A stretch of 64,000 nt of DNA from Tridacna crocea (lineage: Eukaryota > Mollusca > Bivalvia > Cardiida > Cardiidae), in assembly GCA_943736015.1 (NCBI GenBank), contig OX031059.1, positions 20,950,501 through 21,014,500 on the forward strand, given 5' to 3'. Shown one piece after another: positions 1 to 64,000 of the stretch. A program made the position numbers and the translations under genes. Under the pieces are notes generated by a model. It was not told the origin of the DNA, searched no databases, and saw only the letters and a list, made by a program, of their open reading frames with translations. The number at the start of each line of letters is the position of its first letter. Within the stretch, counting starts at the first letter, position 1.

Positions 1-425
1 CAGCTTCTTTCACTGGGTGGTAAAAACCTCGGATTGTTTGGTAAAGTGTTAATCTTCACTATTAAACAAAATCTTAGACTTTTCCAAATTTATAACATTT
101 GTAGAGTACAATGTAAATCAAATAATAAAACTTGTCTTTTATTGTTGGAAAATAATGCTGGTTGTCTTTTGCAGATTGTCCTTCCTCAAAATAGAATTGT
201 TTGGTTAGGGGTGAAAAGATTACAAAGTCTGCATGTTCTGTTTTCAGTGCAAAACTTTTTGCTATTTGTAAATTTTATGCTTGTCAAAGGATGGTCTACC
301 TCATGATACACCTGGTTGCAAGACAAAATGGATTCATATTATTAGCAAACTTGCTTAGTGTAATGCATTTGACTGGAGCGTTATACCCCCTTTGTACAAA
401 GCTGTGTGTATTTCATGCATTTCAG
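1..425. other. AGBL4 intron, left window edge
   Basis: Holds the right end of a family A MITE (1-52, ending GTTTGGTAAAGTGTTAA) and weak traces of another at 53-220. No coding similarity is seen before the acceptor at 424-425. Confidence 0.6.
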
Positions 426-520
426 AGAGTAATATTTAATATAGTCAACTTTAGCAAGACAAAATCTTTGTACAGAGAAGGAATGTCACCTTTTGTGAAA
501 TCAACTAGTCGACCAAAGTG
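426..520 (+). CDS. AGBL4: AGBL4 exon a (first in window): N-domain, residues 1-32
   Basis: Begins after TGCATTTCAG and ends at AAGTG|GTGAGT. It encodes RVIFNIVNFSKTKSLYREGM and then a SPFVKSTSRPK segment, the conserved end of the CCP N-terminal beta domain. Phase 0 in, phase 2 out: the Trp codon is split with the next exon. The reading is open upstream for some distance, but similarity stops at the acceptor. Confidence 0.9.
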
Positions 521-599
521 GTGAGTAAATCAGTGTCTAAAAGACAAACTGGTCCAAGTTTAAGATTTATTATTGTTTTATGTGCTTCCATATTTAAAG

Positions 600-725
600 G
601 ATCTTGAGGGCAAAGCCATTTGAAAAGATTGTGGGAAAAGGAGAAAATAATAGTAATGTTTCTTTAACCATAATCAAGTTGAGAAACAGGCACAAAATGC
701 CGGTGATGCTTGCCTTTCATTTTTC
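600..725 (-). mobile_element. Decayed MITE A fragment
   Basis: AAGATTGTGGGAAAAGGAGA marks one hairpin arm; the partner arm is nearly lost. Confidence 0.5.
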
Positions 726-970
726 TCAAATAAAACCGTCTTAACTTCCTTTCATATAGACAATGAAACTAATGCTGTTATGTTGACATACTATTTCAAT
801 GTATATTGACATTGCAAGAATATGCCATAAGTTACATCTTTATAAAGTAACAATAAAAAAAATACTAAAGCCATAAAGTTCACCAGTAAACAGGAATGAC
901 ATAATTTGCTTTTAGTGTGTCAGCACTTTGATTTTCGAAAAAGCTTATCCAAGTCTTTCGAGCGATGACC

Positions 971-1043
971 TTCCCTTCCCTTCCCTTCCCTTCCCTTCCC
1001 TTCCCTTCCCTTCCCTTCCCTTCCCTTCCCTTCCCTTCCCTTC
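971..1043. repeat. (TTCCC) pentanucleotide microsatellite
   Basis: Fourteen perfect TTCCC units plus TTC. The other strand is GGGAA-rich. It lies in the AGBL4 intron between exons a and b. Confidence 0.98.
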
Positions 1044-1206
1044 TGACCATGAAGAAGAGGCTCAGTACATGTTTGAAAAAGAAGAAAATGCAGGCTGACT
1101 GTCATACTGTCTTTTTCCCACAGTTTGTGCTGCCCTTTATAAGACAGTGTCATTCATTTGGGCTATATTTCATCTCAACTGCAAATATTTTCAATATAGA
1201 CCAGTC

Positions 1207-1434
1207 TTAACTATTTCCTGAAGAACAAAATCTAGGACTGGTCCAAATTCAATGTACTTGCAGACGAGACAATGGTCTCGACTGAACAATTGAAAATTGT
1301 TTTAAGAAGGGTAGAAAACATTATGGAGAAAGAGGAAAATACTGGTTACCAGCATTTTCTTCTTTTCCCACAATGGTTACAAAAAGCTTCTTTTCAGGGT
1401 GGTAGAAACCAGGGATTGTTTGGTAAAGGGTTAA
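1207..1434 (-). mobile_element. MITE family A copy
   Basis: TTAA at both ends, central hairpin slightly decayed. The right TTAA lies 47 bp before the acceptor of AGBL4 exon b. Confidence 0.88.
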
Positions 1435-1481
1435 ATGTTGTAGTCTGGTTCAGAGTTTATACCATAATTTTATTTCTTCAG

Positions 1482-1698
1482 GGTGAGAGTACCTGCAAAG
1501 CATGTATATTATTACCGATGCCCAGACCACAGAAAAAACTATGTCATGTCATTTGCATTTATTCTCGATAAAGAAGATGATGTTTACCAATTCTCATATT
1601 GCTACCCCTATTCTTACACACGTCTACAGAACTACTTGGATAACCTTGAAAAAAGAAACATGGAATTTTTTACGAGAGAGTTACTTTGTCTGACAGTG
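1482..1698 (+). CDS. AGBL4: AGBL4 exon b: N-domain to peptidase-domain linker, residues 32-104
   Basis: Acceptor TTTCTTCAG, donor ACAGTG|GTAAGG. It encodes VRVPAKHVYYYRCPDHRKNY and later CYPYSYTRLQNYLDNLEKRN, both strongly conserved in CCP6. Phase 1 in, phase 0 out. Confidence 0.93.
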
Positions 1699-1834
1699 GT
1701 AAGGACAATAGTAATTTTCAGCTGATCTGAGCACTTAGAGCTCAAAGTGAGCTATTGTTGTCATGCAGTGCATTTCTGTTGTCCTTCAGTTTTCAATATT
1801 GAATACTGCTGAAAGCTTCTTATGTAGAACAAAA

Positions 1835-2235
1835 GGGCTTAAGGAAGAAAGGGGCTTTTGAAAAAAATGCTAGTACCATTACCACCATTTTCTTTCTTTT
1901 GAAGAAAGTTTTTTCAAAAGCCTATCTACCCTTGTCTACCCATTGCATATCCTCTGTGAACCAAATCTCAACATTTGTTTCTGTCTGCATATGCTTGAAT
2001 TTGAACCTTGGTAAAGTTTTAACATAATTATTCTTACTGGGAAATTTACTTATTGCCAATTAAATGTAGATTGAAAAGTAGAATTTATCTTTAAAAAGTG
2101 TTAAAAAAAAATATTGTGGGAAAAGGAGGAAATCCTGGTTACCAGCATTTTCTCTTTTTGCCTCTATGATTTCAATAGCTTTCCAAAAGCTTTTCTACCA
2201 AGGGTTTTTTAAACATGGCAAAGGTTCAGTTGAAG
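1835..2235. mobile_element. Two decayed MITE A fragments
   Basis: At about 1840-1925 and 2100-2230 parts of the hairpin core remain (ATTGTGGGAAAAGGAGGAAA; CTGGTTACCAGCATTTTCTC), but the arms are mostly unrecognisable. Confidence 0.5.
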
Positions 2236-2259
2236 AAGGGATGTAGATTTTGTGGCTTA

Positions 2260-2491
2260 TTAATCCTATACCCCATAAGGTATTTCTATGATATCTCTAA
2301 TTGACTCTAAATAACAGCAAGGATGAAGCCACCATTTCTTATGTGTATATGACACCTTTTGATAGCATAGAAAACATCGTGACAAAAGGCGAAATTGCTC
2401 ATGACCAGCAATTTCACCTTTTGCCACTATGTTTTCCAAAGGTTCCTACAAGCAATGCGAAGAAATAAGTATCTATGGAGTAAAGGATTAA
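2260..2491 (-). mobile_element. MITE family B copy
   Basis: Reverse orientation of the 28921 copy: ACCCCATAAGG end, GACAAAAGGCGAAATTGCTC core arm, CTATGGAGTAAAGGATTAA end. It stops 29 bp before the acceptor of AGBL4 exon c. Confidence 0.88.
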
Positions 2492-2520
2492 GGATTTAAC
2501 ATACCCATTTTGTGTTTTAG

Positions 2521-2650
2521 CAACAGAGAAGATTAGACTTAATCACCATAACCCATCCAGACAACCTCGATCCAGAAGAAACCAAAAGAATTGTTTTTGT
2601 AACAGCGCGTGTCCACCCAGGAGAAACACCATCTTCATTTGTTTGTCAAG
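2521..2650 (+). CDS. AGBL4: AGBL4 exon c: zinc-binding HPGE motif, residues 105-148
   Basis: Acceptor TGTGTTTTAG. It encodes QQRRLDLITITHPDNL and VFVTARVHPGETPSSFVCQ; H136 and E139 are zinc ligands. The only junction that keeps the conserved QGFIDF reading is CAAG|GCTGGT, a GC donor; the GT four bases further on would shift the frame. Phase 0 in, phase 1 out. Confidence 0.9.
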
Positions 2651-3291
2651 GCTGGTATTTTGTATTTTGATGGTGCTCCATGCTATTTTTAGCCTTATTT
2701 CACACTGCAAGTTATACCATAGTTTCAGCTGTATTTTCTGGGTTTAACCGTCACTGGGCTTGCGGCTCCGAAGTGTCTTGCCCAAAAGCACACATATTCA
2801 ACTTGGTGCCTAGTATTGATCTACATTGTCAATGAAAGGTGGTCTGATTTTGATCTACAGAAATAACCAAATACTGTACAAGTGAAAATGTTTGCGAAGC
2901 TCACTTTTTTCTAATATTGAAAATTTGCGAACTTTCGGTTTGCAGATTTTATCACAGGTATACAAACAATTAGTCCCTTGAGTTTGCAAATATTTCGGTG
3001 CGCAAAATGTCCATAATCTTTAATTGGCAAAATTTTCATCACAAATAAACAGTAGGGCACTGTTTCAGTAATTTTGAATACGTGTAAATGAAAACAATGA
3101 TTCTGTTGTACTGACAGGCCATTTGGTCCATATATACAGGTACACAACAATGCACGCATAGATTTGGACAACAGTTAAGTTTGAAATATTCTTAGAAGGG
3201 GTAGGGTTACAGAGAGAGAGGTACAGAGATATAGAGAGATTGTATCTCTGTTATTGCTTACTAATTGTACACATTGTAAAATGTGATGTAC

Positions 3292-3407
3292 AAGAGGTTT
3301 TTGCACTTGTATGAGAATATATTGTGTTGAACAAGTTCTTTTGGCTGAGTTGCCCAATCTTGTGAGTTCAACACAATATATTTCCATACAGGTGCAATAA
3401 CCTTTTC
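3292..3407. repeat. Foldback repeat, arms about 41 bp
   Basis: Left arm 3292-3332 pairs with 3366-3407; the inner 18 bp (GAATATATTGTGTTGAAC) are almost perfect and the outer part has a few mismatches. The loop is 33 bp. No coding content. Confidence 0.8.
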
Positions 3408-3664
3408 ATTACATACTTCGATATTGTTTACATAATTTCCCCATGATTTAACAATATTTTCATCCAATTCATTGATAGATCTTTTTAAAAATAACATGCT
3501 TTTGCAGAATTTTCAGGTTTGGCTTTTGATGACGTCAATATTGGTAATGGTTTGTAAACGACCATAATAGCAGCCATTCATATTTTGATATTTAGAGAAA
3601 TGGCAGGTTTTGACATAGTTTGGTACTTCGCAACGCATGTGAAAAAAACTCTAAACTACATAAT

Positions 3665-3704
3665 ATGAAAGTATGCAATATGGAAAAATATTGCATACTT
3701 TCAT
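3665..3704. repeat. Small perfect hairpin
   Basis: ATGAAAGTATGCAATAT pairs with its complement after a 6-bp loop (17-bp arms). Confidence 0.85.
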
Positions 3705-3798
3705 CCAGTGCAAATACATGGGGACAATATCAAAGTATATAATATAGTTGTATCAAGTCAATTGAATAGTTCTTAATCTGAAGTTCTGTTCATTTCAG

Positions 3799-3913
3799 GT
3801 TTCATAGATTTTCTGATAAGCAATCATCCAGTAGCAAAGACTTTACGTGAACATATTGTATTCAAGGTTGTACCCATGTTGAATCCAGATGGAGTTTATT
3901 TGGGAAACTACAG
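3799..3913 (+). CDS. AGBL4: AGBL4 exon d: NPDG segment, residues 148-186
   Basis: Acceptor TTCATTTCAG, donor AACTACAG|GTAGCT. It encodes FIDFLISNHPVAKTLREHIV and NPDGVYLGNYR, where NPDG is part of the substrate pocket. Phase 1 in, phase 2 out. Confidence 0.93.
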
Positions 3914-4006
3914 GTAGCTTCATTAATTTCTACAAATCATCAACAATATTGTCATAGCCATGTCATGTGGGCAAACCTAGACATATTCTGATGTGTCTGT
4001 TAAGGA

Positions 4007-4205
4007 AATTTTACACCAGGCCCAATTGAAAGCATTTGATGAAAGTTTCAATGTGGCTAATATCAAATGATTTTTCTTTGATAGGATAGAAAACATTGTG
4101 GGAAAAAAGGAGAAATGCTGGTAACCAGCATTTTCACCTTTTCCCACAATGTTTTCAAAAGCTTTCTCTTTCAGGGGCTTTAAAGGTGGGTATTTAGAAT
4201 TTTTA
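4007..4205 (-). mobile_element. MITE family A copy, decayed right end
   Basis: Hairpin core at about 4089-4155 is well kept, with one extra A in the left arm. The outer right end has drifted. Confidence 0.75.
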
Positions 4206-4320
4206 CATCTCACCAAATTGAAAAATATATATATCACTAAAATTCATATGAAAAAATAAAACAAATCATCAAGAATTAAGATTCATAAAATTACAAAAAA
4301 AAATTTTTTTTATGGTGTTC

Positions 4321-4348
4321 CCTTAAAAGGCTACGTAGCCTTTTAAGG
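4321..4348. repeat. 28-bp perfect palindrome
   Basis: CCTTAAAAGGCTAC followed at once by its reverse complement, with no loop, next to an A/T homopolymer run. Confidence 0.9.
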
Positions 4349-4409
4349 TATTTTTAGACTTTGTGCCAAAAATCAATAAAGCATTGTGGGAATGTCAAGT
4401 GACTGGCAC

Positions 4410-4540
4410 TTGACTCATAACGCTTAAATACCATTACATATTAAACATGTAATAATTATTTTCCATAATGACTCATAACACTAAAATTCCATTGCATACC
4501 AGGTAATTAACATTTAATAATTATTTTCCATAATGTCTGC
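4410..4540. repeat. Two-copy tandem duplication, about 67-bp unit
   Basis: GACTCATAAC ... TAATAATTATTTTCCATAAT occurs twice in succession, with drift between the anchors. Confidence 0.75.
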
Positions 4541-4889
4541 TATGTTTGATACTTCGTCTGTGTATTCCTAAATGAGCGAACTGATCATCCAAAAATAAAA
4601 TGTGTCTCCAGTTGGTGTCGACCTGGACCATAGTAAATCTCTAATTTCTAGTGTTGTTGCATGGTTTTCAACTACTTGGGTTTTATGAAAGAAAATTAAA
4701 AGGCTTTGGGAGTAAAAGGATGATTTTTCTGCATTTTTGTAAAATTTTTGTCCCAAAATCTGAAGGGCCACCTTTAAAAGTCATCTTCATGTGATAAAGG
4801 GTTAATACAGAATGTATTGGAACCATGCTGTATAAAATGAAGGTTTAACTGTTTCCAAAACAAGCCCTTGTTTTTATGTGTCTGCAGTA

Positions 4890-5226
4890 CAAGTTACAAG
4901 TTACCAGCATTTTCTCCTTTTCTCACAATGTTTTCAAAAGGCTTCTACCTCAGGGTCATCAGCATTTTCTCCTTTCCCCAGAATGTTTCAAAGGCAGGTT
5001 TTCTTCTGGGTATTAAAAACAAAACAATTTTAGGCTAGTCCATATCTGGAACATTTTCATTGGATGTTGCTCAAGTGTTTAGTTTTGTCTTTGAGAAGGT
5101 AGAAAAACTTGGTAGGAAGTAGAGAAAACGATGGTTACCAGCATTTTCTCCTTTTCTCACATTGTTTTCAAAGGTGTACTCTCTCTCTGAATTGCTAAAT
5201 CACAGAATTATTTGGTAAAGGGTTAA
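4890..5226 (-). mobile_element. Decayed MITE A cluster
   Basis: Two pieces: hairpin right arms at about 4900-4940 and 4955-5000, and a fuller copy at 5030-5226 that ends TTTGGTAAAGGGTTAA. Confidence 0.65.
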
Positions 5227-5755
5227 CAAGTAATCATACCCCTGCAAAACGAAGGTTTTCGGGGGTTATACTGGAATCAGCCTGCCTGTCTATGTGTCCG
5301 TCCGTCCAACGGTGTGTCTTTCTGCCCGTCCTTACGAGCCCGACATTGTGGGGTTAGGGGTAACTGTACATTTAGTCTCTATGGGGTTCAATCCGTCCAT
5401 CTGGTAGGTATGGGGTTAGGGTTAGGGCTAGTGGGGTTAAAGAAGGTGCTCTTGTGGGGTTGTTTGGGTTGCATTGAATAAAAAGCAATTTGTCCTCACA
5501 AGGTCTGTCTCGTAAGACCTCCCTTGTACAAAATACTAGTAATTTTGTGTCACGAAATCTTCCTACAGTTTTCCTTTAATTATATTGAAACTTTGCACAT
5601 ATATTGTTAATATATTGAAGATTTGATAGACGCAATTTTCAAGTGTCAAATCTTCCTTATTGAGGAATTATCTTCCCTTGAACTTGACACTTTTTTCTGT
5701 CAAAGTGCTGGCGGGGCTATTAAGTCACATTTAGGGACAGCTCTTGTTGGAACTT
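5227..5755 (+). repeat. Mollusc-type interspersed repeat
   Basis: Starts ATACCCCTGCAAAACGAAGG, continues with GGGGGTTATACTGGAATCAG and a CCGTCCGTCC stretch, and ends near GTCACATTTAGGGACAGCTC. I recall similar sequence scattered through mollusc genomes. A short GGTTAGGGTTAGGG run lies inside at about 5411-5430. It ends 8 bp before the acceptor of AGBL4 exon e. Confidence 0.6.
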
Positions 5756-5763
5756 TTTTGCAG

Positions 5764-5875
5764 ATGTTCACTGATGGGTTTTGACTTGAACAGACACTGG
5801 TTGGAGCCATCACCATGGGCACATCCTACTTTATATGCAACAAAAAATCTTCTCATGGAATATGATAGAGATGAG
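5764..5875 (+). CDS. AGBL4: AGBL4 exon e: FDLNRHW substrate-binding segment, residues 186-223
   Basis: Acceptor TTTTTTGCAG, donor GATGAG|GTAATG. It encodes [20 protein letters not shown] and 17 further residues. The Asn and Arg of LNRHW bind the substrate carboxylate in M14 peptidases. It lies directly after a mollusc-type interspersed repeat. Confidence 0.93.
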
Positions 5876-5955
5876 GTAATGTACCTATTTTTTTCATTAT
5901 GATTTTTAGGGTTACAGGACTTACGGCCCTCTCAAGCCTCATTACGTGTTGTTGT

Positions 5956-6183
5956 TTAACCCTTTCCCAGGTGACAAAATTTTAGCCCTGTCCAAATTGA
6001 AAGCATTTGCAGACGACAATTTCAGCATGACTCATATGGTGCAATTGTTTATTGATAGGGTAGAAAACATTATGGGAAAAGGAGAAAATGCTGGTTACCA
6101 GCATTTTCTCCTTTTACCACAATGTTTTCAAAAGGCTTCTTTCCAAGAGTCGTCGAAAGTCGTCATTGTTCGGGAAAGGGTTG
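5956..6183 (-). mobile_element. MITE family A copy
   Basis: TTAA-CCCTTTCCCAGGTGAC left end; hairpin at about 6062-6130; the right TTAA has become TTGA. Confidence 0.85.
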
Positions 6184-6309
6184 AGGAAAAGCGTTGAGGT
6201 TTTGTATCACCCTCTCTTTGCACCATCCTTGTTGTTGTCAATATGCAAAAACTTTGACATTTTTTCATATTTTCGTCATTACTGAAGAAATTTTCTCAAA
6301 ATGTAAACT

Positions 6310-6735
6310 CATTGCCACACAATCTAAAATTTAGACTTTTTTGAAATTGAAAGCATTTACAGATCCCAAAATAAAAGCATCTCAAAAAGTTAAATTGAAT
6401 TTTGGAAGGATAGAAAACATTGTTGAAAAAGAAGAAAATGCTGGTTACCAGGGATTTACTAAAGGGTTAACTTAAACTAGTTGAGAACTAAACAGGTTGT
6501 AACCATCACAAGAACAGCAGGAAATTTGCAAGATATTTATTTCTCGCAAGACACCCTGCAAGATATTTATTTCTATTTATCTCTGAATATTAGACATAGC
6601 TCAAATAATGTTTGGAAGTGTAGAAAACATTGTAGGAACAAAGAGAAATTGCTGATGACCAGGAATCTTTTCAATTCTCACCAACCGTTTCTCCAGGGAG
6701 TCATTAAAATTATAGATTGTTTTATAAACAGTTAA
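6310..6735 (-). mobile_element. Two incomplete MITE A copies
   Basis: 6310-6470 has the left hairpin arm joined straight to the A-arm end (ACTAAAGGGTTAA), so half the core is gone. 6605-6735 is a strongly decayed copy. Confidence 0.65.
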
Positions 6736-6876
6736 AGCAAGATGCCAGGCAATGATGGCACTTCTTCCTCCAAACTCAAAAAGGAATTTATGATCTCTTT
6801 ATAAGACAGGAAAGTTTCTATTTTGTCTAAATAGAAAATTCAAATTATTTGAGGCTATTGGAGAAATTATAATGGT

Positions 6877-7083
6877 TTAACTCCTTATCAAATGACAAAT
6901 TTTGGTCTGGAACAAATTCAAAGCATTTGCTGACAAACAAATTAAAACCTTGCTAATATGATAATTCCTGAATTAAATAGGGAAGAAAAGATTGTGGGAA
7001 AAGGAGAAAATGCTGGTTATCAGCATTTTCACCTTTTCCCACAATGTTTTCCATAGGCTTCTTTCACAGGTGGTAAAGAGTCA
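6877..7083 (-). mobile_element. MITE family A copy
   Basis: TTAACTCCTTATCAAATGAC left end, near-perfect hairpin around 6983-7049. Confidence 0.85.
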
Positions 7084-7298
7084 ATCCTTTTGTTGTCATT
7101 TTTTTTTTTTTCACTTCCTGGGCAGAATATCCCAACCTTTGAGTCCTTGTTTGCCTTGAGAAAATTTCAAAAGATTGATTTTTGTTTTGTTTTTGACATG
7201 GATATTAACTTCCAGTCACATGTAGTTGTAGTACAAGTTATACTTGTTACAAATGTTTGTTATGGTTATGGGTGTAGTTCATATAGAACTGAGCTCTA

Positions 7299-7527
7299 AC
7301 ACTTTACCACACAATCCTGACTTTTGACGACCCTGGGAAAGAAGGGGTTTGAAAATATTGTGGAAAAAGGAGAAAATGCTGGTAACTAGTATTTTCTCCT
7401 TTTCCCACAATGTTTTCTATGCTTCCCAAAACAAGTTTCAGTAATTGAGTCACATTTATTTTGTCATCTGCAGATGCTTTGAATTTAAAATGGTCCAAAA
7501 TGTTGTCATTTGGTAAAGAGATAAAGC
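7299..7527 (+). mobile_element. MITE family A copy
   Basis: ACACTTTACCACACAATCC left end, R-arm end GTCATTTGGTAAAGAGATAA. Confidence 0.85.
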
Positions 7528-7664
7528 ATGCTTGAGAATGAAAGGGTTTTATAAAAAGTTCCAAATGTTTTTTGAAAAAAAGGCAAAATTATGATAATCA
7601 GCATTTTCTGTGTTAAACACCGTAGCCTTCTTCCCAAGGATTTTAGTTACATTAAAGTATCTGG

Positions 7665-8127
7665 TTAACCCCTTTACCGCATTCGCACAATGCTAACTAT
7701 TTAACAACCCCAGGAAAGAAACCTTTTGAAAACATCATAGGAAAAGGAGAATATACTGGTTACCAGCATTTCATCCATTTCTCTCAATGTTTTTCTACCC
7801 TATCAAAGAAAAATTGCACCATTTGAGCCATAATGAAATCACTAACTTTCTGTTATCTGGTTAAAGGCTAAGGATTAAAAGTGCTAGGTGTCACATCAGT
7901 CACCCTTTTAACCCATTACCATACAACCCCTACCTTTAACGACCCTGAGAAAGAAGCCTTTAGACACCATTGTGGGAAATGAAGAAAATGCTGGTAACCA
8001 GCATTTTCTCCTTTTTCCACAATGTTTTCTACCCTTCACAAAAATTTCAAATTTTCAGTCACTTTTATTTTGTCGTCTGCAAATGCTTTCGATTTGCACA
8101 AAATTGTGTTGTTTGGTAATGAGTTAA
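7665..8127 (+). mobile_element. Two MITE family A copies in the same orientation
   Basis: 7665-7868 is decayed on the right; 7908-8127 is complete with TTAA at both ends and a good hairpin. Confidence 0.82.
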
Positions 8128-8562
8128 ATGAAAAGCAAAGTTTTACTGGAAAAGCAGCTACTATAAATCAACTGGTCAGTTGGTCTGTTGGTGAAAGGCT
8201 TATCCATATTAAAAGCATTTCCAGACAACAAATTAAATGTGGCTTTAATAATTGGAATCATCTATGAAGGTGAAGTTAATTTTCCCACAGTGTTTTCCAA
8301 AGCCTTGACCTGTAGACTTTTCAAAACATGAGATTGTTTGGCAAGAAAGTAAATTTGCTTAAATAACTCAATAGAGTGAGAAACTCTAGCATGCTTACTT
8401 TGGTACAGAAAATTTGAACTGTATTGGAAAATATTCTGTGGGAAATAATCAATAACAATATTAACCCCTAGAGCTCTGAAAGAAACAAAATGGACATTTT
8501 CATTCAAGAAAATTATTCAAATATTGCAAGATAAACTTTGTCTTTAGCCAGCATATCTCAGC

Positions 8563-8637
8563 ATGGCAGACGGTGTAGATCCAATATCTGACTGCATAGG
8601 ATGTGCAGTCTGATCTTGATCTACACTGTCTGCAAAA
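8563..8637. repeat. Foldback repeat family D
   Basis: GGTGTAGATCCA and TTGATCTACACTGTCTGC face each other around GACTGCATAGGATGTGCAGT. Relatives are at 40481, 42395 and 62838. Confidence 0.65.
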
Positions 8638-8924
8638 ACAGCATAAGTTGTGAAAAAGCTTGCAGGGTTAAACCTGAATAGATTGTAAATTGGACAAGCT
8701 CCCACAATACAGACGTAATGACTAGCTTTCACAATCGAATGGGAAATAGTTCGATTTAGGACGTACAATATCTGTATTTACCATCATAGAATAATCATTC
8801 ATCTTCCAAACAGAGGTTATATAGATGCTGAAAGCGGGTAATTTACTTGGAGCCCCAAAGGAATCATCTTGATTGCTGACCGACCCTGTACCAAACAGAA
8901 CTTAGGTTTTATGACCCAGATGAA

Positions 8925-9500
8925 GAAAGATTTCAAAAACATTGCAGAAAAAGAAAAGAAAGTGTTGGTAACAAATCCCACAGGAATGGTCCTAATCACT
9001 GATTAGCAATCTGCCAAATTACCTGTATTGTGGAGCTGACATGGGTAAAAGTGTCTGCTATTTGTTTTTTCTGCATGTGGAAGGACCAGTCTTGTGGATT
9101 TAATCACCATACAAAACCTTAGGTGTGTCCAAAATTGAAAGCATTTGCAGTCAATAACTTGAATGCACCTGCTTTTTGTTTAGAAGAGTAACAAAGTTTT
9201 GTGAAAAATAGAGAAGTTCTGGTTGCTAGCGTTTTCTTCTTCTCTCTTGAATCTTTTAAAAAAGTCTTGAACTTGGGCTCTTTACCAGATATCCCCAATT
9301 TTAATGAAACAAAGAAAAAAGGCTTTTGAAAGCATTGTAGCAAAGGGAGAAAAGGCTGGTAACCAGCATTTTCTCTTATCCCTCCAAGTTTTCTTCCCTA
9401 TAAAAGACAGAAATCGAAACTGAAGCAATATTAAGATAGTAGTCTGCAACCACTTTTGATTTGGATCAGTCTAAAAATGTGCCATCTGATAAAGAGTCAG
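8925..9500. mobile_element. Three decayed MITE A fragments
   Basis: Traces at 8925-9000, 9107-9285 and 9290-9500; the last keeps GGCTGGTAACCAGCATTTTC and a GTGCCATCTGATAAAGAG end. Confidence 0.55.
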
Positions 9501-9563
9501 ACAAGAGATTGTTTTGCAAAGTATGACTTACAGTTTTTGACAATTTTTGTTTTTCATTTTTAG

Positions 9564-9766
9564 AAACTGTTTGTGGACTTCTTCATTGACCTCCATGCAC
9601 ATTCAACATTGATGAATGGTTTCATGTATGGCAACACATTTGATGATATTGAGCGCTACGAGCGTCAGTCTGTATTCCCAAAACTGCTCTGTGCTAATGC
9701 GGAAGATTTCTCACTCGCAAACACTAACTACAATAAAGATGCAGTCAAAGCGGGAACAGGTCGTAG
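9564..9766 (+). CDS. AGBL4: AGBL4 exon f: third zinc ligand DLHAHS, residues 224-291
   Basis: Acceptor TTCATTTTTAG, donor CGTAG|GTAAGA. It encodes DFFIDLHAHSTLMNGFMYGN through KAGTGR; H234 is the third zinc ligand. This is the longest internal exon but one. Intron 6 after it is 15.8 kb, and a MITE starts only 39 bp past the exon end. Confidence 0.94.
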
Positions 9767-9805
9767 GTAAGATGTTGTGATTGCTGACTTTTATGGTAGA
9801 CTGGT

Positions 9806-10034
9806 TTAACGTATTACCACACAATCCCTACTTTTGACAACCCTGAGAGAGAGGCCTTTCGAAAACATTGTGGGAAAAGGAGAAAATGCTGGTAACCAGC
9901 ATTTTCTCTTTTTCCCGCAATGTTTTCTACCCTTCACAAAACAAATTTCATATTTTTAGTCACTTTTATTTTGTCATCTGGAAATGCTTTCTATTTGGAC
10001 AAACCTAAAATTTTGCCATATGGTAATGAGTTAA
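9806..10034 (+). mobile_element. MITE family A copy
   Basis: TTAA at both ends, near-perfect hairpin. Starts 39 bp after AGBL4 exon f. Confidence 0.92.
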
Positions 10035-10109
10035 CATAATACTGGAAGACAAAACAATAGACATGTTTTTATTGAAGTGATTGCATACCACAAAATGAGT
10101 GTAGTTTAG

Positions 10110-10447
10110 ATGATTGGAATTTATCTTTGAAAGAGTGGAAATAACTTTTGGGAAAGGCACATAATCATCCTTTTCTTTTTTTCTCCCCACAATGTTTCCA
10201 TATGCCTTTTCAAGATCATTTAAACGTGGAATTGTTCAGTAAAGGGTTAACCCTTTACAGCATAACAAAATTTTAGACCTGTCAGAATTGAAATTATTTG
10301 CCAATAACTGTCTCAATGTAGCTCATTTGAAATTAATTTTCCTTGATAGGGTCGGAAACCAGCATTTTAACTTCTTTTCTTACAATGTTTTCAAATGCCA
10401 TCTCTTTTAGGGGTGATAAAAGCTGTGATTGTATGGTAAAAGGTTAA
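10110..10447 (-). mobile_element. MITE family A pair
   Basis: A decayed copy ends at the TTAA of 10247-10250, where a second copy (10247-10447) with a damaged hairpin starts. Confidence 0.7.
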
Positions 10448-10733
10448 AAAAACAAACACCTTTGCCAAACAGTTTTGACTTTTTCTGAGCTAAGGAAGGC
10501 ATTGAAAAAATCAGGAAATGTAGAGAAATACTGTTAGTTATTGTATTTGAGCTGCTTTGCACATTCTTGTCTACTGTCAGTCTGGTTTGGGTGGTTATAT
10601 GGTATGAAAGAATACTCAGGGAAAAATAAAAATTAAATTAAAATCAGTCAGAAAATTATCCTGCATATTAAGAATGGTTCCTGCATGGCTCATTGTTGAT
10701 GAAGTAAGATTCATAAACAGTGTCAGATATCAC

Positions 10734-11405
10734 TTAACTCTTTACCAAATGGCAAAATTTTGAACTAGTCCACATTGAAAGCATTTGAAGACATCAAAAT
10801 AAATGTGAATCAAAAAGTGAAATTTGATTTGGAAAGGGTAGAAAACATTGTGGGGAAAAGAAGAAAATGCTGGTTACTAGCATTTTCTCCTTTTCCCACA
10901 ATGCTTTCAAAAGCTTTCCTTCACAGGGTTGTTAAAAGTCGGGATTGAGTGGTAAAAAGTTAACTCTTTACCAAATGGCAAAATTTTAGACCAACCAACT
11001 TTAAAGCATTTGCAGATGGCAAAACAAATGTGACTCAAAAATTGAAATTTGGTTTGTGAAGGGTAAGAAAACATTGTGCAAAATGGAGAAAATACTGGTT
11101 TAGTCTTTACCAAACAGAAGTTTAGTTACATGCAAATTGAAAACATTTGCAGAAAACATTATAAATATGACTGAAAAATTGAAATTTGTTTTGGAAAGGG
11201 TAGAAAACATTGTGGGAAATGGAAAAAATGCTAGTTACCAGCATTTTCTCCTTTTCGCACAATATTTTCCAAATTTTCTTTCCCAGGGTTGTTAAAAGTT
11301 GGGATTGTGTGGTAAAGGGTTAATAGCATTTTCTATTTTTCCCACAATGTTTTCAGAAGGCTTCTGTCCAAGGGTTATGGAAACCTGGTAATTGGTAAAG
11401 GGTTT
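10734..11405 (-). mobile_element. Head-to-tail chain of MITE A copies
   Basis: Copies 10734-10963, 10960-11104 (cut after the left hairpin arm), 11105-11323 and an end fragment 11320-11405, all in one orientation. Neighbours share the TTAA at 10960 and 11320. Confidence 0.85.
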
Positions 11406-11473
11406 ATTAATGAACAAATTTTGATTTTACAGTTACTTTCATAGCTACCATGATTACCTCCCTTCTTTGCATA

Positions 11474-11925
11474 TTAATCCTTTACCACACAATCCCTACT
11501 TTTAACGACCCTTAGAAAAATTCCTTAGATAACATTATGCAGAAAGGAGAAAATGCTGGTTAACAGCATTTTGTCCTTTTTCAACAAAGTTTTCTACCCT
11601 TCACAAAACAAATTTTAAATTTTCAGTCACTTATTTTGTTGTCTGCAAATGCTTTCGATTTAGACCAGTCTAAAATTTTGTTGTTTGGTAAAGAGTTAAA
11701 ACTCATTAACAAATGACAAACTTTTAGGTTTGTCCAAATTGAATGCATTTGCAGATGACAAAATAAAAGTGACTGAAAATTTGAAATTTGCTTTGTGAAG
11801 GGTAGAAAACATTGTGGGAAAAGGAGAAAATGCTGGTTACCAGCATTTTCTCCTTTTCCCACAATGTTTTCTAAAGGCTTCTTTCTAAGGGTCGCCAAAA
11901 GTAAAGATTGTGTGGTAAAGAGTTA
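11474..11925. mobile_element. Two MITE A copies, opposite orientation, shared TTAA
   Basis: 11474-11699 is + and 11696-11925 is -, so the pair is a large inverted repeat joined at TTAA 11696-11699. Confidence 0.87.
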
Positions 11926-11994
11926 AGTAAGCTGGGAAAAGTTTTGTATTGCTGTTGTTTGTATATCAACTGAGGTTGTCAATTATTGACTTTT

Positions 11995-12610
11995 TACTCT
12001 TAACTACACAAGAAATTGTATGACATTCCAAGTTTAAAGTATTTGCAAACAACTTAAGAAAAGCTGATTAAAAAAAAAAAAAAGCAGAATTTGCTACAGA
12101 AAAAAGAGAAAACATTGTGGGAAAAAGAGAAAATGCCGGTTACCAATCAGAAATTGCGTTACTTTCTGAATTTAAAGTTAGACTAACAACACTGTCTAGA
12201 ACAGTTGTTGCAAATGAGCCCAACATTCAGGAATGATGCTGCTTCTTAATGTAAAAGCTAAATAACAGAACATTTTAGTCTCTAAATGGGTAATTTTATA
12301 AAAAGAATATTTATTCAATCAAAGCAGGCGCCGAAAGACGATTCTCTCTTGCTATCAAAATGGTAATCTTCTTCTCTGAACAGTTTTGTTTTTTTCCAAT
12401 AAAACCATCCCATATGTGGGCAGGAAGTCTGTTCTATTTGTATTTGGTTGATTTTCCCTTTCACTGACAGAAAATTAATTTTTTTCAGCTACATCTGTAT
12501 GGAGTGTTATATGGGCCACCTATTTTTAACTCTTTATCACACAACAAAAATGTAGATTTGTCCAAATCAGAAACTTTTGCTGAAAATAAAAAGGCCCAGT
12601 AAGGGCCATA
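11995..12610. mobile_element. Two MITE A end fragments
   Basis: 11998-12145 (AACATTGTGGGAAAAAGAGA) and 12527-12600 (TTAACTCTTTATCACACAAC). The DNA between them shows nothing else. Confidence 0.5.
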
Positions 12611-12661
12611 CTTTAAAAGCAGGTGTTATAGTAAATGTACATTTAAATCTGAATAATAGCA

Positions 12662-12893
12662 TTTAACCCATTACCAAACAATCCCTGGTTTTTATGACCC
12701 TGAGATAGAAGCCTTTTGAAAACATTGTGGAAAAAGGAGAAAATGCTGGTAACCAGCATTTTCTCCTTTTTCCACAGTGTTTTCTACCCAACTGGGAACA
12801 AATTTCAAAGTTTGAGTTAGGTTTATTTTGTCGTCTGCAAGTGCTTTCAATTTGGACCAGTCTAAAATTTTGTTGTTTGGTAAGTGATTGGTT
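12662..12893 (+). mobile_element. MITE family A copy
   Basis: Full hairpin with matched GGAAAAAGG change in both arms. Right end GTTTGGTAAGTGATTGG has lost TTAA. An R-arm fragment follows at 12960-13030. Confidence 0.85.
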
Positions 12894-13214
12894 AGATGAC
12901 AGTCTCTTGTTGTGTGTTCGCACCATTATGTTAGTTGCTGGCAGAAAAAGGAACGTTAAAATTATGCAAAAAGTAAACAAATGCTTTTGATTTGGACAAG
13001 CCTAAAATATTGTAGTATGTTAAAGAGTTAATAATAGTCATTGCCAAAGGATTCATTTCTCTCTCACTGTTTAGCATTTTGTCAACAGTGTTTGTGAGAG
13101 AGAGCAGCTATTAGCTTGAGAGAATGATGCCAAAAATGAAAGTAAAAGAAATGCCATTAAGGCATAGAATGGTACAGAGGCCACCTTAGTACGACTGACT
13201 TGTTTGTATGGTGC

Positions 13215-13390
13215 TAACATCATTTTCAATATTATTTTAGTTACACCATATCAAACAGTGCACCCATACATTCTCTCCTGTAGTTTTAAACCTCAGACAG
13301 AAAATTTAGCCCACCGCTTGAGATTCGAACCAGCAAGCTCCTCTTTTCAAGACCTGGTATGTTATGGACTGAGCTACAGAGTTTGGCCAT
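13215..13390 (-). mobile_element. tRNA-derived SINE
   Basis: On the - strand a pol III A box (TAGCTCAGTCCA, 13364-13376) and B box (GGTTCGAATC, 13322-13331) stand 33 bp apart. The tail GTAACTAAAATAATATTGAAA is shared with the SINE at 36046. Confidence 0.75.
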
Positions 13391-13446
13391 AATCTAACTG
13401 AAATTATGTTTAAAGCAGCATTTATACCAAACAATTGAAGGACCCT

Positions 13447-14050
13447 TTACACCATGACGTTCTGGTCAACGCTCTCTGAACATTTCAATCGTTCTAATTT
13501 TTAGCATTCTAGAATGAGAATGGCATGCCTGGTGTGTTATTAATGGGTACCTAACGCATGACTAGTGTGTATCTAACGCATGAGAAGCGTGTAACAGTGA
13601 CCAAGTAGGATATCCTGAAAACCACTATCGTATGATGTGACTCTGGCGAGCGGCGAACAATTTGTTACACGCTGTGTGCGCTAGGGACCGTTAAGCAGTC
13701 GTTGACAGGTTGCCAGTGAGTTGTTCACTGCAAAGCAAACGATTAGTAACAACTAAGTAATGCTAGAGTAACGACTGACTAACGATAGCCGAACGTGTGC
13801 AATGCTTGGTGAACATTAACAAACGTTCTTCAGCATTTAAAATTAGGTGATGAAGAATGCTGATGTCAGTGAGAACTTTTGTACAAGTTCAAAACTTTTT
13901 TTCCGGACCAGCATTCCCCACCGATTCTGGCGATCACCGACATTCACTAGCGTTCACACAACGCTCTTCTGACGCTATCCCTGTGACCATGGGCGACTAC
14001 CAACGGTTTCTCAAATGTCAGAAAATGTTGACCAGAACGTCATGGTGTAA
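13447..14050. mobile_element. 604-bp element with 24-bp perfect terminal inverted repeats
   Basis: 13447-13470 and 14027-14050 are exact reverse complements (core ACCATGACGTTCTGGTCAAC). The interior is less AT-rich than its surroundings and has a small hairpin (TTCTTCAGCATT / GAAGAATGCTGA). No ORF resembles a transposase, so it is non-autonomous. The target duplication is not clear; family unknown. Confidence 0.88.
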
Positions 14051-14401
14051 CAGATAACTTGTAAAAATTTTTAAAAAGATTTGAATGAGATATGAAGATT
14101 TTTCTCATTTAAGTGATGATTATTATAGACTGGCATATTGAGGCACAGAGCTGACAATGTTTGAAAGGCTTTTTGTTTGGGTTTACTAATTGATTGTAGG
14201 GTGTTTTAGGTTGTTTCATGGAATTATTTTAGTCATATCACAGCAACTGCTCACATATTCATGTATCCTGAGTTCAGTGCTTGGCTAGGGCTGTGACTTG
14301 TTTTACCCAAGGACATGCCCAGGAAACCACAGTACTTTAAGCGAGCATTAGATTCACATACCCTAGGCACAGGAATTGACATTCTATAATGAGAATATTG
14401 T

Positions 14402-14630
14402 TTAACTCATTACCAAACAACAATCTTTTAGGCTTGTCCAAGTCGAAAATATTTGCAGACAACAATATAAAAGTGACTAAAAATTTGAAATTTGTTTTGT
14501 GAAGAGTAGAAAACATTGTGGGAAAAGGAGAAAATGCTGGTTACCAGCATTTTCTCCTTTTCCCACCATGTTTTCTACAGGCGTCTTTCTCAGGGGCGTC
14601 AAAAGTAGGGATTGTGTGGTAATGGGTTAA
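14402..14630 (-). mobile_element. MITE family A copy
   Basis: Complete, TTAA both ends; one base differs in the right hairpin arm (CCCACCATG). Confidence 0.93.
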
Positions 14631-14683
14631 ATACAAAAAAAAATACTCCACTGTATATATACATTTGAGTATTTTTTTCACGT

Positions 14684-14911
14684 TTAACCCATTACCACAC
14701 AATTCCTACTTTTGACGACCCTTAGAAACAAAAGCCTTTAGAAAACATTGTGGGAAAAGGAGAAAATGCTGGTATTCAGCATTTTCTCCTTTACCTACAT
14801 GTTTTCTACTTTTCACAAAACAAATTTAAATTTGCAGTCACTTTTATTTTCTAGTCTTTCTGCTTTCGATTTAGACAAGCCTAAAATATTGTCGTTCTTT
14901 ACAAAGTTTAT
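14684..14911 (+). mobile_element. MITE family A copy
   Basis: Left TTAA and A arm good; the hairpin and the right end are drifting. Confidence 0.8.
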
Positions 14912-15135
14912 CAAATATTTTCATTTTAGAATGTCAAATTCTGTGCTTCAGGTCATAAAGCTAACAATTCACCAATGAACCAGTCAGGAACCCTGTTTTG
15001 TTCTGACAGCAGCAAGGCTGAAGGTCACTTGACAATAAAATGGGCATTGGAAATCAATAACAGGGAAACAACAAATATTATTCAATAATAATAATTGTGG
15101 GTTGACCTTTAATCTCCCACCAGTCAATTCTGTGT

Positions 15136-15545
15136 TTTATCTCATTACCACACGAGAAAATTTTGGACTGGTCCAAATTGAAAGCATTTGCAGACGACAA
15201 AATAAAGGTGACTGAAAAATAGAATTTTTTTCTGGGAAGGGTAGAAAACACTGTTGGAAAAGGAGAAAATGCTGGTTACCAGCATTTTCTCCTTTTCCAA
15301 CAGTGTTTTCAAAAGGCTTCTTTCTCAGGGGCGTCAAAAGTAGGAATTGAGTGGTAATGGGTTAACAACCCTGAGGAGGAAGCCTATGAAAATATTATTG
15401 GAAAGGAGAAAATGCTGGTAACCAGTATTTTCTCCTTTTCCCACAATAAGTTGTTTCTCTCCAATCATTTGAGATACATTTAATTTGTTGTCGAAAATGC
15501 AGTCCATTTTGACAAAGTCTGAAATTTTGCTGTGTGATTAAATGT
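15136..15545. mobile_element. Two MITE A copies sharing a TTAA
   Basis: 15136-15365 is - with a hairpin variant carrying the same change in both arms (ACTGTTGGAAAAGG). 15362-15545 is + and shortened on both sides. Confidence 0.82.
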
Positions 15546-15739
15546 TAGCTTGTTTCGATACATCACATTCTTGCAACTTTATTCTATATAGCTATTATAT
15601 CACTACGAGTCTAATAATTGTGTCAGAAATCTTAAGGTCCTCTATATTTTATGTCTGGCATTTTCAAAATGTTTTAACGCCTTCCCAAACCATTTGTTAT
15701 TTCAAACACACTGTGGAAGTAGTCGTCTGAAATCATACG

Positions 15740-16710
15740 ACTTCAGTAAGGAGAAAAGGGTGATAACATGCTTTGTCCAGCAATGTTTTCCTCCCTTTCC
15801 AAGATACTGTCAATCGTTTTAAGCCATATCTAGTTCATCATAATATGTAAAATGTTTTTACCAGTCACCACACAATATACTGCAAGTTTTACTTACCTAA
15901 GTGAAGATGGCATTGTTCAACTTTTCCAACAGTGTTTTCTGCCATTCTAATGAGAAATTTCTGTTTTTGGTCTCATAATATTTGTTGTTGTCTGCAAATG
16001 CTTTCAATTTGGATTTGTCGAAAATTTTACCATTTCCTAAGAAGTCCAAAATGTGGTGTTGTTAAGAGTTAACTCTCTGCCAAACAGCAAAATTCTAGAC
16101 TTATAGCATTTTCATCAAGACAAAGTAAATTATTGCTCAAACTATTAGTTTTTGAAAAGCTAGGAAAATGGTGTAGGAAAGGGAAAAATGGTAAGAAAAT
16201 ACTGGTTATCAGCATTTTCTCCATTATCTCAAAAGTTTTCAAAAGCCTTCCTCTCTAGGCTCATTAACTCATTACCAAACAACAATATTTTTAGGTTTGT
16301 CCAAATCGAAAGCATTTGCAGATGACAAAATAAAAGTGACTGAAAACTTAAAATTTGTTTTGTGAAGGGTAGAAAACATTGTGGGAAAAAGGAGAAAATG
16401 CTGGTCACCAGCATTTTCTCCTTTTCCCACCTTGTTTTCTAAAGGCTTCTTTCTCAGGGTCGTCAAAAGTAGGAATTGTGTGTTAACCCTTTACCACACA
16501 ATGACGAGTTTTGACGACCCTGGTAAAGAAGCCTTTTGAAAACATTGTGGGAAAAGGAGAAAATGCTGGTAACCAGCATTTTCTCCTTTTCCCACAACGT
16601 TTTCTACCCTATCAAATAAAAACCATTTGATATGAGCAACATTGAAACTGTCATCTGCAAACGCTTTCAATTTCGACTGGTCTAAACTCTGTTGTGTGGT
16701 AAAGGGTTAA
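15740..16710. mobile_element. MITE A cluster with four or more copies
   Basis: 15850-16073 (+, decayed), 16066-16267 (-), 16264-16486 (-) and 16483-16710 (+). Successive copies share TTAA. The last is close to consensus: CCCTTTACCACACAATGACG at the left, hairpin arm AACATTGTGGGAAAAGGAGA starting near 16540, GTGTGGTAAAGGGTTAA at the right. Family A consensus is about 230 bp: A arm (ACACAATCCC...GACCCTGAGAAAGAAGCC), a 66-bp palindrome centred on CTGGT|AACCAG, then an R arm (GTCGTCTGCAAATGC...TTTTGTCGTTTGGTAA). TTAA sites and CCC ends fit a piggyBac-type MITE. Confidence 0.9.
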
Positions 16711-16959
16711 AGGGTTAAAACGTAGAATTGTTTTATAAAGGGTTAAGACAAGAATTTTCTATCTGGAAAAAAGCGTAAATCAATGCGTTTTTGAGTAATG
16801 CTCGTTCATCAAGGTACTTATCCGAAGGAATGCATCCAAATGACAGTTCAATTGGCATTTAGATCTTATTCTGAATTTAACTGTATTGATTCTGAACCAA
16901 GCTTTAGCAGTGGGATCTCTTGTGTTGAGGGCATGGAGAAAGTGCTTTATCCATTTACC

Positions 16960-17193
16960 TTAACCCTTTACCAAACAATCCCTGGTATTCATGACCATGA
17001 GTTAGAAGCCTTTTGAAGGCATTGTGGGAAAAGGAGAAAATGCTGGTAACCAGCATTTCTCCTTTTCCTATAATGTTTTCTACTGTATTAGAAACCTAAA
17101 GGTCATTTGTACCCATTCTGACCTCGTTGTCAGTGGATGCTGTAAGTTTGGAGGAGTCTTACATTAAAATTTTGTTGTTTGGGAAAGGATTAA
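16960..17193 (+). mobile_element. MITE family A copy
   Basis: TTAACCCTTTACCAAACAATCC left end; right arm shortened, ends GGGAAAGGATTAA. Confidence 0.87.
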
Positions 17194-17312
17194 AAAAAAA
17201 TCCATGTTTTATCTTCCCTGAAGACTCGTCCATATTAAAAATACAAGCATGGAACAAACATTCTATTACATCTGCTTTGCAGTGATTGATGAGTATGGGT
17301 ACAGTATTTTCT

Positions 17313-17466
17313 TTACTCTTTACCAAACAATCCCTGGTTTTCCCTTAGTAGCCTTTTGAAAACATTGTGGAAACAAATTTCAGTTTTTGAGTTTCATTTA
17401 TTTTGTCATCTGGAAATGTTTTCAATTTGGACTAGTCTAAAATTTTGTCATCTGGTAAAGAGTTTA
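17313..17466 (+). mobile_element. MITE family A copy lacking the hairpin
   Basis: The A arm runs to AACATTGTGG and then joins ACAAATTTCAG of the R arm; most of the palindrome is cleanly missing. Confidence 0.8.
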
Positions 17467-17753
17467 AGGGGCTTCTTTATGGTGTTTTTGTTGCAAATGA
17501 TCATTTTTTGTAAAATTTTTTTTAAATAAAAATACTACAGAATATTATTTTCTTAGCAAACTGAAAGAACTGGGTGGTCATGTGCAATAATAGATGCAAC
17601 TTTGGTGTTCTTATAATGAGCTTGTTACTTTACGATTGGAAACTTTGTTGATTTTTATGAGATCTAGGATAGTCTAGGTGATTTATTGATTATTTTATAT
17701 TCCAACAATCCTATGCAAAATTCTAACACAAACTTAGGAAATTCCTTAAATCT

Positions 17754-17920
17754 TTAAGTAATGGCAACATTTTTTACCTGTCCAGATTGAAAGCATTTAA
17801 AGGCAACAAAACAACTACATGTACGACATAAAAATTGAGCATTTTCTCCTTTTCTAACAATGTTTAGAATAGTTGAGTCTTCAGGGACTTTAGAATAGGG
17901 CATTATTTTGTAAAGGTTCA
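17754..17920 (-). mobile_element. Decayed MITE A copy
   Basis: R arm (CTGTCCAGATTGAAAGCATT) and a right hairpin arm survive. Confidence 0.6.
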
Positions 17921-18098
17921 GGCCATACCACTGACATTTTTTTTTCCGTACATTTTTCTCTTTTTTTGCCAATGATTTGCATGCTAAGGCTGTAGATCTA
18001 CTTATCTATTTAATGAATCATTTTTGAAGATCAATGAGATTATAAAGTCTGAATAGTCCTTTAACTCTACTGAGCTAAACACTGTATGTAACTCAGCT

Positions 18099-18317
18099 TC
18101 TGTAACTCTTTACCACACAATCCCGACTTTTAACAACTCTGAGAAAATGGCCTATTGAAAACATTGTGGGAAAAGGAGAAAATGCTGGTAATCAGCATTT
18201 TCTCCTTTTCCCACAGTGTTTTCTGGCCTTCCCAAATCAAGTTTAGATTTTTGAGTCACCTTTATTTTGTCCTATATTTGGACCAGTCTAAAATTTTGTC
18301 ATTTGGTAAAGAGTTAA
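18099..18317 (+). mobile_element. MITE family A copy
   Basis: Good hairpin at about 18157-18223; ends GTCATTTGGTAAAGAGTTAA. Confidence 0.88.
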
Positions 18318-18405
18318 GACTACAGGGTGCAGCAAATCAAAAGTACAAAACTGTATGGAGGAAAAAACAACCCTACAAACATAAAGTATTTTGTCAGTTT
18401 ACTTC

Positions 18406-18454
18406 AAAAACCTCGTAACTACAGCTTGTTTCAAGCTGTAGTTATAAGGTTTTT
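18406..18454. repeat. Short hairpin
   Basis: AAACCTCGTAACTACAGCTTG-type arm (start 18408) pairs over 23 bp with one mismatch after a 3-bp loop. Confidence 0.8.
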
Positions 18455-19042
18455 TTAAGGAAACCAACAATTTATGAGATCTACAAGAAGTAATGGCTAT
18501 GGGAGGAAAGACATGACAATAAATTGCCACTGAAAATTACAGACAGTCTAAAGGCATAATAGCCCCACAGAAGGTCAGCCATTCAGGCTATTCGTCTTGG
18601 ACATTTATTGCTTCTATCACGGAGATAACTGTGCAAGACAAAAATTTTTGATTTCTATTTGCCGGCAATCTGGACCCCTGCAATGTAATGTAATTTATCA
18701 GTTTCTTTTTTATAACCCCGAACTTGGGTGTTGCGGTAGACGGGGCTTGTGATAAAGTTTTACTTGAAAAAAAGTTCATCTTGAAGCAAAATTTGGTATT
18801 TTAGTAAGTAATGTTCATGGCATGAAAGCAAGGGAATGCGAGGGTCACAAGTCGGACATCTACATGGTTTTGCCAATCTCTCTTGACAATGACTGATGAT
18901 ACTACCACAGGATCCATTCCTCTCTCTTGCCATTATGTTAATATGGGAAAGCAGTAGGTTGCTTGGAAATAATGCTGTGAAAAGTACTGCTAAATGAAAG
19001 CACAGGAAAACATGCATTGGTACAGTTGGGATCAAATGAGTT

Positions 19043-19502
19043 GGTAGTTTAATTCCAAGTTTGGCGAATTCTATTTAACCCTTCACCTAAGAATCCCTGG
19101 TTTTTATGGGTCTAGAATGGTAGCCTTTAGAAAACATTGTGGGAAAAGGAGAAAATGCTGGTAACCAGCATTTTCTCCTTTTCCCACAATGTTTTCTACC
19201 CTATCATAGACAGAAATAATCTTTTCAGCAAGAGTTGAATTGTTGTCTTTAATTCCAAGCTAGGCAAATCCTATTAAACCTTTCACCTAAGAATCCCTGG
19301 TTTTTATGGGTCTAGAATAGTAGCCTTTAGAAAACATTGTGGGAAAAGGAGAAAATGCTGGTAACCGGCATTTTGTCCCTTTCCCACGTTTTCTCTACCA
19401 TATCATAGACAGAAATCATCTTTTCAGCAAGCGTTGAATTTTCGTCTGCAAATGCTTTCAATTTGGTCTAGTCCAAAAGTTTGTCGTTTGGGAAAGGGTT
19501 AA
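19043..19502 (+). mobile_element. Tandemly duplicated MITE A with flank
   Basis: TTTAATTCCAAG plus about 190 bp of MITE occurs twice (from 19043 and from 19240). The first lacks its right end; the second runs to TTAA 19499-19502. The duplicated flank shows segmental duplication, not two insertions. Confidence 0.82.
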
Positions 19503-19607
19503 GGATGAGGATAGTCAGTGTGCCAAGATTCATCGTTCTCTCAACTGAACATTGTTTTGACGATATTTATGTGGGAAAGCTGCAAGAGGCCTGGAGAGGA
19601 TGTTGTT

Positions 19608-20104
19608 TAACTTTTTATTAAGCAACTCTGGGTTTGAATGTTTTTGTGGAAGCTTTTTTTGAAAACATTGTAGGGAAAAGGAGAAAATGCTGGTAACCCG
19701 GCATTTTCTCCTTTTCTCACAATGTTTTCTGCCATTTCAGAGACAACTGAAGCATGGATATTAGGTCAGGCCACTGCCAACATGCCTGTAGATCAAACCT
19801 ATTGAAAACATAGCATGCAATTTCTTTTGAGCTACAAACTTTGTAAGACTGTATTGGCTAGATAGTACCATAAATAATTTTGAAAATGGTTGACTTAGGG
19901 GTAAACAGATGGTTCTTTACGAGATGGTAAAATTTTAGCCTTGACCAAAGTGAAAGCATTTACAGATGACAAAATGATTATGTCAGAAAAGATGGAAGTT
20001 GTCGTTGAAAGGTTAGAAAACACTGTAAGAACAAAATGAAATTGTCTTTGAAAGATACAAAACAGTTTTATTAATGGAGAAAATGCTGGGTCTGTATTCA
20101 CCAA
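19608..20104. mobile_element. Two partial MITE A copies
   Basis: 19608-19745 (+, A arm and hairpin) and 19910-20080 (-, R arm and half hairpin). Confidence 0.65.
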
Positions 20105-20511
20105 CCATTCTTTAGAACATTCATAGTCTTGTTCTCCAGAATTTTGTCAGTGTGAAAGAAACAGAACTTCTGATTGGCTTAACAATTTGATTCAGCCAAT
20201 CAGAAGTTTTGTTAGTTTTACAGTTAAAAAATCTTGAAGAAGAAGACAAAGACTGTTCTTAACTCTTTACCACACGACAACATTTTAGACTGGTTCAAAA
20301 TGAAAGCATTTGCAGATGACAATATAAAGGTGACTGAAAAATTGAAATTGGTTCTGGGAAGGGTAGAAAACACTGTGGGAAAAAGAGAAAATGCTGGTTA
20401 CCAGCATTTTCTCCTTTTCGTACAGTGTTTTCAAAAGGCTTCTTTCTCAGGGGCGTCAAAAGTAGGGATTGAGTGGTAATGGGTTAAGAATGGTTGGTGA
20501 ATAAGGACCCA
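20088..20511. mobile_element. Foldback MITE family C interrupted by MITE A
   Basis: Ends GGGTCTGTATTCACCAACC and GGTTGGTGAATAAGGACCC; centre CTTCTGATTGGCT...AGCCAATCAGAAG. A MITE A (20259-20487) sits in its right arm. The copy at 28655 shows the uninterrupted form. Confidence 0.88.
20259..20487 (-). mobile_element. MITE family A copy inserted in family C
   Basis: GTTC|TTAA|CTCTTTACC ... GGTAATGGG|TTAA|GAATGG. The empty site in the other C copy reads GTTCTTAAGAACGG, giving a direct TTAA target duplication. Confidence 0.95.
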
Positions 20512-20630
20512 CTGGTCTCTAGCATTTTCTCATTTTCCCACAAAGCTTGCTTCCTCAGAGTCCAATATAAATGGGATTGATAGGTCAAGGTTCTTTATGG
20601 GGCGAGCAAAATGACAGTTGAGTCATTGAG

Positions 20631-21078
20631 TTAACCCTTTACTACACAATCCAGACTTTCAAAGACCCTAACAAAAGAAACCTTTTGAAAACACTGTGAG
20701 AAAAGGAGAAAATGTTGGTAACCAGCATTTTCTCCTTTTCCCACGATGTTTTCTACCCTTCCTAAATACATTTTCAATTTTTGATTCATGTTTATAAGGT
20801 GGTCTACAAAATTAATGCTTTCAATTTGGATAGTCCAAAAGTTTTTCATTTGGAAAAGAGTAAAAGCTTTTCCAAACAATCCTGAGTTTTAATAAACTCG
20901 AAAAAAAGGCTCTAGGAAACATTGTGGGAAAAGAAGAAAATTCTGGTTATCAGCATTTTCTCCTTTTCCTTTGATGTTTTTTGTTTCTCAGACAAGGATG
21001 CCATATTTAATTTGTCATCTGCAATTAATGCTTTCAAATTTGACCTATCTATAACTGTATTGTTTTGTAAAGAGTTAA
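20631..21078 (+). mobile_element. Two adjacent MITE A copies
   Basis: 20631-20862 and 20863-21078, same orientation; both carry several changes in arms and hairpin. Confidence 0.82.
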
Positions 21079-21276
21079 ATCAATACAGTGACAAAGAGCC
21101 TGTTTTGACTTCCCACTTTCCTCACTGACAGTGAATGTTTCTTTTTTTCCATCAGACATTTCAGAATATTTTCCCTCTAACTTGGCTCGGGTTTATTGAT
21201 TTCGGGAGATATTGGATTGATCAAGTCCTGCATAAATTGTAGGAGAACGACCGACAGGAGAAAATGCAGAAGAACT

Positions 21277-21480
21277 TAACTCTTCTCCAGACGGCAGAAT
21301 TTTAAAGCTGTGTGCATTGGAAGCAGTTGCAGACTATTCATGAAATATTGTTCAGATGAGGGAAACTGTAGTTTACAAGGTAGAAAACATAAAGGGAAAA
21401 GCAGGGAAAAGGTGATTACAAGTAATTATTCCTTTTCCTTAAATTTTTTTCGAAAGCCGGTGTCTCTTAACACAAAACAG
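21277..21480 (-). mobile_element. Decayed MITE A copy
   Basis: TTAACTCTTCTCCAGACGGC left end; the hairpin is barely recognisable. Confidence 0.5.
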
Positions 21481-21681
21481 TAAGCTCAAAATGAATACTG
21501 TACTGTAACGAACCTGGAAGCGGTTGTCATCTTTTGGATTTTTCATTGGCTCACACATTCGGCGAGAGTACTGGTGTAGTTGCCGGGAAGGAGAATCGAA
21601 AGAGATTAGTAGAAGTTGTTTCTCAATTGATGTAAAATAAATATGTTTAAACTAACGAACTGGAGTGAGGAAAGATATTCC

Positions 21682-21908
21682 TGAACCCTTTACTCCATAG
21701 ATACTCATTTCTACGCATTTCTTGTAGGAGCCTTTGGAAAACATTGTGGCAAAAGGTGAAATTGATCGCGACGAGCAATTTCACCTTTTGCAACAATGTT
21801 TTCTATGCTATCAAAAAGTGTCATGTACACATAAGAAACTGCTTCATCCTTGCTGTTATTAAGGTCAATTAGAGATGCCATAGGAATGCCTTAGGGGTAA
21901 AGGGTTAA
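21682..21908 (+). mobile_element. MITE family B copy
   Basis: CCCTTTACTCCATAGATACT left end; hairpin arm GGCAAAAGGTGAAATTG; right end GGGGTAAAGGGTTAA. Confidence 0.9.
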
Positions 21909-21967
21909 AAGGTGTAGCAGCAGTTTTCTCAATGCTTTAATTAAAGCATTATCCAAATATTTCATGC

Positions 21968-22850
21968 TTACCTCTTTACCAAACAAAATTTTAGACTTTT
22001 CCAAAATTGAAAGCATGTGTGCAGACATAATGTAAACATATTTGAAAAATTGAAATTTATTTCAGAAGAGTAGAAAACATTGTGGGAAAAGAGAAAATGC
22101 TTCTTACCAGCATTTTCTCCTATCCCCACAATGTTTTCGAAGGTCTCCTTCCTTTAAGTTGTACAAACCAGGGTTTGTTTAGTAAAGGGTTAAGCCTTTA
22201 ACTTTATACATAAAACGAAAAAAAAAATAGACTAGTCCATATTAAGAACATTTGCAGACAACAAAGTAAAAAATGAAAAATGAGAAAATTGTTTGTGAAG
22301 TGAAGAAAAAAAAATGTGGGAAAAGGAGAAATGTTGGTTTCCAGCATTTTCTTCTTTTCCTACAATGATTTCAACAGACTTTTTCCTCAGGGTCGTTAAA
22401 CGTCTGGATTGTATGGTAAAGGAACACACAATCCTGAGTTTAACGACTTTTTACCAAACAGCAAAATGTTGGACAGTCCAAATTGAAAGCAATTGGAGAT
22501 AACAAAATAAAAAATTGAAATTTGATTTGGCAAGGTTAGAAAATATTGTGGGAAAAATAGAAAATGTTGGTCACCAGCATTTTCTCCTTTTCCCACAATG
22601 TTTTCAAAAGGCATCTTTATCAGGGTCATTAAAAGTCGGGATTGTGTGGTAAAGAGTAAAAGAAAAGGTCTTTTGAAAACATTGGTGGAAAAGGAGGAAA
22701 TGCTGGTAACCATTATTGTCTCCTTTTCTTGCAATGTTTTTTCTTCTTCCAAAGGTAAATTTCCAGTCAAATATAACATTTTTTTTTCCATCTGCAAAAG
22801 CCTAGGACAATTCAAAAGATTTGCTGTTTTGTAAGGGATTAAAATAAAAG
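21968..22850. mobile_element. MITE A cluster with four copies
   Basis: 21968-22193 (-), 22190-22425 (-, hairpin decayed), 22440-22660 (-) and 22656-22850 (+). The first two share TTAA at 22190. Confidence 0.82.
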
Positions 22851-24429
22851 AAAAAAAGCGGCAGGAATTGAAGAAAATGCCGGTAAATAGATTTCAAAGA
22901 TTGATTATTGTCATTAGATAAAATTCATTCTGGTTTGAACACTGAAGGTTGTTTTGACAATGATAACTTTGTAAAACAGTCAAGTGACCTGGAAAGCATG
23001 TCATGCCAAATATTGATAAAAAAAGAGAAAACTCCACGAAAGTAGGGAAAGATGCACTGACCATCAAAATGTTACTATAAAAAGATAAAATATATTTAAA
23101 ATCAAACATACAAAACAATCTACATTATGTTTTTTTTTCTCAGATAATAAGATGAGATTTGGTGGGAAAGTAAGAATGTTATTTTGTGCTTGTGTATTGA
23201 TTAGTCACTTAATATCACCAGAATCAACCATCATGTAATCAAGTGAGAAACCCAAACTTTCTGTATTTTATTACCAAAGACTAAAAGCCAGATCTCCTAC
23301 TATTTGATATTCAATTCATCTCGGAATAGTTTCCCTGGAATTTTCTGGCACCCTCTGACACGTAATGATGTAGTGTTTTCCCTAGAAACAATTGTTATGT
23401 TCTGACACAGCAATCATTTCAGAAGTATTCAACCCAAACAGAGTTAGAGACCCATCCATTTCTTTGACAGTTATGGAATTTATTAATTATGAGGAATTGA
23501 GCCAGAATTTCCAAGAACTGCCATAGAGAATTATTTACATTGATTTTTGGGAATATTTGGAAGCCATGAAAGCTAGACAGACAAAATTAAGATTGCTGGG
23601 GGAAGCTCTTATCTTATTTTGTTGTTCAGTTTTATGAATGCTGCAAAACTGTAATAAGAAGAAATTTTTTGTCAAATAAATTTCAGATTTGTCAAATTTG
23701 GATTTGAATGCAGATGATAATTTTACAGTTCCTCCATATTTCTTCAGTTCCCATAATCTTTTTTAAAATTCTTTACACAGAATTGTAGAAATACCGTTTT
23801 CTTTGGTTAAGGAGTACTTTTTGTATATTGAATATTCCATCGTACAATATTGATATTTTGAGATATACTTGGAACAAAATGATGTTGTTTTCATGATAGT
23901 TTCTTTTCAACATCCTGATACATGCCAACCTGTGACCTTCGGAAAAAAGATAAAAATAAATCTGTTTCAGTGGTTAACACATTACATTTTCCTTGAATTA
24001 CTTCCAACTTATCAGGGACATTGAACTGTTAGAAAATAAATTTGTATCATTGTTTTATGTACCACATTCTGTTTGTAGTATGAGGATGATTTCATACCCA
24101 TATTTAACTTTTAGCCTGCAATTTTACTGTGGAACTATTTGGGAAAAATCTTGTGTTTGGTTTATGCATTGCATTCCTTTATGTCCTTATTATGTCTATG
24201 CCAAACCAGATGCACATAAACACATTTATGTATACATACAATTTGAAATGAAGTTTTAGAAAAAAAAGAACAGCCAATATACGTAAGATGCATTCAGAAA
24301 GAAAAAAAGATACTCGGTCCTAGTAAATTTCATTATGTTTTTGATTTAAGAATACTCCTCTGAAATCATCTACCACATTCTAGAAACAAAAGTTTCCAGC
24401 AGACCATGGTTGTTATTTATCACCCTTCC

Positions 24430-24570
24430 TAAATTGCATTCTCCGTATTATCAGTTTTTGAAAGTAATGCAATTTATGTTTGGCTTAATCATTTGGTTTA
24501 GCCAATCAGGAAATTGTGTTAATGTGAGATTTGAAATATTTTGAAATAAGACTAAGACTGGTACATGTAA
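24430..24570. repeat. Decayed foldback family C fragment
   Basis: TTTGGCTTAATCATTTGGTTTAGCCAATCAG matches the centre of family C (inner parts only). Confidence 0.5.
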
Positions 24571-25075
24571 ATATTTTCCCACTATATTTCCTTTTCATTA
24601 GAACGCAAAACCCTGTAGTTTAGCAGTTTAAATTCTTTGCAGATGCTTTCAACATGAAAGTCCAAAATTTTGGTTTACATGTAGAGTTTTGACTAAGGGA
24701 AGTAAAACAGGTCCTGTATAATGTGTCATGAATAGAGTTATCATTCTTTGTTGATTTATATGCTAGCTAACAACATTTTTTCCATTCCCAAAATATTTCA
24801 AACATGTTTCTCTTTGGGTTTGTCTTAACATTTGGATTGTCTGGTAAAAGATGAACTTGATTCGATATGATATTTTGTTTCTATAAGTACATCATTCACA
24901 CATATAAAGCATCAGATCTGTTGTGTCTTGTCAGGCCAAGTCTCGTATTTGACCGTCAGTGTGATGGCCTGTCTCTACACAGAGAATAGTACACATATAA
25001 AAAACCATGTGTTTAAGATTTTCATGATTTCTTGTATCAACATCACAAGTGTGTCTTCCATCCTCAGGCAGATTC

Positions 25076-25520
25076 CTTTACCACACAATAGAATTTTATA
25101 TTTGTCTAATTTGAAAACATTATGGGATGACAAAATCACCATAGCTCAGTTGACAAAATTTGACTATGAATTGGTTGGAAACATTGTAGGAAAAGGAGAA
25201 AAATTCTGGATACTGGCATTTCCTCTTTTTCACACAATGTTTTCAAAAACCTCTCTCAGATTGTTGAAAATTGGAATTGTATGGTATAAGGGTTAACTCA
25301 TTACCAAACGACAAAGGTTTGGGTTTGTCCAAATCGAAAGCTTTTGCAGACGACAAAATAAAAGTGACTGAAAATTTGAAATCTGTTTATGAAGGGTAGA
25401 AAACATTGTGGGAAAAGGAGAAAGTGCTGGTTACCAGCATTTTCTCCTTTTCCCACAATGTTTTCTAAAGGCTTTTTTCTCAGGGGTGTCAAAAGTAGGG
25501 ATTGTGTGGTAATGGGTTAA
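25076..25520 (-). mobile_element. Two MITE A copies sharing a TTAA
   Basis: 25076-25296 is older; 25293-25520 is nearly consensus with a full hairpin. The right end is 50 bp before AGBL4 exon g. Confidence 0.92.
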
Positions 25521-25570
25521 ACAGCATAGAAATTAAAAATAGACATAAACTTCTTACTCGTGTTTTTCAG

Positions 25571-25683
25571 GACGCTAGGAGGATGTCTAGATGAGAACTC
25601 TCATTGCTATACACTAGAGGTGTCATTCTTCAGCTATCAGACCAGTTCTACAGGGGCATCCATGCCATACACAGAGGAGGGAT
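25571..25683 (+). CDS. AGBL4: AGBL4 exon g: catalytic glutamate, residues 291-329
   Basis: Acceptor GTTTTTCAG, donor GGGAT|GTATCT. It encodes LGGCLDENSHCYTLEVSFFS and ends PYTEEG, with a split Tyr codon that joins to MKLGRN in the next exon. E307 is the proton-transfer glutamate. A family A MITE ends 50 bp upstream of the acceptor. Confidence 0.92.
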
Positions 25684-26174
25684 GTATCTTTTTTCAAAAG
25701 ATATTATAACATAGTCCAATGTCCCCATTGCAGAGCCCTTCATGACCATATCATAGACTCCATCCTACCTCTTATACCTCTGTTGGCATGAGGGTATTCA
25801 ACAAGCAAAGAAAATCCTTCAATTGACTTTAAAATCATGAATTATAAATTGCAAGTATTATGAGAAATTACATTTTGTAAGTTGAGAAAGTCATAGGTTT
25901 TATATCAGAATTTAACTCCTCATTAAATTACCACCTTTCTTATCAGACAACCTAATCAGCCAAGCACATGTCAAGTTTCTGGAGAAAGCAGTGTATCAAA
26001 CTCTACCTGTGCTTAGCAAGCGCAAGTTAGACTGTATATTGTCAGACTATAGATTCATCATGTGACACGTGAGAAAAAGCAAAGTATGAGTAAATTACAT
26101 AATTGTAAATACATTTAGGTTTCAATTTGTCATGTTATTGATAGTTCAGTTCCTTTCCTTGACTGTAAAACTAG

Positions 26175-26343
26175 ACATGAAACTTGGTAGAAATCTTGCA
26201 AGAACTTTCATAGACTATTATAAACTTGCCGGAGTGATCAATACTAAACCCAGCAGCAGTATCGTACCCAAGCCCGGGGCTTATAGAATCAGAGATCGAC
26301 CCCCACATGAACGTTCCATCTCAGAACCACAGTATGAAGATAA
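26175..26343 (+). CDS. AGBL4: AGBL4 exon h: end of peptidase domain and start of tail, residues 329-385
   Basis: Acceptor AAAACTAG, donor GATAA|GTAAGT. It encodes MKLGRNLARTFIDYYKL, the last helix of the domain, then a divergent tail (KPGAYRIRDRPPHERSISEP). Phase 1 in, phase 2 out. Confidence 0.9.
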
Positions 26344-27702
26344 GTAAGTAATTTGATACAAATCTATCACGTGAAAAATGTTTAGACCAAACCATTTCAA
26401 AAGGATGTTACAAACAAAAAATTATATGTGGTTCTCATGAAAGAGTTTAATATACTTTTGCTGATTTTATTGTCTCGAGTACTTTTGGGTATAACTTGGG
26501 CATTCTATGTAAAAAACACAACAATAAATAATATACATGTACTCATCATACTTTAAACGGTGTCAGTGGGACCAAGGCACTCGAAACAACACAATGAAAT
26601 TTACTTTTCAAATTGTCTTACGCAGTCTATAACCTGACCAGAAATAAACTAATCCTTTTCAAATTTCATTCCTTGATAAAGGGTGACATCCACACCATTT
26701 TCAGAAAATACAGATGACGGCATCAAAGTCCATTAAGTTTTGCACACACAACTTCTGAAGCACTGCAAAGATGTTTTTCATCAGAATTGACAGACTTTAA
26801 AGCTGTGTAACATCGGACAATCACAGAATTTGGCGCAAATCTTGTGAAGTCACTGGTCAATGAATACCAATAAAATACTGTCTGAAACTACAAGAATGTT
26901 GGCTTTGTATGACTCACTGATTTACAAGTGGTACAGGAGATTTTGGGGTAGGCGAAATTCTGCTGACGACAACGTGCATTGTTATCATAGAATTTGTGGA
27001 TTTGGTGAATACAATGATTGAAAAGGATTGTAGCGTCAGCATTAGGGAACTGTGGAACCAAAACTAATTGTATAAAAAGGTCAATATTTCCAGAAGGTGT
27101 GAATTGTCTCTTTTATCTCACAATTACATTTTGATTCCACGGGAAGAGCCTCACATTGCCTGAATATGAGTTGCAAGGTCATAATGACGTCAACATCTGC
27201 CCCAGGTTCTTATCAGTATGTGTAGGACCAATGGATGAAAAACCATTTATAGCAGCTGGATCATTTTTCACATGTCTGTTGAGAAAAGTTTGCCCTTTCA
27301 GTCTTCGTGATGATATAGGTTTCCAGCACCTAACTTGTAAAAGTACTAACTTTCTATGTCCATGAACTTTGCAGACATACCTCTTATTGAAATATCAGAT
27401 GTAATCATGTACATCTGTAATATACTGATTTATGTCAACATGTGCTATACTTAATGCAAGATTGTCAACTTCATTCCAGTCAATACGGTTATTCTCCCAG
27501 ATCCAAGAATATATTAGCCTTCTGTTTTCAGGGATTCAAAATCAAAATCCTATCGCCATGATAGACATTGACAATGATTGACTGTATCTTGTGCAAGGTA
27601 AGATACAGAGCACACTGACCCAGCACATTTTGTTTATTTGTTGTTCTCTGACATAGGAGTAGAATAGAGCACTGTGTTACTAGGTGTAGTATCCTGCACA
27701 CT

Positions 27703-28125
27703 TTAACTCCTTATAAACAACAAAATTTTGGACTGGTCAGAATTCAAAGTATTTTCAGATGACAAAATAAAAGTTGAAATTTGTCTTGGGAAGTTCAGAA
27801 AACATTATTGCAAAAAGAGAAAATGCCGATAAATTTCGTCTTTTCCTACACAGTTTTAAAAAGGCCTCTTTCTCAGGGTTGACAAAAGTCGGAACTATTT
27901 AGTAAAGGATTGAAGCTTTACCAAACTATTCCAAGTTTTACTGGCCCTAGAAGCTAATCAAGACAGGGTGGAAAAGGGAGAAAATGCTATTAACCAGCAT
28001 TTTCTCGTTGTGCCAGCATGTTTTGTACCCTATCGTAATCAAAAACTATTATTTACTGAACATTTGTCGTCTGCAAATGGTTTCAAGAGAAATCTGAAAA
28101 TGTGTCATCTTGGAAAGAGTTGAAT
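27703..28125. mobile_element. Two decayed MITE A copies
   Basis: 27703-27915 (-) and 27915-28125 (+), facing each other, with damaged hairpins. Confidence 0.7.
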
Positions 28126-28654
28126 AGTATGTAATAAGATTCACATTGTGAAAAAGAGGAAGTAACCACACATTTTGACTTTTAACTTGGCATACTTTTA
28201 TGAATGGCTAGATACTTATCAAAGGTTGATAGATAGTTTTAACTCGGCACATATAGTGTAAGTGGTTGTTAAATAAGAGACTTCTATAAATAGGTTGTAG
28301 CTAAGTATGTTCTATGTAATTGTTTGTTGAATATGAAAATTCTCTATGTTGATTGTAACCCATCACATTTTATGTAAATTCTAGAGACCATTTTAATTGG
28401 TTTTAACCTGGTACATTTTTGTATAAGTATTTTATGAATATGAGACACTTGTGTATGAGGTAGCTGAATATGAGACTTCTCTGTTGGTTGTAACCTTGCA
28501 CATTTTGAGTCAGTTGTGAGAGCCAGTTATAATGGGTTGTAATCTAGCAGAAGTTGTTGTTGAATAAGAGACTTCTATAAATGGAAGGTAATTCGGTACA
28601 TTTTATGTAATTGTTTGTTTACATAGAGACTTTTGTAAGTGGCCTGTACTCCAT

Positions 28655-28850
28655 GGCCCGTATTCACCAACCATTCTTAAGAATTTTCCTAGTCTTATTC
28701 TCCAAGGTTTTCTAAATTTGTAAGTAACACAACTTCTAATTGGCTAAACCAAATGGTTCGGCCATTCAGAAGTTGTGTTACTTACAAATGTTGAAAATTC
28801 TTGAGAACAAGACAAAGAATGTTCTTAAGAACGGTTGGTGAATATGGGCC
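28655..28850. mobile_element. Foldback MITE family C, uninterrupted
   Basis: Nearly full-length inverted repeat: GGCCCGTATTCACCAACC...GGTTGGTGAATATGGGCC, centre TTCTAATTGGCTAAACC / GGTTCGGCCATTCAGAA. Confidence 0.92.
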
Positions 28851-28920
28851 CAAGACTTGTTTTTTTTTAAGTGGTTGTAGGATAAGAGACTTTTAGAATA
28901 TGCTATGACCCAGCAAATGT

Positions 28921-29146
28921 TTAACCCTTTACTCCATAGATACTCATTTCTAACCATTGCTTGTAGGAGCCTTTTGAAAACATTCTGGCAAAAGGTGAAA
29001 TTGCTCGTGACGAGCAATTTCACCTTTTGTCACAATGTTTTCTACATTATCAAAAGGTGCCATATACACATAAGAAACTTCATCCTTGCTGTTATTTAGG
29101 GTCAATTAGAGATACCATAGAAATGCCTTATGGTGTAAAGGGTTAA
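28921..29146 (+). mobile_element. MITE family B copy
   Basis: TTAA at both ends, CCCTTTACTCC left, GTGTAAAGGG right. Core arm CAAAAGGTGAAATTGCTCGT with its complement. Arms (TACTCATTTCTAACCATTGC; GTCAATTAGAGATACCATAG) have no match to family A. Confidence 0.93.
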
Positions 29147-30057
29147 ATAACCGACTTTCATAAGTTGGTTTTAACTCACCACAATTTGTCTATGTGGTTG
29201 CTCAATAAGATTATCTGATTTTGAACCAATATTTTCTCTGTAAGTGGTTTTTGAATAAAAGACTCTTCTAATTGGGTGGCAGCCGTGCATATTTTGTGTG
29301 GGGGGTGCTGAATAAGAAACTTTATAATGCATATTAACCCAGAAAACTTTTTGTAAGTGGTTATCAAATAGGTGACTTTTATGAATTGGCGTAACCTGGC
29401 ACAATTTGAGGAATGTTTTTTAATTCATCACATGTTCTTGCCAGAGCAGTAATCTAGTACACCTAGATTAAGTATGTTTTGAGTTTTGGAGAGTAATGCA
29501 AGATCAGGGATAGTAGTAGCCCAGCATATATAGATTATGACAACATTGTGGTAAGCAGCACATTTTTTATGTGGTTGAAGAGTGAGAGATGTTTCTGGAT
29601 TACACATACATGTAGTTGTAACCGAGCACATTTTGACTAACAAATAGCAAGTCATATAGGCACATCTTTATCAGGAGTAGTAATGCAGAAAATTTTGATT
29701 TATGAATATATTCAAGAATTATTTTGTGCAAATTACTTGTCAAAGAAGAGACTTTTGAAATTGGATGTTATCCAGCAAATTTGACGAGTAGAAATGCTGC
29801 ACCTTTTGACTTTGAAATCCCAGCTGTTTATGATAAATGGAGTTTAGCATGGCATATGTGATAAAGGGAAATTAATTAACTATATTACAAAATTTTGATG
29901 TGTTACATGCCATAAACACAATCATTTTGACGAAAGGAAAGGTATTGGGACAATTTTTTGCAGTGTGCATTCTAGAGGTTACATTCTTTTTTATATAACA
30001 GATAGTATGACTTCAACATTCATCTTTCCTTTGAGAAAAATAATAACTCGTCTTTTT

Positions 30058-30420
30058 TAACCTTGTCCACTTTATTGGCTGTTTTAAGAAAAAAAGGGAA
30101 AAAAAAAAACAGGCATTTTCCTCTTTTCCCACAATGCTTTCCAAATTCTTGTATCTCGGGATCATTAAAAACAGCAATTGTTTAGTAAAGGGTAAACCCT
30201 TTACCTCACAATCCCAACTTTTAATGACCTTGAAGAAGAAGGCTTTTAAAAAAATTGTGGGAAAACGAGAAAATGCTGGTAACCAGCATTTTCTCCTTTT
30301 CCCACAATGTTTTCTACTGTTCTAGAAACACATTTCAATTTTTAGTCAATTTTATTTTGTCATCTGCAAATGGTTTCAATTTGGACCAGTCTAAAATTTT
30401 GTCGTTTGGTAAAGAGTTAA
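30058..30420. mobile_element. Two MITE A copies
   Basis: 30058-30193 is a - fragment; 30193-30420 is + and complete. Its TTAA ends 51 bp before the last AGBL4 exon. Confidence 0.88.
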
Positions 30421-30471
30421 ACCAGTCAAAGAACTATGTAACATTACAAGAGATTTTGCTTTCACTTTCAG

Positions 30472-30631
30472 ACAAGGAGGTGGACGAAACCTAGATGATC
30501 GTTATACAGGAGGTTCACGGAGACCGAATTTTCCTGCAACAGACTTTAGTTTAAATAGTTCTAGTACATTCAACGACATCTCAACCAACATCAGACTCCA
30601 GCTTCGAGATCGGGACAAAAGACAGTACTGA
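30472..30631 (+). CDS. AGBL4: AGBL4 last coding exon, residues 385-437 and stop
   Basis: Acceptor TCACTTTCAG. It encodes a Gly/Arg/Ser-rich tail ending NIRLQLRDRDKRQY, then TGA. The acceptor restores the frame from exon h. A MITE ends 51 bp upstream. No convincing polyadenylation signal is seen before the next MITE at 30719. Tail sequence is not conserved, so this exon rests on frame, splice site and composition. Confidence 0.78.
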
Positions 30632-30718
30632 TCATGCCTCCATTTTATAGATTCAAATTTCTGGTATCAGCGCTTTCCTTAACATCACCTGTTTTCACAA
30701 CCCAAGGAAAAATAACTT

Positions 30719-31228
30719 TTAACCCTTAACTGATCAATCCCTGGTTTTAACGACCCTGAGATAGAAGTCTTCTGAAAACATTGTGGGAAATGGAGAAAAT
30801 GCTTGTGACCAGTGTTTTCTCTCTTTCCGGCAATGTTTTCTACCCTGCTTGATACATATTTCAGCTTTTGAGTTACTTTTATTTTTTCGTCTGTGGGTGC
30901 TTTCAATTTGGACCAGTCTAAAATTTTGTCATTTGGTAAAGAGTTTCAAGATCATGAGCAAAGGTGAAAATGCCTGTTTCCACATTATTCTTTACCCTAT
31001 TAACTCTTTACCACACGAAAAAATTTTAGACTGGTCCAAATTGAAAGCATTTGCAGACGACAAAATAAAGATGACTAAAAAATAGAAATTTGTTCTGGGA
31101 AGGGTAGAAAACACTGTGGGAAAAGGAGAAAATGCTGGTTACCAGCATTTTCTCCTTTTCCCATAGTGTTTTCAAAAGGCTTCTTTCTTAGGGGCGTCAA
31201 AAGTAGGGATTATGTGATAATGGGTTAA
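30719..31228. mobile_element. Two MITE A copies, opposite orientation
   Basis: 30719-30945 (+, altered hairpin loop) and 31000-31228 (-, well preserved, TTAA both ends). Confidence 0.87.
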
Positions 31229-31657
31229 AGACAAATCTCATCATATGAATCACAATTTTCTTCTTTAACTGCTTCTATAGACCAGCTTGAATGTTGTCAC
31301 AGGGTAAACCAGTCTGAGATGTCATCCGGTAAACCATTCTGATATGTTGTCATCAGATAGACCTGTCTGAATATTTTTCAGCTGGTAAACCAGTCTAAGA
31401 TGCTATTTCCAGTAAAGATCATTCTTCCTCAGGGTGGTAAAAGCATGGGATTGTGTAGTTAAGGAAAACTTCATTGTAAATTGCAAGACTCAAATATGTA
31501 AAATGCCATGAACAATTTGTGATAATTTACATGTATGTATATATCTTTTTTTTAAAGCCATATTGTGATACAGTTCCATTTATTTAACATTCTTGTTTGA
31601 ATAAGTTTCTAGCATTGTCCAACTCTGTACAACATAAAGGGATTTTAGGCTTCTTTA

Positions 31658-32131
31658 AGTCTTTACCACACGACAAAATTTTAGACTGGTTCAAATTGAA
31701 AGCATTTGCAGACGATAAAATAAAGGTGAGTGAAAAATTAAAATTTGATCTGGGAAGGGTAGAAAACACTGTGGGAAAAGGAGAAAATGCTGGTTACCAG
31801 CATTTTCTCCTTTTCCTACAGTGTTTTTAAAAGGCTTCTTTCTCAAGGGCATCAAAAGTAGGGATTGTGTGGTAATGGGTAAAATCAAAAGCCTTTGCAG
31901 ACCACAAATTGTATTTGTTTTTGTAACCATGAGATATATGCCTATTGAAAACATTGTGGGAAAAGGAGAAAATACTGGTGGGTGATCAGCATTTTCGCCT
32001 TTTCCGACAATGTTTACTGCCCTGCTGGAAACAATTTCAATTTTTGAGCTATGTTTATTTTGTCGTCTGCAGGTGCTTTCGATTTGAACCAGTCTAAAAT
32101 TTTGTCGTTTGGTTCAGTGTTATATGACCTC
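31658..32131. mobile_element. Two MITE A copies
   Basis: 31658-31884 (-, near consensus) and 31930-32131 (+, lacks the first about 25 bp; hairpin loop enlarged with GTGGGTGATCAGC). Confidence 0.85.
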
Positions 32132-32502
32132 TTGGAAAGGTTAGACCATGGTGGGAATAGAAGAAAATGTTGGATACCAGCATTTTATACTTTTCCCACA
32201 ATGATTTTTTAAAAGAACCCTCTTGTACTGAAAACATAGAATAGTTTAGTGATGGGACAATCCATAAGAATCACTGAGTAAGTACAATTTACAAGAGGAA
32301 CACATGCATAAAAACTGCTATATCAATATGAAGAAAAATGGGTATTAATTTCCGTTGCCACAATATTTATTTTTTCACTTGTGCACAAGTATTTCACTTT
32401 GATATTATGTTGAATATCTGTAGAGTGGGCCCTGGCATTGTTAAACCTCAGAGCCTTAAGAATACTTGCCAAAACTTGTTATAAAATATGCTGCTTCATC
32501 CT

Positions 32503-32957
32503 TTAACCCTTTACAGCACAATGATGACTTTTAATGACCCTAGAAAAGAAGCCTTTTGAAAACATCGTGGGAAAAGGAGAAAATGCTGGTAACCAGCATT
32601 TTCTCCTTTTCCCACAATGTTTTCTACCCATTGAAAAAAGAAATCAGCAATTTAACAATATTTAAATTGTCGTCTGCAAATACTTTCAATTTGGACCAGT
32701 CTAAAATTTTGTCTTTTGGTAAGGAGTTAACCCATTACTGCACAATGACGACTTTTAATGACCCTAGAAAAGAAGCCTTTTGAAAACATTGTGGGAAAAG
32801 CAGAAAATGCTGGTAACCAGTATTTTCTCCTTTTCCCACAATGTGTTCTACCCTATCAAAGAAGAATTGTCAGCATTTTAGTCACATTGAAATTTTTGTC
32901 TGCAAAATAATGTTTTCAATTTGCACAAGGCTAAAATTTTGTCATCTGGTTAAGGGT
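32503..32957 (+). mobile_element. Two MITE A copies in tandem
   Basis: 32503-32730 and 32727-32957 share TTAA and both read GACTTTTAATGACCCTAGAA at the same place, so they may be a tandem duplication. Confidence 0.9.
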
Positions 32958-33536
32958 GAAAACAAACACCCCTTTTTGCATTTCTAATGATAAGGAAAGT
33001 ATCTACTACATGATTGAGGAAACATTCTAGATGTAAATCTGTCACATGGTAGCTTCCCGATTACAATACATGTTTACTTTTAGGGTCCAAACATAAATCT
33101 TTGTAAAGTCAGCCAACCATAATTTTGCGTAAATAAATGTTTTTAGTAATTCAAGTATGTGTGAGTGGCTATTATTATACTAGAAAAAAATTACTCATGA
33201 TCTAGTTGCATAATATGCCTGAAATTATATATCATATACACTGGCAAAATCAACGTAAAAGCAGTTTCCTTTTTGTGAGCTTCGTATACATGTCTACACT
33301 ATCAACACAACATCTAAAATGGCATCGTTGATCAAGATTAATGTCAAGATTATGAGCCAAGCAGTATTACTAAGGTTTTAGTGACTTCAGTTCCCAGTGA
33401 CATCACTTTTCATTGAATTGGAGCACTCAGAAGGGAAATTCACTTTGTCAGCATACTTTTACATGCACAAACAAAACCAGTAAAACTCACTTACCAAACT
33501 TGGTGATGGTAAAACTTTGCAGTACAAGAAATTCAA

Positions 33537-33644
33537 TGTACAGTCATGGGGCAGGGGACTTGGAACTTGATCACAGCTGTAGTGAATCATGATTCACCAC
33601 AACCATGTCCAAGTTTCCAAGTCCTCTGCCACCTGACCGTACAA
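33537..33644. repeat. 108-bp foldback repeat
   Basis: Arms of about 45 bp with scattered mismatches (CAGGGGACTTGGAACTTG facing CAAGTTTCCAAGTCCTCTG) around a perfect palindrome GTGAATCATGATTCAC at 33582-33597. Confidence 0.85.
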
Positions 33645-33762
33645 CTGATAATGTATTTTACCTGAAAAACACAGTAATTTCTGCATCTGTGTTTAGTGTA
33701 GAAGGGATTCACTGATACCAGATTGCATTCTACGGTTTAGTGTTTTAGAGAACTGCATAATA

Positions 33763-34355
33763 ACTCTGTACCAAACAGTCCTTTAACAATCCTGAGGAAG
33801 AGAAAACATTGTGGGAAAAGGAGAAGATACTGATATCCAGCATTTTCTCTTTTTCCCACAATGTTTTCCACTTATCAAATGTCAAGTTTTAATTTTTGAA
33901 TCATGTTTATTTTGTCCTCTTCAAATGCTTTCAATTTGGAGAAGTTTAAAATTTTGTTGTTTTGTAAATCATAAAACCATATGTAATATGTGTTTCCAAA
34001 GACTTGTACATTCGAAGGTTCTTTTTCTAAATTTGACTGTGTGTACAAAATATGCATGCTTGTTATTGATCACATGACATCCCATCAAACCTTTTTCTTA
34101 ATTCTTGCTCGAAATCTGAGCATACCTTATCCTATTACCACACACACTCCTGCATTTTAATAACCCTAATGGAAGAGGCTATTGTAAACATTGTGGAACA
34201 AGGAGAAAATGCTTGAAACCAGTATTATCTCCATTTTCCATGTTGTTTTCTATCTTTCTAAAGACAATTTTGTTATCTGAGCCACATTTAATTTTTCATC
34301 TACAAATATTTTCATGTCAGAAAAGTTTAAATTTTGTCCTTTTGGTAATGAGTTA
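33763..34355 (+). mobile_element. Two older MITE A copies
   Basis: 33763-33969 and 34132-34355, both + and with several changes in the hairpin. Confidence 0.75.
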
Positions 34356-34919
34356 CATTTGCTATGCTGCCAATGGAGGAAATACCATTGAAAAATGTGT
34401 CTCTTACTTTTTCTTCTCTCTTTCATATTACGCACACCACGCACGTGCGTAATGTTAAAAAAAAAATCGAGATAGGTCATAGGTTGCTTCTTTTTGCGTA
34501 TTTTTCAGTTTGGCCATTTTCTAAAACAGTCAAGAATAGAAATATCGGATTCCTTTCGGCTGATCCTGAATTCCTCTTGTCACCCTTCTTGAAAATGGCC
34601 AACTACATAATTAAATGCATTCTAATTTTCTTGAGCGAAAGCATAAAAAAGGCTGTCTTTGAAAACCAAATTTCTACTTCAGAAGAGGCTCGAAATCCTT
34701 CCACAGCCATCTTGAATATCGAAATACTCTTGGGGGAGGCTCCACCCCCACTTGCCCCTATGGCCCTCAAGAATGACCACGGTCTTCATGCACACCTCTG
34801 CATATAATTTACTTTTTCTTGGTTACATCCCTGTCTTTACTGATGGTTTGACAGCCTTCACCTTTCTTAATTCATTGACAAGTCCATTGTTTCGACTTGA
34901 CAAGATTAAAAAGTTCTGA

Positions 34920-35010
34920 AAAGCTAAAACAAAACTGTAGACTGGTCCAAATTCAAAGCATTTGCAAACAACAAAATAAATTTAACTCAAATACTGAAAA
35001 TTGTTGAAAA
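34920..35010 (-). mobile_element. MITE A R-arm fragment
   Basis: TAGACTGGTCCAAATTCAAA and CAAACAACAAAATAAATTTA; no hairpin. Confidence 0.65.
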
Positions 35011-35230
35011 AGAGGTAAGAGTAGACCATTGCCTGTCCATAGAATTATGATAAGTGCTAATGGGGGAGTTGTGTACTAAATACATCAAAATACATTGTCT
35101 TCTCTGAATTTTAGCACTGTCCACAGTATTAATTCTGTATTCTATCCTCAATTTTCCATGGATGCCCCACAATGCTCAACCATGGTGATGAAGGATGTGC
35201 TATCCAGAGGCCACAAGTTTGATCCTCATT

Positions 35231-35663
35231 AAACCCTTTACCACACAATCCAGACTTTTGACGACCCTGAGAAAGAAGCCTTTTGAAAACATTGTGTGAA
35301 CAGGAGAAAATACTGACAACTAGCATTTTCTCCTCTTTCCACAATGTTTTCTACCCTTTCAAATTTGATTCACATATATTTGTTGTTTGCAAATGCTTTC
35401 ATTTTGGACTAATCTAAATTTTTTTCATTTGGTGAGTTAACTCTTTACCACACAAGAAAATTCTAGACTGGTCCAAATTGAAAGCATCTGCAGACAACAA
35501 ATTAAAGGTGACTGAAAGATAGAAATTTGTTCTGGGAAGGGTAGTAAACACTGTGGGAAAAGGAGAAAATGCTTATTACCAGCATTTTCTCCTTTTCCCA
35601 CAATGTTTTCAAGTCTTCTTTCTCAGGGGCGTCAAAAGTAGGGATTGTGTGGTAATGGGTTAA
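35231..35663. mobile_element. Two MITE A copies sharing a TTAA
   Basis: 35231-35440 (+) and 35437-35663 (-, near consensus). Confidence 0.88.
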
Positions 35664-35739
35664 AGCACTGGCTTTTTCATGAGAGTGTCATTGAACCCCA
35701 GCCTAATACTGATGAAACAGGGACACACACAGATAACTC

Positions 35740-35965
35740 TTAACCCATTATCACACAATCCCTACTTTTGATGACCCTGAGAAAGAAGCCTTTGGAAAAC
35801 ATTGTGGGAAAAGGAGAAAATGCTGGTAACCAGCATTTTCTCCTTTTCCCACAATATTTTCTACCCTTCACAAAACAAATTTCAGATTTCTGTCACTTTT
35901 TTTGTCGTCTGCAAATGCTTTTGATTAGGTTAAACCTAAAATTTTGTCGTTTAGTAATGAGTTAA
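35740..35965 (+). mobile_element. MITE family A copy
   Basis: TTAA both ends, nearly perfect hairpin. Confidence 0.92.
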
Positions 35966-36045
35966 CCAAATGATACATTGTTTATCAAAATTTAAAGCAT
36001 TCACCCATGATGAGTGATAGATTGTACAGTGTTTAATGCCAATTT

Positions 36046-36306
36046 CAACATTATTTTAGTTACTCTGCAGCAGCCAGTGCTACTATCCATGCTTTCCTGG
36101 AGTTTGTAACCAGTACTCTGCATAGTATTCTTTTCTAAGCCACTGGCTGCTTTCCCACATAACCAATGTCAAAACAACAATCAGTGGTGAGAGAGGAATG
36201 AATCCTGCCATCAATCTTTGGAAAGAAATTGACCAAGCCCGAGATCGAACCCATGATCACCTGCTCTAAAGTCCTGTAGGTTACCGATTGAGCTATCCAG
36301 GCCCAG
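36046..36306 (-). mobile_element. tRNA-derived SINE
   Basis: - strand: GGATAGCTCAATCGGTAA (A box, 36283-36294) and GGGTTCGATC (B box, 36243-36252) in a tRNA-like head, then a body with CAGCCAGTGGCTTAG and the tail GTAACTAAAATAATGTTGAA. Confidence 0.82.
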
Positions 36307-36324
36307 CATGATAAAAGACTTTTG

Positions 36325-36836
36325 CTTGGCTTTTGAAAGTTGAGAAAATATCATGGTAAATGGAGAAAAGCTAATTACCACCATTTTCTCCTTATCCCTC
36401 AATGTTTTTCAAATTGCTTCTTTCTCGGGATTAATAAATTTTTGAATTGTGGGACAGGGCTTCGTCAGCTTTGACCACCATATGATCAAAACGATGTTAA
36501 AATCTGCATAAAGACCATGATTCAATCAATTTATAAATTCTCCATTGATTTTCTGTGGATTATCACAAATAGCCTAAAACACTCTACTTCATTCTCTTTT
36601 GATGAGCATGTTAACCTTTAACCAAACAATCCCAGGTTTTTACGATCATGGGATAGAAGCCTTTTGGAAACATTGTGTGAAAAGGACAAAATGCAGGTAA
36701 TCAACATTTTCTCCTTATACCACAGTGTTTCCTACCCTTCTGGAAACAAATTCAATTTATGAGTTGCTTTCAATTTGTTGTCTGTAAGTGCTTTCAATTT
36801 TAACAAGTCTAAAATTTTGTTGTTTGGTAAAGATTT
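36325..36836. mobile_element. MITE A fragment and copy
   Basis: 36325-36430 is a decayed hairpin piece; 36611-36836 (+) is a whole copy with hairpin changes. Confidence 0.75.
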
Positions 36837-37072
36837 AAGTAATGTTTGTATGGTAATGGGTGGAATTCGATAGTGTGATAACATGGCAATACATGTAAAT
36901 GTACTGACTACATACAACGAAGATGTATTTGACTGTACTAGCAATAAATTATGCCTTGTTTTGAAACCATTGCTTGTTATTCTCCACAGTCAGTAGAATT
37001 TTAGCCATACTTCAAAATAAAATCATGTATCACTTAAAACCAGAAGTGTGATAAATAGATCACATATAATGT

Positions 37073-37569
37073 TGACCCTTTTCTCCATGACAAATTTTGA
37101 CGTGACCAAAATTAAAATTGTTTGCAGACAACAAAATAAGTGTACCTCAGATGATGATTTATGCCTTTGACGGAGAAGAAAACATAGTGGGAAATTGAGA
37201 AAATGCTGGTAACCAGCATTTTCTCCTTTCCCTGCTATGTTTTTAAAAGCCTTCTTCAGGGTCATTCAACCAGGGATTTGTGTGATAAAGGGCTAATACA
37301 GCAAAACATGTTTTGTGTCTTATTTTTGGTGTGCTCTATTCCCCGTTAACTCTTTCCCAAACAACAAAATATTGGACCAGTCCAAATTGAAAGCACTTGC
37401 AGACAACAAAATAAACATAACTGAAAATTAAAATTTGTTTCCAGCAGGATAGAAAACATTGTGTAAAAAAAGAAAATGCTGGTTACCCGTATTTTCTTTT
37501 TTTCAAACAATGTTTTCAAAGGGCTTCTATCTCGGGGTCATAAAAAGTCGGTATTGTGTGGTAAAGGAT
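37073..37569 (-). mobile_element. Two MITE A copies
   Basis: 37073-37293 and 37347-37569. The right end of the second is split by a SINE insertion. Confidence 0.83.
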
Positions 37570-37842
37570 TTGGTTGGTTGGATGTATTGGGGTTTAACGC
37601 CACTTTAACAGCTAAGGTCATATCATGACGGTCGGTGACGCACATGTGTTTCCTGGCTTTCTCACACCGGTACTTACACTACTTTCTTTCCAAAGCCACC
37701 GACTACTTTTCTCACATGCTTCAGCAGAGGTGAGAGACGAAAATACGCCCGAAAGAAAGTTCGCCTCAACCGGGTATCGAACTCACAACCACCAGGTCAT
37801 GAGTCTGACACGCTCACCACTGAGCCACCCGGGCGGGCGTGT
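37570..37842 (-). mobile_element. tRNA-derived SINE with 11-bp target duplication
   Basis: Flanked by TGGTAAAGGAT at 37559-37569 and 37843-37853, which is the end of a MITE A. - strand head: TGGCTCAGTGG (A box, 37817-37827) and GAGTTCGATAC (B box, 37775-37784). The 3' tail is GGCGTTAAACCCCAATACAT followed by CCAACCAACC, like tails of widespread metazoan SINEs. Confidence 0.9.
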
Positions 37843-38115
37843 TGGTAAAGGATCAATAAACAAAGTGATGGGTAGATTGTGCCAGTATAAGGTTGTCTAT
37901 TAATGCAATTTAGTGCTCTCTACTCCTTCACTTGTTTTACACCTATGGCTTCAGATTGGCAAAATGGGAATCCACTATACCATTGGAACTTGCAAATCTC
38001 ATTATCTGTAATTTTCTTTGCAAATGGTTGACAATTGCATGAGTTATAGCCCTTTGGATTTATTTCCTGTGGCTCAGGTGTGCGACTTTTCTAGACTGTA
38101 ATCACGACAGTGAAT

Positions 38116-38328
38116 ATACTACTCAACATTTGCTAGGGATCAGTTCGATACATCAACACGGGAATATGCTACATAAACACAGTTTTGCTTCAGAAATATT
38201 CATTTCCTTAGATAGTTTATATCATCAGTGTGGCAATCCTGCGTACTGAGAAACTATACCAAATGCATGCCGCGCATACATATTAGCTCAGTATAAGACG
38301 GTGATCCCTAGCAAATGCTGAGTAGTAT
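38116..38328. mobile_element. 213-bp element with 27-bp terminal inverted repeats
   Basis: CTCAACATTTGCTAGGGATC near the left end faces its complement at 38302-38328 with one mismatch. Ends sit at TA, so TA-target (mariner-like) is possible. No ORF. Confidence 0.8.
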
Positions 38329-38387
38329 ACATACTACTTGCCAGATAGAAGCGCTGTAGACTTTGCCAAAAGTAAACAGAGAGAGTG

Positions 38388-38616
38388 TTAACTCTTTACC
38401 AAACAAACAAATTTATTATTGGTCAAAATTGAAAGCGCCTGCAGACGACAAAATAAACATAACTCGAAAATTAAAATCTGTTTCCAGCACTGTAGAAAAC
38501 ATTGCGGGAAATAGAGAAAATGCTGGTTACCAGCATTTTCTCTTTTTCCCACAATGTTTTCAAAAGGCTTCTATCTCAGGGTTGTAAAAACAAGGGATTG
38601 TGTGGTAATGGGTTAA
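38388..38616 (-). mobile_element. MITE family A copy
   Basis: TTAA both ends; the core has ATTGCGGGAAATAGAG on one side only. Confidence 0.9.
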
Positions 38617-39255
38617 ATGCATCAAAACTTAGAGCTATCTATCACTAAATGTTATTATACCCCCCACCAGCTCCTTGTCAGAAAAACAGGTCTTTGTCAC
38701 AGAATACAGACTGGTTTAGTAAAAAGTAAGAGTTGTAAAAACCACAAGGGGAGACAATTCTGTTAGAAATCGCAGCAGTGTCATGAAAATTGCACATGCA
38801 CAACTTCATATACATGTATATAGGAACCTTGTGTGTAAATTTGAGTTCAGTACTTGAAAAACTGTAGGAGTATTACTCCGGACAAATTTGTGTCTACGAA
38901 CAGACAACCATTATGATTCAAGTGTACCCAACTCCACTAAGATGTGGGGACGTATAATCGTACCAATAAAAGTTTGGAAATCATTGTGAAGATGACAATC
39001 TGTTACTGTGTCGTCTGTTTTGGTGATAGTTGCTGGCAGAGAAAATTTCAAAACTAGGATAAAAGTTGCCATATCATGCTATCCTTGTTAACTTTTTTCG
39101 TTAATGTGGAAATTCACCTGACATTTGGACTGACTGCAAAGAATATTTTGTCATCTTCATGATATTTTCCATATTTTTCAAATGTAATGATTCAACTTTA
39201 AAAGCATTTTCTAAAGGCTGCCGAGTGTTTTTGTGGCCCTTGTTGGATTCCATGT

Positions 39256-39483
39256 TAACTCATTACCACACAATCCCTACTTTTGATGCCCCTGAGAAAG
39301 AAGCTTTTTGAAAACACTGTGGGAAAAGGAGAAAATGCTGGTAACCAGCATTTTCTCCTTTTCCCACAGTGTTTTCTACCCTCACCAGAACAAGTTTCTA
39401 TTTTTGAGTCATTTTTATTTTGTCGTCTGCAAATGCTTTCAATTTGGACTAGTCTAAAATTTTCTCATGTGGTAATGAGTTAA
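39256..39483 (+). mobile_element. MITE family A copy
   Basis: TTAA both ends; hairpin with matched ACTGTGGG/CCCACAGT, so both arms carry the same variant. Confidence 0.93.
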
Positions 39484-39610
39484 TACAAATCTATAAAACA
39501 CAGCAGCTCTACAACAGTAGGACAAAGTTCAACATGTAGTAATCATTTGTTGTATGCCGCTCTTCATACTATTTATCTATGTCAACTGACATCTGATCCC
39601 AGAGAAGAGG

Positions 39611-39839
39611 TTGACTGTTGACCAAATGACAAGATTTTAGACTGGTCCAAATTGAAAGCATTTGCAGACAACATTTAAAATATAGCTGAAATGATTGTAA
39701 ATGTCTGTGAAAGAGCAGAAAATCTTGTGGGAAAAGGAGAAAATCTTGGTAACCAGCATTTTCTACTTTTCCCACAAGATTTTCCAAAGGCTACTCACTA
39801 AAGGTTGTTAAAAGTAGGTATTGTGTGGTAATGGGTTAA
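39611..39839 (-). mobile_element. MITE family A copy
   Basis: Hairpin reads AATCTTGTGGG / CCCACAAGATT: again both arms carry the same change. Confidence 0.9.
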
Positions 39840-40037
39840 GACTGTAGCTACTTAGAGCACTGATGACAATAACAGGCACACGATTAAAAGGTTCGAAAAT
39901 CCTTGGTAAGCAAAACAAATAAACAGAATGCAGACATTATCATACAAAAAATTTTATCATAAAAATGAACAATATTAAAGAGCGCTACTGTCCGAAACTA
40001 AAGCATTACATGTATTTCCTTTATTTTCTATTAGGTC

Positions 40038-40250
40038 CAAACCCTTTATAGCACAAACAATCTGTAGTTTCATTCTTGACATGATGACAAAATGTAAGGT
40101 TTTGAATAGAAAGCATTTGCAAATGACAATTTGAACTTGCTTAAATGGCAAAATTTGTCCACCATAGGGTAACAAAACATTTTCCAACAATGCAGTCAAA
40201 ACCTCTTTTCCACTGGTTTGTACTTGCACTTGTTAAGTAAAGGCTTGAAA
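40038..40250 (-). mobile_element. Decayed MITE A copy
   Basis: CCCTTTATAGCACAAAC end and GAAAGCATTTGCAAATGAC are left. Confidence 0.55.
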
Positions 40251-40480
40251 ACAAGGTGAAAATACATGTACAAACATCATTGCAAAACAGAGTAAAATAA
40301 TGCCATTACATAAGCCAGTACATATTCATCCTTCAATCTGAAAATCAACTTGGACCCCTTCTCTTCCTAGTGGCCTATTTCTTTTGTTCGGTTCTGTAAC
40401 ATCAAAATGTAATAAATCTTTCTTCACCTGACTCATCGATTCATCCTTTGAGCTGCTAAGCGCGACTTAATGACCTTTAT

Positions 40481-40537
40481 TGGACAGTGTAGATCAAGAT
40501 CAGACTGTGCATTCCGATCCTGGATCTACACTGTTCA
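40481..40537. repeat. Foldback repeat family D
   Basis: GGACAGTGTAGATCAAGATC faces GATCCTGGATCTACACTGTT. Confidence 0.8.
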
Positions 40538-40574
40538 ATCCGGAGATATCTGTCCCAAAAAATACCTTTCAGAT

Positions 40575-41590
40575 AGAAAATCTGGTTTTTATGACCCTAA
40601 GATAGAAACCTTTTGAAAACATTGTGGAAAAAGGAGAAAAGGCTGACAACCCACATTTTTTCCTTTTCCCACATTGTTTTCTACCCTGCTGGTAACAAAT
40701 TCAATTTTTGAGTTGCGTTTAATTTGTCTTCTGCAAGAGTTATCAGTTTGGACTAATCCAAAATTTTGTCACGTGTACTTATTTAGCAAGATAAGGGTTA
40801 AAAGTACTTGCAGAAAACAAATCTGGCTGGAATTTCTTTGACAGGGTATTATAAATTGAGTGAAAAGAAGAAAATGCTAATGCTGGTGGCCTGCATTTTC
40901 TCCTTTTCCTTCAATGTTTTCAAACAAAAGCCGTCTTAAGATTTGTACAGACCTGGAAATATTTGGAATACATTTAGTTCCTAAATAAGAAATACCGCTA
41001 TTAACCGTTTACCAAGCAACAGAACTTTAGACTAGCCAAATACATTAATGACAGCACTTGCAGACGACAAATTAGACGATACTCAACACAGAAATTGAAA
41101 TTTATTTTCAGTAGAGTAGAAAAATGTTTTGAAAAGGGCTCTACCTCAAGGATGTAAAAACCAGGGATTGATTGGTAAAGGGTTTTTCTTCTCCTTTGTG
41201 GCAACGCAACAATATATTGTGGACATTGTTGCTCAAGATCAGACTGCACAGAATCTAAACTGTCCACTCTTTTATTCTAGATTATAACTGAACTGCTTCT
41301 TCATCTTGTGGTAGAACGGTGTTTGTAGCTGTTATAAGAGTACTGGTTATTTTTCTATTAGTGATAGAATTAATGCATATTGCCTCTTAACTCTTCACCA
41401 AATGAGGTAATTATGGTCCGCTGAAATTGAAAAGATTTGCAGGCAACGAATTTAAAGTGTCCAAAAAGGTGGTATTTATAACTGTTAGGGAAGAAAACAC
41501 TGTGGAAAATGGATTTCTCCTTTTTCTACAGTGTTTTCAAAACTCAGAAGTCGTAAAAACCAGGGCTTATCTTGGAAAGGGTTCATGTAA
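40575..41590. mobile_element. Group of three decayed MITE A copies
   Basis: 40575-40802 (+, hairpin partly lost), 41001-41192 (-, hairpin missing) and 41388-41590 (-, shortened hairpin). Confidence 0.65.
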
Positions 41591-41722
41591 GTATTCAATT
41601 TTCCACTTAGTTGTCTCCAAGCATGGACAAGAATCTGACTGCCTTTATCTGCCAGCCAATTCCCAAACTTGAACTTTTGTCCTGAAATGTACATTACTGC
41701 AGCTACTCATTGTGTCGGTCCT

Positions 41723-41847
41723 TTAGATCAGCAGTTTTTCAATACTTTGCTGAATCTCTTTAATCTTGGGTTTGAGCTGAGATCCTTCATTCATGGTCAC
41801 AGAGCAAGCTATAACTGGTCTGCTGACTCCACAGGCTCGACCAAGTG
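41723..41847 (-). CDS. SNU13: SNU13 exon 5, residues 88-128 and stop
   Basis: Acceptor TTTGTGTTTACAG. Encodes [20 protein letters not shown] and [20 protein letters not shown] then Ile and TAA. Phase 1 in. Confidence 0.96.
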
Positions 41848-42394
41848 CTGTAAACACAAAAAGTTACGGGTTAGTGTTATATATTATATTTCATGTATCT
41901 ATTTTTAGAAATGTTATGGGTAAAGAAATGACGTCATTTAAGCTGGGGGGAATTTTTTCCCCGTCACAGTGAATATTTTCCTCCTGCTGAAAATCTGGTC
42001 AATTAACTTGAGATCACTAGTTTTAACAGTTAGCATTCATTGACAAAATAATCGGAGGAAATATATAATTTATTTCATCAGCTTGTGGTTAATAAGGGGA
42101 AATACTTGCCTCAAAAGAGAAAGGTCCACGAAAATAACTCGTACCTTACGGCACTTGTAATTTTCGAAGACCTTTCCTTTTTTCGGCAAATATCTCCCAG
42201 TATTAAACACAAGCTGATGAAATAAACCCTACTTCTTGAAATGTGCCTCCTCCAAAAAAAAAACCCACAACTTTTATTTACCTTTATATGAAACTCCAGA
42301 ACTTTTACACCATATTTCAAAGGCTTGCCATCTCACGATCATTAAAAGTATGGGATTTTGGGGAATAGGGCTAACTCTTGAAGAAGTTTTAGCA

Positions 42395-42480
42395 AGCAAA
42401 GTAGATCAAGATTCAAGAATACTTTCAGCAGACAGAGTAGACTGTGCATAGAAGGTGCAATCTGATCTTGGATGTATCCT
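42395..42480. repeat. Family D fragment
   Basis: AGTAGATCAAGATTCAAGAA, then GACTGTGCATAGAAGGTGCA and TCTGATCTTGGATG, the motif set of family D. Confidence 0.6.
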
Positions 42481-42599
42481 TTGATTGTTTTGTGAAATAT
42501 GGAAGCAAAATTACCATCGAATAGTTTAGGTTTTTTCCCTAAACCTATTTCATATTTTGTGTACTTCTGATAAACATATCCTACTAAACTCTCCTGTCA

Positions 42600-42710
42600 A
42601 GAATTTTTAAACTCATTATCAGCATTTCCTACCTTTCCCACAATGCTTACCCTAGCCTTCTTCAAGACAGTAGAAATACTGGATTGTCTAGATAACTCAT
42701 TCTATTATTA
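42600..42710 (-). mobile_element. Decayed MITE A right half
   Basis: ATCAGCATTTCCTACCTTTC and CCTTCTTCAAGACAGTAG resemble the hairpin arm and A arm. Confidence 0.5.
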
Positions 42711-42895
42711 TACGAAAAAAAAGTGCCCATTTGCTTGTAAAACTGATTCATTTACAGAAAATGTTTATGTATACTTGCTGAATTTCTTAGTTTTCGTGTG
42801 TTTTTAAAACAAGTTCTAATAACTAACAAGATCAATTAACTCTTTAAGTCGAAATTGAAAAAAAAGTTCACTTTTCATCTGTGTGGTTTACCTAC

Positions 42896-42929
42896 CTTGC
42901 TTTGAGCTTACAAAGACATAGGGGACATT
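42896..42929 (-). CDS. SNU13: SNU13 exon 4 (34 bp), residues 77-88
   Basis: Micro-exon NVPYVFVSSKQ between TTCTGTTTTCAG and G|GTAGGT. A MITE A begins 49 bp upstream of the acceptor. Confidence 0.95.
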
Positions 42930-42978
42930 CTGAAAACAGAAAAAAAAAAACATTAATCAAAGACTTGACTTATTGTGC

Positions 42979-43158
42979 TTAAACTTTTTACTACACTATC
43001 CCGATATTTCATGACACAAATAACTAGAGCTGTCACTGTCCCACGTTTTCTACCCTTCACAAAACAAATTTCAAATTTTCAATCACTAATATTTTGTTAT
43101 CTGCAAATACTTTCGATTTGGAAATACCTAAAATTTCGTCATTTGGTCAAGAGTTAAT
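42979..43158 (+). mobile_element. MITE family A copy lacking half the hairpin
   Basis: A arm (TACACTATCCCGATATTTCA) passes into CCCACGTTTTCTACCCTTC, so the left hairpin arm is absent. Lies 49 bp upstream of SNU13 exon 4. Confidence 0.78.
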
Positions 43159-43443
43159 CTCCTTGTTCTTACAAAACAGTGGTTATGTGATAAAAAAAAA
43201 ATTATAATATTAGATCAAATTCTTAGAAAAGAGGGTTCAATGCATCAAAGAAAAAAAGTATCGATTCAGGTCGGACTGCTTAGCTGAAGCAGGCTGACAA
43301 GCCCTACATGTCTAAAACCTTTACTATTTTTCTTTTTTTTTTGTAAGTCAAAGGATTAATCTGCCTTATGACTCAGTTAGTTGTTAAAAAACAAGGATTT
43401 TATAGATCCATCGTTACAAAATGTATATCATGACCCAGCTGCA

Positions 43444-43873
43444 TAAACTCATTACCAAACGACAAAATTTTTGGCTTGTCCAGATTGAAAGCATTTGCAG
43501 ACAAAAAAATAAAAGTGACCGAAACTTTGAAGGGTAGAAAACATAGTGGGAAAAGGAGAAAATGCTGGTCACCAGCATTTTCTCCTTTTCCCTCAATATT
43601 TTCTAAAGGCTTCTTTCTAAGAGTCGTCAAAAGGTGGGTTAACTCTTTACCACACAATCCCGACTTTTAACGACCTTCAGAAAGAAAACTTTTGAAAACA
43701 TTGTGGGAAAAGGAGAAAATGCTGGTAACCAGCATTTTCTCCATTTTCCACATTGTTTTCTACCCTTCACAAAACAAATTTCATGTTTTTAATCACTTTT
43801 ATTATGTCGTCTGCAAATGCTTTTGATTTAAACAAGCCTAAAATGTAACAGTTGTTGTTTTGTAATGAGATAA
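43444..43873. mobile_element. Two MITE A copies sharing a TTAA
   Basis: 43444-43642 (-, shortened R arm) and 43639-43873 (+). The second ends about 38 bp from SNU13 exon 3. Confidence 0.88.
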
Positions 43874-43911
43874 ACTCCTCGCCCCTCCCCCTCAACTCAA
43901 GTATGACATAC

Positions 43912-44015
43912 CTTGTCTTCACAAAGTAGAGGTAGATGTAACAAGATCTCTAACGGTTCGGCATCAGCTGCCATCACAATAAATTCTGATATTCCTCTGT
44001 TTAGCGTCTTTGTAG
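43912..44015 (-). CDS. SNU13: SNU13 exon 3, residues 42-76
   Basis: Encodes [20 protein letters not shown] and [14 protein letters not shown]. Acceptor TTTTTTTTTCACAG, donor GACAAG|GTATGT. MITE A sequence lies about 38 bp past the donor and 59 bp before the acceptor. Confidence 0.96.
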
Positions 44016-44073
44016 CTGTGAAAAAAAAATCATCCGAGCTCTAGATATTAATATATATAAATATAATGTGCCT

Positions 44074-44117
44074 TTTTTTAGGCTCGTTAAAAGTCTGGAT
44101 TGTGTGGTAAAGAGCTA
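44074..44117 (-). mobile_element. MITE A end fragment
   Basis: GGCTCGTTAAAAGTCTGGAT then TGTGTGGTAAAGAGCTAA, an A-arm end alone. Confidence 0.75.
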
Positions 44118-44363
44118 AGTGATGTGAGCGTGATAAGACCACATATTCATTTTATCCATGCTTTCCTATGTTTTTGGTTGCTTTTGAAACTGAGCTTTGG
44201 ACAGCATGGAGAATGAGACAATTCTATTGACTACCCATGACATAGGGTTTATTGGAGAATAATTAATATTTTCATTTTTAAAATCAAAACCACTCCTTCT
44301 ATTTGTAGCTCTGATGCCTATAGAATTGCTACAATCTCTTATAATGTGTGACCTATTTCTCTG

Positions 44364-44592
44364 TTAACCCTTTACCCCATAAGGCATTTCTATGGTATCT
44401 CTAATTAACCCTAAAAACAGCAAGGATGAAGTTGTTTCTTATATGTATATGACACTTTTTGATAGCATAGAAAACATTGTGACAAAAGGTGAAATTGCTC
44501 GTCACGAGCAATTTCATCTTTTGTCACAATGTTTTCCAAAGCCTCCTACAAGCATTACATAGAAATGAGTATCTATGGAGTATAGGAGTAAA
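44364..44592 (-). mobile_element. MITE family B copy
   Basis: TTAACCCTTTACCCCATAAG left end; core GACAAAAGGTGAAATTGCTC; right end TATCTATGGAGTATAGGAG is drifting. Confidence 0.88.
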
Positions 44593-44907
44593 TGCATCTT
44601 TATGTGACCCATCACGCAAAAAAAAGGACCATCTGGGAATTCCATACATCAACTACATGAAAACAGATCAACGATAGTGCAGGTTAATTTAGGTCAATAA
44701 TGAAAATGATTCTGAAACAGGGTAGAATGATGACTTTTCATACAGAAATGTCATAAAAGTGAAGTGTCAGCCCTGCAGTCTGACCTGAGCTGATACTTTT
44801 TGTAGTTCCCAGATGATCCCTTTCAGCATGAAGGGTCACATACAAACGTATATCTGTAATCAAAAAGCATTAAATCAAGCTGTCGGGCCTTTTTTCATTT
44901 AAATACA

Positions 44908-45355
44908 TTAACTCTTTACCACACAATCCTGACTATTAACCACCCTGAGACAGAAAGTCTTTAAAAACATTGTGGGAAAAGGAGAAAATGCTGGTAACCA
45001 GCATTTTCTCCTTTCCCAGCAATGTTTTCTACCCTTTCCAAATCAAATTTCAGTTTTTGATTCACATTTATTTTGTTGTCTGCAAATGCTTTCTATTTTG
45101 ACTAGTCCAAAATTTTGTCGTTTAGTAATGAGTTAACCTATTACCACACAATCCCTACTTTTGACGTCCCTGAGAAAGATGCCTTTAGAAAACATTGTGG
45201 GAAAAGGAGAAAATGCTGGTAACCAGCATTTTCTCCTTTTCCCATGTTTTCTACCCTTCACAAAACAAATTTCAAATTTTCAGTCACATTCATTGTCGCC
45301 TGCAAATGCTTTCAATTTAGACTTGGTTAAAATTTTGTCGTTTGGTAATGGGTTA
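44908..45355 (+). mobile_element. Two MITE A copies in tandem sharing a TTAA
   Basis: 44908-45135 and 45132-45355; the first has CCCAGCAATG in its right hairpin arm. Confidence 0.9.
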
Positions 45356-45424
45356 AAGGGAGGCAACTATAAAAATCCGTAATTGAATACAGATTTGACT
45401 GTATGTGTACTAGCAGTAATGTGC

Positions 45425-45545
45425 CTTCATTTGCTCCTTTCTTTAGTTGCTTATAGCTGGCAGCCTGTTGAACTATGTCCAGGATACTCTTTGCCAAGGT
45501 TGGATCTGCCAATGGATAGGCTTTGGGGTTAACTTCAGAATCAGC
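45425..45545 (-). CDS. SNU13: SNU13 exon 2, residues 2-42
   Basis: Acceptor TTTTTTCCAG|GCTGAT. Encodes [20 protein letters not shown] and [20 protein letters not shown]. The junction that yields the conserved ANEATK is AATGAAG|GCACAT, a GC donor. Confidence 0.94.
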
Positions 45546-45954
45546 CTGGAAAAAAATGTTTTATTTTCTTGTTTATCAAGTTATCCTGAGTCAGAATACA
45601 TAGAAAAATGTAATTACTGAATCTTCTGGCTGTTTACTAACTTTATAAAGACAAATCCCTCCATAGAAATAGGGGATTTTCTTCATTTCGTGCAGAACAC
45701 TTTCAGTCCCATTCCCAATGGCAAAAGGTGTATCTTTTTCCCAATTCCGTAAAATAAAATTCCCAAATAGACGCTAGAAAAAGAAAACAATCTGATGTAT
45801 CAGCCAGGGTTTTCCCTGACATACAAATTTGTGGGTATTGACCACAGTTCAAGCAGGAAATCAACAATTGTCGTGTTGTAGGTATGAAACTATTCAATCG
45901 ACTCATACATGACTTAATTATCTGGCTAAATGGCCAATCCCGGAGCAGCCCCCG

Positions 45955-46093
45955 TCTTACGAACAAAGTCCATAAGAAAAAAACAAATGAATAAATGCAT
46001 GGCAGAAAGAAATAAGGGACTAGGCAGGATTTGAACCCCAGAACTCCCGGACGAAAGGCCAATACCTTAACCACTGATCCAAAAGCCTCCCGT
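45955..46093 (-). mobile_element. tRNA-derived SINE
   Basis: - strand: GGATCAGTGGTT (A box, 46069-46080) and GGTTCAAATCC (B box, 46027-46037). The tail may reach about 45880. Confidence 0.72.
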
Positions 46094-46583
46094 AACAGTT
46101 TACACGTCGTAAAAATAACGTGAATTTCCTGGCAACTGCCTTGCTTACAGGCAGAGAAGTGGAGTTTTGTAAAGCGAAAACAAAGAACCCAGCTCTTATA
46201 CTGACAGTCCCTGAATCAGGAACAAGTTACTAATAATACCCAGGGATCATTTTGGGCCGCGAAATCGCGAGATTCTCTCATTAAGATTGCAAAAATCCAA
46301 TTTCTAAATCTCAATTGAAACAAAATCTTGCATACCGATTTTTGGTAGATGATAGGGATAGAACTTGAGTGTCAGTCCTTACATAGCGGAAATCCGCAAA
46401 ATAACCCAGTCTATACACTGGTTCCCCGCGTTGTAAAACAAGATATATGTGAAGCAGATTACCATTTGCAAAATTCGGCTTGTTCGGTGTTTTTCCTTAT
46501 CATTAGCGGACCGTGATGTTGCGTACGAACGCAGTTCGTGTTGAAGTTGTCTGCAGTTCTGTGTCAGGCACTTTGCGAGGAAA

Positions 46584-47110
46584 ATGCATTCCAAGAAGAG
46601 GAAAGTAGAATCGAACCAAATAAAATCTTGTAATACAATGACCAGTTTTCTTACAAACTCACAAGTCGAGACTGATGAGAGTGCTGAAATTCCAGATAAA
46701 CATGATAAATCGCCCACCAAGTCCAACCGTGACACAAGTACTTCTTTAGATCCCTCGATACCCCCAAAAACAGTCAAATTTAAAAAAAAAAGAAGGAAAA
46801 GTGGCATAAGTTACATGGGTGGTTGCGCTTTGATAATTCAAAAAACGAAATGCACTGTCACTATTGTTGAGATTTAAATATGACAAATAACATGGCTATT
46901 GGAACCACAGGTGAACGGCGACGACAATGTAAATCCTATAATACACACAAATACTCAGTATATTGGTGTGTAATACAGGATTTATATTGTCGTCGCACCT
47001 GTTCACCTGTGATTGGAACTGACTATTTTCATACAACCACACTTCAACGTCACTGATTATACATGTAGATCTGCACTGATGGTGTGCCAGAAGTCGAGGC
47101 TTATTTTGAA
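46584..47110 (+). pseudogene. Broken N-terminal fragment of a hAT-like (ZNF862/KIAA1586-type) zinc-finger gene
   Basis: Opens MHSKKRKVESNQIKSC with a basic, Ser/Thr-rich lead. After an A10 run at 46782-46791 the similarity continues in the next frame as KWHKLHGWLRFDNSKNEMHC-HYC, a TTF-type zinc finger as in hAT-derived proteins, with a TGA after HYC. DLNMTNNMAIGT then breaks at a 106-bp MITE and resumes as DYFHTTTLQRH, after which another frame carries a Cys/Ser-rich stretch to about 47110. No transposase core follows. It could be a hAT transposon remnant or a copied host gene. Confidence 0.72.
46906..47011. mobile_element. 106-bp MITE with 8-bp target duplication (hAT-like)
   Basis: ATTGGAAC at 46898-46905 is repeated at 47012-47019. 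The element is a near-complete inverted repeat with ends CACAGGTGAAC / GTTCACCTGTG; inner arms carry CGACGACAATGTAAATCC and its near complement. 8-bp duplications fit the hAT superfamily. Confidence 0.92.
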
Positions 47111-47129
47111 AAATGTTGACACACTGGTT

Positions 47130-47290
47130 TTTAGTTGTAAGACTTATAAAAACAATGTGGGAAAAGCAGAAACTGCTCAAATTGTGCAGTTTATCCTTTT
47201 CCAACATTGATTTTCTCATTTCAGAGAACGCAGTCACTTTTAAAATAGTGTCTTGAAGAGGTTTGGGTTTGTCGTCTGGAGAAGAGTTTA
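47130..47290 (+). mobile_element. Decayed MITE A copy
   Basis: CAATGTGGGAAAAGCAGAAA and GTCGTCTGGAGAAGAGTTTA remain. Confidence 0.6.
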
Positions 47291-48397
47291 ATTCCTGGCA
47301 AATGAAACATAAAAAATCTCATTAAAATTTTTAATCTCTCATAATTTTTTAGCAAATGGAACATTTTCTCTCAAATATATGTCCAACCAGAATGATCCCT
47401 GAATACCCCAACCTAATCTAGACTAGGAGTGCTTTCATTCCCCTCTCAAATGTCAAGTGGTTGTGCTTCTTCTTTGCCTTGGTAAAGTAGCTGTCTGTAT
47501 AATTTGTGAGCAGAGCTTGTCGTCGTCCAAATAGATAATCAAATAAAAAACAAGCTAATTCATTCTTGGGCGTTTAGTCATCAGTTATGGGTAATAAATT
47601 CAAGATGTTAAGTAAGTGCTGGTATTGGTCTGGCTGTGGGACTGTGGACACACCAAGTCATATAATGCAATTATCTAGTGTGGAGTTTCCGGCATAATAC
47701 TGTAAAACGCCCCACCATAAATTGCGAAAACCCATGAAAATCAAAATTACGTGTCAAAAAAATGCAACTGGTTTATGGATTCATTTCGCATACACTGAAT
47801 ACAGACAACTCGCCATTAGCGGATCACTATCGAAAAGGCTGGAGTTAATTAAACGGCCATTAGCGTTTGACGGCAAAAAATGGTATCGCTGGAAAGGATT
47901 TTCTTTACACTTTCAGATGCATATTGTTTTCTGGGTCTGCTGACATACATGTCGATAAACATTGTTGTCAATTTAACCCCTGTATATGTACCATTACCGG
48001 ATCAACTTAACCAATAGCGGATCACGTGATATCACTGGTCTGGGGATCGACTCAAAATTAATTTTACCTGTCAATGGTGTCAAACCATGAAGAAATCACC
48101 CATTCAAGATTATATAACCAACTCTGGTAACTGTAATTGTATTAGAAGACTAATTAAACAAGTGTGGTTCACAGATTTTTATTACATATCGCAACTAAGT
48201 GAGAATTTGTCAGCTACAAGCCAAACCATGTTAAACATCCCTGTGTTCTACCCGTAATGTAAATTAAAATCAGTGTTCTATTGCTTGGCAAGAATAGACT
48301 GAGACATGTAAAGGTTTGGTGTTCTTTATAAGCTTCAATGGCTTTTTTGTCATATTTTTCCACCAAATGATACATTGTAGAATTTGAAGATGAAAAT

Positions 48398-48850
48398 GCA
48401 AACTCTTTACCAAACAACAAAATTTTAGACCAGTCAAAATTGAAAGTATTCGCAAGGTGGTCCAAATGGCAAAATTTATTCTGGATAAGATAAAAAATAT
48501 TGTGGGAAAAGTACAAAAATGCTAGTTACTAGTATGTTCTTCATAACCCACAATGGTTTCAGAAGGCTTCTTTCTCAGGGTAGGTAAAATGAGCTTTTAT
48601 TTCTAACTTGTATAAAAACATTAGAAATAGTGTAAGGACAGAAAAATCCTTGTCACAAGAAAGAAAACCTCTTGAAGACATTGGGGGAAAAGGAAAAAAT
48701 GATGGTCACCAGGATTTCCTCCTTTCCGTATAATTTTTAAAAATCCATCAAAGAAAGAAACCATCAATTTAGCAAAAGTTATGTTATTGTATGCAAATGC
48801 TTTCAAAGTGGACAATTGCACAATTTTTTTGTTTGATAAAGATTGAAAAA
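48398..48850. mobile_element. Two decayed MITE A copies
   Basis: 48398-48590 (-) and about 48650-48850 (+). Hairpins are weak (GTTACTAGTATGTTC; GATGGTCACCAGG). Confidence 0.65.
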
Positions 48851-49151
48851 TACTGAATTGTTTGGAGCATGTAAATGTCAAAGGAGGTTTTATAATATAA
48901 CCTGGTTGTTTTAATACATGTATTTTGAAACTGATTTAATTACTAAATCAATGGATGAAATATCTTAATGTCTCAATAAAATCATGCCATAATACAAGTA
49001 TAATGAACAAGAAAAATACTTTTGTAAAAAATATGAGAAATTCTCTAAAGTGACATTAAAAAGTTCCATTGCAGATCCTTCTGGTATTTTGGACAAAAGT
49101 TCTGATAATTTGTTAGACTGTGACTAAATATCAGGATGAGTAATTGTATAG

Positions 49152-49567
49152 TTACATGGTAAAATAAATAATACCCCTGCCTTCCCCATCCTTTTCTGGC
49201 CAAGGGGAGAAGCTTGGTATAGGATCTCCAGTAACCTCAGCAAAAACACAGCCATCCTCAAATACTGATCTAAAATACCCAGGTAGTGTTAGTGGAACAT
49301 GCCCAATAGGCAAACAAGCTTTAACTGGGCGCTTCTCATCAGTAATTGAATGATGTATGTTATCGAGAAAGGAATCTAGTGGTGGTAACCACACCAAACA
49401 AGCTCAAATGTCATGGATATTAGTGTATTCAGGTTCAACATGTAAACAGGTAGGGGGTGTAGTAAAGGGTGGTCTAATTTGAAATGTGTGATTTCCTTTT
49501 ATGACAGAGTTTCTTAAAATCGAGGCATTTTCATTTGGTTTGTCCGAGGCCTCTCCTGAGACAGCAC
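49152..49567 (-). pseudogene. Unrecognised coding-like remnant within F3
   Basis: One frame reads EYDGGAVSGEASDKPNENAS at its start and PLTLPGYFRSVFEDGCVFAE, VTGDPIPSFSPWPEKDGEG further on, with codon use like real protein. It is interrupted, so probably not functional as it stands. A possible acceptor (TTGTTAG) precedes it. I cannot assign it to a family. It may be part of the gene that once served F3, or a captured exon. Confidence 0.4.
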
Positions 49568-50049
49568 CACCGTCATATTCCTAACAATAAATAAGAGTTA
49601 CTATCTGAAATCTGTTACGGAACTGATTGCAGTCTTTGTGATTGATGTAGAATCAAATCAGCCAGCATGGAAAGATGCTGGTTGGTTCTGAGTCTGAATT
49701 TAATATGATACACCATTTTTCTCCTTATTTTACTGTAGCCTGTAACGTGCGAATTTTGGCCGATATAAGTTGCATAATGTATTGCACTGGGTCTGCCTGT
49801 GCAGTATGAGTAAGCTTATCTGTGGTTTTCTGCTTCTGAAAGCCTAGTCTGGGGAAAAATAGGTTATTAAGGCAAAAATAACATCTGAGAGTAGTCTGCA
49901 CAGACTACTTATGCTGATCCGAGACAATATTTTTCGCAGATGTCTAGAGGCCCCATTTCGCATGTTACAGATCATAATTATGTAATAAACGAATTTTTTA
50001 GCATTACCTTATGAAGTCCCATAAGCAAGAACCCTTTGAAAGCATTGTA

Positions 50050-50224
50050 TTAACCCTGTACACACAATCCCAACTTTTAACAACCATAAAAAAGAAAGCT
50101 TTTAAAAACATTGTGGGAAAAGGAGAAAATGCTGGTTAGCAGGATTTTATCCTTCTCTCACAATGTTTTCACAAGTTGTCTTATTCAAGGTCGTTAAAAA
50201 TCGGCATTGGGTGGTAAAGGGTTT
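50050..50224. mobile_element. Symmetrical MITE A variant with two A arms
   Basis: Starts TTAACCCTGTACACACAATC and ends GGTCGTTAAAAATCGGCATT then GGGTGGTAAAGGG: the A arm is at both ends and the R arm is absent, giving a 175-bp inverted repeat. Confidence 0.82.
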
Positions 50225-51253
50225 ATAATAGATAAAGTATCTAAAGTGATGTGGGTTATAATTGATTGAAGAGTATGGTTACAAAAAATAATTTGAACAC
50301 TGACTAATGCTCTGTCAAACACATCACAAGTCATCAACATGAAAGAAAATGTGAAAACTTCATGTCAAAAGGCGGAGAATATTTTCCTTTTATCGCAATA
50401 TTTCCAGGGCTAAACACTAGTCTACAATTGATTTTAGATAAACTATTATAATATGTAGAGTATGGTATACGAGAAATCCGAGTAAAATTATGTGTAGAGG
50501 AAAGGGTTAATCAGCTGTACATTGAGTGTGTAATTTTGAGACGGCCCCCATATGATGCAGATCACTGATCCGTTATTGGTCTGTTCGGGGTATGTCGTCT
50601 TTTTATTAATGGTGCACAAATAAACAAATGATAGGAATAAATGAATATATCGATCGGAAGTCTATATATTCTTCCTTCTAACAGTGCCAACTTTTAACTT
50701 TAACTGTCCTCTTTCATTTGTTTTTTTCACACCGATGTTACAAATTTCATTTTCAAAAGCGGAAACCTGATGACCGACCAGACACTTGGATTTCGTTTCG
50801 ATAATCTGAATAAATAAATCAGGCTCAAAGATTCATCTAACTTTTTGATGTTTTTCAGAAGTGGTCAGTTTTCATGACTACAACTTTTTTTTCAATCTTC
50901 CTTGCCTTTAAGTTGGGACACTATTCAATTAAACTTAGAGTGATCCGCTATTGGTCATGATCCGCTAATGGCGAGTTGACTGTACAATATTTTTCAACAG
51001 AATTAATTTCATTAAATTTCTTCTTTTAACTCAAAAAACAATGTCACATGTAAGCATTGAGTGTATAGCAGAGGGGCGTTTTACGGTATTATGTCCCATA
51101 ACATAGTAATGGATCGATAACAACCACTTTTTTTTTCTTTTTTGACGATGGACTGCATCAAGGGGTAGACAGTAGAGGTCCTTGGACCGTCAGACTGAAG
51201 GTAAGCGAATCCGTAAGAGAGCCACAAAGTAGCCTTAACCACCTGATACTTAC

Positions 51254-51256
51254 CAT
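51254..51256 (-). CDS. SNU13: SNU13 exon 1 candidate: initiator ATG directly at the donor
   Basis: AAAGAAATG|GTAAGTATC has a strong donor right after an ATG, which exon 2 requires. Weaker alternatives exist: ATG|GTAATC at about 46463 and ATG|GTACAT at about 47989. Chosen for donor strength and for the GC-richer flank upstream; unproven without transcript data. Confidence 0.55.
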
Positions 51257-51350
51257 TTCTTTAAAGTTGTAGGTCTTATATTTCAATATTTTCAAACTAT
51301 TTCCTCTCAGCCTTTGCTTCACTGAGGATTAACTCGTTCCACGTGGTTCG
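51257..51350 (-). promoter_or_regulatory. Possible SNU13 5' UTR and promoter-proximal region
   Basis: If exon 1 is right, the transcript start lies here. CCACGTGG (51339-51346), a palindromic E-box type site, is about 85 bp upstream of the ATG. No TATA box is evident. Confidence 0.25.
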
Positions 51351-51552
51351 GGAAGATGTTAGTAAACAGGAAGTTAAGTTTGAAAGGCTGGTACCCAACT
51401 CATATAGACTTGTTTATTCTGCGGACCTGCTGACGGGTTCATCCAGCGGATGTCCATTTTCATACATTAAGGCACAAGTAAACAGTTTGCTTCGAAAAAA
51501 AGAAAAAAAAGTGATTGTTATCGATCCATTAGTATGTGATGGGGCAAAATAC

Positions 51553-52110
51553 CGTAGAGGTCTTTTGAAAACATTGTGGGAAAAGGAGAAAATGCTGGTA
51601 ACCAGCATTTTCTCCTTTTCCCATTATGTTTTCTACGCTATCGAATACAAATGTCCTCATTCGAGGTGCTTTTAAATTTTCATCTGTAACTGCTTTCAAT
51701 TTTGACGAATCTACATTTTGCTTGTGGGTAAAGGGTTAACCTTTTATCAAACAAAAAAATTTTAGACTCATCCATATTGCTTTTGCAGACGACAATTGTT
51801 CTAATGTTTGGGTTTGTCTGTGAAAAGATAAACAAACACTGGCAGCATTTTCTCCTGTTTCCACAATGCTTTCAGATCTCAAAGCCTTCCTGTTTGGTTC
51901 GTTTAAGCCATTACTTCACAATCCCTATACTTTTGATGATCCTCACATCGTGGGAAAAGGAGAAAATGCTGGTAATCAGCATTTTCTCCCTTTCCCCCCG
52001 CAATGTTTTCAAAAGAAAGTTTGATCATTTGAGCCACAATGAAGGTGTCGTCTGCAAATGCTTCCAATTTGGATGGGTCTAACATTTTGTCGTGTGGTAA
52101 AGAATTACAA
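51553..52110. mobile_element. Three linked MITE A copies
   Basis: 51553-51739 (+, lacks the A-arm end), 51736-51907 (-, hairpin mostly lost) and 51903-52110 (+). Junctions share TTAA. Confidence 0.8.
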
Positions 52111-53710
52111 GTCAGGATTGTGTGGTGAAAGGTTTATCTTCAGGCCACTGAGACAGTGATAAATGAATAAGCTGATCACTGCAATAGTATTTTCATAAAT
52201 GGTGCAGAAACAGCTAAAAATTACGCTCTTAACCCATTTTTCAGCAGACACTGTTTGTGTGCATGTCAAGTTATTTACACAGTTGCAACAAAGGTGTTGG
52301 AATGAATTGAAAAAGTCTATTGAAAAGTAAAAATCTTTTTTTCTCATCTCAATATGCAAGCCTAAAGTATTGGCTTCATTCTGATTTGTGAGGGGGGAAA
52401 TGGTTCACAGTAACCTTACTTTCAGTGACAGACAATTTCAAAAAGTGCACTTATACAGCAAAATCGATTGGATATTTCGGCAATATGGTTATTGTGAAAT
52501 ATTTTTTGCCACGAGATACGAGATGACTTTTGTGATACTTTAAGAGAACTATCACAATAAAACAAACTTTTATGAAAATTTTATCTATACAATGGAAACT
52601 TTCGGTAAAACTACGGAGATAATTCTCACTGATACCACGTTATTTTAAGGTCTGTTCTTATGAATACGACAGTTCGCAACAATTTGATTCTTTAGATCGA
52701 AATAATTATTTGTGGTGTTGGGAATGAAATGTTAACGACCAAAGATTTTTCAAAAGCATAGTTTTCAGGTACAAACTTTATTTTATTATATATATATTCA
52801 CATACATGTAGTTTCTCTCTCTATCCACCACGCATCTTTCTGTCAAGGGACGTTACTCCTGACTCTTATTAATGATCAAAGGGAGACTACCTATATATAA
52901 ATAATCCTAACTTTGTCATGAATACTCTCCTCAGCAAAAAGGTATATTTTTTGTAGGTTGACTTTCAAGCCAATATTTAAATAATATTTCTCTTTGTCAT
53001 TCAAATTATTAATCCCACACAAAGGCGTTCGTGACAAATACCATTTCAGCGTTCTCAATGCTTTGATTTTTCGAGGTTTAAATGACCAACAACATAACCT
53101 CCGAGCAAAAGAGATATTTACCGAAAGCATTTGACATTACGTATTGTATTTTAATCGAGACGAAGTCATGCATGAAGGAATGGTCTCCAGTAATACCCCC
53201 TCTTAAAGGTGGTCCTTCAGACTTTGGTACAAAACATTTACAAAAATGCAAAAGAATCATCTTTATATTCCCAAAGCCTATTATCTCCCGCTAGATGGCA
53301 TTCTATAAATACTCATCTATCTAATTTGGGCATCCTGGGTACAGAGCCGAACCACTTTCCTACGCGTCAACCGTTCCTTTGAAAATCAAACTAAAATAAA
53401 CGTTTACTCAATAAAAAGCTACTCATGCTATTTACTCAGCTATGATAAGCAGTTTAGAGAAATCTGGAGCAAAAGCAGGTCTCATTTCTCCTCAAACGTA
53501 TTGATAAAAGCTATTTTCTACATTGCTGCTTTATAGTGCGTAATATTACAGTCTGCCCGCTTTCAGGGCTAGTGATGCGTCATGTAAGACAGTCGAATCT
53601 TCGAAGAATATGACATGCGCAGACAACGTCCCAAAGCCTTTTAATTTTCATTCATAAAACTCCAGTTATCGAAAACCATCCGACAACACGAGAAATTAAA
53701 GATTTACTAC

Positions 53711-53833
53711 GGCCCCAGCAAACATGATAAACTGGGTCCTATATGGGCAAATCCTGGGCTAAATATCTATATGGGACCTATGTGGGTCCTTTGCGGGAAT
53801 TTCAGCCCTTCTGGAACCCACATAGAGCCCATG
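53711..53833 (+). repeat. F4 left array (CATATGGG-type)
   Basis: GGCCCCAGCAAACATGATAA, then TATATGGGCAAATC, TATATGGGACC, TATGTGGGTCC in near-periodic order. Start and order match the reverse complement of the array ending at 63907. Confidence 0.7.
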
Positions 53834-53941
53834 TTATTTATATACTCATAAACCTTTACAATGTAAGATAAAATAAATCCAAACAAGTTCACTCTCACCG
53901 TACACTATTTTTGTCTGTTATAGTAGAAGTTTAGCGATGAT

Positions 53942-54169
53942 TTAACCCTTTCCCAAACAATCCCTGGTTTTTACGGGTCAGGAATAGAAGCCTTTTGAAA
54001 ACATTATGGGAAAAGGAGAAATGCTGGTAACCAGCATTTTCTCCTTTTCCCACAATGTTTTCTACCCTATCATATAGAAAAATCATCTTTTTAGCAACTG
54101 TTAATTTGTCATCTGCAAAATGCTTTCAATTTGGCCTGGTCCAAAATTTGCCGTTTGGGAAAGGGTTAA
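53942..54169 (+). mobile_element. MITE family A copy
   Basis: TTAA both ends, good hairpin; between the F4 and F1 left arrays. Confidence 0.93.
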
Positions 54170-54656
54170 ACTCCAAAACCTGTAACAATTGGGTCATTTG
54201 GGTCCCATTTATCAATCAGCAGTGACGACTGGAGACGGAAATTACCGATGAACTTCGGTATGAGAGTTTTTTTCAACAAGTATCATTAATTCTATTTCTC
54301 TACTGTTTAATTGTGCCATTTTACATTTTTTAAACTTCAAACATATTTTATCTGATAAAAAATATGAAGAAATACACATTTACGGATTGAACTGATATTC
54401 AAAAACAAATTGCGCGCGATCACGTGATGTAAACAGAAATATCCGTTGAGAGCAAGAAGTAAGCGGTTTGAATCATATTCAAAATGGATTAAGCTCTACT
54501 CATGAAATCTACTCCTCGTTGCAGGCATGTATATGGTATGTATTTCAATTGTTACTCACTACACTTTTTTTGTAAATCGGTCAGCTGGTTATCATAAAAT
54601 TGGAGACAAATTTCGTATTGTCACATGAATTCGCGTCGCGCCTGTTTTGGTAACTG

Positions 54657-54752
54657 GTCAACTCGTACTGAGTCAACACGTACCTAAGTCAACTCGTACC
54701 TATTTTGGTCAACTCGTACCCGAGTCAACTCGTACCGAAGTCAACTCGTACC
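54657..54752 (+). repeat. F1 left box array
   Basis: Six GTCAACTCGTACC-like boxes, linkers mostly 3 bp (TAA, CGA, GAA), one 7 bp. Confidence 0.95.
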
Positions 54753-55192
54753 TAAGGATTTCTTATATCTTATTTTGCGACTTTTATCAGTATCAGTATG
54801 TTTAATTAATGATGTGTTTATATGTTTGTATTTTTCTTATATCCTCGGAGGTCCATGAGTCGTTACCCTAAGAGTTTAAGCTACCGAAAAAACCGCAGTG
54901 CATAATGTACGGAATAAATAAACTCTTACCTTATGAAGTATTCTATTTTCTACCATTTCGTCTGATAATTTCATACAATCAAACTATCAATTTGGAATAA
55001 TGAGAATCTTTTCACATCAAGTGTAATAGCAGACGCCATTTTGAAGGAGGTCCTTGAGTCGTGACGTCACGTTAGTAATGTACATAGGCCATATTAAATG
55101 TTATTATTCGTTTCAAATGATTTTTGTGCCAAGTTTCTCGTAACTTAACTTTGAAGTAACAAAAAGGAAAACACTCTAAAATGTGGGTGGAG

Positions 55193-55308
55193 GAAGATTC
55201 GGACCTAAGAAGATTCGGCCCAACGCAAAATCTTGAGAAGATTCGGACCCAAGAAGATTCGGACCACCTATGAGAAGATTCGGCCCAAGGTAGAAGAAGA
55301 TTCGGCCC
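55193..55308 (+). repeat. F2 left box array
   Basis: Six boxes, steps 16, 28, 16, 21 and 22 bp. Confidence 0.95.
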
Positions 55309-55994
55309 TAATTTTGAAAACAGCATATAGTGCAGGCAATTTCCATATCTTGCAATTATACTTATTTTTTCATTAAACGAGAATGCCCAATAAGCAGGTT
55401 AATTTGATACATGTATATAGGTTTTGTCCCACTTTGTTGTTTTGTAATGTATGTTTGCATGCACATTAAAGATGAAAAGAATTTTTTTTTTTGTATTTGT
55501 AAATGATTATACGGTACATTACACAGTGTGAAGATACTTAAAAGTATAGATTACAATTTTTTTTTTCACAGTTTGATGATGAATAAGATAAAGAAATGTA
55601 AATGCAGTTTTCACAGTTTGAAGATGTTTTTGCAATACTTGTCATAAATTGGCGATTTGTAATTGTATTGATGTATTATGAATGGTATGTATTGATTTAA
55701 TAATTGTTGATATCGTAATTTTTTAAGTGTTCTCATATGTGAGGGTAGATAAATTTGATAGTATTGTATAATGAATGTGCATCAGATACATTATTACTAT
55801 ATGACCTGGAGACTGTGATCCGATAACACAGAACCAAAAATTCGATTAACTGAATACACCGCTATAATACATTTTTTTTTTTTTATTGCTATGTGTGATC
55901 TTATGTACATGAAACATTAGCAAAAAAGGTTTTTATCTAGTTAGGACATAATATCGTCGGATATCACGAATGTATCAATTTCCAGACTGTTACT

Positions 55995-56200
55995 TAAGGC
56001 CTTTAATCTGACAACTCCGACTCTTAAGGACAATGTGAAAGAAGGGTTTTGAAAGAAATTGGAAAAATGACAAATTGATTGTAATTTTTTTCTGCTTTAT
56101 CTACATCGTTTTCGTATGTTCTTGGAGGTCTTTAAGAATGGTACAATGTTAAAAAAAATCGTCTGCAAATGTTACGTTCATTATCATTGTCTTGGACGGA
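55995..56200 (+). mobile_element. Very decayed MITE A inside F2
   Basis: CTTTAATCTGACAACTCCGAC and GAAAGAAGGGTTTTGAAAG recall the A arm; a second faint trace at 56770-56940. Confidence 0.4.
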
Positions 56201-56520
56201 CAAGAAAGGGTGCATTCTGATCTGGTCTATATAACACCTTTACAGGATCGCCAAATTACTACTTGGTTTCTCAGAAAAATCGAAATTTAATTTCTGTTTA
56301 TAGTTAATTACATCTTGTTGGGATTGTGACGCTAGATCAGACTGCGGTAAATTGCGATCACATCTTGACGCTAGACGGCTTTGGTATGTCTATGTATTAC
56401 TGCTTGATTTGTCAGAAAATCTCCTAACCTATTGTTACTGTTTTTAGTTAATTACATATTGTAGAGAGTGTGGTGCAAGATCAGACCGCAGTAAATTGCG
56501 ATCCGATCTTGAGACCAGAT
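56200..56520. repeat. Two-copy duplication inside F2, about 144-bp step
   Basis: TTTAGTTAATTACAT and GATCAGAC-GC-GTAAATTGCG occur twice, around 56305-56365 and 56448-56512, each with an internal GATC-rich inverted repeat. Confidence 0.75.
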
Positions 56521-57583
56521 TAAAATTCTGTGTGTTATGATGTTGAAGTACACTTTTCAACATGGCGAGTAAAACGGGGTGCAGGGTTTAATCCTATTAC
56601 AGTCAGACACGCGTTATCACTTTGTGAAGTGTTATTGTTGATTGACTTGGAGAAGTTCTATAATTATGTCATCGTATTTTTCATAGTTTTGATTTTTCTG
56701 GGAAAAAGTTATCTCTCGGCTTTTTAACAAGTTCAACTTGAACTGACTTTTTAACGTTTGTATGGCAATGCAGATTATAGAGAGATTGTTGGCAGCCAAC
56801 TTTTCTCCATTTTCCGAAATGTTTTATACCTTTTCAAAAGAATCCCAACCATATGAGCCAGATTCAATTTCTCCATTGCAAATGAACTTTTTTTTTTTGA
56901 CAAGTCTACATTTTCCAAGTTGTAAAAAAATCAATTATGTCCGATGTCTTAATGTGCATAACATCACGATTGGAGAGAATTTGCTGGTGGCCAACATGTT
57001 TTCTTAAATTATCTTAAAATGCTTTTTTCTTTTTTTCATATCCCATAATAATATGTAGTTAACTCTTGAACCGTATTAAATTGTCGACCAAAAATGTTTT
57101 GAAATTGACAAGTTCACATCTTTCTCCTGTATACATGTTTCGTTTGAAGAAGTAATAGGTAAAATCAATGCATGTATTACTCATTTACAGGAATTTCACT
57201 ACAAGAGTACTTTTTCCAAAGCAAAATAAAGTGCAAATAAAGTTCAAGCCGATTTTTTCAGTGTCTCAGTAAGATTGTTCCAGAACAAAGAGAAAATTAC
57301 TCTCGTAGATTGTTAAAGCAAACAAAACATACAGCCAATAATACAAAAACAAAATATGAAAACTGGTCCGAGTTCTCTCTTTTTCTCATCGATTGTGCCG
57401 AATCTTCTCCAAAAAAGGGATGAGAAGTACACCACTAAAATCAACTAATAATGGCGTTAGCAGAACACGGTAATAATCGTTACGTTCTGCAAAAACAATA
57501 TGGGCGATTAAGATTACTCTAACGTTTAAGAATAATTAGTTCAATTAGGTAATTTTACTGGTACAAACAATATAATATAACTT

Positions 57584-57692
57584 GGGCCGAATCTTCTCAC
57601 CCTCGGGGCCGAATCTTCTCACCTGCTGGGCCGAATCTTCTCGAAAATCGCTGGAAGGCCCTGGGCCGAATCTTCTTGGGTCCGAATCTTCT
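57584..57692 (-). repeat. F2 right box array
   Basis: Five boxes reading GGGCCGAATCTTCT on the + strand; the outer two are stepped 16 bp. Confidence 0.95.
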
Positions 57693-57769
57693 GACATCCC
57701 TAAAATGTTAATTAACTATTGTAAAACTTTTAACTGGAATTGTTTGTATATTTTCAGGATATATTTTGA

Positions 57770-59614
57770 TTACTGTTCTGGCTCACAGTGGTGACAAAGG
57801 AAACTGTCACCCCTCCTAACCACCCTGACTGATGTGCAATAGATTAAATGAACCCAATGGTCACAGTTGTCACATTGAGCCCACTTAGTAAATACAAGAG
57901 ACATGCAGTTTCGTAATTCAGCTGGCTGAAACTTGTTACATTTGCAACACAGCTCAGTGGGATCTATATCAGACTCTGGTTCACTGTCAGAGTCAGAGGG
58001 CAGAAGATTAATTGTTGAAGGACCTGGTTGAGGTTCTTTTGTAGCTGCACCCTTAGATTTCCTCTTGATTAAACTTTCTTTGTGTTGCAACATTACAGAT
58101 TTTTTCTTGTATTTTTGGTTACTTTCATGACTTTCCATCAAGGCCTGAACAGTTTTTGATAATTCTTTTCCTGAAACAATCTTGCTGATAGTTTTCCTTT
58201 GTTTTTTTCCTTTGCCACTTTTTACTTCTTTCAAGCTCTTCTCTTTTTCTCTAAAAAATCTTTCTGTGTTTTCCTGACTGTTTTGTTCCTTTGAAATATC
58301 ATTTTCTGCCACACAGCCACCAGTAACAAATGCGATATCTGCCTCATCATTATTTTCAGCCTCCATCTGACCTCCTTCAATGGTTGCCTGGCTGTCCTGT
58401 GAATAATGGTCATCATTCTGAATAAAAACTTCTGCTGGTTTCAGATATTCACCTGGCACTGAATCAGGATTGAAAGGGTAGACACCTGTGCGTCTGAAAC
58501 CAGACTGTATGTTCTCTGGAGATAAGGCTTTTGTGTAAGCTTTACAAGCCATGCCACAAATATTATATCTGTTTATGGATTCTGCTGATTCCCTTATGTG
58601 TTTATGGCAAATAATATTGTATATCTTTTCTAAGGGTCCATAACAGGATACATCCATTGGCTGTAAAACATGGCTGGTGTGAGCTGGTAAAATGAAAATA
58701 ATGATACCTTTCTCTCTGGCCCATTGTACAAGATTCACAGAAATGTGTGAGCGGTGACCATCAAGTAGAAGTAAAACTTTCTGACCATCACGTCCTGGTA
58801 TGAATTTAAGAAAATGGTTTTCCAAGTACTCTCGAAAAATATTGCCATTAGACCATCCAGTTTCACTTACAGAAGCCCCAGTACCTGGTGATGCTCCTTC
58901 CATCAGCTCTTGTCTCAGACGTTTTCCTGGGAAAACAAAAAACGGAGGAAGAGAGACCCCACTTGCACTTCCTCCACCCAAAATAGTAACAGTTTTACCT
59001 CGGCCAGAAGTTACAGCTTGTGGACAGATTGCAGCATCAGCAACAACATGGGGTGGTCTATGGTCCACAGAAATTCCTTTCTCATCCACATTAAAAATCA
59101 GGTGTGGCTGGTCTAATAGTCCATGTTTCATCAAAGTTTCTTTTAAGTTTTTGAAATAGTCAGTCACAACTTCCAACGATGTTGTTTTTGCCCTTGCATG
59201 CTCTAATCCTCTGGGTTTAAGAACTCTTAATTCTGGCCAGCGCTTCAAAAAGCCCCTCATCCATTTCATGGTAAATGGTTTCTCTCTTGTTCTCTTGCCT
59301 AAGTGCACAGCATAGTCTGAAGCAATATTAGTACATTCTTGTCTTGTGTAACCATACCCATATGATGCCATGGTTTTGAAATGGTTGACTAAATTTGCCT
59401 CCTCAAAAAGATCTAACACTGGGCTCTTTCCAAAAACCGCTGTCTCTGCGTCCACTTTTCCTAGAACTCGATCCCTAAGTGTAGTGTCAGGCACCTTGAA
59501 TATTTTTGATGCTTTCTTTACCGATATTTTCTGTTCCTTAACCATCATGTAAGCATTTGTCATGCTGGTGGGAGAATAGAGCCTGTACTTGTGTCTTCTG
59601 GAAACAGGGTTTGG
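57770..59614 (-). CDS. Transposase exon 2 (HTH, DDE core, PHD-like finger)
   Basis: 614 codons and TAA. The acceptor TTCTGTTCTTTGCAG precedes it; the frame stays open a little upstream (to 59671), but that stretch is pyrimidine-rich intron. Neighbouring small ORFs on both strands are shadows. Confidence 0.94.
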   Translation of the reverse strand, partial: PNPVSRRHKYRLYSPTSMTNAYMMVKEQKISVKKASKIFKVPDTTLRDRVLGKVDAETAVFGKSPVLDLFEEANLVNHFKTMASYGYGYTRQECTNIASDYAVHLGKRTREKPFTMKWMRGFLKRWPELRVLKPRGLEHARAKTTSLEVVTDYFKNLKETLMKHGLLDQPHLIFNVDEKGISVDHRPPHVVADAAICPQAVTSGRGKTVTILGGGSASGVSLPPFFVFPGKRLRQELMEGASPGTGASVSETGWSNGNIFREYLENHFLKFIPGRDGQKVLLLLDGHRSHISVNLVQWAREKGIIIFILPAHTSHVLQPMDVSCYGPLEKIYNIICHKHIRESAESINRYNICGMACKAYTKALSPENIQSGFRRTGVYPFNPDSVPGEYLKPAEVFIQNDDHYSQDSQATIEGGQMEAENNDEADIAFVTGGCVAENDISKEQNSQENTERFFREKEKSLKEVKSGKGKKQRKTISKIVSGKELSKTVQALMESHESNQKYKKKSVMLQHKESLIKRKSKGAATKEPQPGPSTINLLPSDSDSEPESDIDPTELCCKCNKFQPAELRNCMSLVFTKWAQCDNCDHWVHLIYCTSVRVVRRGDSFLCHHCEPEQ

Positions 59615-59678
59615 CTGCAAAGAACAGAAAAAAAGATTAATGATTACATATTTTAGTATAAGTACCTGCATCTCTAAC

Positions 59679-59904
59679 TTAACCCATTACCACACATTCC
59701 CTACTTTTGATGCCCCTGAGAAAGAAGCCTTTAGAAAACACTGTAGGAAAAGGATGAAAAGCTGGTAACCAGCATTTTCTTTTCCCACAGTGTTTTCTAC
59801 CCTTCCCAGAACAAAGTTCAATTTTTTAGTCACCTTTATTTTGTCGTCTGCAACTGCTTTCAATTTGAACCAGTCTAAAATTTTGTCGTGTGGTAAAGGG
59901 TTAA
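59679..59904 (+). mobile_element. MITE family A copy in the transposase intron
   Basis: TTAA both ends; the right hairpin arm has lost about 5 bp (GCATTTTC-TTTTCCCAC). It lies about 65 bp upstream of the exon 2 acceptor. Confidence 0.92.
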
Positions 59905-60138
59905 AGATATAAGAACACAGGTCTTGGAAACACATGAAAAAAGTAATTGCGGCCTAACGCATTCCTTTTGTATCACGTGACTTCCATTGATCGATCTTTA
60001 CTGTAAGAAATGGTAAAAAGTTCAGAGTGAAAAATTACGTGAAAACACACAAAAAAATCATCAAAAAACCTCTAAAATATAGAATTAAGGATTTTTGATA
60101 AATTCTAGTGGTTATATTTTGTATCTTAAACCGCTTAC

Positions 60139-60153
60139 CTGCTTTTGACGCAT
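60139..60153 (-). CDS. Transposase exon 1 (MRQKQ)
   Basis: ATG CGT CAA AAG CAG|GTAAGC. It joins in phase 0 to the acceptor at 59615. The product then starts with a basic MRQKQPNPVSRRHKY, typical just before a psq HTH. Confidence 0.75.
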
Positions 60154-60826
60154 TTTATCTTCTCGTAGTAAAAAAACGTTCGAAAACTCGTAGTAAAACT
60201 TTTCCCACGGTCTGAGCATGCGCAGTCGAAATCCCGCGAGATACGAGATGAAAACAAAAAAGTCACGACTCAAGGACAGTAACGAATCTAGGACCCCCGA
60301 CGATATATTGACATCATCAAAACGATTACTAAATGTTTTACACCAATTAGTCAGTTTCAATGACAGGTAACTTAAAAAAGCTGTCACTTTACACTGGATA
60401 AGAGGATTAACACCTTTGATACTTTCACGGTCATAAATGACTCGCCAACTTCATTAACGTCCGCGTGTCCTTCGCAATTTATACTGATAGACAGGCTATG
60501 TTAAATGAAGTTCTAGACGATTATTTCATGCGTCGGATTGACATTTAGGCAGATATTTTTCATTGTCAAAGACAGGCATTTCAAATTTCAAATTGTCAAA
60601 ACCCGGGCTCAGGGATCAAATTAAAAGCTTGCCGAGTTGTCAAGTTTTGTCAAGACATCCATGGACAAAGTTTTCTTTCTCATTTTCCGGCCAGTTTCTG
60701 TGTTTGTTATCCACTATGTTTAATCCACAAAACGGGATTCCTCAATCGACTTTCGGAATCGGAATCGGAAACCAACTGACTTTTGACTATAGTCGATCAT
60801 CAACCCACCACTATGTTTTCATCTAC

Positions 60827-60903
60827 CTTCAGTCTGAAAGTTTGCTCCGAAGCTATTTTTGTTATTTGTCTCCTCAAATTCCAAGCTAACTTTCAGACTG
60901 AAG
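60827..60903. repeat. Short inverted repeat, 16-bp arms
   Basis: CTTCAGTCTGAAAGTT and its exact complement, 45 bp apart, just inside the F1 right array. Confidence 0.88.
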
Positions 60904-60931
60904 CTATAGATATATCTATCTTTTTTACAAA

Positions 60932-61079
60932 GGTTACGAGTTAACCAAAACAGGTACGAGTTGACCAAAATAGGTACGAGTTGACTTGGGTAGGTACGAG
61001 TTGACCAAAAAACAGGTACGAGTTGACCAAAACAGGTACGAGTTGACTAAGGTACGGGTTGACTTAAGTACGAGTTGAC
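60932..61079 (-). repeat. F1 right box array
   Basis: Eight boxes GGTACGAGTTGAC on the + strand. Outer steps are 16 bp, inner steps 20-22 bp with CAAAACA linkers. Confidence 0.95.
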
Positions 61080-61082
61080 TAG

Positions 61083-61965
61083 AAAGCGCTGTTTTGCATT
61101 ATCCGTCTGCCCATATTAAATCAAGGTTCTGGATTTTGATGAGCTTCTATTCAAAAGTCATGAACGAAACGCTTACGCATGTCATTTTTTTTCAGCATGT
61201 TACTGAATGTGCTGGCTTTTGACCTATATTTGCTAAGTCTACTGATAAATTGAATAAATGGAAATTTATGATTGATAAAAAATGTTGACATGTTTATTTT
61301 AAGGGGCCCGGGGCTATTTGTGGGCAGATTTACGCGTTCTATCTTTTTTTTTGAAGATATTTCTTATTTTGGATGGCAGATTGTACAAATAGCTACTATT
61401 GGAATTCTTACCTAAGAATTTCTGCAGGTGTTCAAGCCCGTACTTCTGTCATAAATAGAATATACTAACACATCTAATACTTACTGTCTGGAGAATTAAA
61501 AATGTTGTTCAGAAAATTGAGAACTAGATATTTATTAGGCACAGTATCAGAGTCAGCTTAAAGTGGAGGTATATTTCGACTTTCAATAGTTTAGTTTTTA
61601 TCAGTTCAGGGTATGAAGTGACTTTTAATAACATTGTATTATTTACACATAGGTGAGATGCAGCACTTGGCTGAACATGGAGGAAGGACAATTTGTACTT
61701 TTAACTGAACATGCAAGAAAATATAAACTCATAGGAACTACGGGAAAGCTGTAATTCGAAAACCTTGGATTTACAGTTATGATATTTGGTGAGTTTGACT
61801 GTTTAACTTTTTTTGCACCCAATTCAACAGTATGTGTATCATGTGTACATGCATTATGTATCTGTAGAATTGTCTTTAAAACCATCTCATTTTTCACAGC
61901 AGTTTTACAGGAAATAATTATTTCTTTGGTAGACCTATGGTCATGATGATTTCAACTGAATTATA
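61083..61965. other. No recognised feature
   Basis: AT-rich DNA to the right of F1, no gene, MITE or SINE seen. Confidence 0.55.
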
Positions 61966-61967
61966 GT

Positions 61968-62440
61968 TTAACCCTTTACCACACATTTCCAAGTTTTAAC
62001 CCTTTACCAAACAATCCCTGTTTTTTATGATCCTGAGATAGAGGCCTTTTGAAAACATTGTGTGAAAAGGAGAAAATGCTGGTAACCAGTATTTTCTCCT
62101 TTTTCCACAAATTTTTCTTCCCTGCTGGAAACAAATTTCAATATTCGAGCTAGGTTTATTTTGTCGTCTGCAAGTGCTTTGAATTTGGACCATTCTTAAA
62201 TTTTGTTGTTTGGTAAAGAGTTTACAACCTCAATAAAGAAAGCTTTTGAAAAAATTATTGGAAAAGAAGAAAACTCTGCTAACCAGTATTTTCTTCTTTT
62301 GCACAATGTGTTCAACGCTTCTGAAAACAAATTCCAAATTTTCATTCCCGTTTATTTTGTCGTTTAGAAATGCTTTCAGTATGGCTAAGTCCAAAGTTTT
62401 CTTGAGATATCACTGCAGTATTGCTGAAAGCAGTTAATGG
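61968..62440 (+). mobile_element. MITE A end fragment followed by two copies
   Basis: TTAACCCTTTACCACACATT fragment (61968-61996) is interrupted by a full copy, 61997-62222, as if one MITE inserted at the end of another. A decayed third copy follows to 62440. Confidence 0.8.
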
Positions 62441-62837
62441 CATCATTAAAACTGAATTTTATTAATTTACAGGATGACTGTGTAAGAAGCCTTAAACACG
62501 ACACTCTGCAAGCTAAGACCTACAGTATAAAGTGGACTAGTGCTCAACATAGAGATCGAGGGCAGGAAAGAGAGATCTATGTTTAGGACAGTGTTGCCTA
62601 AAAATCCTGCAAATGAGGACCTTGATTGATTTTTACTAACATTTAGCTCCTGATTCCTGATCTGTGTAAACAACAGTGAATATAAACATTTACCCTTACA
62701 TTGTAAAGTCACATGTTTTAACCCTTAACATGCTAAATACATCAAGTAACTGAAATGAAACTTTCAAGCCAACAGTAAGTTCCAAATTTTGTTGTTAATT
62801 GCAGTGATCTTTTAGGGGAAATATCATTTTATGGACA

Positions 62838-62900
62838 GTGTGCATCCAAGATCAGAGTGCACATTTTCTGCAGTTTGATCTTGATCTACATTGTCTGCAA
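62838..62900. repeat. Foldback repeat family D
   Basis: AGTGTGCATCCAAGATCAGA faces TTGATCTTGATCTACATTGT. Confidence 0.7.
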
Positions 62901-62904
62901 AAGG

Positions 62905-63580
62905 TACTTGAGATGAGCTTAGCAGTCTAAGGAATAATGACCCATAGGAAGTTGGCTTCTGAATACATTTTGGGAAACAAATACAATGCTGATAACCAAA
63001 ACTTTCTTTGAACGAAAATTACATCTTTTGAGTTAAACTAAATTGCTGTCACCTGTAGATGCTTTGATTTTTGACAAATCTAACATTTTGTATTTTTCTT
63101 TTTTGCATTTATTAGATAAGACTCCTTGCTGGTTAAAGATATATCATACCATAATTATGTTATTTCAAGGCAGTAACACAATTGTTTTGTTTTATATATC
63201 TGTGAATGTTAACTACCATATTTTTTCTACACTTTTGCAATTGTAATTTTGAAGGAAAGCAATATACTAAAACAAAATAAAGAGATGGCTTGAAAATACA
63301 TTTATTTCTTATTTTACTGTAGTTTATGGTAGTTTGACCTAAATATTAGATGATTTTACAGCAAGCTGATATGCATTCTAGTCTTCAGTGCTTATAAGTC
63401 AACCAACTTACTTCGTGGACAAAGGACTTTAGAATATTACCTCACTCATGTATGAATTGCTAAAGTCAAGCACCTCTGATTGCTTGGCTATGTGTACTTT
63501 CTATTTGTGAAGTTCAAGGATGTTTCTGCCAAACCATATGGATAACCAGGTCAACCTCACAAAGTACAACAAAACTGGAC
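62905..63580. other. No gene recognised; faint MITE A traces
   Basis: 62950-63095 shows GATAACCAAAACTTTC and GTCACCTGTAGATGCTTTGA, far-drifted family A. The rest has no feature I can name. Confidence 0.45.
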
Positions 63581-63650
63581 CGACTTGATTCCCGTATGCA
63601 GCCAATTTTATGCAAAGCAGGACTAAAATGGAACCCAAGTAGTAACATTG

Positions 63651-63907
63651 GACCTACAGGATTCCCATATAGTGCCCTTATAATAGAGATCTGGGAACCA
63701 TATGGGTCCAGTGAGGGTATTTACAAATTACCCTTATTGGACCCATATAGTTCCCATGTATGACCCATATATGTTTGCCCATGTGGGTCCCACATGGATT
63801 CCTGTTGCAAAAACCAGCTCAATCCCACATGGGCAGCCCATTTTGGACCCATATACAATCCCACATGGGGCCCATATCGGTCTCATAAATTTTGCTGACT
63901 GGGGCCC
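63651..63907 (-). repeat. F4 right array (CATATGGG-type)
   Basis: More than ten half-sites such as GGACCCATATAG, GCCCATGTGGGTCCCACATG, GGGGCCCATATC. Overlapping open frames on both strands come only from this repeat. The end CTGACTGGGGCC mirrors the start of the array at 53711. Confidence 0.8.
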
Positions 63908-64000
63908 AGGTTGACACCAACGGGAGACACGTTCTATTTTTAGATGATCAATTCGCTCATTTACATACAGGAATAGACAGACGAATTTCATACATAGCCC

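Follow-up and report, generated by a model that had tools for sequence, protein, structure and literature searches.

The window analyzed here, a 64,000-nt stretch of the Tridacna crocea genome, probably holds a nested group of cut-and-paste transposons that represent two superfamilies, the ends of which carry several sites for their own transposases. Judged by their ends, families F1 and F2 appear to be related elements of Mutator type that lack genes, whereas F3 has the look of a pogo element and would belong to a different superfamily.

Boxes and nested elements in the window

Boxes with at most one mismatch were found in the window 13 times for F1, 12 times for F2 and 6 times for F3, numbers far higher than the means obtained in shuffled sequence (0.02, 0.02 and 0.00, respectively), so the boxes noted in the preliminary description are real. 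Across the genome, exact F1 boxes number 807, against 19 for a reversed control; the F2 box pair was counted 399 times and its control never, and the F3 end, allowing up to two mismatches, 47 times (control 0). The inversion of the F1 and F2 boxes between the two ends of an element was also seen (Table 1). By contrast, linkers described as mostly 3 bp had that length in only 8 of 21 cases for F1 and F2, the remainder measuring 2, 7, 8, 9, 15 or 22 bp. The most plausible role for the repeated boxes is that of docking sites on cut-and-paste transposon ends, and target duplications and end structure support such arrayed ends. Apart from their tandem look, nothing favors unrelated satellites or simple repeats, a reading with practically no chance of being right: the boxes flank bodies of a few kb at both ends, target duplications lie outside these bodies, and F1 left ends are spread over 18 contigs. 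An Rfam search of the window at gathering thresholds gave no match.

Table 1. Positions of transposon features in the window
Feature	Position	Strand	Remarks
F3 element, ca. 3.2 kb	47802..50982	.	TA at 47800-47801 and 50983-50984; no long reading frame
F3 left end	47813-47826	+	one outer box
F3 right end	50941..50971	-	two boxes 17 bp apart
F1 left target duplication CCTGTTTT	54641..54648	.	right partner GCTGTTTT at 61088-61095, 7/8 matching
F1 left end	54649..54752	+	8-nt tip GGTAACTG followed by a row of six 13-bp boxes (GTCAACTCGTACC; one mismatch in two of them)
F1 right end	60933..61087	-	eight inverted boxes, with two mismatches in the innermost; 8-nt tip outside them, GCTTTCTA as reverse complement
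Pogo-type transposon, family E	54840..60305	-	at TA inside F1, with its own ends
Family E ends			left TATCCTCGGAGGTCCATGAGTCGTTAC, one box; right TATCGTCGGGGGTCCTAGATTCGTTACTGTCCTTGAGTCGTGAC (reverse complement), two boxes in a 17-bp step
Pogo transposase main exon	57770..59614	-	HTH_psq, DDE_1; open to stop codon
Probable first exon (MRQKQ)	60139..60153	-	putative donor GTAAGC and acceptor TTTGCAG ending 59615, read by eye
F2 left 9-bp target duplication CTAAAATGT	55176..55184	.	right copy 57700-57708
F2 element	55185..57699	.	nested in pogo element; 8-nt tips GGGTGGAG and GGATGTCA
F2 left array	55193..55308	+	six boxes GAAGATTCGG[A/C]CC
F2 right array	57584..57691	-	five exact boxes; sixth, with one mismatch, at 57395-57407
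Inner F2 box GAGAACTCGGACC	57365..57377	-	one base from L095-type box

Target duplications split the three families. Those of F2 were of at least 9 bp in 11 of 13 copies, and F1 showed an exact 8-bp duplication in five of nine; in the other four, including the window copy (7/8), none was present at the expected place. For F3 the duplication was TA at 11 of 12 ends.

The transposase gene inside F1 belongs to a separate pogo element and not to F1, since this element has TA-flanked ends of its own and the F1 copy L033 is uninterrupted at the insertion site, with a single TA run there. The gene does lie between the F1 arrays with an open frame, and such a gene also occurs in a second F1 copy (L003 region), as would be expected if F1 were an autonomous pogo binding GTCAACTCGTACC. 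That is extremely unlikely: the separate TA-flanked ends, with different boxes, are also found in L003 and at the one defined end of L002, the insertions in the window and in L003 occupy different F1 positions, and F1 duplications are of 8 bp, not TA. The window transposase matched DDE_1 (4.3e-20) and HTH_psq (8.1e-5), and the three aspartates of P0001 are D179, D287 and D323, with 35 residues between the last two. In a PDB sequence search, which returned three weak matches (E 0.021-0.037), its C-terminus weakly matched SETD3 chains (E 0.02) in what is probably a PHD finger. With its TA duplication, the three aspartates of DDE_1 and an N-terminal helix-turn-helix, the element resembles the pogo superfamily as presented in the accessible parts of PMC7386202 and PMC7325037, where HTH_psq is reported for Fot and Fot-like transposases.

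F1 and F2 compared with MULEs of the same genome

Four MULE families of this genome end in arrays of 13-15-bp boxes in 14-16-bp steps, inverted between ends, with boxes GGACGTTTTGGCC (L077/L078), CCATTTCGCCC (L080), GGACAAAACCCCC (L081) and GGACAATTGCCCC (L082); L079 belongs to the L080 family too, with one end only within the stretch examined. They are flanked by direct repeats of 11 (L077), 9 (L078), 8 (L080), 9 (L081) and 9 bp (L082). P0002, from L077, matched both FLYWCH (4.5e-12) and MULE (2.5e-9), and P0003, from L080, matched MULE only, a FLYWCH match lying about 300 bp upstream. The genome FLYWCH search gave no match for L082, and the transposase frames of L081 and L082 contain stops. 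No comparable inverted array was found within ca. 2 kb on each side of seven more diverged MULE places (L083-L089).

F1 and F2 are like L077, L080, L081 and L082 in having arrays inverted between ends, 8-9-bp duplications (an 11-bp match in L077) and boxes that start with G, in three of the four MULE families, and have CC near the end; unlike F1 and F2, the four carry a transposase frame. The 8-nt tips of F1 and F2, followed by subterminal tandem boxes, match the plan of these families and of FLYWCH-type MULEs, and their duplications agree with the 8-11 bp given for MULEs in the available part of PMC6446971. Identity between F1 and F2 boxes at 8 of 13 positions, as previously described, was reproduced (P 0.005 in the register of that description, 0.035 with free shifts and strands), and the boxes of both shared on average 5.5 of 13 positions with the four MULE boxes, compared with 3.42 after shuffling (P 0.0002), these P values being optimistic because the register was set after the boxes had been seen and the left tip of L081 is shorter than 7-8 nt.

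A third array, at L095, carries the box GAGAACTCGTACC. F2 copies L034 and L035, like the window copy, carry a box within one mismatch of this type, and L092 does not. In sequence, GAGAACTCGTACC and the inner F2 box at 57365 are intermediates that bridge F1 and F2. Given the shared tip-plus-array plan, the 8-9-bp duplications, the similarity of the boxes to each other and to those of MULEs, and the intermediate boxes, F1 and F2 appear to be related families, their boxes having diverged. Placing them in another superfamily with 8-9-bp duplications has some appeal, since no transposase was seen in F1 or F2 and their assignment therefore rests on the ends; hAT and P elements produce 8-bp duplications, and Merlin elements 8-9-bp ones with GG tips, which would fit too. 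Such a placement is nevertheless improbable, as the F2 duplication is 9 bp and MULEs of the same genome share the tip, array and spacing plan and have similar boxes. Merlin is an unlikely home for F1 and F2, IS1595-type transposase domains giving five short matches in the genome.

The preliminary description had suggested looking for an autonomous member with a transposase; none was found for F1, F2 or F3 in the genome copies examined, and P0001-P0003 had no match in the bodies of the F1 and F2 copies tested or in the F3 copies tested. No MULE was found inside an F1 copy, none of 98 F1 left ends listed being within 10 kb of 87 MULE/FLYWCH places. The nearest of those listed were 11.6, 20.2 and 25.3 kb from a MULE, the first pointing away and the other two being ordinary gene-less copies. 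Likewise, no MULE was found inside an F2 copy, and the single tip within 10 kb of these places, among 100 listed of the 158 that exist, points away. Long F2 and F3 copies were rejected as autonomous candidates, since none of L034-L036 and L090-L092 matched P0001-P0003: the insert of L034 is LINE-like by eye, L035 is longer by DNA that lacks long frames, L036, L090 and L091 also have additional DNA, and one of the two inserts in L092 contains reading frames of 182 and 258 aa.

F3 and the pogo families

The statement that F3 boxes are multiplied at both ends held for the right end, with its 17-bp step, but not for the left; inner box copies are scattered, and F3 is barely an array. Nor does F3 start at 47693, a position that is part of a different inverted pair (47693-47713 / 51073-51093) outside the element. 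Similarly, the beginning of the F1 box reported beside the F3 outer box, GTCAACTCG, is present at one end only; all six copies inspected, that of the window included, have GACAACTCG at the opposite end.

Ends were defined for seven pogo families among loci L001-L030. Of their 16 ends, 15 have a core at nt 20-21, counted from TA, and the two-box end has another one 16-18 bp deeper inside the element. The F3 core (AGCGG) lies at nt 19, with a second one 17 bp further in; F3 boxes are devoid of the TCG core, and the F3 tip is CAGTCAACTC, as against mostly TATC starts in the pogo families. TA and short ends are common to F3 and the pogo superfamily, most families of which have TIRs of 40 bp or less according to the sections of PMC7386202 and PMC7325037 at hand. 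The TA duplications and the pogo-like end plan are the grounds for placing F3, tentatively, among pogo elements. Within 25 kb of 70 pogo places, F3 ends were confined to the two of the window, where the nearby transposase is that of the separate element, and comparison by eye of HTH_Tnp_Tc5 places with F3 ends revealed none inside an element.

Co-evolution of boxes with the transposase, which the preliminary description had proposed, fared differently in the two groups. Among the four MULE families, whose boxes have 3-10 of 13 positions in common with each other, box identity followed transposase identity (r 0.94, highest of 24 permutations), suggesting that boxes and transposases have co-diverged, four families being too few for a firm statement. 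By contrast, in the seven pogo families no link of box divergence to the helix-turn-helix was detected (r 0.15, 1,289 of 5,040 permutations as high, seven families again being too few); for the catalytic domain the values were r 0.37 and 244 of 5,040.

Relation among the families and published relatives

The proposal of one lineage is thus supported for F1 and F2, on box similarity, intermediates and 8-9-bp duplications, but not for F3, with its TA duplications and pogo-like end plan. Transposases of different superfamilies had been named as evidence against it; the ends point to such a difference, and no F3 transposase was found. A single lineage including F3, with boxes and transposase co-diverged, would account for the 8/13 similarity and bridging boxes of F1 and F2 and for the nine F1-box bases in one F3 end. 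It is very unlikely, however, given that each F3 end has a single outer box or a pair, at pogo spacing, F1 and F2 have at least five per end in the window, and the nine-base match lies in the F3 tip, not in a box, and is replaced at the other end in six of six copies. The end design common to F1/F2 and F3 looks instead like convergence.

In the favored explanation, the zinc finger of a MULE transposase would dock on the box array, with each end occupied by several molecules, and its catalytic domain would cut at the 8-nt tip, insertion proceeding through 8-9-bp staggered joints. F1 and F2 would have been moved in trans by transposase from an autonomous copy, perhaps recently, and their boxes would derive from a single ancestral MULE box that changed from family to family. 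The element with the transposase inside F1 is of pogo type, as F3 probably is, and both are inserted at TA; the helix-turn-helix would bind a CG-core box ca. 20 nt inside the end and, at one end, another box 16-18 bp deeper. F1 inserted first, followed by the pogo element into F1 and by F2 into the pogo element. More tentatively, and on balance doubtful, unrelated FLYWCH MULEs and HTH_psq pogo elements may have independently reached arrays of 13-17-bp sites (ca. 1.5 helical turns), with the array of each MULE family recording how the specificity of its transposase changed. If so, the series from F1 GTCAACTCGTACC through GAGAACTCGTACC and GAGAACTCGGACC to F2 GAAGATTCGGACC would represent steps of one specificity drift, the old box being retained at the F2 inner edge.

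The one-plus-two box plan of the pogo families, unmentioned for the superfamily in the accessible parts of PMC7386202 and PMC7325037, makes these seven families a second series, in which no relation to the DNA-binding domain is visible. For a mosquito and a nematode, MULE ends built of subterminal tandem boxes have already been published. According to the available text of PMC5225508, Muta1 and Muta5 of Aedes aegypti have a tip of 10 or 8 bp followed by nine subterminal tandem repeats (12 bp with 3-4-bp spacers in Muta1, 15 bp in Muta5), 8-9-bp duplications and many non-autonomous derivatives with variable insides, and Muta1 has FLYWCH and DDE domains. F1 and F2 share with them the tip, the repeat array and the duplications; they differ in box sequences and in mixing 16-bp steps with 20-22-bp and longer ones, and their autonomous partner was not found in the genome copies examined. 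Tm1, a Mutator/Foldback family of Meloidogyne, has asymmetric 7-bp tips, a variable number of 13-15-bp tandem repeats (CGATTCAGTATCCGC), mostly 9-bp duplications and a Phantom-type transposase (PMC3169594, in the part available). F1 and F2 are similar in tips, tandem repeats and duplications, and differ in box sequence and in having linkers of 2 to 22 bp between boxes. A bivalve transposon survey found MULEs in all mollusc genomes analyzed, box arrays going unmentioned in its accessible sections (PMC10294476), and the literature searched contained no report of mollusc MULEs with subterminal tandem repeats. To the mosquito and nematode cases the present genome adds families from another eukaryote, with pairs of transposase and box; because MULE box identity tracks transposase identity, it offers a small natural series on site choice by the FLYWCH finger.

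Arrayed boxes and target duplications

Inverted arrays of 13-14-bp boxes had been claimed in the preliminary description for the three families F1, F2 and F3, and the boxes were real: allowing at most one mismatch, 13 F1, 12 F2 and 6 F3 boxes were counted in the window, far over the shuffled means of 0.02, 0.02 and 0.00, respectively. Linkers of mostly 3 bp, by contrast, were too strong a claim, this length being found in 8 of 21 F1 and F2 linkers. In the whole assembly (1,048,827,098 bases, 31 contigs, the window lying on C4 at 20,950,501-21,014,500), the exact F1 box occurred 807 times (reversed control, 19), F2 box pairs 399 times (control, 0) and F3 ends with up to two mismatches 47 times (control, 0).

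Features of the three families and of the pogo element in the window
Feature	Position	Strand	Detail
F1 left array	54657-54752	+	six boxes
F1 right array	60933-61079	-	eight boxes, one with two mismatches
F2 left array	55193-55308	+	six boxes
F2 right array	57584-57691	-	five exact boxes; one more with a mismatch at 57395
F3 left outer box	47813	+	single box
F3 right pair	50941 and 50958	-	two boxes
F3 inner boxes	47991, 48011, 50566		copies inside the element
P0001 (pogo transposase)	57770-59620	-	DDE_1 4.3e-20, HTH_psq 8.1e-5
Pogo element, own ends	54840 and 60305		end type as in L003

The families are told apart by their target duplications. F2 was flanked on both sides by a direct repeat of at least 9 bp, located 7-8 nt outside the outermost box, in 11 of 13 copies, the remaining two showing an 8-bp repeat and none. 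For F1, an 8-bp duplication was found at the expected place in five of nine copies and matched at 7 of 8 positions in the window copy; it was absent there from three of the nine, one of which adjoins another array (locus L095) on its right side. F3 carried TA directly outside CAG[A/T] at 11 of 12 ends (six copies). Duplication positions thus defined 8-nt tips before the first box, GGTAACTG and GGTTTCTA or GCTTTCTA for F1, GGGTGGAG and GGATGTCA for F2, and F3 as a TA-target element.

Two further repeats were observed. A palindromic hairpin (AAAATGCTGGTAACCAGCATTTT plus flanks) lies at roughly 60 sites over the 64 kb, e.g. 51589-51611, 54018-54040 and 59756-59778, and also within the presumed intron of the window transposase (116 matches on both strands with at most three mismatches, most sites being counted twice; shuffled mean, 0). 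Just outside F3, a 21-bp inverted pair, CATAATACTGTAAAACGCCCC (47693-47713 and 51073-51093, 95% complementary), perhaps represents the ends of a small element hit by F3.

Search for autonomous partners

The transposase P0001, situated between the F1 arrays, was ruled out as the gene of F1. Comparison of copies of paralogs, by which pogo borders were found, revealed that it belongs to an element with its own ends, and an F1 copy without the insert, L033, is continuous across the TA at which this element is inserted; in the window copy of F1, further F1 sequence is missing beside the insertion. F2 is in turn inserted within the pogo element, with duplication CTAAAATGT. P0001 has at least 108 matches in the genome (71 of 795 candidates scored). 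Elements of its type, family E, were found inside F1 twice, in the window and at L003, at different F1 positions, and of 98 F1 ends, 2 had one of 70 pogo places no more than 10 kb away (expected, 0.14).

Nothing resembling P0001 or the MULE proteins P0002 and P0003 was detected inside the F1, F2 and F3 copies tested. Using 87 MULE or FLYWCH places gathered by hand, 0 of the 98 F1 left ends listed (chance, 0.19) and 1 of the 100 F2 tips listed, out of 158 (chance, 0.18), lay within 10 kb. That sole F2 tip faces away from the MULE, as does one of the three F1 ends nearest to a MULE, the other two being ordinary gene-less copies. Apart from the window's own two, no F3 end came within 25 kb of any of the 70 pogo places. 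One F2 copy, L092, contains an insert at ~567-3890 whose minus strand has two reading frames, 182 and 258 aa long, and a second insert at ~5444-8207.

MULE ends and the origin of the F1 and F2 boxes

The MULE domain (PF10551) had 61 matches in the genome, and ends were examined in four families. Arrays occupied both ends in opposite orientation, except for L079 (L080 family), with one end only within the stretch. Boxes were GGACGTTTTGGCC in L077/L078 (14-15-bp steps; 515-aa frame), CCATTTCGCCC in L080 (15-16-bp and longer steps), GGACAAAACCCCC in L081 and GGACAATTGCCCC in L082 (both ~16 bp). Flanking direct repeats measured 11 bp in L077, 9 in L078, L081 and L082, and 8 in L080, a length at which a match in this search may be due to chance. 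P0002, from L077, matched FLYWCH (4.5e-12) and MULE (2.5e-9); P0003, from L080, matched MULE only, a FLYWCH match lying ~300 bp upstream; no FLYWCH match was listed for L082. The L081 and L082 transposase frames contain stops. No inverted array of this kind turned up in the roughly 2 kb on each side of seven more diverged MULE places (L083-L089). The 503-aa FLYWCH MULE (L077/L078, C5:63820279 and others) was matched over its full length 18 times at 99-100% identity, stops being absent from 15 of these copies, and has probably been active recently.

F1 and F2 boxes together were identical to the four MULE boxes at a mean of 5.5 of 13 positions (shuffled, 3.42; P 0.0002), F2 alone at 6.0 (P 0.0006) and F1 alone at 5.0 (P 0.05), P values that are optimistic because the register was placed near tips of varying length and picked with the boxes already known. 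The reported agreement of F1 and F2 boxes at 8 of 13 positions was upheld (P 0.005, or 0.035 when neither shift nor strand was fixed). A pair of arrays ~2.1 kb apart (L095, 1019-3089) directly adjoins an F1 copy on C1 and contains twelve boxes of mixed orientation within one mismatch of GAGAACTCGTACC, which is identical to the F1 box at 11 and to the F2 box at 9 of 13 positions. Matches of its body to MULE transposases were no higher than chance level, and it is probably a further gene-less family. An inner F2 box at 57365, GAGAACTCGGACC, differs from GAGAACTCGTACC by one base; boxes within one mismatch were present in F2 copies L034 and L035 and absent from L092. These bridging boxes, in L095 and inside F2, support common descent of the F1 and F2 boxes.

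Pogo ends, F3 and known systems

Seven pogo families were compared, represented by L011 (A), L012 (B), L022 (C), L024 (D), L003 and the window copy (E), L008 (G) and L025 (H). All start with TA, which is not independent evidence as starts were partly picked by it, and carry a TCG core (TCACG in B) at nt 20-21 in 15 of 16 ends, the G right end having it at nt 25. A second core lies 16-18 bp further inward at one end. A clean single box at the other end was confined to families A, C, E and G; in B, D and H a TCG or TCACG-type match without a clear box follows 16-19 nt on. The F3 core is AGCGG, not TCG; since it lies at nt 19 with a second 17 bp inward at the right end, F3 looks like a gene-less pogo-type element, less certainly than F1 and F2 look like MULEs. 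The proposal of one lineage for all three families is therefore supported for the F1 and F2 boxes, through the bridging boxes, and not for F3, with its TA target and pogo-like ends; the likeness of MULE and pogo ends in box length and spacing is, in our reading, convergence. In two pogo families (L010/L011/L020 and L023/L024/L027), copies were 99.0-99.8% identical over >3 kb, so both have probably been active recently.

Box identities among the four MULE families (10, 8, 6, 5, 3 and 3 of 13) followed transposase identities (62, 44, 43, 25, 28 and 21%, same order of pairs), with r 0.94 and 1 of 24 permutations as high, the minimum possible count. In the seven pogo families, box identity was not correlated with that of the helix-turn-helix (r 0.15; 1289 of 5040 permutations) and weakly with that of the catalytic domain (r 0.37; 244 of 5040). 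With four and seven families, co-divergence of box and transposase may be taken as a lead, not a result.

The one-plus-two box plan is not described in the available parts of two pogo accounts (PMC7386202, PMC7325037). Among MULEs, the Muta1 element of Aedes is reported to end in a tip of 10 bp, then nine subterminal repeats of 12 bp separated by spacers of 3-4 bp; its duplications are 8-9 bp long, it possesses a FLYWCH finger, and >300 putative non-autonomous derivatives are assigned to it (PMC5225508). In Tm1 of Meloidogyne, tips are 7 bp and repeats 13-15 bp long, and most duplications measure 9 bp (PMC3169594). F1 and F2 fit MULEs of the Muta1 and Tm1 kind.
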